Assembly (NCBI GenBank): GCA_033032175.1
Contig: CM065316.1
Span: forward strand, 4,000,115-4,064,114
Direction: 5' to 3'
Origin: Saturnia japonica
Lineage: Eukaryota; Arthropoda; Insecta; Lepidoptera; Saturniidae
Length of the DNA stretch: 64,000 nucleotides
Positions 1 to 64,000 of the stretch are shown here, one piece after another; within the stretch, counting starts at the first letter, position 1; every line of letters starts with the position of its first letter. The position numbers and the translations under genes are program-made. The notes beneath the pieces are model-generated. The model had not been told where the DNA came from. It searched no databases and saw only the letters and a program-made list of their open reading frames with translations.

Positions 1-654
1 TAAGTAGGTACACACAATATTTTTTATTCATAATAGGTTTAGCGTTTCACCTCATTCTCCACCTCCTGTTAAGCGACGGTGGTCCAAGACGGTAGCCTGC
101 TTGCTATACCTAGAGAAAGTAGCTATCGAGTGTAAGTGCCGAAAAATACCTGTAGGCGCTTGACGAATAATTTTAACAACTTCTGAATAATTCGTGATAT
201 TCAAATAAATGCTTTTACAGTAGAACTAGAAAGTAGTTAGTACAGGATAACCTATTTAAGTAATAATGTTTCCCTTTATTTCAGCTGAAACTGAAACAAC
301 AAAGTACATAAACAAGATGATATAGAGAATCCGTAATATGAATTATTATGAAGAGATACTGATCACATATTTGTGCATATAAATGTAACAAAATAGCTTT
401 TAAATAGAGTACAAGCTACACTTTTTATCAAAAATTGGTTTATAGTAAGATAATTGTTACATTTCATGGTTCTTTTCAATTTCATGCAAACGGCCAAGGA
501 ATAAAATTCACTCTCGGATTCTGTCCTTTCGCTCAACTACAACTTATGAAGTTTTCAAGCAAAAGAGTGAATGTACATCTGCTTGGTAAGCATAATCCAT
601 CGTTGTTCTCATTTTTACTTATCATTAGATAAGTTCGAAGCGAAATCTATATCA
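1..654. other. upstream non-coding sequence, no gene seen
   Basis: AT-rich sequence with no reading frame showing recognisable protein character. The 65-codon frame at 435-632 has no family resemblance and no partner exon. This stretch probably contains the distal promoter of the NACHT gene. Confidence 0.4.
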
Positions 655-662
655 TATATAAA
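655..662 (+). promoter_or_regulatory. candidate TATA box of the NACHT gene
   Basis: The sequence TATATAAA lies about 80 bases before the ATG at 741, a sensible distance for a short 5' UTR. In DNA this AT-rich such a match is weak evidence on its own. Confidence 0.25.
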
Positions 663-740
663 CATATACAATTAGATCCCAATAAAGAAAAAAATTCCAA
701 TGTTTATTGAAGTTTTTATTTAAAATATGCTGGACTAATC

Positions 741-3700
741 ATGGATATTGAATATAATATTCCTGGAATAATTACAAATAAAAGCAATGAAAATCATAAT
801 TCAGATGAAAGTAACTATGTAGATGAATGTGAACTATTGGCAGATAAATTGGAAAATGGCCATATAATTACTACAAAAACTCAATTTCTTTATCAAAAAC
901 GCACTGGCACCTCGGGCTTAAGAGGTCAGCTTTACGAAACTAAATTGTTAAGCCTCATTTTATTGAGACTTTTAAAAGATAACAATGTAAGCGAATTTCA
1001 GTTAGGTACAAATATAGATGGAATAGGGGCATTCGATGATATTGTATTCAGATACAAGATAAATGGTTCGGAAAAACCAAAAGTTGTATTTATTCAAGCT
1101 AAGCATAGAAACGATCCTGGTAAATATAAGCTAAGTATAGAAGAAATTCTTCAAGAAAAATATTTAGATAGCTATGTTAAAATTAAAAATAAGTTTGTTC
1201 CTAACTCTGAGGACGATATATTTAATAGTACGTATAAGGATGTTGAATGTAGTTTTATTTTCTACACACCAGCTGTTGAAAATATTATAAATAAAACAGT
1301 AATATTTGATGCAAATACAGAATACTTGAAAACTGGAACTACAGCAAATGTATTTCAGTTTGATTATAAGGAGGATGATATTGAGAGTTTTCTTCAAACA
1401 ATTTTATACTCTCGATGTAAATTATTGGCTAAAACTTTCATGAAGTTTATCTTAAAGGGAAATTATCATAATATAATGGCAGATGATTTAATTAAAACTT
1501 ATCATGTATTCTTAGCTAACAATGTTTTGGATATTTCAAGTGCAACAAATACAGTATTGGACGGTAAATTTTCGACTTCATTTTTAGAAAGTGATGACTA
1601 TTTATTAAAGCATATGAGAGATGTAATTTACTATGAATTGATGTCGAACACCAAGACGACTACCAACGTAGAAGATTTAGCAAAATCTTATTCTTTTAAA
1701 TTACCTTACAATTTTGGCAATCTCAATTTTAGCATAAATAGTAAAGGCGAAAAAAAGAAAAGAAGAATAAATTATTTATGTCTCAAACTAAAACAATTAC
1801 TTGACAGTAGCGACACAATGAAAATTGTAAAAATAAACGATGATATGGTAGGAACGGAAAACATTCTTCAGCATAAAGATTTAGAAATATACAGACTAGG
1901 AGGCTTAATAGGAAATATTCTTATTAAAGACAGTGAAACGGGTATGCTAAAATTTAATAATAACGATAGAGGTACGAGTGACGATGCAAAGAAAGTTTAT
2001 GAGCAGCTGAAGAGCAATTTCTTAAATATAACAGACTTATCTAACTATAGATTTGATATTGATTGTTATCGGTTCCCTAAACTTACATTACGTAACACAT
2101 TTCGTGACAAGAAACTTGTCATGGAGTTCTTGAATCAATTACAATTTTATACAAAGCAAGCTCAAGAAGATGACGTAGAACGAATTTTAAAAGATGAGAT
2201 TCATCGATATTGTAATTTTGGTGGAAAGGACAACTCTTTATATCGTATTAAAGGAGAAGCGGTATTTTTAAAAGTGCATCATGAAGTACAAAAATGGTGG
2301 AAGCAATCAGAAAAAGCGTCATATTTAACTAAAAGTACTAATTTTTATAATGATACCAAAGAAGAAATATTTAGTAGTTCACTGCTAAGTACATTTGATT
2401 ATTTCTGTATCAAAAATATTATTAATATTGAAGTGAAGTTTAAGGAAACTGTAATAGACACTATATTGCCCTATAAATCTTTAAAAAAGAAAACTATATT
2501 AAACATAGTTACCCGAGATATTATAATGACTAGTATTAAGTTAAGAGAGTGCCTACTTGAAGTAAACAAATTACCACCAGTGTTTTTGGATTTACAATTG
2601 ATTGTGTCGGAAGATTGCTTCGAAGATACTTTAACAGAAATAAAAAGCTCTAATATACAATTATTGGTAATCTTGTGCAAAAGTTGCAATCTATCAGATA
2701 AGTTAGCGAATTTATTAAAAACAACTAGAGAATTAACAATTGTTATCACTGAATGGATCTTGGATATACAAGATGCTTACAGAAATTGTTCCCAGAATAT
2801 CTTACAAATATTTGATGACAGAACTAGGTTCGTTGATCTCACAGCTGAATCACAAAATGAACTTCTTCAAAACAGCATCGTAATATACCAAGGATTTGAG
2901 ATAGTATTGTGTAAGTTATTAGGCAAAAGCCGGTATAATTTCATAAATACAGGAGTGCTCCGTAGGATTATTAATAAGGAAAAAATTATAATAGGTAAAT
3001 CTTTAAAAACTTCAAAATACAACGAGTTGAAGGATTGTTACGTCGAACGAAACATATTACGGTGCATAAAAGTAAATCTAAATGTATATCTAAAAACAGA
3101 ATTTACGGTTTTCACTCCTCAAATTGAAGATACGTTGCCAACAGAAAATCAAGACATAATTTTAATATCTGATAATAATCAAGAATTCGATAGCCTTTGT
3201 GAAAAATATAGCAATCATAATATCCATTGGTTTACCCAATTTGGAAAAGACAGTGTGTGGAGAAAAAGTTTTGGTAAAATAAATCGATTGTTGCAACACG
3301 TTGAGAGATGTACCGATAATGTGTCACATTCACGTAAACCGATGACGTTGCTAGAAACCGAAGAAAAAATAGTAATTTTGAGCGGTGAAGCTGGGATGGG
3401 TAAATCAACATTCATGACTTATTTATCAGTCCAGACGAAAGCCATGAATCCCGAATTGTGGATAATACAAATAAATTTAATTAACTATAAAACCTTGTTT
3501 AGTAACTGGCAAGAAAATAATGTTAAAATTGATTTAAAAGAGGTCTTGAAATTTCTATTTGCAGCCAGTTGTGTACAAATGGAGGAAAAAAGTAATGAAA
3601 TAATTTCTAAATTCTTTGAAAACGATGTATTTCATATAAACATAACTGAAGATGTTGCTAGAATATTAGGTGTTAAAGAAGAAAACATTCATTTAACATC

Positions 3701-5492
3701 TCATTTAGAAATTGAATTATTTTGTGATTGTTATAATAACGGCCAAATAGTTTTAATTTTTGACGGTTTCGATGAAATCAATCCAGACTATTCAAAAGAA
3801 GTGATAAGTATGTTGGAAGTACTCAAAAGTTCAAACGTTTGTCGTTTATGGATAACTAGTCGATCTTATAATATTTTAAATGAACTCCAAAACTCATTAG
3901 GTACATTTTCCTTTACACTTATGCCATTATCAATAGAAGAACAAAAGTGTTTTTTAACAAAGACATGGGCAATAAAATTAGGCGAGAGTGTCAATAATCG
4001 TTTGAACTACTATGTAAATTGGTTTTATGAAACGGTGTCTTTGGCAATTAATGATAAATATAATAAATTTACTAGTGTACCACTTCATTTATATATGATA
4101 AGTGAGATTTATCACAATTTTTTCAAAGAATTTTATGACCCATATGTTGCAAGGCTTTCTGATAAATATATGCAAGATATAAAGGATATATCTAATTTAA
4201 TATCATTCTATGAACGTTTTGTCGAAATAAAGTTTTACAAAATACGTTTTGGTGAAAAAAAACCTTTCATCTGTACTAAAGATCCTGACATGAAAAAAAT
4301 TATAGAAAAAGAACGTAAAGAGTTTACTGAAAACCATAAAATGCTAGCTGCTTATACAATATTTGATAAAAATATAGAAGGGTTATTTACTGAAAATGAA
4401 ATAGTCAAAATATTTGAAATAATGGAAAGTATAAAATTGGGAGAAGAGAAGACAGGTATAGTTGACCAAGTAGTCAATTACATACCAAAATTCGTCCATT
4501 TCACATACGCTGAATATTTTGCTACAGAATATTTATGTGACAAATTAAAATCTAAAAATTGTTCCGTTGCCATATGGATATACTTATTTCAAACCATTTT
4601 TACATCTTTTGTGAGCTTACGTAAGTTCTTTGAATGTAAATTACAAAAGGACCAACAATTATTCAATTTAAGTTTGAATAAAAAACATAAACATGAAGTG
4701 TTTAATGTGCTGTTAAAGCAATTGGATTCAGTAGATACATCTTTATGTATTACAATGAAAGAATTTTCTAAAAGCATTGCTACATTTATATTAAATAGTA
4801 TGAGAGTAGTAATCACAACGGAAAACCTGGATGGATTCATACGTTACGTTGGTAAGAGATGTAAATTAACTTGTGCTCTTTGCTTTGCCGTCGATAGTAG
4901 ATGGAAATTTATTGTTCGTCACATAATGGATATAGTAGAGTATATAGATAAAACGAAAATAATAAATCTATTTAAATGTGGAGACGTTCCAATGTTCAAT
5001 GCGTTGGGAATCGCTGTAAATTATTGCCGGTTTGATACTGATAAGCTCAATATACTTGATGCTTTACTTGAAAACATTGACAGTGATATACTTTTAGAAC
5101 TATTAATAATGCCTTGTAACATGGGTTTACTAGCTGGAAATGCCTTGCATGTATTTGTATTAAACTATGATACAATGTCAGAAACGTCTTTAAAAAAGTA
5201 TCTGTTAAAATTAAATAAAAAACAGCGAATGCGACTTTTCAGTGCGACGGATGCAGATTGTAAATTACCAGCTCATTACGCTGGACAGCATGGTGACGAA
5301 TCTTTTTTTAATTGCTTAAAGGAGTTGTTATATGATGATCACTTCAGAAAAATTTGTATGTCGCCTGATCCTACAGGAAATACACCTATAAAATACCTAA
5401 AAGCGAACGCACATCGTTGGCACAAATTGCAGGCTCTCAACAATGATACAAAAAAGAAAAGTTCTGAGTGTGTTAAAATACACCCATTGTAA
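741..5492 (+). CDS. STAND NTPase: N-terminal PD-(D/E)XK nuclease-like region + NACHT + C-terminal ankyrin-like repeats
   Basis: A single open frame of 1583 codons with no intron. Seen in the sequence: residues about 55-125 hold GQLYETK (62-68), FDD (98-100) and QAKH (119-122), the spaced E, D and Q-x-K pattern of restriction-endonuclease-like folds such as the DUF4297/Cap4 nuclease family. The Walker A loop GEAGMGKST is at 882-890. The Walker B segment VLIFDGFDE is at 1004-1012, and a sensor-1-like WITSRS follows at 1037-1042. Residues after about 1340 look helical, with ankyrin-like pieces (LPAHYAGQHGD at 1509-1519, GNTP near the end). No signal peptide or membrane segment is evident, so the protein is probably cytosolic. 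Known: NACHT proteins are switch ATPases that oligomerise when a C-terminal sensor is engaged and release an N-terminal effector. Inferred: the effector here would cut nucleic acid. The ATG at 741 opens the frame and precedes all conserved sequence. I cannot name an orthologue. Confidence 0.88.
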   Translation: MDIEYNIPGIITNKSNENHNSDESNYVDECELLADKLENGHIITTKTQFLYQKRTGTSGLRGQLYETKLLSLILLRLLKDNNVSEFQLGTNIDGIGAFDDIVFRYKINGSEKPKVVFIQAKHRNDPGKYKLSIEEILQEKYLDSYVKIKNKFVPNSEDDIFNSTYKDVECSFIFYTPAVENIINKTVIFDANTEYLKTGTTANVFQFDYKEDDIESFLQTILYSRCKLLAKTFMKFILKGNYHNIMADDLIKTYHVFLANNVLDISSATNTVLDGKFSTSFLESDDYLLKHMRDVIYYELMSNTKTTTNVEDLAKSYSFKLPYNFGNLNFSINSKGEKKKRRINYLCLKLKQLLDSSDTMKIVKINDDMVGTENILQHKDLEIYRLGGLIGNILIKDSETGMLKFNNNDRGTSDDAKKVYEQLKSNFLNITDLSNYRFDIDCYRFPKLTLRNTFRDKKLVMEFLNQLQFYTKQAQEDDVERILKDEIHRYCNFGGKDNSLYRIKGEAVFLKVHHEVQKWWKQSEKASYLTKSTNFYNDTKEEIFSSSLLSTFDYFCIKNIINIEVKFKETVIDTILPYKSLKKKTILNIVTRDIIMTSIKLRECLLEVNKLPPVFLDLQLIVSEDCFEDTLTEIKSSNIQLLVILCKSCNLSDKLANLLKTTRELTIVITEWILDIQDAYRNCSQNILQIFDDRTRFVDLTAESQNELLQNSIVIYQGFEIVLCKLLGKSRYNFINTGVLRRIINKEKIIIGKSLKTSKYNELKDCYVERNILRCIKVNLNVYLKTEFTVFTPQIEDTLPTENQDIILISDNNQEFDSLCEKYSNHNIHWFTQFGKDSVWRKSFGKINRLLQHVERCTDNVSHSRKPMTLLETEEKIVILSGEAGMGKSTFMTYLSVQTKAMNPELWIIQINLINYKTLFSNWQENNVKIDLKEVLKFLFAASCVQMEEKSNEIISKFFENDVFHINITEDVARILGVKEENIHLTSHLEIELFCDCYNNGQIVLIFDGFDEINPDYSKEVISMLEVLKSSNVCRLWITSRSYNILNELQNSLGTFSFTLMPLSIEEQKCFLTKTWAIKLGESVNNRLNYYVNWFYETVSLAINDKYNKFTSVPLHLYMISEIYHNFFKEFYDPYVARLSDKYMQDIKDISNLISFYERFVEIKFYKIRFGEKKPFICTKDPDMKKIIEKERKEFTENHKMLAAYTIFDKNIEGLFTENEIVKIFEIMESIKLGEEKTGIVDQVVNYIPKFVHFTYAEYFATEYLCDKLKSKNCSVAIWIYLFQTIFTSFVSLRKFFECKLQKDQQLFNLSLNKKHKHEVFNVLLKQLDSVDTSLCITMKEFSKSIATFILNSMRVVITTENLDGFIRYVGKRCKLTCALCFAVDSRWKFIVRHIMDIVEYIDKTKIINLFKCGDVPMFNALGIAVNYCRFDTDKLNILDALLENIDSDILLELLIMPCNMGLLAGNALHVFVLNYDTMSETSLKKYLLKLNKKQRMRLFSATDADCKLPAHYAGQHGDESFFNCLKELLYDDHFRKICMSPDPTGNTPIKYLKANAHRWHKLQALNNDTKKKSSECVKIHPL

Positions 5493-5601
5493 GATTGTTT
5501 AGTACAGCGGCTATTTTACCGGCTAATATTTGTGTTAGTTTAGCGGGCTCAAGCTACTACGTGGAAACCAATAATTAATCTATAACCTCATCTATACAAT
5601 T

Positions 5602-5607
5602 AATAAA
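5602..5607 (+). promoter_or_regulatory. polyadenylation signal AATAAA of the NACHT gene
   Basis: A canonical AATAAA lies 110 bases after the stop codon at 5492. It fits a short 3' UTR. Confidence 0.5.
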
Positions 5608-5624
5608 GTTGAAGTGTCCGTTTG

Positions 5625-5951
5625 CAATGACAAAATAACAGCTTTTTACTAAATGCATATGAAAGTATATACGGTAACTAAAACAAAACAGCATTTTTTT
5701 TATTTTTGTTTTCCTTTCTGTTTGTTAGGGGTAATCTGCGAAACGGTTGAACCCATTTTGACGGGACTTTCACTGGCAGATAGCCGATGTTATAAGGTGT
5801 AACTTAGGACAATAATTAGGGTTCCGCGAAAAAAAAAGCATATTTATATTTAAAATGACTGGCGCGTTGCACGATCTCTAAGGGACGAAGAGGGGTCACC
5901 TCAATACTTACATTCTGTAGTCCACGCGAGCGGAGCCTGGGATATAGCTAG
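5625..5951 (+). mobile_element. Helitron-like non-autonomous element, 3' end CTAG
   Basis: The end has a GC-rich potential hairpin (CCACGCGAGCGGAGCCTGGG) followed by CTAG at 5948-5951, the 3'-end layout of Helitrons. The same repeat lies in the opposite orientation at 33766-34250, beginning CTAG and sharing the words CGTGGACTACAGAATG and ATTTAGTAAAAA. It carries no coding capacity. Confidence 0.5.
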
Positions 5952-5954
5952 TTG

Positions 5955-6697
5955 CGTAATAAATGTTTAGATATATTATTTTTTTAGATATAGATCTATG
6001 TAGATTAATATATCTGTAGTTCTGTCTGTACAATTAATTTTATATCCAAATTTCCCGATAGGCGTATTATAATATGAACGATACCGATTACGAATATGCC
6101 ATTAAATAATCTTTGTCTCTCTGTCTGTTTTTTATGTCCGGATATAACTGAAAAACGGTTTGACCGATTCTTATGAATTTTGTACACGGGATACTAACAT
6201 CATTGGTCAATTGATAGGGTATAAGAAATATCAATATTAATTTTAGAAACCGTAAAAAAAATCCAGAAAATTAATTTTCGTTAATTATTGACCGATTTTA
6301 ATGAAATTTTGTACATGGGAATTTTAAGTCATTGCATGATCGATGAACATAAATTTTCAAAATCTTTAAATTTAATTATTTGTTAACCGATCGATGAAAT
6401 TTTGTACACGGGAAGTATAAGTAAGTACATGATTTATGTGCTATAACAATTGTCAATATACTTCTATCAATTATATTTTCATCAATTCTCAACCGATACT
6501 AATCAAATTTTCTAAACAAGAAACATACCTAATTCGGATATCCGAACGGAATTAGATTTTAATAGATTTAAAAAGTTAGTTAAAAATATTTTTTAGGTTT
6601 ATAATGTAAGACTTGGCATGACATATTTATTAGATACTTACGCGACTCGCCCACATTCAAACCGCTAAATCGGTTTTGTGGGAAACTAGCGTCAAGA
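5955..6697. repeat. degenerate repeated segments between Helitron-like element and tandem duplication
   Basis: A motif resembling 'accgatt..aatgaaattttgtacacggga' recurs near 6160, 6290, 6390, 6490 and again near 6800. The spacing is irregular at about 100-140 bases. It looks like a decayed internal repeat of a lepidopteran element. No gene is seen. Confidence 0.4.
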
Positions 6698-7050
6698 TTA
6701 AATGTAATACATTATTGTGCAATTTCTTAAATAAATAATAATAAATACATCATTCCATAATTTAGAGGCTATAAGAATCGTTAACAATACATTAGAAAAT
6801 TTTCAACTGATTTTGATGAAAATTGTACACGGGAAATAGATACTATTCCTTATTGATATGGTATGTGAATTGTCAACAATATGAGTAAAAATAAAATTAC
6901 GGGATGTAATTAACTAATGCGTAGTAACAATAGCGTGCGAAGCCGCGGGCACTTTATATATTTAAACTTGTAAATTACTTGTGTATAATCTGCGAATTGA
7001 CTGCAACAGTTAACATAATATAGTTTTGAATAAAAAACAATTATTAAAAT
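6698..7050. repeat. 353-bp tandem duplication, unit 1
   Basis: This unit is followed directly by a second unit (7051-7403) that is almost identical. The one difference I found is G at 6719 against A at 7072. The near identity points to a very recent duplication or an assembly artefact. Confidence 0.9.
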
Positions 7051-7403
7051 TTAAATGTAATACATTATTGTACAATTTCTTAAATAAATAATAATAAATA
7101 CATCATTCCATAATTTAGAGGCTATAAGAATCGTTAACAATACATTAGAAAATTTTCAACTGATTTTGATGAAAATTGTACACGGGAAATAGATACTATT
7201 CCTTATTGATATGGTATGTGAATTGTCAACAATATGAGTAAAAATAAAATTACGGGATGTAATTAACTAATGCGTAGTAACAATAGCGTGCGAAGCCGCG
7301 GGCACTTTATATATTTAAACTTGTAAATTACTTGTGTATAATCTGCGAATTGACTGCAACAGTTAACATAATATAGTTTTGAATAAAAAACAATTATTAA
7401 AAT
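7051..7403. repeat. 353-bp tandem duplication, unit 2
   Basis: Second copy of the unit at 6698-7050, in direct orientation and with no spacer. Both units carry 'gcgtgcgaagccgcgggc', a GC-rich word typical of lepidopteran Helitron-like termini. Confidence 0.9.
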
Positions 7404-8253
7404 ATCATCATCTGTACATAACATTAACTTAAACTATGCTATAGTAAAGTTATTATTGTTTTTTCATACTGTCTGTAATTGTTCTAATTGATCAATCTAA
7501 TATAATATTTATTATAATGTAAGCACGGTGTAGTGAAGAAAAGAGACGAAGCGAGGAATTGCGGGGAGAGGAAATGAGTACAGCCTGATTTAGTTACTGC
7601 ATGGCTGCAAAGTTGGCTTTGACTCGTGAGGAGTTATTCATTGTAACAGTTGAATTAAAAGTCGAGTGATTTATAACTTACTTTATTGTATTATTTCATT
7701 ATCTTGCTAATTATAATATCTATACGATGCATTTCTTTTACTTTTTGTTGGTAATTACAATACAAGTTTCGCAATTGTCAATCAACAGATATTCCTCCCA
7801 ATACTTTGGAGAATTTATATAACGTATTTCTTTTTCTTTGAAAAATAAATTTCACTTTTTATTTATTCTGATCAAAGGGTACTCATGAGATTAAAGGCAA
7901 GCACGATAGAGCTTCTTACGGTGAAAATCCATCGTAAGTGTTTCCTAGTAAATTTACTGAAGATAATCTCAGTATACGATTTTTTCTGTGAAAGTATTTT
8001 GCCTTATTGTGTTTCTGTATTACAAACAATAAACTATAATTTTCATGTAGTCTTGTTCAATAATAAAAATTAACTGCAAGTGACAAGTAAAAGTTCATTT
8101 TTAAAGAAAGTTCACAAGTTTGTGGTCTTCGGAAAGTAATATTTTATGGAACGAATTATTATCATAGTTATCATGGACAGCAAAGTGTGGGTAAAATAGT
8201 TGATTGAGCAATAATACGACCGTTAATTATTATATTCATCGCTATATCGTATT

Positions 8254-8257
<4 letters not shown>
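7404..8257. other. non-coding, no gene seen
   Basis: AT-rich sequence without a convincing reading frame or a recognised repeat. The 62-codon frame at 7885-8073 has no protein family character. Confidence 0.35.

Positions 8258-8299
<42 letters not shown>
8258..8299. repeat. (AT)n microsatellite
   Basis: About 21 uninterrupted AT dinucleotides. It abuts the start of a Helitron-like fragment, a common place for such tracts in Lepidoptera. Confidence 0.95.
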
Positions 8300-8303
<4 letters not shown>

Positions 8304-8480
8304 AGGCGAAAGTTTGTTGAGTGTGTTTATATGTTTGTTACTTCTTCACGTTCAAACCGGCTGGACCAAGCTTAATGAAATTTGGTATGGAGGTAGCTGA
8401 CAACCTGGGTAAACACATAAGCTACTCTTAAGGTTATTTGTGAAGGTGTCTTTTAAATTATACGCGGGTGCACAGCTAGT
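8300..8480 (+). mobile_element. Helitron-like fragment ending CTAGT
   Basis: Starts with 'ataaaggcgaaagtttgt', contains 'aaaccggctggaccaagc' and 'aatgaaatttggtatggagg', and ends 'acgcgggtgcacagctagt'. These words mark a very abundant lepidopteran repeat. The CTAG end suits Helitron-like elements, although the class is inferred. Confidence 0.5.
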
Positions 8481-9174
8481 AGTACCATAATGTAAACAAT
8501 ACAATGCTTTATAAATAATTACAGTATATTCATAATTAAATAGTTCGTTTTCATAATGCATTTAATATTAATTGGAAATGTATTTACACTATACAAAGTT
8601 ATGTTACATTATTTACACTGTTTTATTCTATTAAATTACTACAGACATATTTAACAATCGTATTTATCATAAACTATAAACACGGTTTCTGTCAATGTTA
8701 ATAATGTTAATGTTAATAATTAAATAACGAAATAAAATTATGCACATTATAACTGCGTTTCTTGATCTTACTATACAAGGATTTTCATTTGCGAAATATT
8801 TACAGAACAACCGTAATATATCTAACCGTTTTTTCCTTGTCTAATAACATTTTAACTTAAATAATTTTCATTAATACGGATTATTTATTAATTATTATTA
8901 TTCATGTTCTACGACTTCGGTGGTCCATCTAGTTTGCACCATTCAAAAGACTAATAACTCTACCGTTCGTTTTATAAGCACAGTAAGCGACATTTTTGTA
9001 GAAAAGTTAATAGAATATTTATTTATTTGAAATGAGCACATTGAGATCTATGCATTTGTATTAAATATATACATCAGTTTTTGCATTTACTAAATTTAAC
9101 AAATGGAAACCATGGTCTACGGATGGAAACTATATAATACATATTACGCATTTCCATAGCAAGGTGGAATTATA
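8481..9174. other. non-coding downstream of the GPCR stop codon
   Basis: Contains AT-rich sequence and no recognisable exon. It lies 3' of the minus-strand GPCR gene and probably includes its 3' UTR. Confidence 0.3.
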
Positions 9175-9322
9175 TTAACAGGATCGAAGATTATCAACCG
9201 GTAGGAAGAAACTCTCAGTGCTACTATCTCTGATATCTGAATTGGTCCTTTTGACTCCACTTTCAGGCTCGCAGCATTTAGGAAAAGGCGCTGTTGCATC
9301 GGCTTTGTGTGTGAAGGACTTT
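9175..9322 (-). CDS. CCHa-R: probable last GPCR exon, C-terminal tail
   Basis: This is 148 bases: one base completes an arginine codon (AG|A), then 48 codons and TAA at 9177-9175. The acceptor is AACTACAG. The tail is rich in Ser, Thr and charge (CCEPESGV, SDIRDSSTESFF), as GPCR tails are, with a Cys pair suited to palmitoylation. The assignment rests on phase agreement and composition only. Confidence 0.55.
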
Positions 9323-12300
9323 CTGTAGTTATATTTCAAACGTTCCTGGTTGTTGTTGGCCGATGAATGGCCGAACGGCCGCCCTCAGAGCTTCGATGAA
9401 CCATTGTTCATCAGCCGAATGCTGCTATCGCGTCCAACGCTGGTACTGGAAATTACGTCAATACATGCATATATCCATTTTACAGATCTTAAACTCCATC
9501 TATTGTCATTATAACTCGCTACTTCCAAATGGACTGGGTCGTGTGGTAATAGAGCGAGAGGTCGGCATTGTGTCACAAGAGCAGATGAGATAGTGGAGAC
9601 GGCAGGTCGAAGATGGCTAGGTACAACTACAGCCAGAGAAAAGTGGAAGACCTTGGAGGAGGCTTTTACCCGAAGGAGGTCACAGAAAGTAAATAATTAT
9701 ATGCCTAATATTTTAAATGTAATAATTTGCGTTAGTTCTTACTTTTATTATTATTTTGCATATATCCATAGATCCAAACAAGTTTTGCATTCATTCGACC
9801 ATCAAAACGGTGGTGCAATACAAATATTTTAAATAGTTTGCAGACTGCATCAGTGGACAGATTTAAGTTTTATTTAATGTGTTACATATTATTCCGGGTA
9901 GAGACTACAGTTGCCAACTTTAGACTCTGGAGTTACGGGACATAGTAAATTTAAATGCAGGATGAAGAATAAAAACCGGGGCGAAGCAAATATTTGCCTG
10001 AAATATAAGCAGAAATGCCTCGCAGAAGAGGTTGCTTGTAATGTTAATAAAAAAAGTATACCAATTTTCCCTTGATACTTTATATTGTTTTAAAGATGAT
10101 ATAAAATTTGGAGAGCCTATTGTCGTTCGGCATTCAGTACCGCGAATGTAAATTTGGGTTACTTTACAGGAGACACAAAAAACTGAATTTATTATATTGC
10201 ATACTTTACTATTTGCTAATTCGCGGTACCTACTGAATGCCGAACAACGCTATAATTATAAAAAACTGTATTTTTAACTAAAATCACGTTATTTCATATG
10301 GTTTGAGCAGAAAGGAGCCTTCCAGAACTCTAGAAACGGGATGGTCCAGCTCTCACAGGACTGTTGTATTTGCTACTGTAGTAGAGATGTTTTTCTTATA
10401 TGCATCTCCGAGGAAATACTTGTTAGTGAAAGATTTCTAATAAACTCCAATATACTCACGTCCTCGGGACCATACTGATGTTGGTTTTTCTGCTTGAGTG
10501 TAGTCTCCTTGAAGTAGAAAGCGACATCGAGCCCCTAGTTCCGTGTGTTGAACCTCCTCGACATAAGAGATATCTACATAATATACAAGTAAATCAGACA
10601 AGCCAGGTTTTCATACGTTTAATTTAATAGTATTTACTAGTTACCACATTTCAATTGAAATTTATAAGTATCTGAATTCTAGTGGGCGCACCTCAGAGTC
10701 AAGAAGTTTTATAATATTTAATCACATCGTTACATAAAGATAATGGAATTTCGCCTTAACAACAGTTCGGTTATGCTCGTGAAGTTCAAACTTTGATAGG
10801 TTGTTCTCCAAACAGAAGCAAGAGTAAACCAGCTCGATAGTGCAGGTGGTTTGGCTTTTGACAAATCTTTGTCACCTTTTATATCTACCGTCCAATTATG
10901 TATCTCTTTTATTAGTAAAACTTTTCAACTACCCACCAGTTGCAGAATACTTAATGGTGATTGATTAATGAGAAAAGTTTATGAAAAAACATAAAGCAGA
11001 GTTTGAACATATTATAATAATTACATAATAAGTAATTAATGTCAGACACTCGTTAACTGCGGCAGAATAAACGTGTTAAATAGTGCAGTTAAGTTTATTA
11101 TGTTATTTAAACCTTGCATACATAAAAGCATTAAGTGTGATTAGATTACATTTTAATTATATTTTTAATAAGATCCTTGAAAATAAGACAGATGTCGAGT
11201 AATAAATTTCGGTGTAGCGGCGGATGCGAATGCACGCTACCGATTTGGTGGACGTATAACTTTATTACGTAAAATATTAGAATTTTAACTTGTACAATAA
11301 TTTTGTACAAAAGCTTTCAGTTGAGAGTGAACTTTGTGCGGGAGCAACTTCACGTCATAGTCGTTACATTCCGAAACATGTCCCGGTTCATCTTGAAGTA
11401 TTAGAGGTTTGGTTCAAAATATTAGGGCTAACTTATTGTCAGGAAAAAGCGTAGGCTGATGAACTCTTTCACAAATATTAGACGGCTTCTTTGTTTGGCC
11501 ATAATTAACAGCACTAAAGCACATTTATTTAAGCTTTCTGTGAAGAAAAATGTCGTAATGAAACCATAGCATGACGGTAGAACATTTTCTAATAACCGCC
11601 TAGCTAGCAAACACCCTCTAGTTCAAAGTCTATCAATAAGCACCTACAGATGTGTACCGGCAGCTGCACTTGAGGAGCCAATCCTTGCGGATGGATATAG
11701 AAACTTGAGACACATCGCCACTTAACAAATAGTGTACTAAAACGACAACTTTGTTTTAGGCTATACTATAATATAAATTATTTTGTAACCTGTTAAAGTG
11801 TTTCCTGAAGATACCGCTGGTGCAATACAGTGCTATAGGGTTCACGCAGCTGTTAAGGAAGGAGAGGCAGAAACCAATGATACGTAGAGCGTGCCACCAG
11901 CCGTTATAATCTTCCTCTGCCGTTGGACTGTGAACAATTATTGTTCTAGTAAACATTTTTTTTGCATGCCTCATAACGCAACCGCTTCGTTGAGTCTCGA
12001 TCCGTCAAAGTCAAGTAATTTTTTGCTCTTAAACTGCCTCTACGACAACCAACTGGCACTTATACGATAATATGAGTATAAAGGCGTTTAACGCCATTAT
12101 TGTAATTGCAAAACAATTTTAAAATATATAAAGAGCCCAAATAATAAAACGTGTTGTGTTTCAATAGTTCAATTTTCTTATTCTGTCACATTTTATATTC
12201 TTCAAGGCGCTGGTATACGATGAAGGGAAAGGAAATAGGTACCTTGTCGCTCCACGTCTCTCATTTTCATAGGTCGCGAGTTCTTTTGGTTTCTATATCC

Positions 12301-15300
12301 TCACTGGCACACGAGTTCTGGTTTTTCCAATAAGCACTAATTTTATAGGTAGTTCAGCGCGGGTGCGGGTTAATTTTAAACACTTTTAGCGGAGCGTTTT
12401 TGAGAGAGTAATGCGTGCACTGTCACTTCTACTTGTTAAGAGCGAGTCTATGACGTGACCACTCGGCGATGCGTTTTGAAAGCGACTGGGGTGTGAACCA
12501 AGAAGGAAATAATGAGTGAATGAATATATGTATTAATGCGTGAATGAATAATATAAATAAATACAAATATACCGCGTATACAATTCTTCTAAATATTGAT
12601 ATCAAAACTCCTATAGATAGTTCGCATTAAAGAAGTACGAACCCACAAGTAGATATATTTCAAGAAAACAGTTTAAATAATCTATCTTATATTCGGTAAA
12701 AACAATTAAATTCAGATATTAAAAAAAAAACTGAAAAAAAAAATCACGTATACGTGCGGATTTTTTTTTACGTGTTGGTTATGATAACTCCCGAAAAAAT
12801 GAAGGTATCAAGACCGAGTTTTGTTTAAAAGCTTCAGAATAACATTAACTAGTTATATATTTAATATCTATAGCCTAGTACCCGTAGTTTATTAATAAAA
12901 TGAGGTTTTATATAAAAAAAAGTTCACTATTTACTTGGATCTAAAATTAAAGCCTATTGTGTTAAGTTGTCTAAATAAGTCAACGGTACGACTTGTTAGT
13001 CTTTATTTTCTTAAAAATCAAATGAGTAGTTTGAGGAGTGCATTTTTGGATTTTCGAAACTTTTTTTTATATTACAAAGGTAACAAACAAGCATACGGCT
13101 CTTCTGATGCTGAAGCGGCTACCAACCCTACCATAACTTACGGACGCTTGTAATGATTCCGTAATGTAATATAATAACCCCGACTAATCTCGAACCGTAA
13201 TATGGCCTACATTCTGTTTCAGCGAAAGTTACGAGATGTGTAAACAAACAAATCACGTGATCAATTCCATAGCTTTATAGTAGTGAGGGTTTATTGTTCA
13301 GGATTGCCAGCTCTTATGTCAATATATCTCTAAAAGCCAAATATGGTATCCCTAAAACTATAAACATTTAAATTTTTGGCCTAAAACGACTAATTAAACA
13401 CTACTTTAAATGTAATAATAATATCTAAAGATGTCACATTTTACACTGCACAAACACTACAATAATATAAGGTAAAGTAAGGCAAATAATACGAGTTATG
13501 GACTCGAAACTATCCTAGGTCATTCACAACTATATTTATTATTCAATCACGACAATCTATACAACTACGCTATATTAAGACTCATAGTATATGTGGTAAG
13601 TTATTACATAATACAATTAGGATCTTAATCTAAAATGTCGCGAATAACCAGCGTAAAAATACATAAAATCTGAAGAAGAAATTTATCGTATATTCTTTTA
13701 AATTGTTTTTAGAGTGTAAAAACCATCTCGTAAATTGTTTTGTCGTGTTTTTAAATATCTAACTATTATAAACATTTTTTTTTCCGGTATAATAAAAATT
13801 ATTATTCTCTGAAAATATTATAAATCGATACGAGTTACCCATATCGTTTTAAGTTGTTGTATAATATGACAACACTATTTACTCCATGGATTGGATACAA
13901 TCGCGTCGTGTGCGTTTTACAAACCTAAAATATAGAGCAATAATTTTATTTAATGAAAATAATAAGTATTTTATTGTTATTATGTGTGTGGGTGTAAAAA
14001 TAATGTTTAAAAAATACCTAATAATAGTTCTGAAATGATTTCAAATTCAATAAGTGGTAGAAGAGAAATTGCTTAATTTTGGGTTTGCTTACACTTTTCG
14101 TTCCTATAAAAGAAATGTACTTTATGTGTACCGCTATGGCGAATGTTACACTTGGTATATGGTGGTCGTGATCTAGACAGACAATTGCCCTGTCCTATCT
14201 AACTTACCAGTAATAGAACCATAACAAGAAGAAATGTGAAGGCAGGAAGCACGCAGCAAAAACTAGCACGAAAGCTAGAACTGTGACTGCAACTTTCCTC
14301 CTTGCACGCATCTGAAATAATATAAAAATCGATCAGATACATACATTAAAACTATAGTACTAGTTTTACTTTTATATCATTTTATTCTACCCTTTCTTAA
14401 ATAGAGTTTTTTGGAGACTTTCTTAGTACAGTGCCACCTATCGGATTGTAATATTTTTATGTATGTTTTAGAGCAGTGCTTTTCAATCTTTTTCAATACA
14501 CGACCCCCTTATTATGGAAAAAAACATTTATAGCGGGCGTGCGATAAGTAATCAGCACTATTGTCAGCGCTTCGTATGTATTCAATTAAATAATTATAGT
14601 CGCTAAGAAACATAGCGTAACGTTGTATCCTATTAGCAGAAACTTCCGGAATTCCACGATACGGACCAAAAATAGATAAGAGGGGCTTGTGGTCAGTACG
14701 GAGTACAAACGGGACTGCCCTTCTGTATAAATATTGGTGAAATCGTCGCACTCTGAATATAATTGCCGTAGCCTCCTTTTGTAGTTGTGAATACCGCTTC
14801 TCTTCTGTATACAGTGTACGCGAGGCAAACGACACAGGACGTTCCACTCCGTCAGTACCTACCTGCGACAGTATTGCTCCTAAACCCGTGGGTGATGCGT
14901 CTACCGTTAAAATTATTTTCCCGTTCATATCAAAATGTGCAAGAACTTGATCTGAGGCTAAACATTGCTTAATAGCATTGAATGCTTCACTATGTTTATT
15001 CTCCCATTTCCATTCATTGCCTTTTTGTAACAGGGAAAAAGTGGGCTCAATACTAAAGACGCATTAGGTACAAAGTTTCTATAATAATTGACTAATCCTA
15101 GAAATGACTGTAATTTATTTACGTTTGTATGTGTAGGTGCCACGACAATTGTCTTGACTTTTTATGGAGATTTTCTTAGGCCATTTTTATCTATAACATA
15201 TCCTAGATATTCTATTCGGTCCTCAAAAAACACATACTTATCTCTACGAAGTGTTAGTCCCGAGTCTTGCAGTCTTTGCAAGACCGCGTTCAATCTCTCT

Positions 15301-18300
15301 AAATGTTACTCTTTTGAATCTCCCGTAATACAAATATCATCAAGTATACACATAACACCGTCTAATCCCGCTAATAAACACTCCATTTCCCATTGAAAAA
15401 TAGCTGGAGTACTAGCGATACCAAAAACTAACCGCGTATATGTAAATAAACCGCGGTGGGTATTGATACAAGTTATCTTCTGGGATGCTTCGTACAATAA
15501 GAACTGTGAATACGCTTGTGTTAAATCGAATTTGGTAAACTGTTGGCCTCCGTGTAATTTTTTAAAAAGTTCTTGAGCCGTTGGTAACGGATACTGTTCA
15601 ACAACCAGTTGTTTACATTTACAGAATAGTCAACGCACAACCTGACTGAGCCATCGCACTTTAATATACATACAATGGGTGATACTTAGTAAACACACCT
15701 AACTCGACTGAGAATATAGATGGATATTGTAATTTTAACTGTTCGCAAATTGTATCAGATTGACAATAATTTATTTGCATCATTTATAAACTAAATAAAC
15801 AGATAAAATCCGGACCTAAGATTGGGGGTCCGCCAACACGCATAACTCGCACGTTAACTACTTGTGTTTTGTTTAAATATGTAAAAGGCAATTTCAATAT
15901 TCCCAAACAATGAACACGGCCCCGTATACGTAAATAGCTGATCCGTCATCAGTGTTAATGGAAATTTTTCAAAATATTTTTTATATACTTTCTCGGAAAT
16001 CGCTTTGACCGCTGATCCGGTATCGACTTCGAACTTTAGTTTAATATCCTGATATAGAAACTACTAAACATAGGTTCACCCTTATATGAACATATTTTTT
16101 TCCTTACTGTCATCGTCACTCTCGCCGGACTCACCGCCATTTCATGCGAAATTTATCTTTTTGCACATCCTTCGTAGATGGCCCTTTACATTACACTTTT
16201 TACAAGTATAGCTAGCAAACCGACACTGAGACGTTTTATGATTTTTATAACCGCACACTGAACATTTTTTTTTGTTAGCACTAGGCTCGTTTGTGGTAGT
16301 CGTGATCTTGAACAACGCCTCGCTCGACGGTGGCCCCTGTGTCGACGCCGACGATGATGCTGCTACTCCCTTGCGTGCACTTCGCACGCTTTCTGCCAAC
16401 TCCACTGCTTTCGCCAATGTTAACTCCTGAAGGTCAAGTGCGAACAGTTTGTCCTTCTCCGGGCCGAACAGTTTGTCCTTCTCCGGGCCACGCTGCATTC
16501 CCATAACAAACCGGTCACAAAGTGCCTCTTCTACTTTCAGGAAGCCGCAATGAGCCGTAAATCCACGTAGCCTCGCAGCCCACTGCGAGATTGTTTCTTC
16601 GAAACCTTGAGTTGCAGCATAGAAATTATACCGCTCACCAAATCCACATTTTTTTGGCGTAAAATGATTGTTGAGAAGCGTGAGAATGTTATCGTACGGC
16701 ACCTGTGTCAGTTCCTTCGGTAACACTAAATCGGCGGCCAGTGCATAAGTGCTGTCGGCGAGTGCGCTTAGCAATATTGCCCATCTCTTCACTCCCTGTG
16801 AGTCCTTCACTTGGTCGATGTCATTTGCAATATACCATTGTGAAATCCGTTGTTTATAGCTTTGCCATGTATGGTAAAAACTCGATAAAATTCCAAAGTG
16901 AGACATTTTTTTTTACGAGTTGTTGGTACCTACTCGTCGCCACTGATATGTATGCGAACGTAAGGATAAGTGAATCAGCCCGTACCTTGTAGCTCACTGA
17001 GTTTATTTGTCAAGCGACATTATTTATATAGGAGTGGATGCAACCACCTTCATATTATCAAGATAATATACAAAAACACAATTTTTGCCGTCGCTATAAA
17101 AAATAAATATTAACAAGAAAGTTGAAAAATCGTATAAATCGCTTCGAATTATAAGTTGCATCAAGATCTTGGACATCATATTAAACCGCAGCGCATCATG
17201 GTTTCAATCAATAAATTCAAGACCTGCCATTCAGGAGTTTGATTTGGCCGAATTGGTGAGTACGTATTTATTTATTTGGTACCTAAGATTTGCTGTGAAC
17301 GTATCTTCAGGGCAGGCGACCTACGCTCTTTTTTTTGTCATTTTCGTTTTCGCATCCACACAACCGCAGTTCCTGGTTCATAGTTTTGTTTTTGATATAA
17401 TTAGTGCCTTTTCATGGTTGCTGCAGCTTATTCAAAATACAAATAATTATCTTTGAATTCACCAGACTGCGAATTCTTTTGAAATTGAATTAACTTGTTA
17501 TCAGTGATAAATGAGTACAATTTGCTGCCGATGACAGTTTGAAGTTATATTTATGTGGATTCTATTTAATAATTTTTAATTTTCGCCGGCAAAGTTCAGG
17601 GCGATCGCCTATAAATTCGCTTTCTTTGTACCGGTGTGAATTGTCGCTTGCAAAACTTTTTATTTAGATTTTACTGTTTTTACTATTAGGTACAGTACCA
17701 TCAATGTGCCGAGCTATTAAAAAAAAAAAAAAATTTGCACGAACCTTCCACTTTGCGCCCAACGTCTGTCTAATTATGTTAGTGTGACAAAGGACAGCGT
17801 AGGCTAGTACGTCAGTTTTTTCGGTGGTTTTCATTTGTATACAAGTGTATGGTACTTGTAGCAACATCTCTCGCCATAACTGACGCATCCTACACATAGC
17901 AACATCTCCGCCATAACTGACATCCTACATCGCGATATAGAAATTATCCGAACAATTGCGTATATATACAAGAACCCGACAAGAACCGTTGATGTCATAG
18001 GTATTCACAAGCCCGGCAAGAGCACGTCGCTTCCCGACAGCTACCGCCCTATCAGTCTTCTAAATACCCTAGGTAAAATCTATGCGCGGATCCTTCTGAA
18101 CCTTCTTAAATCCGTAATAGAGGAGAAAACCCTCTATCCGCCTGAGCAATTCGGCTTTCGTGCTAGACATTCTTGCACTCATCAAGTGCACCGCCTCACG
18201 GAGCACATTTTGTTTAACTTTTCCGAGTTATATAAACCCCGTCGTACACTGGCAGTCTTTTTCGACGTAGCCAAGGCCTTTGATAAGGTCTGGCATGAAG

Positions 18301-21300
18301 GATTAGTCTATAAGCTGTACTCCCGCGAAGTCCCCGATAGATTAGTTAAAATCATCCGCGATTACCTCAAAGACCGCACCTTTCGCTACAGAGTGGAAGG
18401 TGAACTATCCATACCCCATCCCATACGCTCAGGCGTCCCACAAGGTTCCATCCTGGCTCCTAGCCTCTTCAATCTGTACGTCAGTGACCTACCAAAACTT
18501 CCCGCGAAAGTTGAGGTAGGCTTATACGCTGACGATACAGTCATATACTACTCTCAAAGGCAAAAGAGCAACCTCAAATGTAGAATTCAAAGAGCCGTGA
18601 CCACTCTCGGGGGGTGGTTTAACGACTGGCGAATAGCCATCAACTCCACGAAGAGCGCAGCGGTGCTCTTCGACTAAACCGCCTCACAGATACCGAAAAA
18701 ACTCAAGGATCATCCCCTTGAACTCTTCGGTAATCCGATCCATACGCCATATCACTCTGGTTAGGAAAAGGGCCGCCTGGACCCTCGCCCGATTGCATCC
18801 TCTATTATGTGCTGCAAGTAAAATGTCCACGAGACACAAGCTTACGCTCTACAAGATGTGTATCCGACCGATTATGACATATAGCTGCGTTGTGTTCGCA
18901 CATATGTCAAGATATAATTGGAAACGCTTACAAGTCATCCAGAATAGGTTTCTTCACCGCCTTACCAGCGCCCCTTGGTATGTTCGTATGGAGGATCTCC
19001 ATAGAGATATGGACTTTCCTTCGATACATGCCTATGCCAAACACCTTTCTCGCTCTTATTTCACCTCCACATCGAACCACGCGAATCCCTTAATAAAAGC
19101 GGCAGCTTCGTATGTTCCCGACCCCAATGCCTGCCGGAGTAAACGCCGGCCGCGTAATATATTCACTGACCCGCTCGACCAAATCGAAACAGCTAACGCG
19201 TTCTACGCAACCGTCTCTCCAAACAGAGCGTGTCACCGTTCACGCCTGCGTAACCACCGTTCTCTCCGCAGAGGACGGGCGGTTAACTTCGCTCCCGCAC
19301 ACCCGTCACGTCCACCCTCTCTAGCGGTAACCCAAGCCTAGGTCCGTTCCTCGGTGTGAAGCCCTTGGGTCAGCCAGCCGCCCGCGCGATACAAAGTGAC
19401 ACTATACGTGCAACACTTAGCTACCCACACACAACATTACACACGTATGAACAACACACACGTGCACACCACACAGGTACATAGGTTCTGTAAGGGACCT
19501 TTTTTTTTTCTTTTTATGCGCTAGTTAGACTAATGCGCTAGTTAGTGTAGAAAAACCATTCCGATCACTAAATACACATACGCATGGTTCCCTCCTTCCT
19601 CCCAGGAGGAAGGGAACGTGCATATGAGTATATGTTAGTTAGTTCGAATTCTCTTAGGATCAGGGAATTAGATAGATCGCGAACTTTTCGCATTCGCGAC
19701 GACCGCCCGAGCCGAGGTTCGGCCACTCTGGCACCCTCGTGCGGGTCGACACAAACTTTCGCGGCTGAGTGCCCTAAGCGCTCGCCCCCAAGTCCGGTGA
19801 AGCTGTAAAAGCCGCAGCGGCTCTGGTTTTGGATAGGGCCCCTAAGGCTAACAGTGTAGTAGGTTCAAAAAAAAAAAAAAAAAAAAAAGAACCATTGGGC
19901 AGCTGCCCGCCAGACATAACACCCGTCTGGTCGGAGGATCCTCCATTTTCTATGGCGGATGAGGAACTTTATGTTCCTCACCTTCGCTAAATACTTATTT
20001 TAATATTTTGCGCGTACTAAGTGTGATTTGGCATAGTTTTGTTATCCAAGCACATAGTTATAGTGACACTAATAAATAAAATAGGTAAGTTTTACATTGT
20101 TACCTTTCAAATTTAAAAAATGGAATAAGTATAAAAAAAATCCGTTTAAGATGCGTAAAAAAATTACGAATACAAAACTCTTTTCCCCCTCGGATATCCG
20201 GCACATGTCTAATGTATAGATATTCCAATCTATTTTTAACTTTGAACATCTGATGAATGTCTTTTCATTTCATTCTTTCACATCATAGTTGAGAGCAGAT
20301 CAGGCGGACTGTAGTCAAATGCCAATCTATTAAAAAAATTCCTTACCTGTCTTTGAGTGCCTTGCATCTCACCAGGCATATTCTGGGTGCTCAGAACAAG
20401 GTGCCTCGCCATCAGAATATAGAAGAGTGCGATAATAGCCAACGGTAGGGAGTAGTACACGAGGAATCTCATTAGTACCATTATTTTCGGGTAATCCTTA
20501 CCCCATTCCATAGGGTAAGGATAGCATACTAAGAACTGGAAAGTATAAAAAATAAACTAATGAATATAAGATTAAAATGGTGAGTTGTGTGGCGGGGTAT
20601 ATGTATTCGACTGGGTCGTGACAAGCTTTCATGTGATAAACGTTCCTTCGCATTTACTCTCTTTTGGTTTGTCGCGTTTTGGAATCAGCCGTTCCTTATC
20701 TAACTGCCGAAACGCTTGAAGGCTGGCATGGCAGCGACAACCATGATCAGGCACAGTGCCTTACGTCACTTTGTTATGCTATTTAAAAAAGATTTGTATG
20801 TACGCACGTAAGAAGTTATACCTACGTCTATGGTGTAATGTAAAAATGTATTCACGTGACAACAACATGATGAAGTTAGCCATCAGTCTATTTAAATAAA
20901 ATTATCCAGTTTTGGCGTTGTGCATGCATTACGCAAAAACTACGGGATATATTTTAATCATTGTTTCGTTTTAATCCTTAGATATCACGATATGATAATT
21001 CAATAAAAAGTTAGACAGCTAGTGATAATCTGTACACAAAATTCATTTTACTGACCTTTAACGGTGTATATATAAACGCTAATTTAATTTAATTAAAATA
21101 CAACGTTAAATTACTTTTTACATTACAAAAATACTCAGTGAAATGAATTTGAATTATTATCATTCATGGCTATCTCCATCATGTCGCACTTCCGTCGTAA
21201 TCTATATATTAATACGTGAAGCAACAGCTTTCGGTACCTTTTTAAGCGTATTGCGTGCACGGAAGAATGTGAGATTTGGCATGTTTAAAGTTTATAGGGA

Positions 21301-24300
21301 GGAGTGCAGAAAGATAAAATTTATGTATAATATCTGTTAATAATATATTCAATTAAATAAATTAATACTGCGAATTCTAACACGACGAGTGCCATTGAAC
21401 TTAGACCCCCCAAAATATTGACATTGTCACTCAACGAAAAGTGACAGCAAGTGATGTAGATACTACTCATTGTTTAGGTTCATGAAAATTGAAAATGTCA
21501 AAAAGAAAATAGTCTATGATCAAAAGTCGCTGGTCAAATTTCGTTTTTAGGGCAATCGCTAGTTAGTTTAAATCGTTGACGTCGTCGTCATTGAAAATCT
21601 GTGGAAATTGTGTTCAATAAATAAGTTTTACCAAAATAATTAAATAAACAGTTTTTATAATATTAAACGACATTTAAAACATTACTGTAGATTACATTTC
21701 TCTCTTCATTTGTGATCCCTTAACAAGTATAATTGCAACCCTCTGTAAAGTTGTCTAAAATTTGTTACCCAATTAAAACGAGCCCAAGGGGTTAAACCCT
21801 ACTATAAAACTATTTTAATCACAGTCCGCGGTTTACAAAACACATTATCGCTTTTTCATAGTACCGAAGGCTTACTTTAGAATGTGTTAGTAGCCTAGGA
21901 CAGATAGAAGATCATAATATGATGTCTAAATAATATATTTAAGATGAATAATTACGTAATATATAAAACTCTATTGGTTTACGCGGCGTACGCCAATAAA
22001 GTTCACAGTCGGCATGATTTTTTGTCCGACATCATCAATTCATCATCATACTTCAGCCAATTTACACAAAACCTTTAATGAGTTATACACTCAAACCTTC
22101 TTCACGAATCACTCCGTTCATTGTTGAAACCGTATAAAAATCCGTTCGGTAGTTTTTGACTTTAACGCGTTCAGATAAGACGCGATAGGACGACTCCGTT
22201 TTATAATATAGTAAGAATAGCAGTATTTAAAGCTTATCGCTTTATTATCGATAGTTCATAACTTCAGTTACGAAAAGTGCGCATAGCTCGCGACGCGTAA
22301 TTGAACATAGGTGTGGAGTGCCAATCAAATGTTTTGCTACGAGTGATTTTTTTGGTTGGAAAAAAGTATCATTTTCTCTTGTTACGCAAGCGCCATTTTG
22401 TAGGTTTTTTAATTATAATTTGCTGCTTACAGATAAAAACTTTTTCAACTTTTCCCTCAATATAAGATAGTTTTCCGTACCTCTATTCTATATGATATTA
22501 TATTACTTGCTGTCACTTTTTAACGAGTGAAAGTCTAAGTTCAATGGCACTCACTAGTCGAGGTAGGTTTCGCAGTATTATGTAATTTAAGTCAATGTAT
22601 TAGGGACACAAATTACATACAAATTTTGGCTTTCTGCACTCCTTCTGCATATAAGTCTTAGTCCTCCTAACGCGCAATATGCTTTAAAAGGATTCTGAAT
22701 TTTTCTCCTCACGTAGTTACCAATTTCTTGTAGGAAAATATAAGTTACCTGTGTAGTTGGGTTGACCTCAAACGCTCTGACATACGAGCCCACGTAAGCT
22801 GGGGTTGCCAATAGAGCTGCAAGGATCCATATGCCAATAGCTGTGGCTATTGTAAGACGTGTAGCTCTTTTACTGCCTCCTGTAAAAAATAATATAAGAG
22901 ATGTATTAACTAATAGTGTGACGCAGAGGCATTGTAATGTGCGAACATTCTAGATTGTGCTTTTCTTCTTCTTCTTACTCCTTAAACAAGATCGGCACAA
23001 CATGTTTTTCTCTTCCACTCTTCTTTGTAAACTATCATCTCTTATTCATAATTTTACACATATCAGCCATAACTTCTTCGGGCTTCCTCTACTCCTATAT
23101 AAGTTCACTTTCATACTTAACACTTTAAGTCTTAGATTATAGGAGAGAGATTAATATAGAAGTTTTTTTTCTATACAAAATATTTTCGAAATTGTTACTA
23201 TTGTACATTTTGGAATATGAAATCGGCTTTTATTTAAATTATAATAGAATACATACATACAATTTAAAAAATTACGGAAATTGATAAAGAAAAATAAATT
23301 TAAAAAGTGATTATGAAACACTTAACCCTTATATATATTTCCCTTCCCCCCCTTCCTTTATATATATTCAGGTCATATATCTCTAAATCCTAGTTCATTA
23401 TACCGTCTACAATTTGTGCCTTTACCCGGTGTTTTACATACATACCTATACCATCATACGACGCATTAATGCATGTATCAGTTAAATTAATTACGTCGGC
23501 TGTCTGAATTGATGATGCATTGTCCGATATTAATAATATCCTAATGTTGACCCTATTGTCCTTGTTATTGTATTGTATTGCGTCATTAATATTGTCCTTT
23601 TGTATTGTTAATGTTATTTAACGAGGCCCCAAAAAACATACATAGGTATCTACAATACAATCTTAAGTATGAATTTGAACATTTTGTTCTTCCAATCGCT
23701 TCTAGGTGTGTTACGGTAGCTGTCTAATACCCGATGCACACGTTTGCCACTTGCCGTAAATTTAAAAATCTCTACATAAATTTAAACTTGCGGATAGGGT
23801 GTTTGGTTGGCTTGCCACCGATTCGAGCTAAGCCGGTATTTGACACACAAATCAAAGGAGCTTACGGCAAGCGAGTGTTCTAGTGTGTTTTGGTTAAGCA
23901 AGTATGACAGACGTCGACGTTATGTCGATTATAACTTATTTTCATTGAAAAAGAAGCAAAATTAAACGAGGAAAAATTATAGAATACAGAAAATTCGGCA
24001 TCGAAGATAGTTAAAAACTCAAAGAAACCGTATTTTTTTCAGTTGTTTATCGATTATTTATTTCGCACAAACGATACTAACTACACACAAACGTGTGTAC
24101 GCATCACAAGCGCTTTTCATGTTGGAGTTTTTGGCAAGATCTTGGTCTGCCAAGTTGTGGTTTTAATTTTAATTTATACACTACTTACGTTATTTGGTCT
24201 TGTATTTTTTTTATATTACAGTGGTGGCAAATAAGCATACCGGCCCTCCTGACGGTAAGCGGCTACCTAAACCAATGGACGCTTATTATACCATAGGAAT

Positions 24301-27300
24301 CACTAGCGCGTTACCGACCTTAACCTCCCTAGCCCAAGGAGCTCCTGAAATCCTACTCAATCCAGGAACACACCACGAGGTTATTTAGCCGCGATCTTCT
24401 GTAATGTGGAGGAAATCTTCAAATAAATTTTTCTGTGCCCCAAGGAGCTTTGATACGCCTTACTCATCGAAGAAACACTAAACAAGGCTATTTGGCTGCG
24501 AACTTCTGTTGGGATATTATGTGTGATGTGTCCTTATTTGACATTGGTGGCATTTTGCATTATATAGTTTGGTCAATGTGCAGAAATTAAGTGAAATATA
24601 AAATAAATAATAACTAAAAGTATTATAGGGGTTCAGATCAGAAGCAATTAAACTCAGGTTCAGTTTTCCGTTATTCCTCTATTTTTGATAAAGTATCTCC
24701 ATTTTATTATCAAATTACTTTTGCCCTAAGTATCTTTTCACACTCTCACTATGCCCCTCGCTCAAAGGAAAATTCCCTGTCTTTCCATCCGCATCACTTT
24801 TTATCCTCGCTTCTATGTTTTGTTTTGCCCTAAGTATCTTTTCACACTCTCACTATGCCCCTCGCTCAAAGGAAAATTCCCTGTCTTTCCATCCGCATCA
24901 CTTTTTATCCTCGCTTCTATGTTTTGTCAACGCGTATGATTGATCGACGACTACGATTGGTTGACGACTAACTCACAAACGATCAATTGTACAACGATAT
25001 ATTGATATACGTAGTTCATAATAAATCTAATATATTTTAATAATGTACGTATTATTAAATAACTAGTTAACATGTTTTCTTGCAAACTACCCTAATATTC
25101 ATATATATTATTATTAACCTCACAGTATGAATTTTAATTCACCACAAAAACTCCTTGAACAGTTTTAATAATAACCATCTTGTTCGAACACTGAAAAGTA
25201 GAAAATATTATATGCTGGTGACATTGGCATAATTATGTATAAGCATACATTGCCATTAATTATGAAGAAGAGACAGAAGTAGATATATTGTTTTTTTTAA
25301 TAATAAGCCATTACTACATACTTTTTACCCGACTGCGAAAAATGAGGGTTATGTTTTTGTATGTATGTATATAGCTGTGTAGCCTAAACGGCTTGATGGA
25401 TTTTAGTATACGTGGTGTCGTTCGATTCGTCTTAATTGTGGGTGTAACATAGGCTATGTAATGTTTAAGTACGAGGTCTGGAATACAAATAAAAAGCAAA
25501 AAAATAAAAACAAAAATAGTTACGTTTTTGTTACAGTCGGGTTTTTTGATTCCTTTTTAATAATTTAGCTTGTTAAGTATAATTTTATTTTACTTTACAA
25601 TAAAGAGTCCCGTATCATTTCCCAACAATTATGATAATCCTAATGAAACGATAGAGTAATAATGAGATTAAATGTAAAACCTGTTTTATTTACTCCGATG
25701 TTAGAGACGGTAGTGTTTGTAAATCTGTTGGAATTACAATCGTCATTATTTACTGAACGGAAAGGCACACTGTTTGCTGTAGCTGTCTAGTTTATAGCAA
25801 CACTAAACTTTGATACAATGTTTTTATATTTGTTAGACATGTATTTTTAAATTGTACATCTTTAGATGTACTGCCTCGTTAGCCTAGTGGTTGTAAGTGC
25901 AACTGCTATGAGCGAGGCCCTGGGTTCGAATCCCAGGTCGAGCAAAGTGTTATTGAGTTTTTCCTATGAAATTCTTAGTAGCAGCTCGGAGTTTTGTTTC
26001 ATGCCCGATTAATGGCAATAGGCTCGCCCCCTATTACATGAGACCTAAAAACATACAATGCTCTCACATTGTATCTCATATTGCACATAATATATTTCTA
26101 CTTAGACCGAAATTAATAGACCGTGACGATAACATACATATATCTTTATATGTTTAACAGAACTAAAGTCAAAAACCAGGGTGGAATTCAGAGTACTGCT
26201 AATGGATTCTTGAGTTGTTAAAATTGAAATCCTAGAGATCGATGCTGGTTGAATATTAAACGGGTTGTAAAATTCAATTAATGAATATTAAATTATTATA
26301 TAGATTGAATTAACGCCATCGGTCGATCGTGCTGACTACAAAATATGGCGATCGGTAAATCTAAGGGGCTTTAAATATTCTAATTAAACTTTATACAATT
26401 ATTAAGTTGCCGTAAAACGAAATATGGACATTTCAATGTAATAATAAAGATTTTTTTAAATTAATGTATTTAAACTTTATTTAACACCTTTAATTACAGA
26501 TTCAATCGAACATTAAAATTAAATGATTATTACAAAGGGTGGTCTTATTGCTAAAAGCAATCTCTTCCAGGCAACCTTTGGAGGGATATGTTGTCAGAGT
26601 GACAATCAGGGGTTAGTATAGGTGTAATGAGAACAACATAATAATATAAACAATTAAATACGACGTAAAGTTTAACACAAATCATTATATATGGGTATTA
26701 AATCTAAAGAAATATATAAAATATAGACTACATTGTTATTAGTTATAAATATAATATAGACAAAATCAATACTATCCATAGGTAGTAATATTATAAATGC
26801 GAAAGTAACTCTGTCCGTCTGTCTGTGTGTTACGCTTTCACGCCAAACCGCTGAACCAGGTTTGATGAATTTTAGTATAGAAATAGATTAGAACTTAGGA
26901 AAAGGCTATCTTTTGTCGCTGAAATAAAAGTTTAAGCGGTGAAATAGGGGATGAAAATGTGTATGAAGAACGCATCAAACCGATATTGATGAAATTTGAT
27001 ATAGAGCCATCTTGAACCGTGAAGAAGAGCATAAGCTACCTTCTTTCGCGAAAATAAAACTTAAGGAATGAGATAGGAGATAAAAGTTTGTTTGAAGAAC
27101 CCGTCAAAAACCCGACCTTGGATAAAGACATAAGCTACCTTTTGACGTCAACATAAAACTTTAAGTGGTAAATCAGGGGATTAAAATATATATGAAGAAC
27201 CTAGCAAACCGATTTTGATGAATTTTAATAATGGAGAATGACATAGATTACCTTTTGTCATGATAATAAATCTTTAAGGGATGAAATTTATATATTTATA

Positions 27301-30300
27301 AAAATGATTTATACTAGCATTTCAGCTACTTCTTCACCGTATACTCCATAGTAAATTTCATTGCGATTGATTCACAGGCATAGCCATGAAAAGCTAACAA
27401 ACAGACAAATAGAGTTACTTTCACATTTATTATATTAGTGTGGACATTTGATATGAGCTGTGTGTCAGGTATGTCAAATATTTATTTTATTTTGTTCTTG
27501 TTATTTCGAGACCATTCTCTTAACGCAATTGTAACCGAAAAGAGACTAAGGTCGGCTTGCGCATCATTTCATAAACGAGATATAGTTAAAACTCATCGTT
27601 AAACAAAATTAGTTAATTACAATAATTAGCCTCCTGAATGGATTTATCGTAAACACATTTAGGGTCATCTTGCACGAGACATACTTAGCGAGTCGGTATA
27701 GCAGTCTCTAAACGTTTTCATGAGTTTCATAACCCAAAAGAAATCATGACTTATAAACTTATAGCATTATTTATTATTATTGTTTATTTTCTCTCAAACT
27801 CATATAAATAGCACGAAAAGAGTACAACTCTCTTCTATTAGATATGAATGAGAAATCTGGTAAGAGTGTTAATACCAGGCTAGCTCTTATGATGTATATT
27901 TTCAATAAATTATTTAAACATAATTTGTATTTTTAAATCATTAGGAGTCAATTAAACGTCTTTAGCGGCGCTTAACAGACATTTTTACCATTTATGTTCA
28001 TTAAACATATTTAGCAAGTAATTTATTCTTTGTGCAACACGCTAATTTTATTTAAAATTGTTAAATGGGTGTAATTTTACTTTATTCATAGTTAAATATG
28101 TCACGCAAGTCGTGTGTCCGTAGTGAGCGGTTTTAACAGATTTTAGAGTTCTTCTAAACTAATAAATTAGTTATCCAGAACTTAGTTTTAGGTATTTAAG
28201 TATATAAAGTTAAATCTGAAATTACTAAAGTCTGGAAGGTAATGTAATACGTTAATAAATACGCGAACATTAAAATTAAGCGTAACTTTTAATCCATTCA
28301 AAAACTTCGAATCTAACGGCTTAGTGCGTTGAAAATAGACATGTTCTGTATTGTAAGTAATTGGATTAATTTGGATCGATAGTAATTTTGGTTCATATTC
28401 TTAAAGTCACCGTGTTAACCAGAGGTCATCGCACCGCTCGCCATCGCCACGGATTTCACCCTTAAGCCTTTTCTTATTAAACTACAATAAATAAGCGTCC
28501 ATAGGCTACGATGACTGCTTACCATCAGGTGGACCGCACGCTTGTTTGCGTACAGTCGATAAATAAAAAAGATTGTGCTCTGTGTTACATAATATTTTGC
28601 AAGAGCGAAACGACAGCAGTAATACTTAATTATTGACTTCAAAATGAAAGATCCGTGTTTGTATATTATGACTGCATAATTCGAACTTGTAAATTTAAAG
28701 CCGATATTTAACTATTTTTGCTTTCGCTTTGTTCTTACATAATACACAATTAAGGGGGTGATTGGTAACATCATAAGATTTGAAGAAATACCCCACTAAC
28801 CTAACCTCACTAAAATAACAGTTATGGAACATACATGTGTTTAATTCGTAATTCAATTATGTTCGAGTTCTCAATCATTGTAATGAAATTGAAGTGATAA
28901 GCAAAAACAAAACGCTAATGTTCCGAGATTGATCACATTGTTCGACGTGACGATTGATTTATACGATTTATTGCACAAAACAAACGTTGTTCGAGTGAAA
29001 ATTCAATACAAAACTAAAATAGCGCATCGAGGGCAATAGTCATTACGTTTACAGACCAAACAAAATTGCTGGATCACAGTGAATTTGATCCGACGCCAAT
29101 GAAAACAAACCTGCGAGCCGGGTTTATAACAATTTTATACTTTTTCGATCAAAAAGAACGTACTTATTGATCTATATAGTTGTGTTCATTGTTTACACGA
29201 AATGTCTGAAACGAACATCTGGAATTTAAACAGGGTTGGATTTAGTGTTTTCACTGCTGGGGGATTACGCTTGCTAATACCAACGTCTATATTTTTTTTG
29301 TTGTGGCAACCAAGAAAACCTAAAAAAAATCTTTTATTGTATCTTCACAAAAATGAAAGGTTTCTTTTTCTTTTTTGATGCATTTTGTATGTTTAGTTTG
29401 GCATTATGAAGTTTTTATGTATTAGATTGCTTTTTTATAGATGCATGTTTTGATATTTGGATTTTTATTATTTAAATACAATTTTTTAGATTGCATAAAA
29501 AGCTTAACAGTCATAAGGATTGTCGACAGAAGTGAAAACTCAATTTTGTATTTTTAAATCAATTAATTCTGAATTATCGTAGAACATGTCGGTGACGCGA
29601 AATCACAAGATTTTACCCATCCTAAAACTCAAACACGCATATGATACAGTCGAGTATATATAATGTATTAGTGTATGTATACGTGTATACATGTACACAG
29701 GCTGCTATACTACGCGTCGCTAGCCTCATGCAAGCGTAATACGTCACGAGCATGTCGAGGTCATTGGTGACGCCAAGGTCACGTGAACTCATAAGTTTCA
29801 CCTCAAAAATTAACTACAAGTATATTTTGTTTTTAAGTTTGTATTCTTGAAAATAAGGATTTGATAAATACTATAAATTTCTTGAAGCATGGTACAGACC
29901 CATGAATCTTGAAGTGGGGTCGTTAGATCTATTAACTAAATACATTTCTGAACTTTAGGTTCAGTATTAAAACAAACTTTTAAAATAAGTTTACTATCGT
30001 AGTAATATGGAGTGTCGATTCAACAGTGTCTAAAACAGCTGTGTTTAATTGAGTTTGTCTTTTATGAAGCCAGATTTAGTGATATTTACGTCTGAGAAGA
30101 GAAAATTGACTAAGTGTCATTGAGCAGAAAAATAAACAGTACTTTAATGATATTCAGGTTTCTAAAATTTGTGTGTATTTTATGTATGCACGCAAGAAGC
30201 TAAACATATTTGGCGTAACATAACAAAAATAACTCCAAAAATTTTGTTCCTCGTGCTGACATCATAATGTAGTTATTCGTCAATGATAATTATTCTAACA

Positions 30301-33300
30301 CAATTAAAACAAATAGTAAAAGGAAATGAATGAACCATTGATGACTAACTTCCTCCTATCTAGGGTTGCCAAATATGGCTAGGCTCAAGTCGAAAAAGAA
30401 AAATGAATATTTAATTATTGACTAATTGTAACCTATGCAATGTTAGACGTAGCTTGATCTTATTTTGCTGAAGACTTTACTTTTTTTAAATAATTATTTT
30501 TTTCCTTTTTACATGCTTATAAAATCCGTGCTATTAATATTCACTCCATATTTTGGCAAGTCAATAGCACTCAACGCTCTCCACAGTCTTTGGCAACAGG
30601 CGATTTCTTTCATCAGCCCACTGTTACGATATTAATTAAATTAATCTCTCCGTAGAGGCGTTGTGGCCAGTTATCCTAAACAAATATCCGCAAAATTCGC
30701 GCATGTGGAATTTGCTTTCAGGATTTTTTGTTTAACTTAAAAAGAGTGAAAACCCATCTGTACTACACAATTTTTGGCCTTCCACCCTTCAAACCAACTT
30801 GCTCCCTTAATTATTATTGTTGAAAGCAATTGCTGTTCAAAATATCCACAACCTTTTTCTCATTCCATAGTGCGGCCAAGTAGTTTAAAAATCTTGACGT
30901 AATAGTGCTTCGTCGGGACGTTGAGACAGAGTGCATAATAACGTTCACAATCCCGATATATAGGGATGAATGGCAACCCTAATCATGTCGCATACTGCGC
31001 GCGCAGCTCACAATATTTATACCCTGTGATAAGATCTCCAAAAGAAGGAGAAATTATTTGTAAAATACCGTATCTAATCGTTAAGGTTATTTTTAATAAT
31101 TTGCTTATGTATTTTATTCTATAGTTATTGGAAATATGTATTGTTAAAAGACTGCTATAAAATGAGCTTAATGTATTTATACATTATTTTCTCTCCCAGT
31201 CTCGTCTCCCTCCAGGAGGATGCGGATGAGCTGAATGCTATCTGACTTGACTCGTATGCAATGTTAATACTCTAGCGTTATGAGTAACACTCTCGTTTGA
31301 TTAATAAAAGTGATGCTCACATGGTGATGCTATTTTTAATGGACATTGGCAATGGACGTTCAAATATTTCAAGAGAAGGCAATGCTGCAACAAGTTAGTA
31401 TAATATTATAGTTAATATAATACATTCCCTTGCCTTCCTCTTCCTTCCCAACTCCCCCTCCCCCCGCACTCACAAAATCCTCGCTACATTCTTGTCTATA
31501 AAACTTTGACTTTTGATCTTACTGGTTTGATTCGTCTTTTCTCTTTATTATTAGTGATTATTAATTTAGGACTTTGTTTCAAAAATAATATAGTATAGAA
31601 ATAGCTAGGGATAATCTTCATGTATTTAAAATAGAAACCTATGTTAACATTTAATTCAAAGTTTAATTGAATTTGTATTTTATTTTATTTTAAAATTAAA
31701 ATGACTCCAGTTTCCTGGGTAATAGCATCACATGAGAATCAAATTAGAGTTCTATTCATGTTCTATTAAAATAAGAAAAATAATTTCAATTCGGGAAAAA
31801 CTGAACGTCTCTTTTCTATTAGATTTTTGTATGAACTCAAGAGCTTATCTCACAATTCAAAGGATGGATATACGTAGTTCTTTGTGTGTTTTGTTGTTAT
31901 GCTCATAAAAATGTTATTAGAAAGAAGATAACATAGATGGCGGTGGATAGAAGGCAGAACAACGTCTACCGGACCAGCTACTTTTCAATAATTAATCTTC
32001 GGGATTCCCACTAATAGATGTTTCAAATGCAGTAAGTCAATTCATATATAATTCAGTATTGATATTGGACGGTATTCAATATTCTCATCGCTAACGGATA
32101 AATCTCTCCATGGGATTGAGGGTAATTGCATTTTTGGATATTTGCACAATTCACAATAACTGACGCAGATTTCTAGATCGGATTTATACGAGATTTCATT
32201 TAGCTTTAGATGTTTGGCGAATTGATTTTATTTTTCATTGAAATTGGCTCATGTTTTACGGGTTCTATGTGTCTTTATTATTTCGATAAAATTGCGTTTT
32301 ATTTGGAATAATATTCTAGGTAACCTCCCAACGTACTAGTTTTTTTCTTTTAAATGACATTACCTAAATGTGTAATTGTGAAACTTTCAAAAATATCTTT
32401 TTACGTTAAATTCCTGAGAAGGAAACATTTGTATTCGAATAATACAGTAGATGTAGCCAATAGGTACGTTACTCTGTCTAGTTCTTTAAATTAATTGTCT
32501 ATAAATCATGAAGATTGCTATCTAACTAAATAATTTTACTTCTGTATCAAGATCTATATCCATTAAAATGTCTTTTCCTTAGTTTTTGGGTATGTTAGCC
32601 TTGCAAGAGTAGTGTTATTTCCTATAGGTTAGTAACACGGGTAACACGAATATTAATTCGTTTCAATTTAGAAGTACCTCCAGTTTTAACTAGGAGGTAC
32701 TTTCATACTACAATGACCTTATTGAGTCATTCTAATAAGCAATCAATCTTGTTCAGAATTACTTAGCAGCAGTAACTTGAAAATTTAGTTGATATAAAAG
32801 GCAATAATAATATTGACGTTATCGACCCTTTACCGCCGCCAATATTTTTATTAAATTGATGTCAAACTTGTCATTATTATTATATTAAACGAATGTCAAA
32901 TGTACGTCACAGATATATCATACTTCTTACATCAGCATATTATATAAACAAATGTGAAATGTGAATAATTGTCTAATAAAACAAAACTAATTTAATATAA
33001 TACGTGAGAAGATAACTTCGGACAACTTTTTAAGTGTATTGCGTGCACGGAAGTCTGTGTGATTTGGCATGGTTAAAGTTTATATGGAGAAGGAGTGCAA
33101 AAAACTAAAATTTATCTATACTATCTGTTAATAATATATTAAATTAAGTAAATTAATACTGCGAATCCTAACTCGACCAGTGCCATTGAACTTAGACCCC
33201 ATAAAATATTGACATTGTCACTCAATGAAAAGTGACAGCAAGTGATATAATATTCATTGTTTAGGTTCATACTGCCAATGTCAAACAGAAAATAGTCTAT

Positions 33301-36300
33301 GATTAAAAAGTCGCTGGTCGAACGCTAGTTAATTTAATACAGTGTAGTCCAATACAAAAGTAATGTATTGATACATTTGATTGGGAGAAATCGGTGCGGA
33401 ATTTCAGTTCAAGATATTGATCATCGTCCGTGAAAAGAATTTCTTCAATTAGTTCGAGTCAATGAAAGAAATTCAAACCAAAAGGATACTTGTATCAAAG
33501 GGATCGGTGAACGCGAGGACGTGCTTCTCTTCAGACTTCTAAAAATAACACAGCCTCGTATCGATCAAACGCCGATGTAGGTACCTACGTATGAAACGTG
33601 AGATATTAAGTGTGAGCTAACATACTAAGAGATACGAAACTGGTACATTAACTTTAGCATCGAGAGTGTTTGACTAAATATTTTGTTTTAGATGTATTAT
33701 TTATTCGCATGTTTGGTACACAAATGATTTACGTAAACTCGATGTGAATACTGGTTTATTGTTGACTAGCGGTGCCCTTGGCTTCGCTCACGTGGACTAC
33801 AGAATGCCCACGCGAATTTTGCTACCCCGCTCCCGGCTATATTAAAAACAAAAATGCTTATTTGTGTGTGTTTCTTAGAAGATAGATGTATACTCTCCAG
33901 GATTTTTTGTATGTCTTTTTAAAACCTACAATGATGTAGTACATTAATTTGCTATATCTCTTATGGTTTACTCAGCATAAGCCATTTAATCGCCCAAATT
34001 GATTCACCATTACTAGTTTTTTTTAATTTGTGCGGAATCCTAATTCTTTTTCTAAAATAAAAGTAGCATAAGTTACTCCCTATATCATCAGCTAACTATC
34101 AGTGAAAGTCCCATCAAAATTGTTCCAACCGTTTCGGACATTACCCGGAACAAACAGACAGACAAACAAAAATAAAAAAAAATGACTTTTTGCTAAATGT
34201 ATCGTATATATTTCATATGCATTTAGTAAAAAACTGTTATTTTGACATTACACACACACACTTAAATTTTATTAATTGTATAGATTCCTGTATAAAAACT
34301 AGCTAATCCGCCAGCGATGTCCCAGTGATAGTGTGTACGGACACCGCGTCCCTCGACCCGAGTTCGAATCATAGTAATCAGCCGGAACTTTCGGTGAAGG
34401 AAAATATCGTGATGAAATCGTAGCGTAGAGGTAGCACATTTTCTAATCTCCGCCTGGCTAGCTACCACCCTCAAGTTGGAATTCTGTCGGCAAGCACCTA
34501 TTGGTGTGTTCCTCCCACAAGGGTAAGCGTGTTAAGTGCCATCTTGGGCTACATCGTTAGTTAAAATGATGCGAGATTGTGGCCAAACGCTTTAAACCTA
34601 TAATTTTTTTTTAAATACTTAAAATACGCAACAGTTAAAAACTGAACTACAATTCCACTATAGAGTTCCGTTTTTGTAAAATCCTGTTTTGGCACTAAAA
34701 CCAAACTATAATGTGAAGAAGATTATTTTTGGTCCATAAATACATCATTTATTAGAAACTACGATACCGCTATAATAGAATCATATAAAATAAAATATAT
34801 TTCGTGAACATGACTTCAATTTGATCAGGTCGTTCAAAGGTTATGTGGTTACTAGACTAACAGACTAACAATTATATACATAAAGATGAAGGAATTAACA
34901 ATTATTTTAAGGCTTTAGTGAAGGAAGATATTTTGATAAAAGTATAGTATGGTGATAAGGACAGTGTATTCCAACTCCTACACTAGTAATTGCTAGTCAT
35001 TTTTATGTTCAGCGTGTATCATCTTGAGATAATTCGTAATATACAATCAAGTATGCTTGAAGAGGAAGCAAATCATTCAATTTTATTTTAATGAATTGAT
35101 TTTTTTTGGTTAAAATATTTTACAAAAATAGCATGGAAGTAATATTAATCGAGCCAATTTTATTTTTAAATTCAATCGAGATTAAAAAGTTAAGCATTTT
35201 ATATCAAACGATTCACAATTATCACAAAGCTACAAACTAGTTATTAAACTGTCGGGACTTCTTTAAAAACTAAACTTGTAACAAAGATAAAGCAGTGAAA
35301 GCCTACAACAGTTCTCGGTAAGTCTCTTAAACTGTGTCTTGGGAATTTTCCATTGAATTTTGAATTTAAATTACTCAATTCGAGTGTATTTTATTAAGGA
35401 TGGTTCAGCCATAACTTCTTTGTTTATGAACCGATCAGGATGTTTCTTTTGTTGTTGGATAGGGGATACCACAAAGGTGATTCATTTTAATGTTATTGGC
35501 ATTGGACCTTCAACTTAAAATATATACGAGGGAATTCTTCTAAATTATTAAAGGTTCTTTTATGTTAAAAATTGTCTTTTTAAATATGTGTGAAATGTTA
35601 ATAGTTATATCCACATGATAAAACGCATAATTGTATGTAAACAGATTTTGTCATGCAATAAAAATAAAAAATAAATAAAAGTGAGGCAGTATCTACTTCA
35701 ACTCGCAATGTTATATCAATAAGATGCGAAATATTCTTTTTTTGTTTTTGAATTTTGTTCTATTGACTATAAAGCTCCTTCTTTTGTTAATCTTTATATG
35801 TTTAATGTTATAGCGAAATTCTCACCACGTTAGCGGGTAACCTAGCGGGGAAACTGGTTCTCAAGTACAGCTTCAGGATCACACCTATAGTTTCTTGGCT
35901 TTAGATTTTCAACTTGAGGGTGAGGTGGCTTCCCTTCACCGAAAGCTCAGGCACTTTGTAGAACTCACGCCAATCGACGCGGTGTCCAAACACGCTACAA
36001 CCGAGCCAGTATCAACAAATAAATAGTCAAAGTTTTATGTAAAATAAAATTAAGTATTTAAAGGTATTCAAAACAATATAATCCAAGTGGTGTTGCTCTG
36101 TTTTATATATGCGATTTTTACCTTGGAATGTTTCCAAAATATCCTTTATAAACTTAATAAAGTTTTATCAACCAACTTCCAAGTACGGTTTGGATTATGC
36201 CACAAAGTTAAATCGCGAAGGATTTTCTTTTCAAGGCTTATTTTTTTCTGGTAGCGGCTATTTACTACATTATGTATGCAAATGTGTTTCTTCACTCGAA

Positions 36301-37174
36301 CACTATTATAACTTGATATTATAATAGGATAAGTTGGTGGTACTTTTTAAATATTAACACAAAGACTTTGTTACATTATACACAACATTTTATTTTAATA
36401 CAATATGTTTGAAAACATCCACTTTCGTTCTTCCAATAGGGACTTCCGAACTTTCACAGTTGATAGCGTCAATATTGTTAAATCTACATCTGTCGAATTT
36501 GCTGTCATTTATTCAGTCTGTTTAGCCAAATCGTCATGGACGGATATAGCGTTCAACTACACGTTGCAAATGATAAATAGGACGTCATCTCGCAGAAGGA
36601 TTGAGTATAAATTTGCTAAAAGTGATTAGGTTTATAGTTTCGGATTCAAATTAAAATGTAGTGATACAGAACGTATTTTCACGTTGTGTTAATGCTTTAT
36701 TTACTTAAATAATAAAACTATTTTAAACGTGAAGCTAAATCCAATTTATACATATTTGTAATTCTCGCCTTCCTATACAGCTTAATATAGGTATATACAG
36801 CTTGTTCCAGCTTTTTTTGTCATGTCCCACATTATGATTGAAAATGTCCCGTAAATCCATGACTAAAACTGGCAAACCAAGTTGTGAAAGAACATATACT
36901 AAACAGAGCAACAAATTGAGTGGTAAGTTGATAACAATTCAACTGACCTGTAGCATGCAGTTTTCTTAGCGGATCGACGATAGCGAAGTACCGATCAGCG
37001 GAAAGAGCAGTTAACGTGAACACTGAGACGCCTATGCTCACGTCCTTAGCGGCCTCGGAGACTCGGCAGACAGTCGTACCCCATGGCCATGACTCCACAG
37101 TGTACACTATAGATGTAAACGGAACGCAGGTGATGATGACCAGAAGATCGGCCAACGCCAGTGAGAGAATATAC
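9175..37174 (-). CDS. CCHa-R: neuropeptide GPCR, CCHamide receptor-like (six exons, 5' exon missing)
   Basis: The exons, in gene order on the minus strand, are 37174-36948, 22879-22749, 20535-20347, 14311-14208, 11927-11790 and 9322-9175. Every junction is GT-AG and the phases join (1, 0, 0, 2, 2), giving about 311 residues. Visible: TM2 to TM7, the two ECL cysteines (TVCR; VCYPYP), A-D-R-Y in place of E/D-R-Y at the end of TM3, CFLP in TM6 and NPIALY in TM7. The stretch from DVSIGVSVFTLTALS through the CYPYP loop to RIIGFCLSF matches insect CCHamide receptors, relatives of the vertebrate bombesin receptors. CCHamide receptors signal through G proteins in gut-brain and feeding control. The first exon (N-terminus, TM1) was not found and may lie right of 37.2 kb or outside the window. 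The introns hold gypsy, jockey, SINE and Helitron-like insertions. I cannot tell CCHa1-R from CCHa2-R. Confidence 0.82.
9535..9690 (+). mobile_element. LINE 3' ORF2 tail fragment
   Basis: The frame at 9593 begins METAGRRWLGTTTAREKWK and continues with LEEAFTRRRSQK, the C-terminal signature of many non-LTR retrotransposon ORF2 proteins (W...AR.R..W..LEEAFT). Only this tail remains. It lies in the last intron of the GPCR. Confidence 0.6.
10119..10252. mobile_element. short foldback MITE
   Basis: The left arm 'cgttcggcattcagtaccgc' at 10124-10143 pairs with a right arm near 10220-10250, 'gcggtac..actgaatgccg'. The element is about 130 bp and almost palindromic. It is non-coding. Confidence 0.7.
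11510..11755 (+). repeat. truncated SINE of the second family
   Basis: Shares 'cattttctaat..ccgcct..ctagc..ccaccctc..agtt' and 'aagcacct' with the element at 34310-34600. The tRNA-like head is missing. Confidence 0.5.
11790..11927 (-). CDS. CCHa-R: GPCR exon with TM7 (NPIALY) and helix 8
   Basis: This is 138 bases (1 + 45 codons + 2), from acceptor TTCACAG to donor AACAG|GTTACA. It encodes PTAEEDYNGWWHALR, TM7 with NPIALY, and FRKHFN. If the donor is not used, the frame runs ten codons further to a stop at 11756, giving a shorter alternative C-terminus. Confidence 0.85.
11990..14140 (-). other. GPCR intron, mostly unassigned
   Basis: No exon was found on either strand. Around 13075-13210 there is a short stretch, 'acaaacaagcatacggctcttctgatgctgaagcggctacc', of a lepidopteran interspersed repeat also seen at 24225-24300 and inverted at 28430-28580. 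A run near 12721-12775 has self-complementary A- and T-rich tracts. Confidence 0.35.
14208..14311 (-). CDS. CCHa-R: GPCR exon with TM6
   Basis: This is 104 bases (34 codons + 2), from acceptor TATTTCAG to donor TACTG|GTAAGT. It encodes RARRKVAVTVLAF followed by CFLP, the TM6 proline motif. It was found by phase and family pattern. The truncated gypsy element at 14.5-17.0 kb sits just upstream of it in the intron. Confidence 0.88.
14512..16060 (-). pseudogene. gypsy-type retrotransposon pol remnant (protease, RT, RNase H)
   Basis: Read on the minus strand in order: a retropepsin motif DTGSA at 16027-16010; an RT palm from about 15615 (FTKFDLTQAYSQ, then LVFGIAST) with the catalytic box as CILDDICITG near 15330; the RT connection (LQSFLGLVNYYRNF) near 15100; and RNase H (LTVDASPTGLGAIL, RTDHKPL) at 14928-14512. 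Stops and frame breaks separate the parts. No integrase is present, so the 3' end is lost beyond 14512. Its arrangement and motifs resemble Ty3/gypsy elements of the K02A2.6 type. It lies in a GPCR intron in the same orientation as the gene. Confidence 0.88.
16142..16906 (-). CDS. gypsy-type gag polyprotein with zinc knuckles
   Basis: An open frame of 254 codons. The N-terminal half is gag capsid-like (LRGFTAHCGF, ERYNFYAATQ), and the C-terminus has two CCHC-type knuckles (CSVCGYKNHKTSQC and CKKCNVKGHLRRMC). A 24-bp tandem duplication repeats eight residues, GPEKDKLF, in frame. The frame is open although the downstream pol is broken. It is a mobile-element gene, not a host gene. Confidence 0.85.
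   Translation of the reverse strand: MSHFGILSSFYHTWQSYKQRISQWYIANDIDQVKDSQGVKRWAILLSALADSTYALAADLVLPKELTQVPYDNILTLLNNHFTPKKCGFGERYNFYAATQGFEETISQWAARLRGFTAHCGFLKVEEALCDRFVMGMQRGPEKDKLFGPEKDKLFALDLQELTLAKAVELAESVRSARKGVAASSSASTQGPPSSEALFKITTTTNEPSANKKKCSVCGYKNHKTSQCRFASYTCKKCNVKGHLRRMCKKINFA
16442..16489. repeat. 24-bp tandem duplication inside gag
   Basis: Two perfect 24-base units, 16442-16465 and 16466-16489, in frame with gag. They add eight residues. Confidence 0.95.
16932..17035 (-). repeat. part of the gypsy 5' LTR and primer-binding region
   Basis: Immediately upstream of gag on the minus strand lies GTGGCGACGAG (16942-16932), typical of the sequence just after a gypsy LTR. Beyond it are AATAAA (17007-17002) and TATATAAATA (17030-17021), spaced as the promoter and polyadenylation signals of an LTR. 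The outer LTR boundary was not found. Confidence 0.5.
17855..17935. repeat. short imperfect duplication at the LINE junction
   Basis: 'tagcaacatctctcgccataactgac' at about 17859 is repeated with small changes at about 17898, just before the LINE begins. It may mark the integration site. Confidence 0.5.
17985..18677 (+). pseudogene. jockey LINE reverse transcriptase, palm region
   Basis: An open stretch with RT motifs in order: SYRPISLLN, FGFRARHSC, FFDVAKAFDKVWH (motif A aspartates), GVPQGSILAPSLFNLY and YADDT at 18525-18539 (catalytic). The core is intact, but the start of ORF2 is missing and a stop after VLFD at 18677 interrupts the frame. The reading clearly continues beyond it, so the element is dead. 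Confidence 0.9.
18718..19341 (+). pseudogene. jockey LINE ORF2 C-terminal (thumb) region
   Basis: Continues the same LINE after a stop and frame change. It contains KRAAWTLARLHPLL, TLYKMCIRPIMTYSCVVF and RLQVIQNRFLHRLTSAPWYV, the typical post-RT segment of jockey-clade elements. It ends in a basic stretch before the 3' UTR. Confidence 0.85.
19587..19617 (+). repeat. hairpin in the LINE 3' UTR
   Basis: 'gttccctccttcctcc' and 'ggaggaagggaac' form a stem with a 3-base bulge and a 2-base loop. Some LINE 3' UTRs carry stems used in template recognition, but that role is inferred here. Confidence 0.5.
20347..20535 (-). CDS. CCHa-R: GPCR exon with ECL2 and TM5
   Basis: This is 189 bases, exactly 63 codons, from acceptor TTTCCAG to donor GACAG|GTAAGG. 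It begins FLVCYPYP, carrying the conserved ECL2 cysteine, then TM5 and the start of intracellular loop 3 (ARHLVLSTQNMPGEMQGTQRQ region). Confidence 0.9.
21200..21570 (+). repeat. interspersed repeat family A, copy 1
   Basis: Begins 'atctatatattaatacgtg', contains 'gcgtattgcgtgcacggaag' and 'gccattgaacttagaccc', and ends near 'ggcaatcgctagttag'. Copies lie at 33000-33335 and 39314-39680, with inverted pieces at 22500-22580, 40600-40650 and 54770-54850. No coding capacity. Confidence 0.75.
22138..22345 (+). mobile_element. Helitron-like fragment without the SINE
   Basis: 'cagataagacgcg' and 'atagttcataacttcagtta' followed by 'cgaaaagtgcgcatagctcg' match the elements at 37.3 kb and 55.2 kb. The SINE present in both of those is absent here, so this copy shows the empty site at about 22256-22270. 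Confidence 0.6.
22749..22879 (-). CDS. CCHa-R: GPCR exon with TM4
   Basis: This is 131 bases (2 + 43 codons), from acceptor TACAG|GA to donor ACACAG|GTAACT. The translation starts GSKRATRLTIATAI and runs through TM4 to NPTTQ. It lies next to an inverted fragment of an interspersed repeat but is itself intact. Confidence 0.9.
23160..24120. other. GPCR intron, no exon; possible TIR element 23725-23890
   Basis: Within this stretch 'cacacgtttgccacttgccgtaa' and the reverse complement of 'ttacggcaagcgagtgttctagtgtg' are similar, suggesting a short TIR element. A brief reading (MTDVDVMS) after it is too short to classify. Confidence 0.3.
24719..24926. repeat. 104-bp perfect tandem duplication
   Basis: Units 24719-24822 and 24823-24926 appear identical and begin 'ttttgccctaagtatctttt'. 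Non-coding, within the GPCR intron. Confidence 0.92.
25322..25547. mobile_element. MITE with ACCCGACTG termini
   Basis: Starts 'tttttacccgactgcg' and ends 'cagtcgggtttttt', giving inverted termini. Related copies are at 46551-46802 and 61368-61610 in the opposite orientation, sharing a 'tttaggctacagagc'-like core. Confidence 0.7.
25870..26060 (+). repeat. tRNA-derived SINE, best-preserved copy
   Basis: The head has an A-box-like 'tagcctagtggttg' and a B-box 'gggttcgaatccc', so it comes from a tRNA. The body holds 'gtagcagctcggagttt' and 'ttaatggcaataggctcg'. Copies are at 37345-37597, 40074-40288 (-), 55193-55436 and a fragment at 49452-49525 (-). It is a SINE promoter, not a working tRNA gene. 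Confidence 0.85.
26779..27444. mobile_element. repeat with inverted ends
   Basis: The left end 'aatattataaatgcgaaag' with 'taactctgtccgtctg' recurs inverted at 27400-27443. Inside, the phrase 'aaaccg..ttgatgaattt..ata' recurs several times. It may be two Helitron-like fragments facing each other or a foldback element. Confidence 0.5.
27445..30352. other. GPCR intron, no exon; scattered repeat fragments
   Basis: At 28430-28580 there is an inverted fragment of the repeat with 'ccgcacgcttgtttgcg', also seen at 13.1 and 24.2 kb. At 29590-29640 'gtcggtgacgcgaaa' recurs as 'gtcggtgacgcgaac' near 49738. No gene is seen. Confidence 0.35.
30361..30981. mobile_element. hAT-type MITE, copy 2
   Basis: Starts TAGGGTTGCCA and ends TGGCAACCCTA. 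Interior words such as 'gaatatttaatta' and 'ttagacgtag' are shared with 40662-41319. The flanking 8-mers agree at only five positions, so any target duplication has decayed. Confidence 0.65.
30990..33000. other. GPCR intron, no exon seen
   Basis: A short inverted repeat lies at 32672-32702 (arms 'aagtacctcc' and 'ggaggtactt'). Otherwise this is AT-rich sequence with no supported feature. Confidence 0.3.
33000..33335 (+). repeat. interspersed repeat family A, copy 2
   Basis: Shares 'gtgtattgcgtgcacggaag', 'gccattgaacttagacccc' and 'attgacattgtcactcaa' with 21200-21570. Confidence 0.75.
33766..34250 (-). mobile_element. Helitron-like element, minus orientation
   Basis: CTAG at 33766-33769 begins the plus-strand reading, followed by the inverted GC-rich terminus and 'cgtggactacagaatg'. 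It is the same family as 5625-5951 but longer. Confidence 0.5.
34310..34600 (+). repeat. second SINE family, copy 1
   Basis: A tRNA-like head with 'gtgtacggacaccgcgtc' and a B-box-like 'gagttcgaatcat', then 'ctttcggtgaaggaaa' and 'ccaccctcaagtt'. An inverted copy is at 35815-36012 and a truncated one at 11510-11755. Confidence 0.6.
35815..36012 (-). repeat. second SINE family, inverted copy
   Basis: The reverse complement reads 'gtgtttggacaccgcgtcg', 'ctttcggtgaaggga' and 'caccctcaagttg', matching 34310-34600. Confidence 0.6.
36948..37174 (-). CDS. CCHa-R: GPCR exon with TM2, ECL1, TM3 and DRY motif
   Basis: This is 227 bases encoding 75 full codons plus partial codons at both ends. It follows an acceptor TTTCCAG and ends at donor ACAG|GTCAGT. 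It starts with YILSLALADLL (TM2) and contains WPWG, the TM3 cysteine, SADRYFAIVDPL and the start of intracellular loop 2. The split glycine codon joins cleanly to the exon at 22879. Confidence 0.9.
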
Positions 37175-37334
37175 CTGGAAACATAAGAAAGATTTAGTTG
37201 AATCTACATACCGTATGACCACACGCTTTCACCGGTGTTAAATTGATTTAATTAACTCTCCATCGCACCGCCTTTTGTTGTTTTCAATTCTCGTACTTTC
37301 TTACAGATCGTTTTAATATTGATAGTTATTATAA

Positions 37335-38225
37335 TAACTTCATAACTGCCTCATTAGCCTAGTAGTCCTAAACGCGACTGGTATGCTCGAGGTCCTAGGT
37401 TCGATTTTCGGGTTGAGCAAAGTGCTGTTAATTTTTCTATGAAATTCTCAGTAGCAGCTTGGAGTTTGGCTTTGTGCCCGATTAATGGCAATAGGCTTGC
37501 CCCTTTATTACATGTGACTTAAAACATACCCGGCGAACTGTGCGTGTATACCACTGCCTAACACTTCGGGGATACAGGCGTGATGATATGTTTATGTAAT
37601 TTCATAGTTACGAATAGTGCGTATATCACGCGTCGCGCAATTTATCATATGTAAATTTTTAGGTAGGATTTCTTTGGTCGCGAATAATTTTGAGTTCGTG
37701 ATATCTTTTATGGTACCTATTCATTTAAATGGAAAACTGTAAAGGTCAATCTTAATCTATATTAAATGGCAAAGTTAACTAATAAACTTATCTGGATAAA
37801 GATTAATACCGAATTGGAGAAACGCAAATAACGTAATATTTTTAATTATTATGTTGAAAATGAAAATTCTTACTGTGAGTCAACTTCAGGAAATAGACAT
37901 ATGCCATCGCAAACTCTTCTGTAGACTTTTAGAAGAACTACAATTTTTAAGAACATTACTTTGATGTATCTCATTAGGTTTAGCCAGCATAACCCATGTA
38001 AGCGCCCGAAAATAAATTTAATGACGACTTGTTCATAAATAATTGAATTCTCTCTCCTATACAAAAACTTACTTAGAATCTATTGTATTTTTAAAGCTTC
38101 CGTAAAAAAATATGTAAATGATGTGAAAACCGCATTAAATCCGTTGCGTCGTTTAAAAGATGTAAGTGTACACAGGGAACAGACCGCGGGAAGCGATTTC
38201 ACTTTGTACTATGTATAGATAAAAA
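37335..38225. mobile_element. Helitron-like element carrying a SINE, copy 1
   Basis: The SINE (37345-37597) is flanked by 'taacttcata' on the left and 'taatttcata' on the right. Beyond it the sequence parallels 55440-56056 for several hundred bases ('ggataaagattaatac', 'gaagaactacaat', 'taggtttagccagc'), ending 'actatgtatagat'. The left boundary of the host element was not fixed. Confidence 0.65.
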
Positions 38226-38470
38226 GGGTTAGTTGTTCAGTCAGATTATATAAATAATACAATGACTCTACTACCAACTCGGAAGGCACTTTCCCTAGAG
38301 AATAAATTGTAAGAAACTTTAGGGTTTAGAATAATAATTAAGCAATCAAGTAACATTTAAGTAACATTTACGACAAGAACCATCAGAAATAAATTATATA
38401 AATATTTAGTTAGTGCAATAAGCAGCGAGAGGGGCAGAAAGATGGCAGCACTTAGGAACAGTGTTTATTT

Positions 38471-38510
38471 CACGGATCAGTAAAACATATTGTCGATTTA
38501 CTGATCCGTG
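38471..38510. repeat. perfect 14-bp inverted repeat
   Basis: 'cacggatcagtaaa' at 38471-38484 and its exact reverse complement at 38497-38510 are separated by 12 bases. Confidence 0.9.
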
Positions 38511-38990
38511 GTTTATTTGTAGTTAAATTAATAACAGACGCCCTGGAGTTTTCGGCGGGATCTTGAAGTGACATGTTGTGGTTTTTATTTTTATTTTATT
38601 TACTTAGGTTTTTGACTATATATTATGTAATAGTGGTGGCGTTTTGCGTGATATAGTTTGGGTTTTCTGCATAAGTGAAGTGGTTTATGAATATAAGCTG
38701 AAAGCATTTAGATCCCACAAAAACTCTCTATAAAGTTTTAACAAAGGAGCCACCATCTTGTTATGATACTGAAATCGTCATACTACAGGACACTATATTA
38801 ACTTGATAACGGCAGTAATGGTCTTCATTAAAGAGGACACCCTACAATTACAACTACAAATAGATTGACAGAAACATATCAAAGACTTTTTAGAATAGGA
38901 CCAGACTTCCAAAGATTACCTCCAACAAACATATATTCACCAATTCATAAATTCCTTATAATTATAATATAGTTGTAAAATATAAATATA

Positions 38991-39316
38991 CTAGCTGTGC
39001 CACACGGTTTTACTCGAGTTAAAATTTTTGATAGGATTTAAAAATAAAATCGTTTTTAGTGAGCGCCTGCATCGCGAAAGGAGTAACTAATTATTCGAAA
39101 TTTCAAATCAATCGGAAGTATAGTTATGGAGATCTCGTGATGAGTCAGTGAGTGGTTTAAAAACTCTGGTACACCCCTTTGGGATGAGTTAAATTTTCAA
39201 AAATCCATTCTTAGCAGATTCCTACGACACAATAACTATGTGTGTCAAATTTCAGCTCAATCCGTTCAGTGGTTTGAGCTCTGTGTTTATGATATATCAG
39301 TCAGCCAGTCATCTAT
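38991..39316. mobile_element. repeat beginning CTAG
   Basis: Starts 'ctagctgtgccacacggttt' and contains 'tgtgtcaaatttcagctcaa' and 'cagtggtttgagctctgtg'. The last part recurs downstream of both gustatory receptor first exons (42780-42880, 57230-57320). Confidence 0.55.
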
Positions 39317-39680
39317 ATATTAATACGTGAAGCAAAAACTTTTGACCCCTTTTTAAGCATATTGCGTGCACGGAAGACTGTGGCATGTTTAAAGTTTATA
39401 TGGAGAAAGAGTACAGAAATCTAAAATTTATCTACAGTATCTCTTACTAAAATATATTTTCAAATAAATTAATACTGCGAATCCAAACCGATCCGTGCTA
39501 TTGAACTTAGACCCCCAAAATATTGACATTGTCGCTCAACAAAAAATGACAGCAAGTGCTGTAGATAATACTCATTGTTTAGATTCATAAATACTGCAAA
39601 TGTCAAACAGAAAATTGTCTATGATGAAAAAATCGCTTATCGAATTTTGACCTTAGGGCGATCGCTTGTTTAAATACATA
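39314..39680 (+). repeat. interspersed repeat family A, copy 3
   Basis: Shares the start 'ctatatattaatacgtgaag' and the end 'ggcgatcgct' with the copy at 21200-21570. Confidence 0.75.
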
Positions 39681-40073
39681 TAGATAGTTCGAATGAGTTC
39701 GTAAATATTTTTTTTACAATACAATATAGCTTATATCAGTCATTGTATACATAGATTTATACCCGTGAAAGAATATTTAGAGGTCAGATTGGTAGATTCA
39801 AAGGATAACTAGTAGTCGCCCAGTGATCGAAATACGACCGTAATTAATATGAGCTTTGAATATTATTGAGGTTATTATGTTGTTCTATTAAGTTCAATTT
39901 TTCAGTAATTTTAATATTTTTGACAAAGAATTTTCAATTTTAGAAAATTCTAACCACATACTATTCTCAACATAACTTTAAAAAAATAACTTATATACTT
40001 GAAGTTTAATTACAAGTGCAATAACGTTTCACACCGCAAGCTTTAAAGAAATTAACATAACAAACTTAGCATA

Positions 40074-40288
40074 CCATCACGCCTGTATTCCCCGAAGGGA
40101 TAGGTAGAGGTATACTAATGTACACCCACAGTTCGCCGAGTATGTTTTAGGTCCCATGTAATAGGGGGCGAGCCTATTGCCATTAATCAGGCACGAAGCC
40201 AAACTCCGAGCTGCTACTGAGAACTTCATAGGAAAAACCCAATAACACTTTGCAGTCGCACTTACGACTACTAGGCTAACGAGGCAGT
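40074..40288 (-). repeat. tRNA-derived SINE, inverted, B-box deleted
   Basis: The body matches the SINE at 25870. Its head reads 'ctgcctcgttagcctagtag' directly into the 'tgcaaagtgttattgg' part, so the B-box region is missing. Confidence 0.75.
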
Positions 40289-40661
40289 TAACAAAGAAAT
40301 TATTTAATTTATTTTTAAAGTTAAACACAATGTTGTAAAAAAGAGATAACTTTTGTTCATAATAAACAGAAAGGCATGGAATCGAAGTGCGGTGGTGTTC
40401 TTCTTCAAAAGGGTGACAATAATCGGCTGTCAAATTATCGGCTCATTCCACTTCCAACTCCATGTTTACAAACTGTACTTTGGATTTGTAGCATTGTGAT
40501 TTTGCAATATGAACGAAAATAATACATACTCAATTCCATTTCATTTATTTCTAACATATTATATTACCTTTAAAAACATTTTAGATATATGCACTACTTC
40601 TATACAAACTTTAACTATGACAATCGTCACATTCCTTCGTGCGTACAATATGCTCAATGCA

Positions 40662-41319
40662 TAGGGTTGCCATTAATGGTTAAGCTCTCGTCGGGACGCA
40701 AAGAAAAAAAAAGAATATTTAATTAATGACAAATTCTTATTTTGCAGTTTTAGACGTAGTTCGATCTTATTTTGTGGAAGACAAAAATCTTATTTTGTTC
40801 TTTTTAAAATAATTCCTTCTGCCCTTTTACTTGTTTATAAAATCCGTGCAATTTATATTCACTCCATATCTTGGCTAGTAAATAGCACTAAATATTGTCC
40901 ACAGTCTTTGGTATTAGGCAATTTCTTTCAACAGTTCACTGGTTTGATATTAATTAAATTAATCTTTCCACAGGTGCGTTGTGGACATTAATTCCAATCA
41001 AATATTCACACAATTAGAGCATATGCAATTTGCTTTCAAGATGTTTTGTATAAATTAAAAAGTGAATGCATATTTCTACTACATAATTTTTAGCCTTCCA
41101 CTCTTCAGAGCCAATTTATTTCACAAGTTTTTATTACTTAAAGCAACCAACCAAAACATTTTACTTTTTCTACAGTGTGGCCAAGTAACTTGTCGCAAGT
41201 TTTTGAAATGCCATGACCAGGTAGAAAATCGGGACGTAATAGTTTATGTCAGAACGTGTCCGAACATCGGGTGTAATAACAGTGACAGTCCTGATATATC
41301 GGGAGGAATGACAACCCTA
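40662..41319. mobile_element. hAT-type MITE with perfect 8-bp target duplication
   Basis: TAGGGTTGCCATT at the left and AATGACAACCCTA at the right are inverted termini. 'tcaatgca' flanks both sides (40654-40661 and 41320-41327). An 8-bp target duplication is characteristic of the hAT superfamily. No transposase remains. Confidence 0.85.
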
Positions 41320-41934
41320 TCAATGCAGTACAACAGAATAGCTCAGTATAATATGCATAAAGTTTGCTCTTCAGATATTAATATGAAGATAGTTATAATA
41401 ATACTATAGATTAACTAATATTTACAATTAAATAATTTTCTTTTACTTTTGGTGTATATTTTAAAGTAAGACAAAGTAAGACAATGTAAGACACTTACTT
41501 TTTTTACCAGTAATATTTATTGAACTATATTTGAATGTAAAGGTCGATTGCGATGCATTTTTATTATTGGATATGTGATCATATCTCATACTGCTACAAT
41601 GACGTTTGTTATGTTTTAATACAATATATTTATTCAAATAGAAATTTTGGGCTTCTCAACCTCCACAGACAGGATGAGACCTTCCTCTCATATTAAGAAT
41701 TGAGCAAATTCTATTAAAAGCTAGATTATATTTAGTAATTAGGCACAGTAAAGAAGAAATAAGTTGAACTTAATACTTTGATACAAGCGTACATTGTACA
41801 TATTTTTATTTAAAAAAAAACGTTACCAAGGGCTTCTATTCTATATTCGTATTCTGATGAAAGTTTAGTACGTGTGTGCCCAGTCGTCGTCAACTGGTGT
41901 TCGAGTGAAGTCTTCAGTTTCTCTGACCACGAAA

Positions 41935-42618
41935 ATGGGTTTAAATATTTCAAAACTAAAAGAACGTGTAAAGTCATCATCTGAAAAGTCAATATTATAC
42001 GTTCGTTTTGTATTCGGATGTTATTCTAAAATTAGCAAATCTAAACTAAAATGTTTGCTATTCAAATTGTATTGTGTGTGTGTTACTATTGCCCCTACAA
42101 TGATATATTTATTACAAAATAAATTTCTTAACCCTTATATGATTTTAGCGTTATTCGAATACATTTCATTGATGTCTTTAAGTTTAATTACAGCAGAAAA
42201 ATTCCTAATTAATTATTGTAACAACATTAAAACTTTTACTGCTATTATGGGTGTTGAGCGTGCTGCAATAATTCCTCTTAATGTGATGATAATTATGATG
42301 ACTTTTATAATATCTAGAGCCGTTGTGTTTATTACGAAAGCTTTGCAATTATCCATTACGTTTAAGCCAGTCCATATCACAATTTCCTACATTTTAATAG
42401 CTAAAGATATTAACTACTTATCGGTCATTATTGTTTTTGCGATTTTACATAACCGAATGAAGATCATAAGAAAATCAATGGAGAGGAATACGATTCCGGT
42501 GAATATTATTGGGCGGAATGAGATAAAAACGAAGACAAAGTTAATCAGAAAGTCAATGTTAATGTACAAACATTTATTGGACAACATATTCGGAATTGAT
42601 CGTAATCTACAATGTTTG
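41935..42618 (+). CDS. gustatory receptor 1 exon 1
   Basis: 228 codons from MGLNISKLKERV to LQCL, ending at donor TTG|GTAATT. It encodes the cytoplasmic N-terminus, about four membrane segments and the long intracellular loop. The frame runs on to 42657 but the donor and phase agree with copy 2. Confidence 0.88.
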
Positions 42619-45600
42619 GTAATTTTTATTAGTATTTTTTTCATTTTTTCTGCTTAATTGAAACTTGCTTTTTTTACCCACAGTTTTGCTAGCGCCAAGT
42701 TTGAAAAATATATTTATTAGGTATGTGATTTCTCTGTACAGACATTGGATCTCCATTACATCCTTTTACGGATAACTGCGTCATAATATCTATCTGTGTG
42801 CCAAATTTCAGCACAAGCCGTTTAGTGGTTTGAGTTATGTGTTGATAGATCAGTCAGTCAGTCTAGGTTTCCTTTTATATATATTAGGATTAGATTAACA
42901 TAATAATATTTGCTTTCTTTAAGCGACTCAGAAAGATGTAAATTTATTTTTGTGACATATATATCTTCACATCCACAGCAAACTTACGAATCTGCAAAAG
43001 ATGCATTTTACACGAGAGCGTTTTGAATGCGAGGAAAAGTTTTTATTTTTATTTTATTTTAAAGTATATGACAGTAAATCGATAATGTTGTTTAATGGTT
43101 GCTGAAATGTGAACTTTAAAAGATACAATCTACAGTTATTCGATATTATATAAGGATAAGAAATAAATGCACGTTCGTAAGTTTACCTCATCATAGATAA
43201 AAATTTAAAGACATTGATGTAGACCTTGGTAAACTCAGGAAAGTACCACTTTAGTAAGTAACATTAAAAAAAACTGATTTAGACCGTGGCATACTTCATT
43301 ACAAAGATACCACTTTCATAAGAAAAACAAACATCTTAGCATTCTATGGATTTACCGCGCGGGTGCCACACGAGCAGCGCCAATTCATGAATATGTCAGG
43401 TTCGCATGTTAACAGTGGCCCATTGTGATTCGATTTGCATAAATTCTACAACGCTAAAATATCCTATGTCAATTTGGTAAGTTTATCTACTATGGGTGTA
43501 TCAACATAAAATACAGATTCGTAAAATTTTAATTCTGTTCCGTCAGAGATAGAGAAATACGTAGGTTTTCCATGGTGTTTAGTGCCACATTAGGTACAGT
43601 TTTTCTACAAAATACCGATTTTACTAAAATGGCAGATTCGTAAGTTTGCCGTGGATGTAACGATATTATTATTCATTTATCCACAATAAAATAATAAATA
43701 AATCCTAAATGATGGCAACATAATTATTTTATTTATAGGATTTCAATTTTTTACCATATGCTATTATTTGAGCTGATATCATCATAAAACCAAACCAAAT
43801 ACCAATCAAATGTTGTTGGATGATTAGTATTGCTGTAAGCATGTACAAAGAATAGTATTCTTGTTCTTGTCACACCTAAGCAGAGGCGGCACAACATGTT
43901 TTCTTTCTTCTTGTTGTGAATTTAGATTCAGCTTAGTGTTTTACGACCGTCCACCGTGTCGCAATCCTGCCGTCATCCCTTCTTGGGATCCACATGTTTC
44001 TGTCTAGCCGACGATAGCTAAATAGCCACTATCATCGCCTTTAAGGCTTCCACTACTACCTTACTTGTACTTACTAGGAATGTATGTAATATCAATACTT
44101 AATATTACATTACGCATTAGTATTCAATTAATATTAAATATACAAAGAATGATTTAAAAAAAATTATGCTGTCCAGTGAAATAGTTTTGTTTAAAAAAAT
44201 TGCATATTAATTAATGACTGGTTTCTTTAGATTTAATATTAGTATAGCAGAATAAATATTCATCTAATATTCCAGGAATCTATAATATTGATTACCATTC
44301 TACCAAAAACCATTATACAAATGCATAGAGTTATAAGAAGTTTTATTTTGGTGAGTAAATATGTTTTTATACCATTTGCCACAACTTTATGTCGAGCAAA
44401 ACTTTGATAAACTGGATTTTGTAGACGATGGTATAGTTTTAATACTAGAGGGAAACACCAATTGGTCAACTCATGTTTTAGACTCAGTAAGACCGATAAA
44501 AGTTTTTCAGTTAACTCAATAAGAATCGATTATCATATAAGAACTCCCCCAGTATGGAAATTTTTTGAGGAGTGAAATTTATAAAAGCGTGTTTTCTGTC
44601 AAACGGCCATTCATTACTCCTTAGTAAAAATCAGATGTATGGGGCATCTAGTAACTACTGCAAGAATTTATTTATTTTTTTTGATTACGTCAAATATATG
44701 TACCTACAAGTTTGTTTTGTACATTTGCTGAAAGAGGACGCGATTTCTATTATTATGATATTAAATGTATTCCTTACTATTTGTACTTGAGTCGTACGTC
44801 GCAGCTGACACACATTCCCTATTTTTAGGTAATAGTGTTAAGCGCGTTCTACACTCGCATCGCGAATGACCATGAAACCTATGAAACGCAAGTTCCCCGA
44901 TCGGTGTCAGTTTGCTTGCGTTTTGTTCACATCGCGCGAAAGCGTACGTACACTTGCAGAGTCGTAGCTCTTGGCAGTAGCGCACGAGACGTAGTTGGAA
45001 GTGGTCTTACGTAGCAATGCGTTGGTTTGCATCCAAACATCTTGTATTTTTTTTGCTCCAGCTCTTTTTATTTGTTTATCGTCACAGTACATAGCAGCAA
45101 CAGTCACATCGTCGTCCATTTTCTTTGAGATCGCGAACAAAACTGCGAAATTATGCGAGTGTGTAGGGACACGTTTTCACGTGGAGTTCACAGCGCGAAC
45201 CGCTGCGTGAATTCACAGCAAGAATCGCTTATAGCTCATCAATTATGTAATTACATTATACTTCCCGTTTACACAATTTCATTAATTACTACACCAACCC
45301 ACGACCTATTTGGCAATTTGAAACGACGAGAAACTCACAGTTCTCTATTTTACCGTAAGAGGGGGTGGTTTCCAGTATTACTCCAAGAACATGAAACAAG
45401 CGTTCAGGCTTACTCACAATGTTTTCTTTCACCGTCAGCCGATAGTGTTACCAATTTAAATTAGTAAATGTACGCGAATTCCGAAGAATTCGTTAATACA
45501 TTCCGGGCCTCGAGCCTACGGACGTCGACTCGATATTCTGGCAGTATAACAAGCTCGACCACCACAACTTAATTCTTAACTTATTCTAAGAATGTAAAGA

Positions 45601-47387
45601 GTCAATTATGTATTTGAGAATGGAATACTTTTAATCATGAGGAGGACCATTTTACGAAATAGACCCAAATAGAAAAACTACAGATTAAGTAAATTTAAGA
45701 ATGAATTGAAACTGAACCACTCGCTGCCTCCCAATACACAGATGGCTTCGATACTTCTTACACAAGCCCGCTGAAGCTGTAAAAAGCCGTCTGAGGCTTC
45801 AGGGTCCTTATGGCTAACAGTATAGTCAGATCGAAAAAAAGAGCACTTCTTAGATTTTTATGAGTGGTTTGATAAAAGTTATCATAAGGTAATCAAGCCC
45901 AAAAATTATTTAATTATTCATATTTTCACTTAAAAATGAAATAACCTTGCAGGGTGAAGGTGTAATAAATAATACAATAAATTTCATCCAGAACATATTG
46001 TCTGTAACTTGCCCGGCGATATTGGGAGAAATGACAATTATTGAAGTGGACAGAATTAAGCAAATTATTGTAAAGCAGTTGCTCCAATGTTCAGGTAATA
46101 TTTTTTGTAGTAAATAAAATACGCCGAAGTGACGGCACGTTGTTAAGCACAAGACAATCCAAAAACAACGGTATAGCATCGAGAGATCCGAAATCCATTG
46201 CCAGTCCTCGCTGTCGATATAAGGTCGAGCCTCATGGCAGCTGAATATACTAATAAAGCTACTGAATATACTAGCAAATCCTGAAACGCGACAAACTAAA
46301 AGAGAGTCACTGTGACGAGTTTATACTGCACGGTGTTCGCGACCCAGTCAGGTACAGATCTGTTTAATCCCGGAACGCTACACGTCTAAGGAGGGTGTAA
46401 CAAATAGTGTATTGTGTTCGCGATCCAGTCGGAAGCAACTATCTTATCCTATCACTCTGGAATAGACAATAATAATATAATCATACAACTCTTTAAACAT
46501 TTACCGCAATGGAACATCCATTGCAACAAACACAAACGTAATTATTAAACAAAAAACCCGACCAACAACAACACGACTACAAAAATATGTTTTTATTTCT
46601 GCTTTTTATTTGATTCCTAGACGTCGTACTTAAATATTATATTACCTATGTCACTCCCACTACTTCGACGACTCTAATGACATCTCGTATACTAAAATTA
46701 TCCAGCCATTTAGGCTACAGAGCATGCCATAGAAATAAACCTGCATACATACCTACATAAGTTCGAAAAACATAATCCTTCTTTTTCGCAGTCGGGTAAA
46801 AAGTTCAATTAGAAGTTAATACAGAAAGTTATAAGAAAATACAGTATGTATATTACTTAACTGTAGTTCACATTAACTTGAATACCTATCTATAACTGAA
46901 TACTGTAAGTTAAACAAGATAATTTTTACCAGAAAAGAAAACCAACTTTATTAATCTTGAGGAGCTTTCTAGTGTAACTTTGAAGTCGAAGGTCCAATGC
47001 CAATGAAATGTATATAAGACCACCCTTGAGGTATCCCCTTTCCAAAAAAAGAATCATTTAAATTGGTTTATAAACAAATGAGTTATAGCTGTACATCCAT
47101 AATAAACATAAATTATATTCGAATTGAGAAATCCTCCTTTTTTGTAGCCGTTTAAAAAATCATTGAAAATAAAGGAAGCCGATTACTTTATAGACAAATA
47201 AATTGATTTTACAGATGAATCACTACGTTTTGAATTGGATGTCATGTTGGAGTACATAAAACGTCGACCTTTCAAACACACCATTCTCCGGGCTATACCG
47301 CTGGATGTGTCGCTTCCGATTGGCCTTATTGGCTTGAGTGTCACATACGTCATTGTGTACATGCAATTTAATTTATTTCACATTTAA
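41935..47387 (+). CDS. gustatory receptor, tandem copy 1 (four exons, intact)
   Basis: Exons 41935-42618, 44276-44350, 45953-46094 and 47215-47387 join in phase (0, 0, 1) with GT-AG borders into a 357-residue protein, the usual size for an insect gustatory receptor. Visible: several hydrophobic membrane segments, the intracellular-loop motif YKHLLDNIFGIDRNLQCL, the CPAIL..E..IIEVDRIKQII block of exon 3, and the family hallmark TYVIVYMQF near the C-terminus. Known: these receptors are ligand-gated cation channels of taste neurons. The ATG at 41935 is shared with copy 2; an upstream TCAGT at 41915 could be the initiator. The ligand is unknown; the divergent sequence suggests the large bitter-type group rather than sugar or CO2 receptors (inference). 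Confidence 0.9.
42965..43662. mobile_element. 698-bp TIR element unique to copy 1
   Basis: The termini are inverted repeats of about 30 bp with few mismatches (left 'acatccacagcaaacttacg', right its near complement ending 'gccgtggatgt'). The matching intron in copy 2 lacks it. The flanks suggest a short 'atat' target duplication. It has no open reading frame, so it is a non-autonomous DNA transposon. Confidence 0.85.
44276..44350 (+). CDS. gustatory receptor 1 exon 2
   Basis: 25 codons (ESIILITILPKTIIQM...) between acceptor TATTCCAG and donor TTTTG|GTGAGT. The small exon is supported by its exact counterpart at 58169-58243. Confidence 0.8.
44835..45210. mobile_element. MITE with a short ORF, present in both duplicated blocks
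   Basis: The region from 'gtgttaagcgcgttctacac' to 'cgaaccgctgcgtgaatt' is GC-richer than its surroundings and recurs at 59872-60310. On the minus strand a 77-codon frame (45140-44907) contains MDDDVTVAAMYCDDKQ, which may be a remnant of a PIF/Harbinger transposase N-terminus. That assignment is weak. Confidence 0.5.
45720..45845 (+). mobile_element. LINE 3'-end fragment
   Basis: 'cgctgaagctgtaaaaagcc', 'agggtccttatggctaacag' and a short A-run resemble the 3' end of the jockey LINE at 19795-19888. Copy 2 keeps only the last part (60600-60645). Confidence 0.6.
45953..46094 (+). CDS. gustatory receptor 1 exon 3
   Basis: 142 bases (47 codons + 1) between acceptor CCTTGCAG and donor TTCAG|GTAATA. 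It carries CPAIL, the acidic EVDRIK stretch and KQLLQCS, typical of the penultimate region of gustatory receptors. Confidence 0.88.
46551..46802. mobile_element. ACCCGAC-terminus MITE in GR1 intron 3
   Basis: Starts 'aaaaaacccgac' and ends 'gcagtcgggtaaaaa'. Its counterpart at 61368-61610 is in the same place in copy 2, so it was inserted before the duplication. Confidence 0.7.
46920..47160. repeat. interspersed repeat in GR1 intron 3
   Basis: 'gaagtcgaaggtccaatgcc' and 'ccttgaggtatcccctttcc' recur in a related form at 47510-47740, at 61690-61920, at 62260-62480 and inverted at 35395-35560. Confidence 0.55.
47215..47387 (+). CDS. gustatory receptor 1 exon 4
   Basis: 173 bases from acceptor TTTTACAG to the TAA at 47385-47387. 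The first two bases complete an aspartate codon. It encodes the last membrane segment and the TYVIVYMQF signature. Confidence 0.92.
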
Positions 47388-47839
47388 ACTTCACTCGTAT
47401 TATCCACTTTTATTGTATTTCACATATTTCAAGAAGCACCAAGATTTCTAGTTTAAGAGTGTGTATACTGAATTTTTAAGTTAACTGTTTTACTTTGTTA
47501 ATATATATACAGTAGAATAAACAAGATAATTTTAATTAAAAAAAAACAACTTTATTGTTTTCGAGGAGTTAGTTCCCTTGTGTATCTCTGAAGTCGAAAA
47601 TCGAATGTCATAGAAATTAAAATGGGACTACTCTTGGTGTATCCCGTTTCCAACGAAAAAAGATGTTATTGCTGAACATCCATAAAAAAATAGACATTCA
47701 AATTGAGAATTCGGTTAAAAATCATACAGAGATGGAGCTAAGCTTCTTTTGCCAAGACTATGCGCTAGGCAACAGTGTATTAGTGTATATGTATTAGTGA
47801 AATAGAAGGGTTTAAGTATAAAATTGTTGTTTTGTATAA

Positions 47840-47988
47840 AATCAAAAACCGGCAAAAACTCGATCGGGTTTACAAAAATTGTTTTAAATTGTATCTTACA
47901 ATATTAATGCTGTTTACAGTTGTTATCATTTTCAGTGGATGTACAGAGATGCAATCTCTTTTATACATCATCGTTAGTCACTTGTAAT
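47840..47988 (+). other. conserved exon-like ORF, possible start of a further chemoreceptor gene (copy 1)
   Basis: An open reading with KLDRVYKNCFKLY followed by a membrane-like segment and SGCTEMQSLLYIIV, stopping at 47986-47988. The same reading is conserved at 62582-62761. It looks like the N-terminal exon of an insect odorant receptor (a cytoplasmic helix then a first membrane segment), but this is a guess from pattern. A donor-like GTTAGT at 47970 could end the exon. Confidence 0.35.
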
Positions 47989-48177
47989 ATAATACTATTT
48001 CGACAATAAACATAAGGCCAACATCTACGCATCAGGCAAATCTGCATTGTTATTCGGAAGTTTATTGTAGAGGCTATACAAATTATCTAAAAGTCTTATT
48101 TAAGTAAATATAATTTTATTCAATTAAAGTAATTACTCATACTATCAACAAATTTTCACTATTTTATAAGAAGATCA

Positions 48178-48440
48178 TTATGAATTTACGATAGAACCTT
48201 GCAGTACGGGATTAAAAAAGGTATTTTTTACTGCTTCTCGAGAACTACATTTTTTCCATTTATCCCAAATGCGGAAAAAATTGTAGTCAGTTACAGCCAG
48301 GTCCAGAAAATATGGATGATGACGGAGGGTTACTAATTGTAACTCATGTCCCGTTGACACTGTATCATCTGCTATATGCGAGGTATGTGAGGTTTTCCGT
48401 TAACGTGCAACAATGGTAGTGAATATCGATTGACCAATCC
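48178..48440 (-). pseudogene. mariner transposase remnant, C-terminal part
   Basis: The minus-strand reading contains LLHVNGKPH, equivalent to the second catalytic-aspartate box LHDNARPH of mariner transposases, followed by LRHHPYFLDLAVTDYNFF, equivalent to the PYSPDLAPSDYHLF box. The first aspartate is replaced by valine and a stop interrupts it, so the gene is dead. Confidence 0.75.
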
Positions 48441-48499
48441 TGGTTGTTTTTTAACTGGTTTCGCTATCATTTTTTTATTTCTCTACTACAGATTCCAGC

Positions 48500-50340
48500 T
48501 ATCACTGATATACCGAATCTAAGACAGTTACAGAGATCACCAATTAGTTTTATTGGGGGTCCATTTAAAAAATATAATTGCGGTCGCAGTCCATCTGGTA
48601 GATGACAAGCTTTAAATCCCAAATTACAAATCAAATAAAGATATTTTTTTCATAAGATTTTATAAACTATAATTAAAAATATGAAAGTTATGTTAATCTA
48701 AAAAAGGTCATTTTTGCCTTGAAATATCTCTTTAAACTCTACAGTTATAAGTTTTGGAGATGTTCACCGGTATGAGTTAGATCGAAATTAAATATCATTA
48801 AAGTTCATCTCAGAGAACACAGCTTCAGAAATATATACTTTATACAAAGTTTCAAGGCTAAGCTTGTCACATTTGGGCATTTAAACGAGAAAAACAATCA
48901 TTTCATTGCCAATATCTTGCCGTGTGTGTGTCGGCGAAGAATAGCACCACCCCATCTCATGCCGTGGGTGTCGTAAAAAGCGACTAAGGAATTAGGCGAT
49001 GGACGGGCGTCAGTATCCTTCGTGTATTTTTTCGCGATCAAAGCGACTACTTGAATTTTTGAGGTGTCCATTTTTATTTTCAAAGGGATTGTAAAAGTAA
49101 CCAAAAGAAAACAAGCGAATTGCCCGAAATTTTTAAATTTAAAATACATACATTTAAAAGATTTTAATGTAAACCAAACTAGCCAATGTTTTGGAACGGT
49201 AATTTCATACATAAACTCCTATTATTTTTATGTACAAATACGAGATTTACTATATATTATGTGGCAACGGGCAATTTACCATTCTTCAATCTTAGCATAA
49301 ATAAATCTTATTATGAAATGCTAAAACGGCTCTTTATAAGCACCTACCTACAAATAGTGTTTCATGGCATTCGGTGTGACAGAAAGAGAGATATGTATGT
49401 ATCGTATAAGTTTAAAAGCGGCGAAGTGGGTCTGATAGATAATGTGGAAATCTGCTATTGAGAATTTCGTAGAAAACCCCAATACCACTTTGCACGACCT
49501 GGGAATCGAACTCAAGACCTCAAGAATAAAAATAATATTCTATTTCACTCAAACTTTGGCTCTCTATTACGATCGCTATCGCATAATAACGATTTTATAA
49601 GTCCTTTCATTTTCATCATACGTTGCTCGTGTGCAAGAGAGTTAACTTTGGAACTTCAAAATAAAAAAGCAATGTACACTTCAGTCAATTCAACACGTCA
49701 TACTTATAGTTACATATATATTGTTACGTGTCTTTGTCGGTGACGCGAACTTATAATATTTACCCCATACAAAAATCGCACAACGTGCTTGTCAATGATT
49801 TCACTAAAAAAACGAATAAAGTTCTATTATATTCATGGCAAATATTTTACTGTTACAGAACAAGATCCCAGAGTCACCAGACGTCACCTATTTTCTGATA
49901 AACAAAATGTGTAAGATTGAGTAGTGTTAGTTAGTATGTATTATGATCGGATTGTTTATTTTATTATTTTTCTCTTGCGATCTTGAAAGATCTTGCGAGT
50001 TATTGATTTTACGTCGTTAGTTACTTTAGTGAATATTATAATGAATAATTGTATTTATTTATTATTAATATTAATTATTTTGATAATGGTTTTAGCGTAG
50101 AAAAATACCTGAGTTGCGAAACCTTCGTTGATACGTTGTTGTTTTCTTGAATAAACGTGCGAGTTAAAAAATGTTTTATTTTTCTAACCTTTTGACGATT
50201 GTCTAGTGGTATTTTCGGATGTTAATAAACTAATAATTGCCTATCGGTCTGTACGTATTAGGGTTGCTACCTTTTTTTCTTCAAATTATAGTACATTGGT
50301 TATAATATAGATAAGAAAAAAAAGTACATACTGTCGAAAT
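48500..50340. other. inter-copy spacer, repeat fragments
   Basis: At 48900-49030 'ccccatctcatgccgtgggt' and 'gtcgtaaaaagcgactaagg' are words of a common lepidopteran LINE-associated repeat. At 49452-49525 there is a fragment of the tRNA-derived SINE on the minus strand. No host gene is seen. Confidence 0.4.
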
Positions 50341-50350
50341 AAAGTACAAT

Positions 50351-50566
50351 TTATTTTTCTTTATTATTATCATTAAAATCATATTTTTTATTGCTTTTAG
50401 CAAGTTTTATCAAATTATTATCACTCCTAAACAATTGCACAGCATTTTTATAGTCTTCAAATTCTTTTTTATTATATTCAGAGAGGTTTCGATCCGTCTC
50501 ACTATCAAAATTATGTTTTGTAGGTGTACATAGAGTACTTTGTTCACTGAAGTTGTCCTTGTCCAT
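50351..50566 (-). CDS. small hydrophilic ORF with its own polyadenylation signal
   Basis: 71 codons, MDKDNFSEQSTLCTPTK... ending in DFNDNNKEK. It is strongly charged with no membrane segment and is not recognised. An AATAAA lies just after the stop (about 50340 on the minus strand). Upstream, two ATCGATT/ATCGATA words at about 50730-50760 resemble the DREF site of insect housekeeping promoters. It could be a short gene, a first exon or a retrocopy. No partner exon was found. Confidence 0.35.
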   Translation of the reverse strand: MDKDNFSEQSTLCTPTKHNFDSETDRNLSEYNKKEFEDYKNAVQLFRSDNNLIKLAKSNKKYDFNDNNKEK

Positions 50567-50949
50567 AATTTACTATAACATAAATCTACAAAACCAATAA
50601 ATCGTATTCTTATTGCACTCAAACCGCTTCACGCCGAAACAAACAAACAAGAAGTTTTGACTATGACATTGATAGTATTGAGATTTGGAGTGAAGCTGCG
50701 TACAAATACGAGCGTTCAAGTGGTGCTGGCGACCTATCGATTCGGCACCAATCGATAACATTCCCTTTTACTCAAAAAACTTACGACCAAACTTTTTTCA
50801 ATCCCAGAGAAATCAAATCATGCGAAATAAAGTAATTACGCGTACTTTATTATTCTCATAAATTATAGGAGTACAATTACTTGGCTCGAGTTCAGAGACA
50901 GTTTATATCCTTAATACACGATAATAGTGGTATCGGTGGCATAAACAAG

Positions 50950-51212
50950 TTTTCTCAAACATGAATGGAAATATTGTCATTATTTTCGAAAAAAGAACAC
51001 ACATGCCAAAAATGATAAAAGAGATCCAATCAAAGAGTATTTAATAACCCCAGCACGCCTATACATACAACATTGCTGGAGTGTTATAATGTTCTAAATT
51101 CAAAAAACGCTCCTGTAATGGATTCCATTTTCTTTGACCGTAAATTCGAAACTTCGCGTGTTCTTTTTTTGAAAATAATGACCATATTTCCATGCATGTT
51201 TGAGAAAAGCAC
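50950..51212. repeat. foldback structure with 50-bp arms
   Basis: The left arm 50952-51000 ('tttctcaaacatgaatgg', 'tcattattttcg') and right arm 51159-51210 are imperfect inverted repeats. The interior is about 160 bp. It is probably a MITE remnant. Confidence 0.75.
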
Positions 51213-51434
51213 TATATAAGCCTCGGCGGAAATGGAATTTGCCTGTCTCGTATTTGTGAGACGTATCAAACTCATACTCGACCTGCATTTGTCTATTTCA
51301 CTGCCTTTGCAATAATGAAATTGAAGTGAATAGTACATTCACTACTTGTGAGCTTCAATCCAAGGAAAAGCGGCCTTAATTATTAAAAACCTTGATTTCA
51401 AAAGTGAAGATTATAAAATCGTCAACATAAGTAT

Positions 51435-52270
51435 GTGGTATCAGGTGAAAGCGAGAAAATGTATAGAGCCATAGAACTGAATCCAGAACAACTATCTCTA
51501 CAAAAAACTATCTTTCGATTTAATAGTATGGAACATCTTATTACGTATACGTTAAACACAGTTACCTATGGCACCGCGTCTTCTCCTTATTTAGCCACCA
51601 AGTGTTTAGTAAGTCTAGCGGACAATATAAAAGACAGTCGTGTCAGATCTGCCATAAAACGCGACTTTTACTTAGATGAATTCATAAGTGGCGGGAGTGC
51701 CATAGCGGAAGCTGTCAAAATGTCAAAGCAAGTGCGTCAGGTTCTGTCATCTGCCAAATTTAATCTACATAAATGGCGTAGTAATCATCCTGAGATTTTA
51801 AATCTAATTACAAATAGTAACGAGTAAGAAAACACCCCACACTTTGCTGAGCAGGATCAAACTTCCTGTCAGTCTAAAACACTAGGTCTAAATTGGGTTT
51901 ATGACTCTGATTCGCTTACTTTTTGCATTAACATCACACCTACAAATAAAGTTACTAAGCGTTACATCCTCTCTGTCATCAGTCAGATATTTGACCCATT
52001 GGGTCTCATAGGCCCGTGCGTCGTCGAAGCGAAGCTCATCATGCAACGTCTATGGTTAGATAAACTTCATTGGGACTAAGAAGTATCGCTTGAGGTTAAA
52101 AGTCTTTGGTCAGCTTTTGAAAGCTTCATAACTTGTCTAAACGGCATTAAAATTCCGCGTTGGATTTTAAGTGACGGATCAACCACACACGAAATTCACG
52201 TGTTAACCGATGCCTTCGAGAAAGCATTCGTTGCATGTATATATTTTCTGTCTCGTAATAGCAATGAATG
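51435..52270 (+). pseudogene. BEL/Pao reverse transcriptase and connection
   Basis: LNTVTYGTASSPYLATKCL and RDFYLDEFISGG are BEL/Pao RT motifs; the usual Y-V-D-D box is YLDE here, with the second aspartate lost. After a stop at 51827 the reading goes on with QIFDPLGLIGPCVVEAKLIMQ and FEKAFVACIYFLSR. At least two stops break the frame. Confidence 0.85.
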
Positions 52271-52802
52271 AATCACAGTAAATTTGATAGTGTCCAAAAA
52301 ATATTCATGACTAGTTTCATTAGTAGTGATGAAAAATGGTTTAATTATTCATACATTCAATCATCTTTCATTCATAATTTGTTACATAAAATTTCAATTT
52401 GACAAATATACAAAGAATTGTTTCATACACACAACGATTTATTTACAACTTGAAAACAAAATTAAATTGAGTGGTAATATAGAATTATGAAATTCAAATC
52501 AATTTCAATTTAATTTTACATAATGCTCAACTTCAAATGTTTCCAGAAGAGTATGATATTTCATTGTCTGGGCAGAGATTACCTCGCAAGAATAGAATTT
52601 TTTCTTTAACTACATTTATCGACGTCAATAACCTCATTTGCGTGGACGGGAGGCTTGATAATGCTCATATAATTTTAATTTTAAGCACCCTAAAAAACTT
52701 TGTAGTAAACATACATTAACGAAACTTATATTACAAACAGAACACAGAAAACTTCTACATGCAGGACCACAGCTACTTCTCTCGAATATCCGACAAAAAT
52801 AT

Positions 52803-53605
52803 TTGCCATTATTAGGTGGTAGAAATTTATCGCGGTTAATTGTAAATAAGTGCCTCAAGTATTTTCGACACAAGGCTCAAAATATACAACCTGTAATGGG
52901 TCAGTTGCCTCATTCAAGTACGCACTTTGTATTCCCTTTCCTCAACTCATATGTTGACTACGTCGGGCCAGTATTAATAGCCAATCGCAAGGGCCGCGGA
53001 AGTCAATTAATAAAATCATATATGTGCATCTTTGTTTGCTCAGCAGTGAAAGCTGTATACTTAGAGCTCGTCACCGACCTCACCACTGAGGCTTACATGG
53101 CCATTCTAAATCGGTTCGTGGCACGTTTAAGCAAACCTCGAAGCATTACGTCTGATAACGCGATGAATTGTGTAGGCACTTCAAATGATATGTTAAAGTT
53201 CTTGCACTCATCAAAAATTTCATCTGAGATAGCGCAGGAAGGTATCAAATTTATTTTCTAGCATGTGTACACTCCTCCTTTAATTCCTTGGCTGAGACTG
53301 GGGTCAAATCTGGTAAACATCATTTAAAGCGCTTACTAAATCAAACCCACTTCACATATGAGGAGATGGCTACTTGTCTCGCTCATATTGATGCAACGTT
53401 AAATTCGCATCCTCTTACTCCTGTTTCTTCAGGTCCCAATGATTTGTTTGTCCTCTCTCCCTCTCATTTCCTAATTGGACGACCACTCTTATCCGTGCCA
53501 AGCTCTAAGGTGACTGATGCCAACATTACCATGCTAGATCGACGGAAATTGATAAAACACGTCCGACAACATTTCTGGAGGCGGTTCCATAACGCTAGAG
53601 GCTAA
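52803..53605 (+). pseudogene. BEL/Pao integrase, broken
   Basis: The first frame (to 53261) contains YVDYVGPVLI with the first catalytic aspartate and SITSDNAMN with the second. The second frame (53288-53605) has TGVKSGKHHLKRLL, HIDATLNSHPLTP and LSPSHFLIGRPL, the typical C-terminal block. The two are joined by a frame change, and the segment that should carry the catalytic glutamate is lost. Confidence 0.88.
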
Positions 53606-53852
53606 AACAAAATGGCTCTATTCCAGTGGTGAACTTACAGACTTAAAGACAGGAGCTTTAGTCCTGATTAAGGATAAGACAACGCCTCCACTGCTGTGGT
53701 CCCTGGGTTAGGTCACGAAGACCTACCCTGGCATGGACGGGTTCACGCGGGTGGCGGAGCTGAAGACAAATAGGGGCACCATACGTTGTGCGTTCAATTG
53801 CATCTGCTCTCTTTCTGTTGAAGATTAATTGAAGACTTCAACCTGGGGAGTA

Positions 53853-54050
53853 TGTCGGCATATGTATAATCTCTGTGGGCGACGGCGGGAACTGCGGGCG
53901 TCGGTCCGGAGCTTTTCCCAGCTGCAGCACGCGGCGCTTGCACCGGCACTCAGCTGAGCGACGCGCGAGGCGACATAAACGATTATAATATAATTGTTAT
54001 CATTTATTAAACCACCTTATTGAAAATACAGCCCACTTTTTTACCTTGCA
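53853..54050 (+). repeat. 3' LTR of the BEL/Pao element (approximate)
   Basis: Begins TGTCGGCATATG shortly after the pol remnant. It contains a GC-rich stretch and ends near 'gaaaataca' (54030) or 'ttaccttgca' (54050). Without a second LTR the boundaries are tentative. Confidence 0.45.
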
Positions 54051-54129
54051 CCTTTAGGGTCTAAACAAAAATATTCCGTGTTTTATCGGTACCTACTCAT
54101 GTTCCGAATATTACAGTAACACATATCTA

Positions 54130-54760
54130 TACTAATAATATAAAGCTGAAGAGTTTTTTGTATGTTTGTTTGGTTGAACACGCTAATCTCAGGAACTACT
54201 AGTTCGAATGGAAAAAGTGTTTCAGTGTTGGACAGTACATTTATCGAGGAAGGCTATAGGCTATATAACATCACGCTATAATCAATATTAATTCTTTTGA
54301 GAGCTTCCATTGCGATGCGTAAATGGTTAAAGTTACTCAAAAATCGTGTGTGATGGAATTATGTCTCTTAAAAAAAGTCCGCAATAGCATAAGGCTATCT
54401 TTTAAGGTTTACTCAATATAACCTTTTTTATGATAATAAATTGTGTTCTAAAATAATAAATTATTTGCAAAAGTGTTTTTATATATATGGTATTAATCCT
54501 TAACGAAATAAATACCTTATTCATTACAAATATTTAATTTTGAACAAAAATGCCCTTTACAGTAAATTATTTAAAAGAATATCTTAGGAGATATCACAGT
54601 TTTAAAACAACTCGGCAGCAAAATAATGATCAAGTATGTAGCGCCAGCGCATTTTTATTATGCAGAATAATATGAGAGACGGGCGGCACCTAATAATACA
54701 GCCTTTCTCCCTCTGTCTCTTACATGACGCAGACGAAGTTACGAGGGTCAGCTAGTTACC
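54130..54760. repeat. repeat fragment between BEL and copy 2
   Basis: 'atctatactaataatataaa' with 'gctgaagagttttttg' through 'gaagttacgagggtcagctagtt' at 54750 forms one interspersed element ending in CTAG. Non-coding. Confidence 0.5.
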
Positions 54761-55078
54761 TATATACAAAACTTAAGCTTTCTGCGTTCCGTCTATAGTA
54801 TAATATAAACTTTAACTCGGCCAAATTTCACACTCCTTCGTGACCACAATATGCTTAAAATGGAATACAAAGTTTTCTTTTCACTTATTAATATATTAAA
54901 TAGATAGCCATAATAGTTGTATAGAATAACTTTTTTTAGAATAAATTTTACTTTTGGTTTAGGTATATATTTTAACGTGAGACAAAGTAAAACAATGTAA
55001 ACACACTTTTTTACCACTAATAGGTATCGAACTATATTTGAATATGAAGGCCGATTATTATGTATTTTTATTGCCAGA

Positions 55079-56056
55079 CTAGCGAGACGCCTCAGCTTCG
55101 CGCGGGTACAATTTACAAAGTGGTATATTTTATGTTTAAAAAAGCCTGATTTAGAGTTTATCGCTTCAATATTGACAGTTCATAACTTCATAACTGCCTC
55201 ATTAATCTAGTGGTCCTAAACGCGCCTGCTATGCTCGAGGTTCTAGGTTCGATTCTCAGGTCGAAAAAAGTATTATTGGGGTTTTATATAAAATTCTCAG
55301 TAGCAGCTTGGAGTTTGGCTTTTTGCCCGCTTAACGGCAACAGGCTCGTTAGATGGGATCTAAAACATATCCGGCAAACTGTGGGAGTACATCTCTGCCT
55401 AACACTTCGGGAATACAGACGTGATAGTATGTTATGTAACTTCATAGTTACGAATAGTGCGCTTAGCTCGCGACGCGGAATTTTTCAATAGTTTTTTTCG
55501 GCAAGATTTCTTTGGCCGCGAATAATTTTAATTCGTGATATCTTCTACGGTACTCATTTAAATGAAAAAGTGTAAATAACAATCGTAATTAAATGCCCAA
55601 GTTAACTAACGAAATTATCTGGATAAAGATTAATACTGAATTGGTGAAAATAACTTTGCAAATAACGTAATAGGTATTTTAAATTATTATGTTGAAGATA
55701 AAAATGTTTACTCTGAGTCAACCTTAGGAAATAAACATATGCTATCGCGGATTCTTCTGTATGCTTTTTGAAGAACTACAATTCTTTACAACAATATATT
55801 GATCTACCTCATAAGGTTTAGCCAGCGTAAGACATGTAAGTGCCCGAAAATCATTTTTGACGACTTGATTACAAATAATAGAATTTTTTCTGCACTACAA
55901 AAAGTTATTTGGAATATATTGCATAAATAAACCTTTCGTAAAAAATCTCTAAATGATAGTGAAAACCGCATAAAATACGTCGCGTAGTTTAAAAGGTCTA
56001 AGCGTACATGAGGGACAGACAGCGAGAAGCGACTTCATTTTATTCTATGTATATTA
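55079..56056 (-). mobile_element. Helitron-like element carrying a SINE, copy 2
   Basis: CTAG at 55079-55082 with a GC-rich inverted terminus 'cgagacgcctcagcttcgcg' is the 3' end on the minus strand. The other end is near 'tctatgtatattat'. The SINE at 55193-55436 has perfect flanking 'taacttcata' copies (55183-55192 and 55437-55446). Absent from the matching place in copy 1 (about 41575). Confidence 0.7.
55193..55436 (+). repeat. tRNA-derived SINE inside the Helitron-like element
   Basis: The head 'ctgcctcattaatctagtgg' and B-box-like 'ggttcgattctc' match the SINE at 25870. It is bounded by a 10-bp target duplication. Confidence 0.8.
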
Positions 56057-56375
56057 TATATATGTTTTGATACAATATATTCATACAAATTAAAATATTG
56101 AGCATCTAAAGTCGCACAGGCAGAATCAGACCTTCTCATAATAAACATTGAGAAAATTCTGTTAAAAGCTAGATTATTATAATAATAAGACACAGTAAAG
56201 AAGAAATATGTTAAACTTAATACTTTGATACAAGTGTACATTGTACTTATTTGTAATTCTAAAGAATGGTACCAAGGGCTTCTATTCCTGTATTCTGATG
56301 AAAGTTTAGTACTTTTTTGCCCAGTAGTCGTCAACTGCTGTTCGAGTGAAGTCTTCAGTTTCTCTGACCACGAAA

Positions 56376-57059
56376 ATGGGTTTAAATATTTCAAAACTAA
56401 AAGAACGTGTTAAGTCATCATCTGATAAGTCTATATTGTACGTTCGTCTTGTATTCGGATGTTATTCTAAAATTAGCAAATCTAAACTAAAATGTTTACT
56501 TTTCAAAATGTATTGTGTGTGTGTTACTATTGCTCCTACAATGATATTTTTACTACAAGAAACATTTCTCAGCCCTTATGGGATTTCTGTGTCATTCGAG
56601 CATATTTCATTGATGTCTTTAAGTTTAATTACAGCAGAAAAATTCCTTATTAATTATTGTAACAACATTAAAACTTTTACTGCTATTATGGGTGTCGAGC
56701 GTGCTGCAATAATTCCTCTTAATGTGATGATGATTATGATGATTTTTATAACATCGAGAGTCGTTGTGTTCATTGCAAAGGCTATGCAATTTCCCACTGC
56801 ATTTGTATCAGTACATATTACAGCTTTCTACATTTTAATAGCTAAAGATATTAACTACTTATCGGTCATTATTGTTTTTGCGATTTTACATAATCGAATG
56901 AAGATCATAAGAAAATCAATGGAATCGAATACGATTCCGGTGAATATTATTGGGCGGAATGAGATTAAAACGAAAACAAAGTTAATCAGAAAGTCAATGT
57001 TAATGTACAAACATTTATTGGACAACATATTTGGAATTGATCGTAATCTGCAATGTTTG
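56376..57059 (+). CDS. gustatory receptor 2 exon 1
   Basis: 228 codons with donor TTG|GTAAAT. In this copy the alternative in-frame donor seen in copy 1 (GTATTT) is absent, which supports ending the exon here. Confidence 0.88.
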
Positions 57060-60000
57060 GTAAATTTTATTACTATTTTTTTCATTTTTTCTGCTTAATT
57101 GAAATTTGCTTCTTTACCCACAGTTTTGCTAGCGCTAAGTTTGAAAAATATATTTATTAGGTATGTGATTTCTCTGTACAGACGTTGGATCCCCATTACA
57201 TTCTTTTACGGATAACTGCGTCATAATATCTATCGGTGTGCCAAATTTCAACACAAGCCGTTTAGCGGTTTGAGTTATGTGTTAATAAATCAGTCAGTCA
57301 GTCTAGGTTTCCTTTTATATATATTTGTATTAGATGAACGTAATAGTATTTGCTTTCTGTAAGCGCCTCTGCAAGTTGTAAATTTATCTTTATGACATAT
57401 ATATTATAATACATTTACCCATAATAAAACAACAAAGAAATCCTAAATGATAGCAACATAATTATTTTATTTATGGGATTTCAATTTTTTATCATATGCT
57501 ATTATTTAAGCTGATATCATCATAAAACCAAACCAAATACCAATCAAATGCGGTTGGATGATTATTATTGATTATAAGCATGTACAAAGTATAGTTTTCT
57601 AATTTTTGTTCTTGTGACAACTATGAAAGGTCGGCACAACATGTTTTCATTCTTCGTGTTGTGAATTGAGATTTAGCTTATTGTTTAACGACAGTCCGCC
57701 GGGTTCCTATCCTGCCGTCATCCCTTATCTGTGTCTAGCTGACTATAATTTAACAGCCACTATCATCGCCTTTAAGGTTTCCACTACCTTACTACCTTAC
57801 TTGTACTTACTATGAATATAATATCAATATTTGGAGGTTTACCAGTCTGGAGATAAATATGAAAACAATCCTTCCAAATTAAATCTTTTATTTCTGTATT
57901 ATTACCGCGTGCATTGCGTGTGCCGACCGAGACTAGACTGTCCGTGAACACAATGCACAAGTACAACATTAAACATTAATGATGACGCTACAAATACTTA
58001 ATATTACATTACGCATTAGTATTTAATTAATATTAAATATACAAAGAATGATTTTTAAAAACTATGCTGTCCAGTGAAATAGTTTTGTTTAAAAAAATGC
58101 ATATTAATGACTGGTTTCTTTAGATTTAATATTAGTATAGCAGAATAAATATTCATGTAATATTCCAGGAATCTATAATAATGATTACCATTCTACCAAA
58201 ATCCATTATGAAAATGCACAGAATTATAAAGGGTTTTATTTTGGTAAGTAAACATTTTTTATACCATTTATTACATTGAATAAATATTAAGAAGTCACAG
58301 CAGCTGCTTTGCCACAACTTTATGTAGAGCAAAAGCTTGGATAAAATGGATTTTATAAACGAGCGGTATAGTTTTAATACTAGAGGTAAACACGAATTTA
58401 TCATCCCTGTAAGACTAATAAAAGTTTTGCAGTTTACTCTGTAACAATCGATTTTCATATAAGAACTCCACCAGTATGGGAATTTTATGAGGAGTGAAAT
58501 TTATAAAAGTGTGTTTTCTGTCAAAAGGTAATTCATTACTCCTTAGTAAATATCAGATATATGGGGTATCTAGTAACTAATGCAAGGATATTTTTTTTCT
58601 TTTGATTGCTTCAAATATATGTACAGGTTTGTTTTTTATAGTTGCTGAAAATGGCGCGAATTCTATTATTATTATTTCTATTTATTTATTTCTATTATTA
58701 TTTGTACTTAAGGAGTCGTGCGTCGCAGCTTTTTTTTAATGCAATACAGGAATGCGCTTGGCCTCAATCTTACCTGATGGAAAGTAAAGATGAGGCCGAC
58801 GATGTATCGCGCTTACATATAAAATGCCCATTCACTCTTCGATTGCAGACTCCCAAGTTATAGGTGGATGGGAAAACAGACGACGGGAGTGAATTCCACT
58901 CCTTTGCCGTTTGCATAATGAATCGACGATGCGTATAAGGGGAATTTCCAGGACAAAAGGGTAGAATCCCTCACGGCATCTAGTTGTCCTATGGTGGAAC
59001 GGATTGGTTGGAATTAAATCGTGTAACTCCTGTGCACACTCTTCAAAGTTCAACCTGTAAAATACTGAGAGACAAGCTACCTTACGACGATTCTCCAGAC
59101 TGAGCATTTTTGCCTTCATCAGTGCTTCATCGCCAACAAGTCGACGAGCTCAGCGCTAAATTGAATCGAGAGCGGCCAACTGTTATTTGGCTGATCCATC
59201 CCATAGATGACAGCAATATTCTTCACAAGAGCGTACCTGTGCTTGATACAAGCTTAGAGTCTGGTTCGGTGTGAAATACCGCCTAACCTTGAAGAGGATC
59301 CCCAATTTCTTAACAGCTGTTCTCGCCTTTATCTCGATCAAACACCCAAAGTTCAGATCAGATGTTAGTTGGACACCAAGGAGCTCAAGGTTGTCAACAA
59401 CCTGAAGGGAAACCCCCAGAAAAGTAGGAGTCAGGAGAAGCGGCCTCCGTTTAGCTGAGAACAGACTCGTCTGAGTTTTTTCAGCATTAAACCTGACCAA
59501 GTTCGCATCACCCCTAATGTAAGGTTCAGATGCAAGCGTTCGACCATGGCCTTTCTCTCATTATGGACTTCCTGTAAATTAGCCTGCGGATTGGATAAGT
59601 ACCTCTCAGTTACAGTACTGTCAACTGCGTACCCAACACTACCGGGTTTTAGCAGATCGTTGATGTGCAGCAGGAATAGTGTCGCTGAGAGTACAGATCC
59701 CTGAGGAACTCCGGCATTTATAGCCTTGGAGTCAGACGAGCAGCCATCAACAACCACTTGTATTGTCCCGTCCCTCAGAAAATCACTGGTCCAGGTTCGC
59801 AGGCGACCGGAGATTCCATAAGCCCGGAGCTTGCTTAAGATATTTACATACATACCCTATTTATAGATAATAGTGTTACGCGCGTTCTACACTCGCAGCG
59901 CGAATGACCATGAAACCATGAAATTAAAGTGTAGATAGTTTCACTTCGCGCCGTTAACCGATCGGTGTCAGTTTGCTTGCGCTTTGTTCACAGTGCGCGA

Positions 60001-62149
60001 ATGCGTACGTCGATTACACTTGCAGAGTTGTAGCTCTTGCCGCTCTTGGCAGTAGCGCACGAGACGTAATCGGAAGTAGTCTTGTGTAGCAATGCGTTGT
60101 TTGCTCCAAACATTTCTATATTCTTATTCTCCAGCTTTTTTTATTTGTTTGTTATTTTTAATACAAACATAATTGTAGTGCGCTACAGTAGCCATCGTGA
60201 CAGTCGTAGCAACAGCCACATGATCATCCATTTTCTTTGAGTTCGCGAACGAAATTGCGAAACTATGCCAGTGTTGAGGGACACGTTTTCACGTGAACCG
60301 CTGCGTGAATTTACGACAAGAATCGCTTATAGTTTGTCAATTATTGAATAACATTATACTTCCAGTGTACACAATTTCATTAATCACTACACCAAACCAC
60401 GACCTATTGACAATTGGAAACGACGAGAAATTCACAGATCTATATTTTCCCACAAGTGGTGGTGGTTTCCAGTGGTACTCCAAGAACATTTAACAAGCAT
60501 TCAGGCTTATTCACAATGTTTTCTTTCACCGACAGCCGATAGTGCTACTAATTTAAATCAGTAAATGTACGCGAATTCGGAAGAATTCGTTAATACATTC
60601 AGGGCCCTTATGGCTGGATAACAGTATAGTCAGATCGAAAATAAAAACTCTTTTATAAGTAATTTGATAAAATTAACGAATTATGTAATCAAGCCCAAAG
60701 ATTATTATTTAATTATAATGATTCAGATTTTCACTTATAAACGAAATAACATTGCAGGGTAAAGGTGCAGTAGTGAATACAATAGATTTCATCCAGAACA
60801 TTTTGTGTGTAACTTGCCCGGCGATTTTAGCAGAAATGACAATTATTGAAGTGGACAGAATTAAGCAAATTATTGTAAAGCAGTTGCTCCAATGTTCAGG
60901 TAATATTTTTTGTAGTAAAAAAAATACGCCGAAGTGAGGGCACGTTGTTAAGCACAGGAAGATCCAAAAACAACGGTGAACATCGAAAGATCCGCAATCC
61001 ATCGTCGGTCCTCGCTGTAGATATACGTGCGAGCCTCTTGGCAGCTGAATATACTAATAAAGCTCCTGAATATACTAGCTAATCCTGAAACGCGACATAC
61101 CAAAAGAGAGTCACTGTGACAAGTTTATAAGGGCATGGTGTTCCCGACCCAGTCAGGTACAGATCTGTTTGTTCCCGGAACACCACGCGTCTAAGCGTGC
61201 CACTAAGGCAGGTGTTACATATAGTGTATGGTGTTCGCGATCCAGTCGGATGCAACTATCTTGTCCTACGACTCTGGAATAGACAATAATAATAAAAATA
61301 TACAAATCTGTAAACGTTTACAGCAATGGAACATGCATTGCTACATCCAAAATCGTAATTATTAAACAAAAAACCCGAGCAACAACAACACGACTAGAAT
61401 TTTTATCTTATATTTGCTTTTTCTTTGATTTCCAGACGCCGTATTTAAGTATTATATAACCTATGTGACTCTTACTACTTAGACGACTCTAACGACATCT
61501 CGTATGCTAAAATCCATCAAGCCGTTTAGGCTACAGAGCATGCCAAAGAAATAGACTTACATTTATACGCTCAAAAAATATAATCCTCCTTTTTCGCAGT
61601 CGGGTAAAAAATTCAATTAGAAGTTACTGTATTTTACATTACTGTAGTTCATATTAACTTGAATCATTTAACTGAATACTGTTATTTTCACCAGAAAAGA
61701 AAACCAACTTTAATGATTTTGAGGAGTTTTCTAGTGTAACTTCGAAGTCGAAGTCCAATGCCAATGAAATGTAAATAAGACCACCCTTGAGGTATCGCCT
61801 TTCCAAAAAAAGAATCATTTAAATTGGTTTATAAACGAATAAGTTATAGCTGAACATCCATAATTGAAAAAAAATTACATTCGAACTGAGAAATCCTCCT
61901 TTTTTGTAGCCGTTTAAAAAATCATTAAAAATAAAGGAAGCCGATTACTTTATAGATAAATAATTTGCTTTTACAGATGAATCACTACGTTTTGAATTGG
62001 GTGTCATGTTGGAGTACATAAAACGTCGACCTTTCAAACACACCATTCTCCGGGCTATACCGCTGGATGTGTCGCTTCCGATTGGCCTTATTGGCTTGAG
62101 TGTCACATACGTCATTGTGTACATGCAATTTAATATATTTCACATTTAA
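56376..62149 (+). CDS. gustatory receptor, tandem copy 2 (four exons, intact)
   Basis: Exons 56376-57059, 58169-58243, 60758-60899 and 61977-62149 have exactly the lengths and phases of copy 1 and give 357 residues with TYVIVYMQF at the end. By eye the two proteins differ at about 27 of 228 positions in exon 1, 7 of 25 in exon 2, 7 of 47 in exon 3 and 2 of 57 in exon 4. The exon 1 differences cluster at residues 58-76 and 119-151, while 77-117 and nearly all of 152-228 are identical. All splice sites are retained, so this copy should also be functional. A LINE of about 1.1 kb sits in intron 2. Confidence 0.9.
58169..58243 (+). CDS. gustatory receptor 2 exon 2
   Basis: 25 codons (ESIIMITILPKSIMKM...), acceptor TATTCCAG, donor TTTTG|GTAAGT, a stronger donor than in copy 1. 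Confidence 0.8.
58727..59855 (-). mobile_element. LINE fragment inserted in GR2 intron 2
   Basis: The minus-strand element ends in an A-run (plus strand 'ttttttttaatgc' at 58732). The corresponding place in copy 1 (44800-44826, 'gtcgcagctgacac...ttccctatttttag') is uninterrupted. The 5' end is truncated within the reverse transcriptase at about 59855. Confidence 0.85.
58832..59853 (-). pseudogene. CR1/jockey-like LINE reverse transcriptase remnant
   Basis: From the 5' side: LSKLRAYGISGRLRTW, AGVPQGSVLSATLFLLHINDLL and GYAVDSTV, where the catalytic Y-A-D-D has become Y-A-V-D. The next frame has NLELLGVQLTSDLNF, YQAQVRSCEEYCCHLWDG, and the last (59119-58832) has NRRKVACLSVFYRL. Three frames and the lost aspartate show it is dead. 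Confidence 0.85.
59872..60310. mobile_element. MITE, counterpart of 44835-45210
   Basis: Shares 'cgcgttctacactcg', 'atcggtgtcagtttgcttgc' and 'gcacgagacgtaa' with copy 1. It is longer here by small insertions and its minus-strand frame is not preserved. Confidence 0.5.
60758..60899 (+). CDS. gustatory receptor 2 exon 3
   Basis: 142 bases, acceptor CATTGCAG, donor TTCAG|GTAATA, carrying CPAILAEM and EVDRIKQII. Confidence 0.88.
61368..61610. mobile_element. ACCCGAC-terminus MITE in GR2 intron 3
   Basis: Counterpart of 46551-46802, with inverted termini 'aaaaaacccgag' and 'cgcagtcgggtaaaaa'. Confidence 0.7.
61977..62149 (+). CDS. gustatory receptor 2 exon 4
   Basis: 173 bases, acceptor TTTTACAG, stop TAA at 62147-62149. 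Only two residues differ from copy 1. Confidence 0.92.
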
Positions 62150-62581
62150 ACTTCACTCGTGTTATCCACTTTTATAGTATTTCACATATTTCAAAAAGCA
62201 CCAAGATTTCTAGTGTAAGAGTGTGTATACGAAATTTTTAAATTAACGGCTTACTGCGTTATTATACAATAGAATAAAAGAGATAATTTTAATAAAAAAA
62301 GAAAACTAACTTCAATGTGTTTCGAGGAGTTCCCATGTGTGTCTCTGAAGTCGAAAATCTAATGTCATTGAAATTAAAATGGGACTACTCTTGGTGTATC
62401 CCGTTTCCAACGAAAAAAGAAGTTTTTGCTGAACATCCATAAAAAAATGGTCATTCAAATTGAAAAGTCGGTTAAAAATCATACAGATACGGAGCTAAGC
62501 TTCTTTTTTCAAGACTATGCGCTAGGCAGCAGTGTATTTATAATATATGTATTAGTGTAATAAAAGGTTTTATGTATAAAA

Positions 62582-62762
62582 TTGTTGTTTAGTACATTAA
62601 AAAAAAAGTTTGAGTTCACAGGCATCGACAAGAACCGGGAAAAACTCGATCGGGTTTACAAAAATTGTTTTAAATTGTATTTTATAGTATTAATACTGTT
62701 TCCAGTTGTTATCATTTTCAGTGGATGTACAGAGATGCAATCTCTTTTATACATCATCGTTC
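62582..62762 (+). other. conserved exon-like ORF, disrupted by a LINE (copy 2)
   Basis: Reads LKKKFEFTGIDKNREKLD, then a membrane-like segment, then SGCTEMQSLLYIIV. After 62762 the sequence is the LINE 5' end. Copy 1 lacks the first part through a deletion of about 40 bases. See the entry at 47840. Confidence 0.35.
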
Positions 62763-64000
62763 GCGCGCGCTCTGCGGACGGACGCTATTTTGTACCCTCT
62801 GGGAATTAATAAAGCTAAAAAATGGTACAGTGTAAAAAGTGTAAGCAATTCCTTTTCTTAAATAAAGATGAAGTGTTAAGATGTAAGGGTTCATGTGAAT
62901 CGGTATTTCATAAAAAGTGTGTAACAAATATCAAGCAGTTTCAACGACAGGAAATTTGTGAAATGTGTTCAAAAAATGATGGTAGCAGTCCCAATATAAA
63001 GCCTTCTAAAATAATAAATGTTGATGTAGCTACATCAACGGGCGAGGCCGTCTTATTAGAAGTTAATAAGAAGTTGGAGATTTTATATGAAATGCAGAAA
63101 AAGATTGATGATTTGACAGATACGGTTGACTTCTATGCAGAACAATACCAAAAAATGTTGTCTTTCAAAGAAAGTGCTGAGAAAAAAATGAAATCATTGG
63201 AAGAAAAAAATATAAATTTGCAAACAAAAAATGAGGCATTGGAAGAAAGATTATCTTTACTAGAACAAAAAGAAGTCGAAAAGTGTATTGAAATAGTGGG
63301 TTTGGAGGAGACAGAAGAAGAAAACACAAAAAATATTATTAAAAAAGTCGCTCAAAAATTAAATTTAGATCCGATAAACATCGAGGAGGCAAGGAGGGTA
63401 GGCAAAGAAAAACCTACAAACAAAAGATCTAGAGCAATAATTGTTATGTTGCGTACGAAAGCAGTAAGAAATGAATGGTTAAAGCAGAGAAAGCTACAGT
63501 TAAAAAACAGCGAAGTCCTATCAAATAATAATAATGAACGCATATATATCAATGAATGCCTAACTAAACAGCTAAGGCAATTGTTTTGGAGTGCTAGAAC
63601 TATGCTCAGAGGAGATTATAAATTTATATGGATATAGAATCTTAGAATTTTAGTGAAAAAAGACGAAAACTCAAAGATAATAAACATTCGTAGAGAGTGT
63701 GATATTGCAAGATTAAGTTTCGACGGTAAACAATAGATGCTGCGCTGGCCCGGCGCTTAAGGGTCGCTATACACTTCACGAATCCATAACTATTTAAAAT
63801 TCGATTTATTATCGAATATTTGTAATAACATTGATTTCACAAAGTTTGATGATGCAGATAAATGGAGGCTATATATAAAAAATACAACAAAAGATTTACA
63901 AGTTATACATCTAAATATTAGATCGCTGCGTAAACACTATGATGAGTTTTTGTTGCTATTGAAACAGTGTAATTACTGCATGGAAATTATAGTACTCAGC
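62762..64000 (+). mobile_element. CR1-like LINE, 5' part, running off the window
   Basis: The 5' end is at about 62762 with a GC-rich leader ('cgcgcgctctgcggacgg'), then ORF1 and the start of ORF2. Near 63895-64000 the reading DLQVIHLNIRSLRKHYDE and ...CMEIIVLS is the N-terminus of an apurinic-type endonuclease domain. The element continues past 64000. Confidence 0.85.
62822..63637 (+). CDS. LINE ORF1 with PHD-type zinc finger and coiled coil
   Basis: 271 codons. Residues 4-49 hold Cys4-Cys7-Cys21-Cys25-His30-Cys33-Cys46-Cys49, a complete PHD-type finger. About 80-155 is a Lys/Glu-rich coiled coil. The C-terminal part (EIVGLEETEEENTKNII, ARRVG) resembles the FP-like C-terminal domain found in insect LINE ORF1 proteins. 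Such ORF1 proteins bind the element's RNA. The TAG at 63635-63637 looks premature, because in-frame sequence after it (LRILVKKDENSKIINIRREC) still reads as the same domain to a stop at about 63736. Confidence 0.85.
   Translation: MVQCKKCKQFLFLNKDEVLRCKGSCESVFHKKCVTNIKQFQRQEICEMCSKNDGSSPNIKPSKIINVDVATSTGEAVLLEVNKKLEILYEMQKKIDDLTDTVDFYAEQYQKMLSFKESAEKKMKSLEEKNINLQTKNEALEERLSLLEQKEVEKCIEIVGLEETEEENTKNIIKKVAQKLNLDPINIEEARRVGKEKPTNKRSRAIIVMLRTKAVRNEWLKQRKLQLKNSEVLSNNNNERIYINECLTKQLRQLFWSARTMLRGDYKFIWI

What the first reader, a model, noticed from the sequence alone, without database searches (positions are those of the whole stretch)
741..5492. Insect NACHT protein with an N-terminal nuclease-like effector, laid out like bacterial Avs/Cap4 defence proteins
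Directly seen: E66, D99/D100 and Q119-x-K121 in a short N-terminal region, then Walker A at 882-890 and Walker B at 1004-1012, then a helical/ankyrin-like C-terminus. Known: bacterial Avs STAND proteins pair a PD-(D/E)XK nuclease with a STAND ATPase and a repeat sensor, and Cap4-type DUF4297 nucleases use the same Q-x-K pattern. Animal NACHT proteins usually carry death-fold effectors. Inference: this gene is a metazoan nucleic-acid-cutting immune switch, by ancient descent or transfer. Whether it is already described could not be checked here.
Basis: partly seen in the sequence, partly recalled or inferred. Interest (0 to 1): 0.88.

Follow-up and report, generated by a model that had tools for sequence, protein, structure and literature searches.

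The report
Insect NACHT proteins with Cap4-like nucleases
A moth-like insect genome carries a large family of immune-receptor-like proteins whose front end looks like the DNA-cutting domain of bacterial anti-virus proteins, and a bacterial symbiont of insects carries the same domain inside its own giant proteins.

The parts
741..5492 (+). whole gene in one frame, 1,583 aa nuclease-NACHT protein
882..1385 (+). Cap4-like nuclease core, residues 48-215 (alpha-beta-beta-beta-alpha-beta)
936..938 (+). E66, conserved acidic residue of the first helix
1035..1040 (+). D99-D100, just before the second core strand
1095..1103 (+). Q119-A120-K121, end of the third core strand
1386..2045 (+). insert in the nuclease domain (residues about 216-435); its profile is not found in relatives P0040 and P0041 and is weak in Daphnia P0042, present in the Wolbachia proteins
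2046..2408 (+). second, helical part of the Cap4-like domain, residues 436-556
2409..3320 (+). conserved alpha/beta middle region, residues 557-860, fold not identified
3342..4070 (+). NACHT ATPase, residues 868-1110
3384..3407 (+). Walker A GEAGMGKS
3750..3776 (+). Walker B VLIFDGFDE
4071..4565 (+). helical region after NACHT (winged-helix region of NLRs by position), residues 1111-1275
4566..5423 (+). ankyrin-like helical repeats, residues 1276-1561, candidate sensor
294..5439 (+). segment duplicated in inverted orientation upstream of the window (about C13:3981802-3986879), 94.1% identical, copy interrupted by stops

Best explanation
The gene encodes a STAND/NLR-type receptor with a built-in nuclease. 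In the resting state the NACHT domain holds the chain closed. Binding of a pathogen or damage signal, probably by the C-terminal ankyrin-like repeats, would exchange nucleotide and trigger oligomerisation, bringing several Cap4-like domains together into an active DNA-cutting assembly, so that an infected cell degrades DNA (its own, the invader's, or both). Shown here: the frame, the conserved residues, the predicted fold, the NACHT, the gene family. Inferred from bacterial Avs3 and HerA-DUF4297: oligomerisation-driven cutting. Not shown: ligand, activity, immune role. The family occurs across Pancrustacea (moths, mosquito, Daphnia) and is expanded in arrays; some paralogues have changed catalytic residues and may act as decoys, regulators or sensors without a blade. 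Wolbachia carries the nuclease+insert module in giant proteins with other domains, most likely captured from an arthropod.
Against: No sequence-profile hit to PF14130 (Cap4_nuclease) in the window protein at E<=1 or in five relatives at E<=10, nor to PADLOC Avs models; plain Foldseek against PDB gave no hit below E=0.001 for the N-terminal model (best MspJI 8e-3, Cap4 1.7e-2). No expression, ligand or activity data. In 6 of 16 intact paralogues in this genome catalytic residues are changed, and K121 is also changed in P0014 and P0016 of other moths, so cutting is not needed in every member. Walker B is altered in 5 of 20 own genes aligned (L010, L011, L021, L022, L023), two of which (L010, L022) keep the nuclease residues and a full frame. 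dN/dS values are pairwise NG86 without significance tests, pairs share branches, and the pattern is not general: L013-L014, which keep the residues, have 0.42 in the nuclease core against 0.49 in the ankyrin-like end, L010-L011 have 0.43 in the core, and L026-L028 have a faster core (0.43) than end (0.22).
Confidence: 0.66

Rival explanations
1. A genome-defence or selfish-element factor: the protein recognises and cuts transposon or foreign DNA or RNA inside the germline, or spreads itself in arrays, and is not an infection sensor.
For: Single-frame copies in arrays on three further contigs (C20, C23, C26); transposable-element ORFs in the same window; a short repeat at about 5595-5813, just downstream of the gene, recurs near L015, L026 and L033.
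Against: NLR-like NACHT and a long helical C-terminus point to ligand sensing; in a blastn of window 1-14000 against seven loci only short pieces match outside the gene, apart from the inverted copy, so no shared element ends were seen, though this was not searched systematically; the coding frames look constrained over divergent duplicates.
Confidence: 0.12
2. A dead-nuclease scaffold: the fold is kept for protein or nucleic-acid binding and oligomerisation, not for cutting.
For: 6 of 16 intact own paralogues have changed residues (L021, L023, L025, L026, L028, L029); many nuclease-fold domains in other systems are inactive (recalled).
Against: The window protein and 55 other rows keep all five residues, which are among the eight invariant of 178 columns; pure scaffolds would not be expected to keep exactly the catalytic set.
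Confidence: 0.14
3. The arthropod family descends from a symbiont gene: Wolbachia or a relative gave the nuclease module to insects.
For: The module is shared with Wolbachia giant proteins P0045 and P0044; AU tests do not exclude a Wolbachia branch outside the insects (p 0.277 and 0.274, 0.444).
Against: Far more breadth in arthropods, including many Daphnia proteins. Wolbachia rows fall inside a 17-row set with Culex and the window orthologues (98/96) and, with Daphnia as outgroup, inside a 47-row set (100/99). They share the insert whose profile is missing in P0040 and P0041. Two scans of GTDB genomes confirmed no bacterial relative, weak evidence because they did not find the Wolbachia proteins either.
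Confidence: 0.12

Closest known systems
Avs3 (bacterial STAND antiviral protein; PDB 8dgc)
   Different: No PADLOC hit; nuclease domain split by an insert; NACHT closest by Foldseek to animal NLRs; ankyrin-like and not TPR-like sensor (the latter recalled)
Cap4 and HerA-associated DUF4297 nucleases (PF14130)
   Same: Predicted fold including the helical second part, and E...DD...QxK residues
   Different: No PF14130 profile match; the effector shares a chain with NACHT, not with SAVED or a HerA partner
Animal NLRs (NOD2, NLRP3, NLRC4)
   Same: NACHT plus following helical region, Foldseek E about 1e-7, probability 1.00
   Different: Nuclease-like effector where these carry CARD or PYD; ankyrin-like in place of LRR (NLR features recalled)
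Wolbachia giant modular proteins (P0045, named Wolbachia of Endotricha flammealis; P0044, unnamed but near-identical in this part)
   Same: Same nuclease core + insert + second part (profile positions 5-547)
   Different: NB-ARC in place of NACHT; ankyrin repeats in both, TPR in P0045, Latrotoxin_C in P0044; middle region and NACHT profiles not found
Arthropod NACHT proteins noted beside prophage WO NACHT (Bordenstein and Bordenstein 2016, PMC5062602)
   Same: NACHT homologues in arthropods incl. Culex, Bombyx, Daphnia (passages), probably this family (inference)
   Different: The term nuclease was found 0 times in that paper's main text; the effector was not described in the passages seen

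Membership tests
Cap4/DUF4297 nuclease | restriction-endonuclease-like core with E, D and Q-x-K in order | tested here: met
   predicted model only
Cap4/DUF4297 nuclease | fold match over core and helical second part | tested here: met
Cap4/DUF4297 nuclease | match to Pfam PF14130 above its cut-off | tested here: not met
   no PF14130 row at E<=1 for the window or E<=10 for 5 relatives; the six-frame search found none, but nothing rang in its 14 controls either
Cap4/DUF4297 nuclease | metal-dependent DNA cutting | not testable with these tools
   needs protein
Avs (bacterial antiviral STAND) | nuclease + STAND + sensor in one chain | tested here: met
   sensor role inferred
Avs (bacterial antiviral STAND) | match to PADLOC Avs models | tested here: not met
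   no hit at E<=1 for the window; of 4 relatives scanned, all match mad8 weakly and P0041 also PDC-M72A, Ankyrin and MzaA in its ankyrin region
Avs (bacterial antiviral STAND) | senses viral terminase or portal | not testable with these tools
   needs experiment
Animal NLR / NACHT family | NACHT with Walker A and B | tested here: met
   PF05729 E=9e-8, above cut-off; motifs
Animal NLR / NACHT family | C-terminal leucine-rich repeats | tested here: not met
   no LRR family; ankyrin-like
Ankyrin-repeat C-terminus | Pfam ankyrin match or clear fold | tested here: inconclusive
Wolbachia cifB-type nuclease toxins | sequence or strong fold relation to CidB/CinB | tested here: inconclusive
   weak Foldseek rows 7fiv_B E 0.078, 7esz_C 0.13, not among the VIA rows shown

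The most novel reading that the evidence does not exclude
Arthropods hold an expanded family of NLR-like receptors that kill or sterilise infected cells by cutting DNA with a Cap4-type blade, an animal counterpart of bacterial Avs abortive infection; some paralogues have become bladeless partners; and Wolbachia has stolen the blade and put it into its own giant, probably host-directed proteins.
Probability: 0.4. Interest if true: 0.93.

Novelty: new variant of a known kind. Interest (0 to 1): 0.8.

Why it matters
Animal NLRs are thought to act through adaptor domains, while bacterial Avs act through their own enzyme (recalled). An animal family with the Avs3 layout would make the proposed Avs-to-NLR link (stated in PMC11249213, passages) testable in insects, would give insects a class of presumably cytosolic receptor not described in the papers that the searches listed, and offers a concrete gene exchange between host proteins and a symbiont. 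The paralogues with and without catalytic residues are a natural comparison set.

Tried and rejected
Sequence-level bacterial origin: tblastn of residues 1-560 against 50,697 phage records, no match; tblastn of the insert-free nuclease of P0041 against 72,556 plasmid records, one chance-level row at E=6; GTDB scans with A5 and with the Wolbachia module, 0 confirmed of 210 and of 47 pattern matches, which also means the Wolbachia proteins themselves were not found there, so these scans are weak evidence of absence; one IMG/VR scan, 0 of 11. PDB sequence search: only chance-level hits for the window and for A5; of 546 matches to A2 the 60 shown are ankyrin-type or ankyrin-containing chains, because rows with ankyrins dominate that profile. 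A profile-profile comparison with bacterial DUF4297 proteins was wanted, but no bacterial genome handle could be obtained. Viral structure library: no match below E=0.001; herpesvirus UL24-type and Mrr-like proteins appear weakly. The third protein search also listed vertebrate ankyrins and other repeat proteins: 27 of 64 new rows match neither the nuclease nor the NACHT profile and were set aside as ankyrin matches. A first module alignment misplaced P0041 and P0042, which lack all or most of the insert; it was replaced by domain-wise alignment. The claim that the tree proves transfer into Wolbachia was dropped after three AU tests. Rows left out of trees: one search used 56 of 67 sequences, 8 left out by name (partial or near-duplicate) and 3 by threshold (L027, P0046, P0047); one search used 62, after thinning 8 of those 56 and adding 14 of the 64 new rows. 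The 8 own paralogues called changed were set by hand. The OTU-like start of P0044 and P0045 is my reading of the sequence; one search does not list OTU. PMC5606592 and PMC7917218 were opened for a statement on NLRs in arthropods; the passages seen gave none.

Full report
WHAT IS THERE. ORF 741-5492 (+) is one uninterrupted frame of 1,583 aa. Pfam finds NACHT (877-1074, E=9e-8) and NPHP3_N above their cut-offs; PADLOC finds nothing at E<=1 and NCBIfam only short matches far under their cut-offs.

RELATIVES. phmmer lists 42 proteins among 7,989 scored candidates: 13 rows named Mythimna separata, 5 Mythimna loreyi, others Spodoptera, Helicoverpa, Heliothis, Arctia and Chrysodeixis, plus Culex quinquefasciatus (P0018), Daphnia magna (P0042) and unnamed rows. 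The closest is an unnamed 1,583-aa protein at 73% (P0001). A profile search (36 rows, 5 of them new) added P0045, named Wolbachia endosymbiont (group B) of Endotricha flammealis, on a 1.75-Mb contig, and P0044, unnamed and near-identical to it in this part. A third search added many Daphnia proteins: of 64 new rows, 33 match the nuclease profile, all 33 also NACHT, 37 match NACHT in all, and 27 match neither.

GENE FAMILY IN THIS GENOME. Two searches with different queries agree on 25 loci, a lower bound by the tool's own note: 2 on C13, 3 on C20, 3 on C23, 17 on C26. Sixteen have one open frame of at least 1,518 aa from ATG. In 14 of these 16 the nuclease starts at residue 121 or later, after a stretch that reads by eye like ankyrin repeats; in the window gene and L019 it starts near residue 50. 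The nearest locus is an inverted copy on C13, 94.1% identical over window 294-5439 and broken by stops. All five residues are kept in 10 of the 16 (window, L010, L013-L019, L022). They are changed in 6: L021, L023, L025, L026, L028 (Q119R only), L029. Among shorter copies L024 and L027 are changed. GKS of Walker A is kept in all 20 genes aligned, but Walker B is altered in 5 (L010, L011, L021, L022, L023), so both halves are being lost in places. Pairwise dN/dS over the 26 closest pairs is 0.24-0.54 for whole genes; in L015-L018 against L019 the nuclease core is slowest (0.22-0.25) and the ankyrin-like end fastest (0.59-0.65). Other pairs do not show this: L013-L014 0.42 against 0.49, L010-L011 core 0.43, L026-L028 core 0.43 against 0.22. 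No significance test was made.

WOLBACHIA. P0044 and P0045 align to profile positions 5-547, that is nuclease, insert and second part, then continue with NB-ARC and ankyrin repeats, with TPR in P0045 and Latrotoxin_C in P0044. In the first tree they fall in a 17-row set with Culex and the window orthologues (98/96); with 12 Daphnia rows as outgroup they fall in a 47-row set (100/99), exact place unresolved. Three AU tests do not reject trees that put Wolbachia outside the tested insect sets (p 0.277 and 0.274; 0.444). Breadth in arthropods and the shared insert favour arthropod to Wolbachia; this is a preference, not a proof, and the root is assumed. Bordenstein and Bordenstein 2016 gave the same direction as more parsimonious for another WO gene, with the reverse plausible, and found NACHT homologues across arthropods (PMC5062602, passages); the term nuclease was not found in that text.

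HOW IT LIKELY WORKS. By analogy with Avs3 (recalled) and HerA-DUF4297 (an Mg-dependent dsDNA nuclease dependent on DUF4297 dimerisation, acting by abortive infection; PMC11291478, passages), ligand-driven oligomerisation of NACHT would pair the nuclease domains and start DNA cutting. Each step after the anatomy is inference.

LITERATURE. Ten full-text searches of the held library listed no paper that I recognised as describing a nuclease-NACHT protein in arthropods; I judged by titles and abstract starts, of capped lists in some searches, and saw passages of PMC8195603, PMC5062602, PMC12445526, PMC11249213, PMC11291478, PMC5606592 and PMC7917218. Most subscription papers and bioRxiv are not held, so it may be described elsewhere. 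Statements on death-fold effectors of animal NLRs and on the Avs3 sensor are recalled.

VERDICT. A real, conserved and probably functional family: a new variant of the nuclease-STAND kind, in animals.

Noticed in passing
G000 C13:3981791-3986482 (L009), outside the window: Inverted copy of the gene, 94.1% identical over window 294-5439, interrupted by stop codons, about 14 kb upstream of the gene.
   Followed up: partly
L021, L023, L025, L026, L028, L029: Intact long frames with changed nuclease residues; L021 and L023 also have an altered Walker B, as do L010, L011 and L022.
   Followed up: partly
P0046 (2,093 aa, unnamed source): Shares the middle region and NACHT but has another N-terminus with a HExxH-like stretch (seen by eye), suggesting an exchanged effector.
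   Followed up: no
window 5595-5813: Short repeat just downstream of the gene that recurs, at 75-94% identity, near family loci L015 and L026 and in L033; nature unknown.
   Followed up: no
window 41872-42657 and 56346-57098 (+): Two closely similar ORFs that look by eye like insect chemoreceptors; no Pfam match.
   Followed up: partly
window 18186-18677, 52803-53261, 62822-63637 and 16142-16906: ORFs of mobile-element type: reverse transcriptase, integrase core (under its cut-off), Baculo_FP domain, zinc-knuckle gag-like protein (weak).
   Followed up: partly
window 6698-7403 and 24719-24927: Two near-perfect tandem duplications, 353 bp x2 (99%) and 104 bp x2 (100%); the first lies just downstream of the gene.
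   Followed up: no
Daphnia proteins among P0048-P0100: Large Daphnia expansion of the same architecture; several members share the longest-contig length and so probably one contig.
   Followed up: partly
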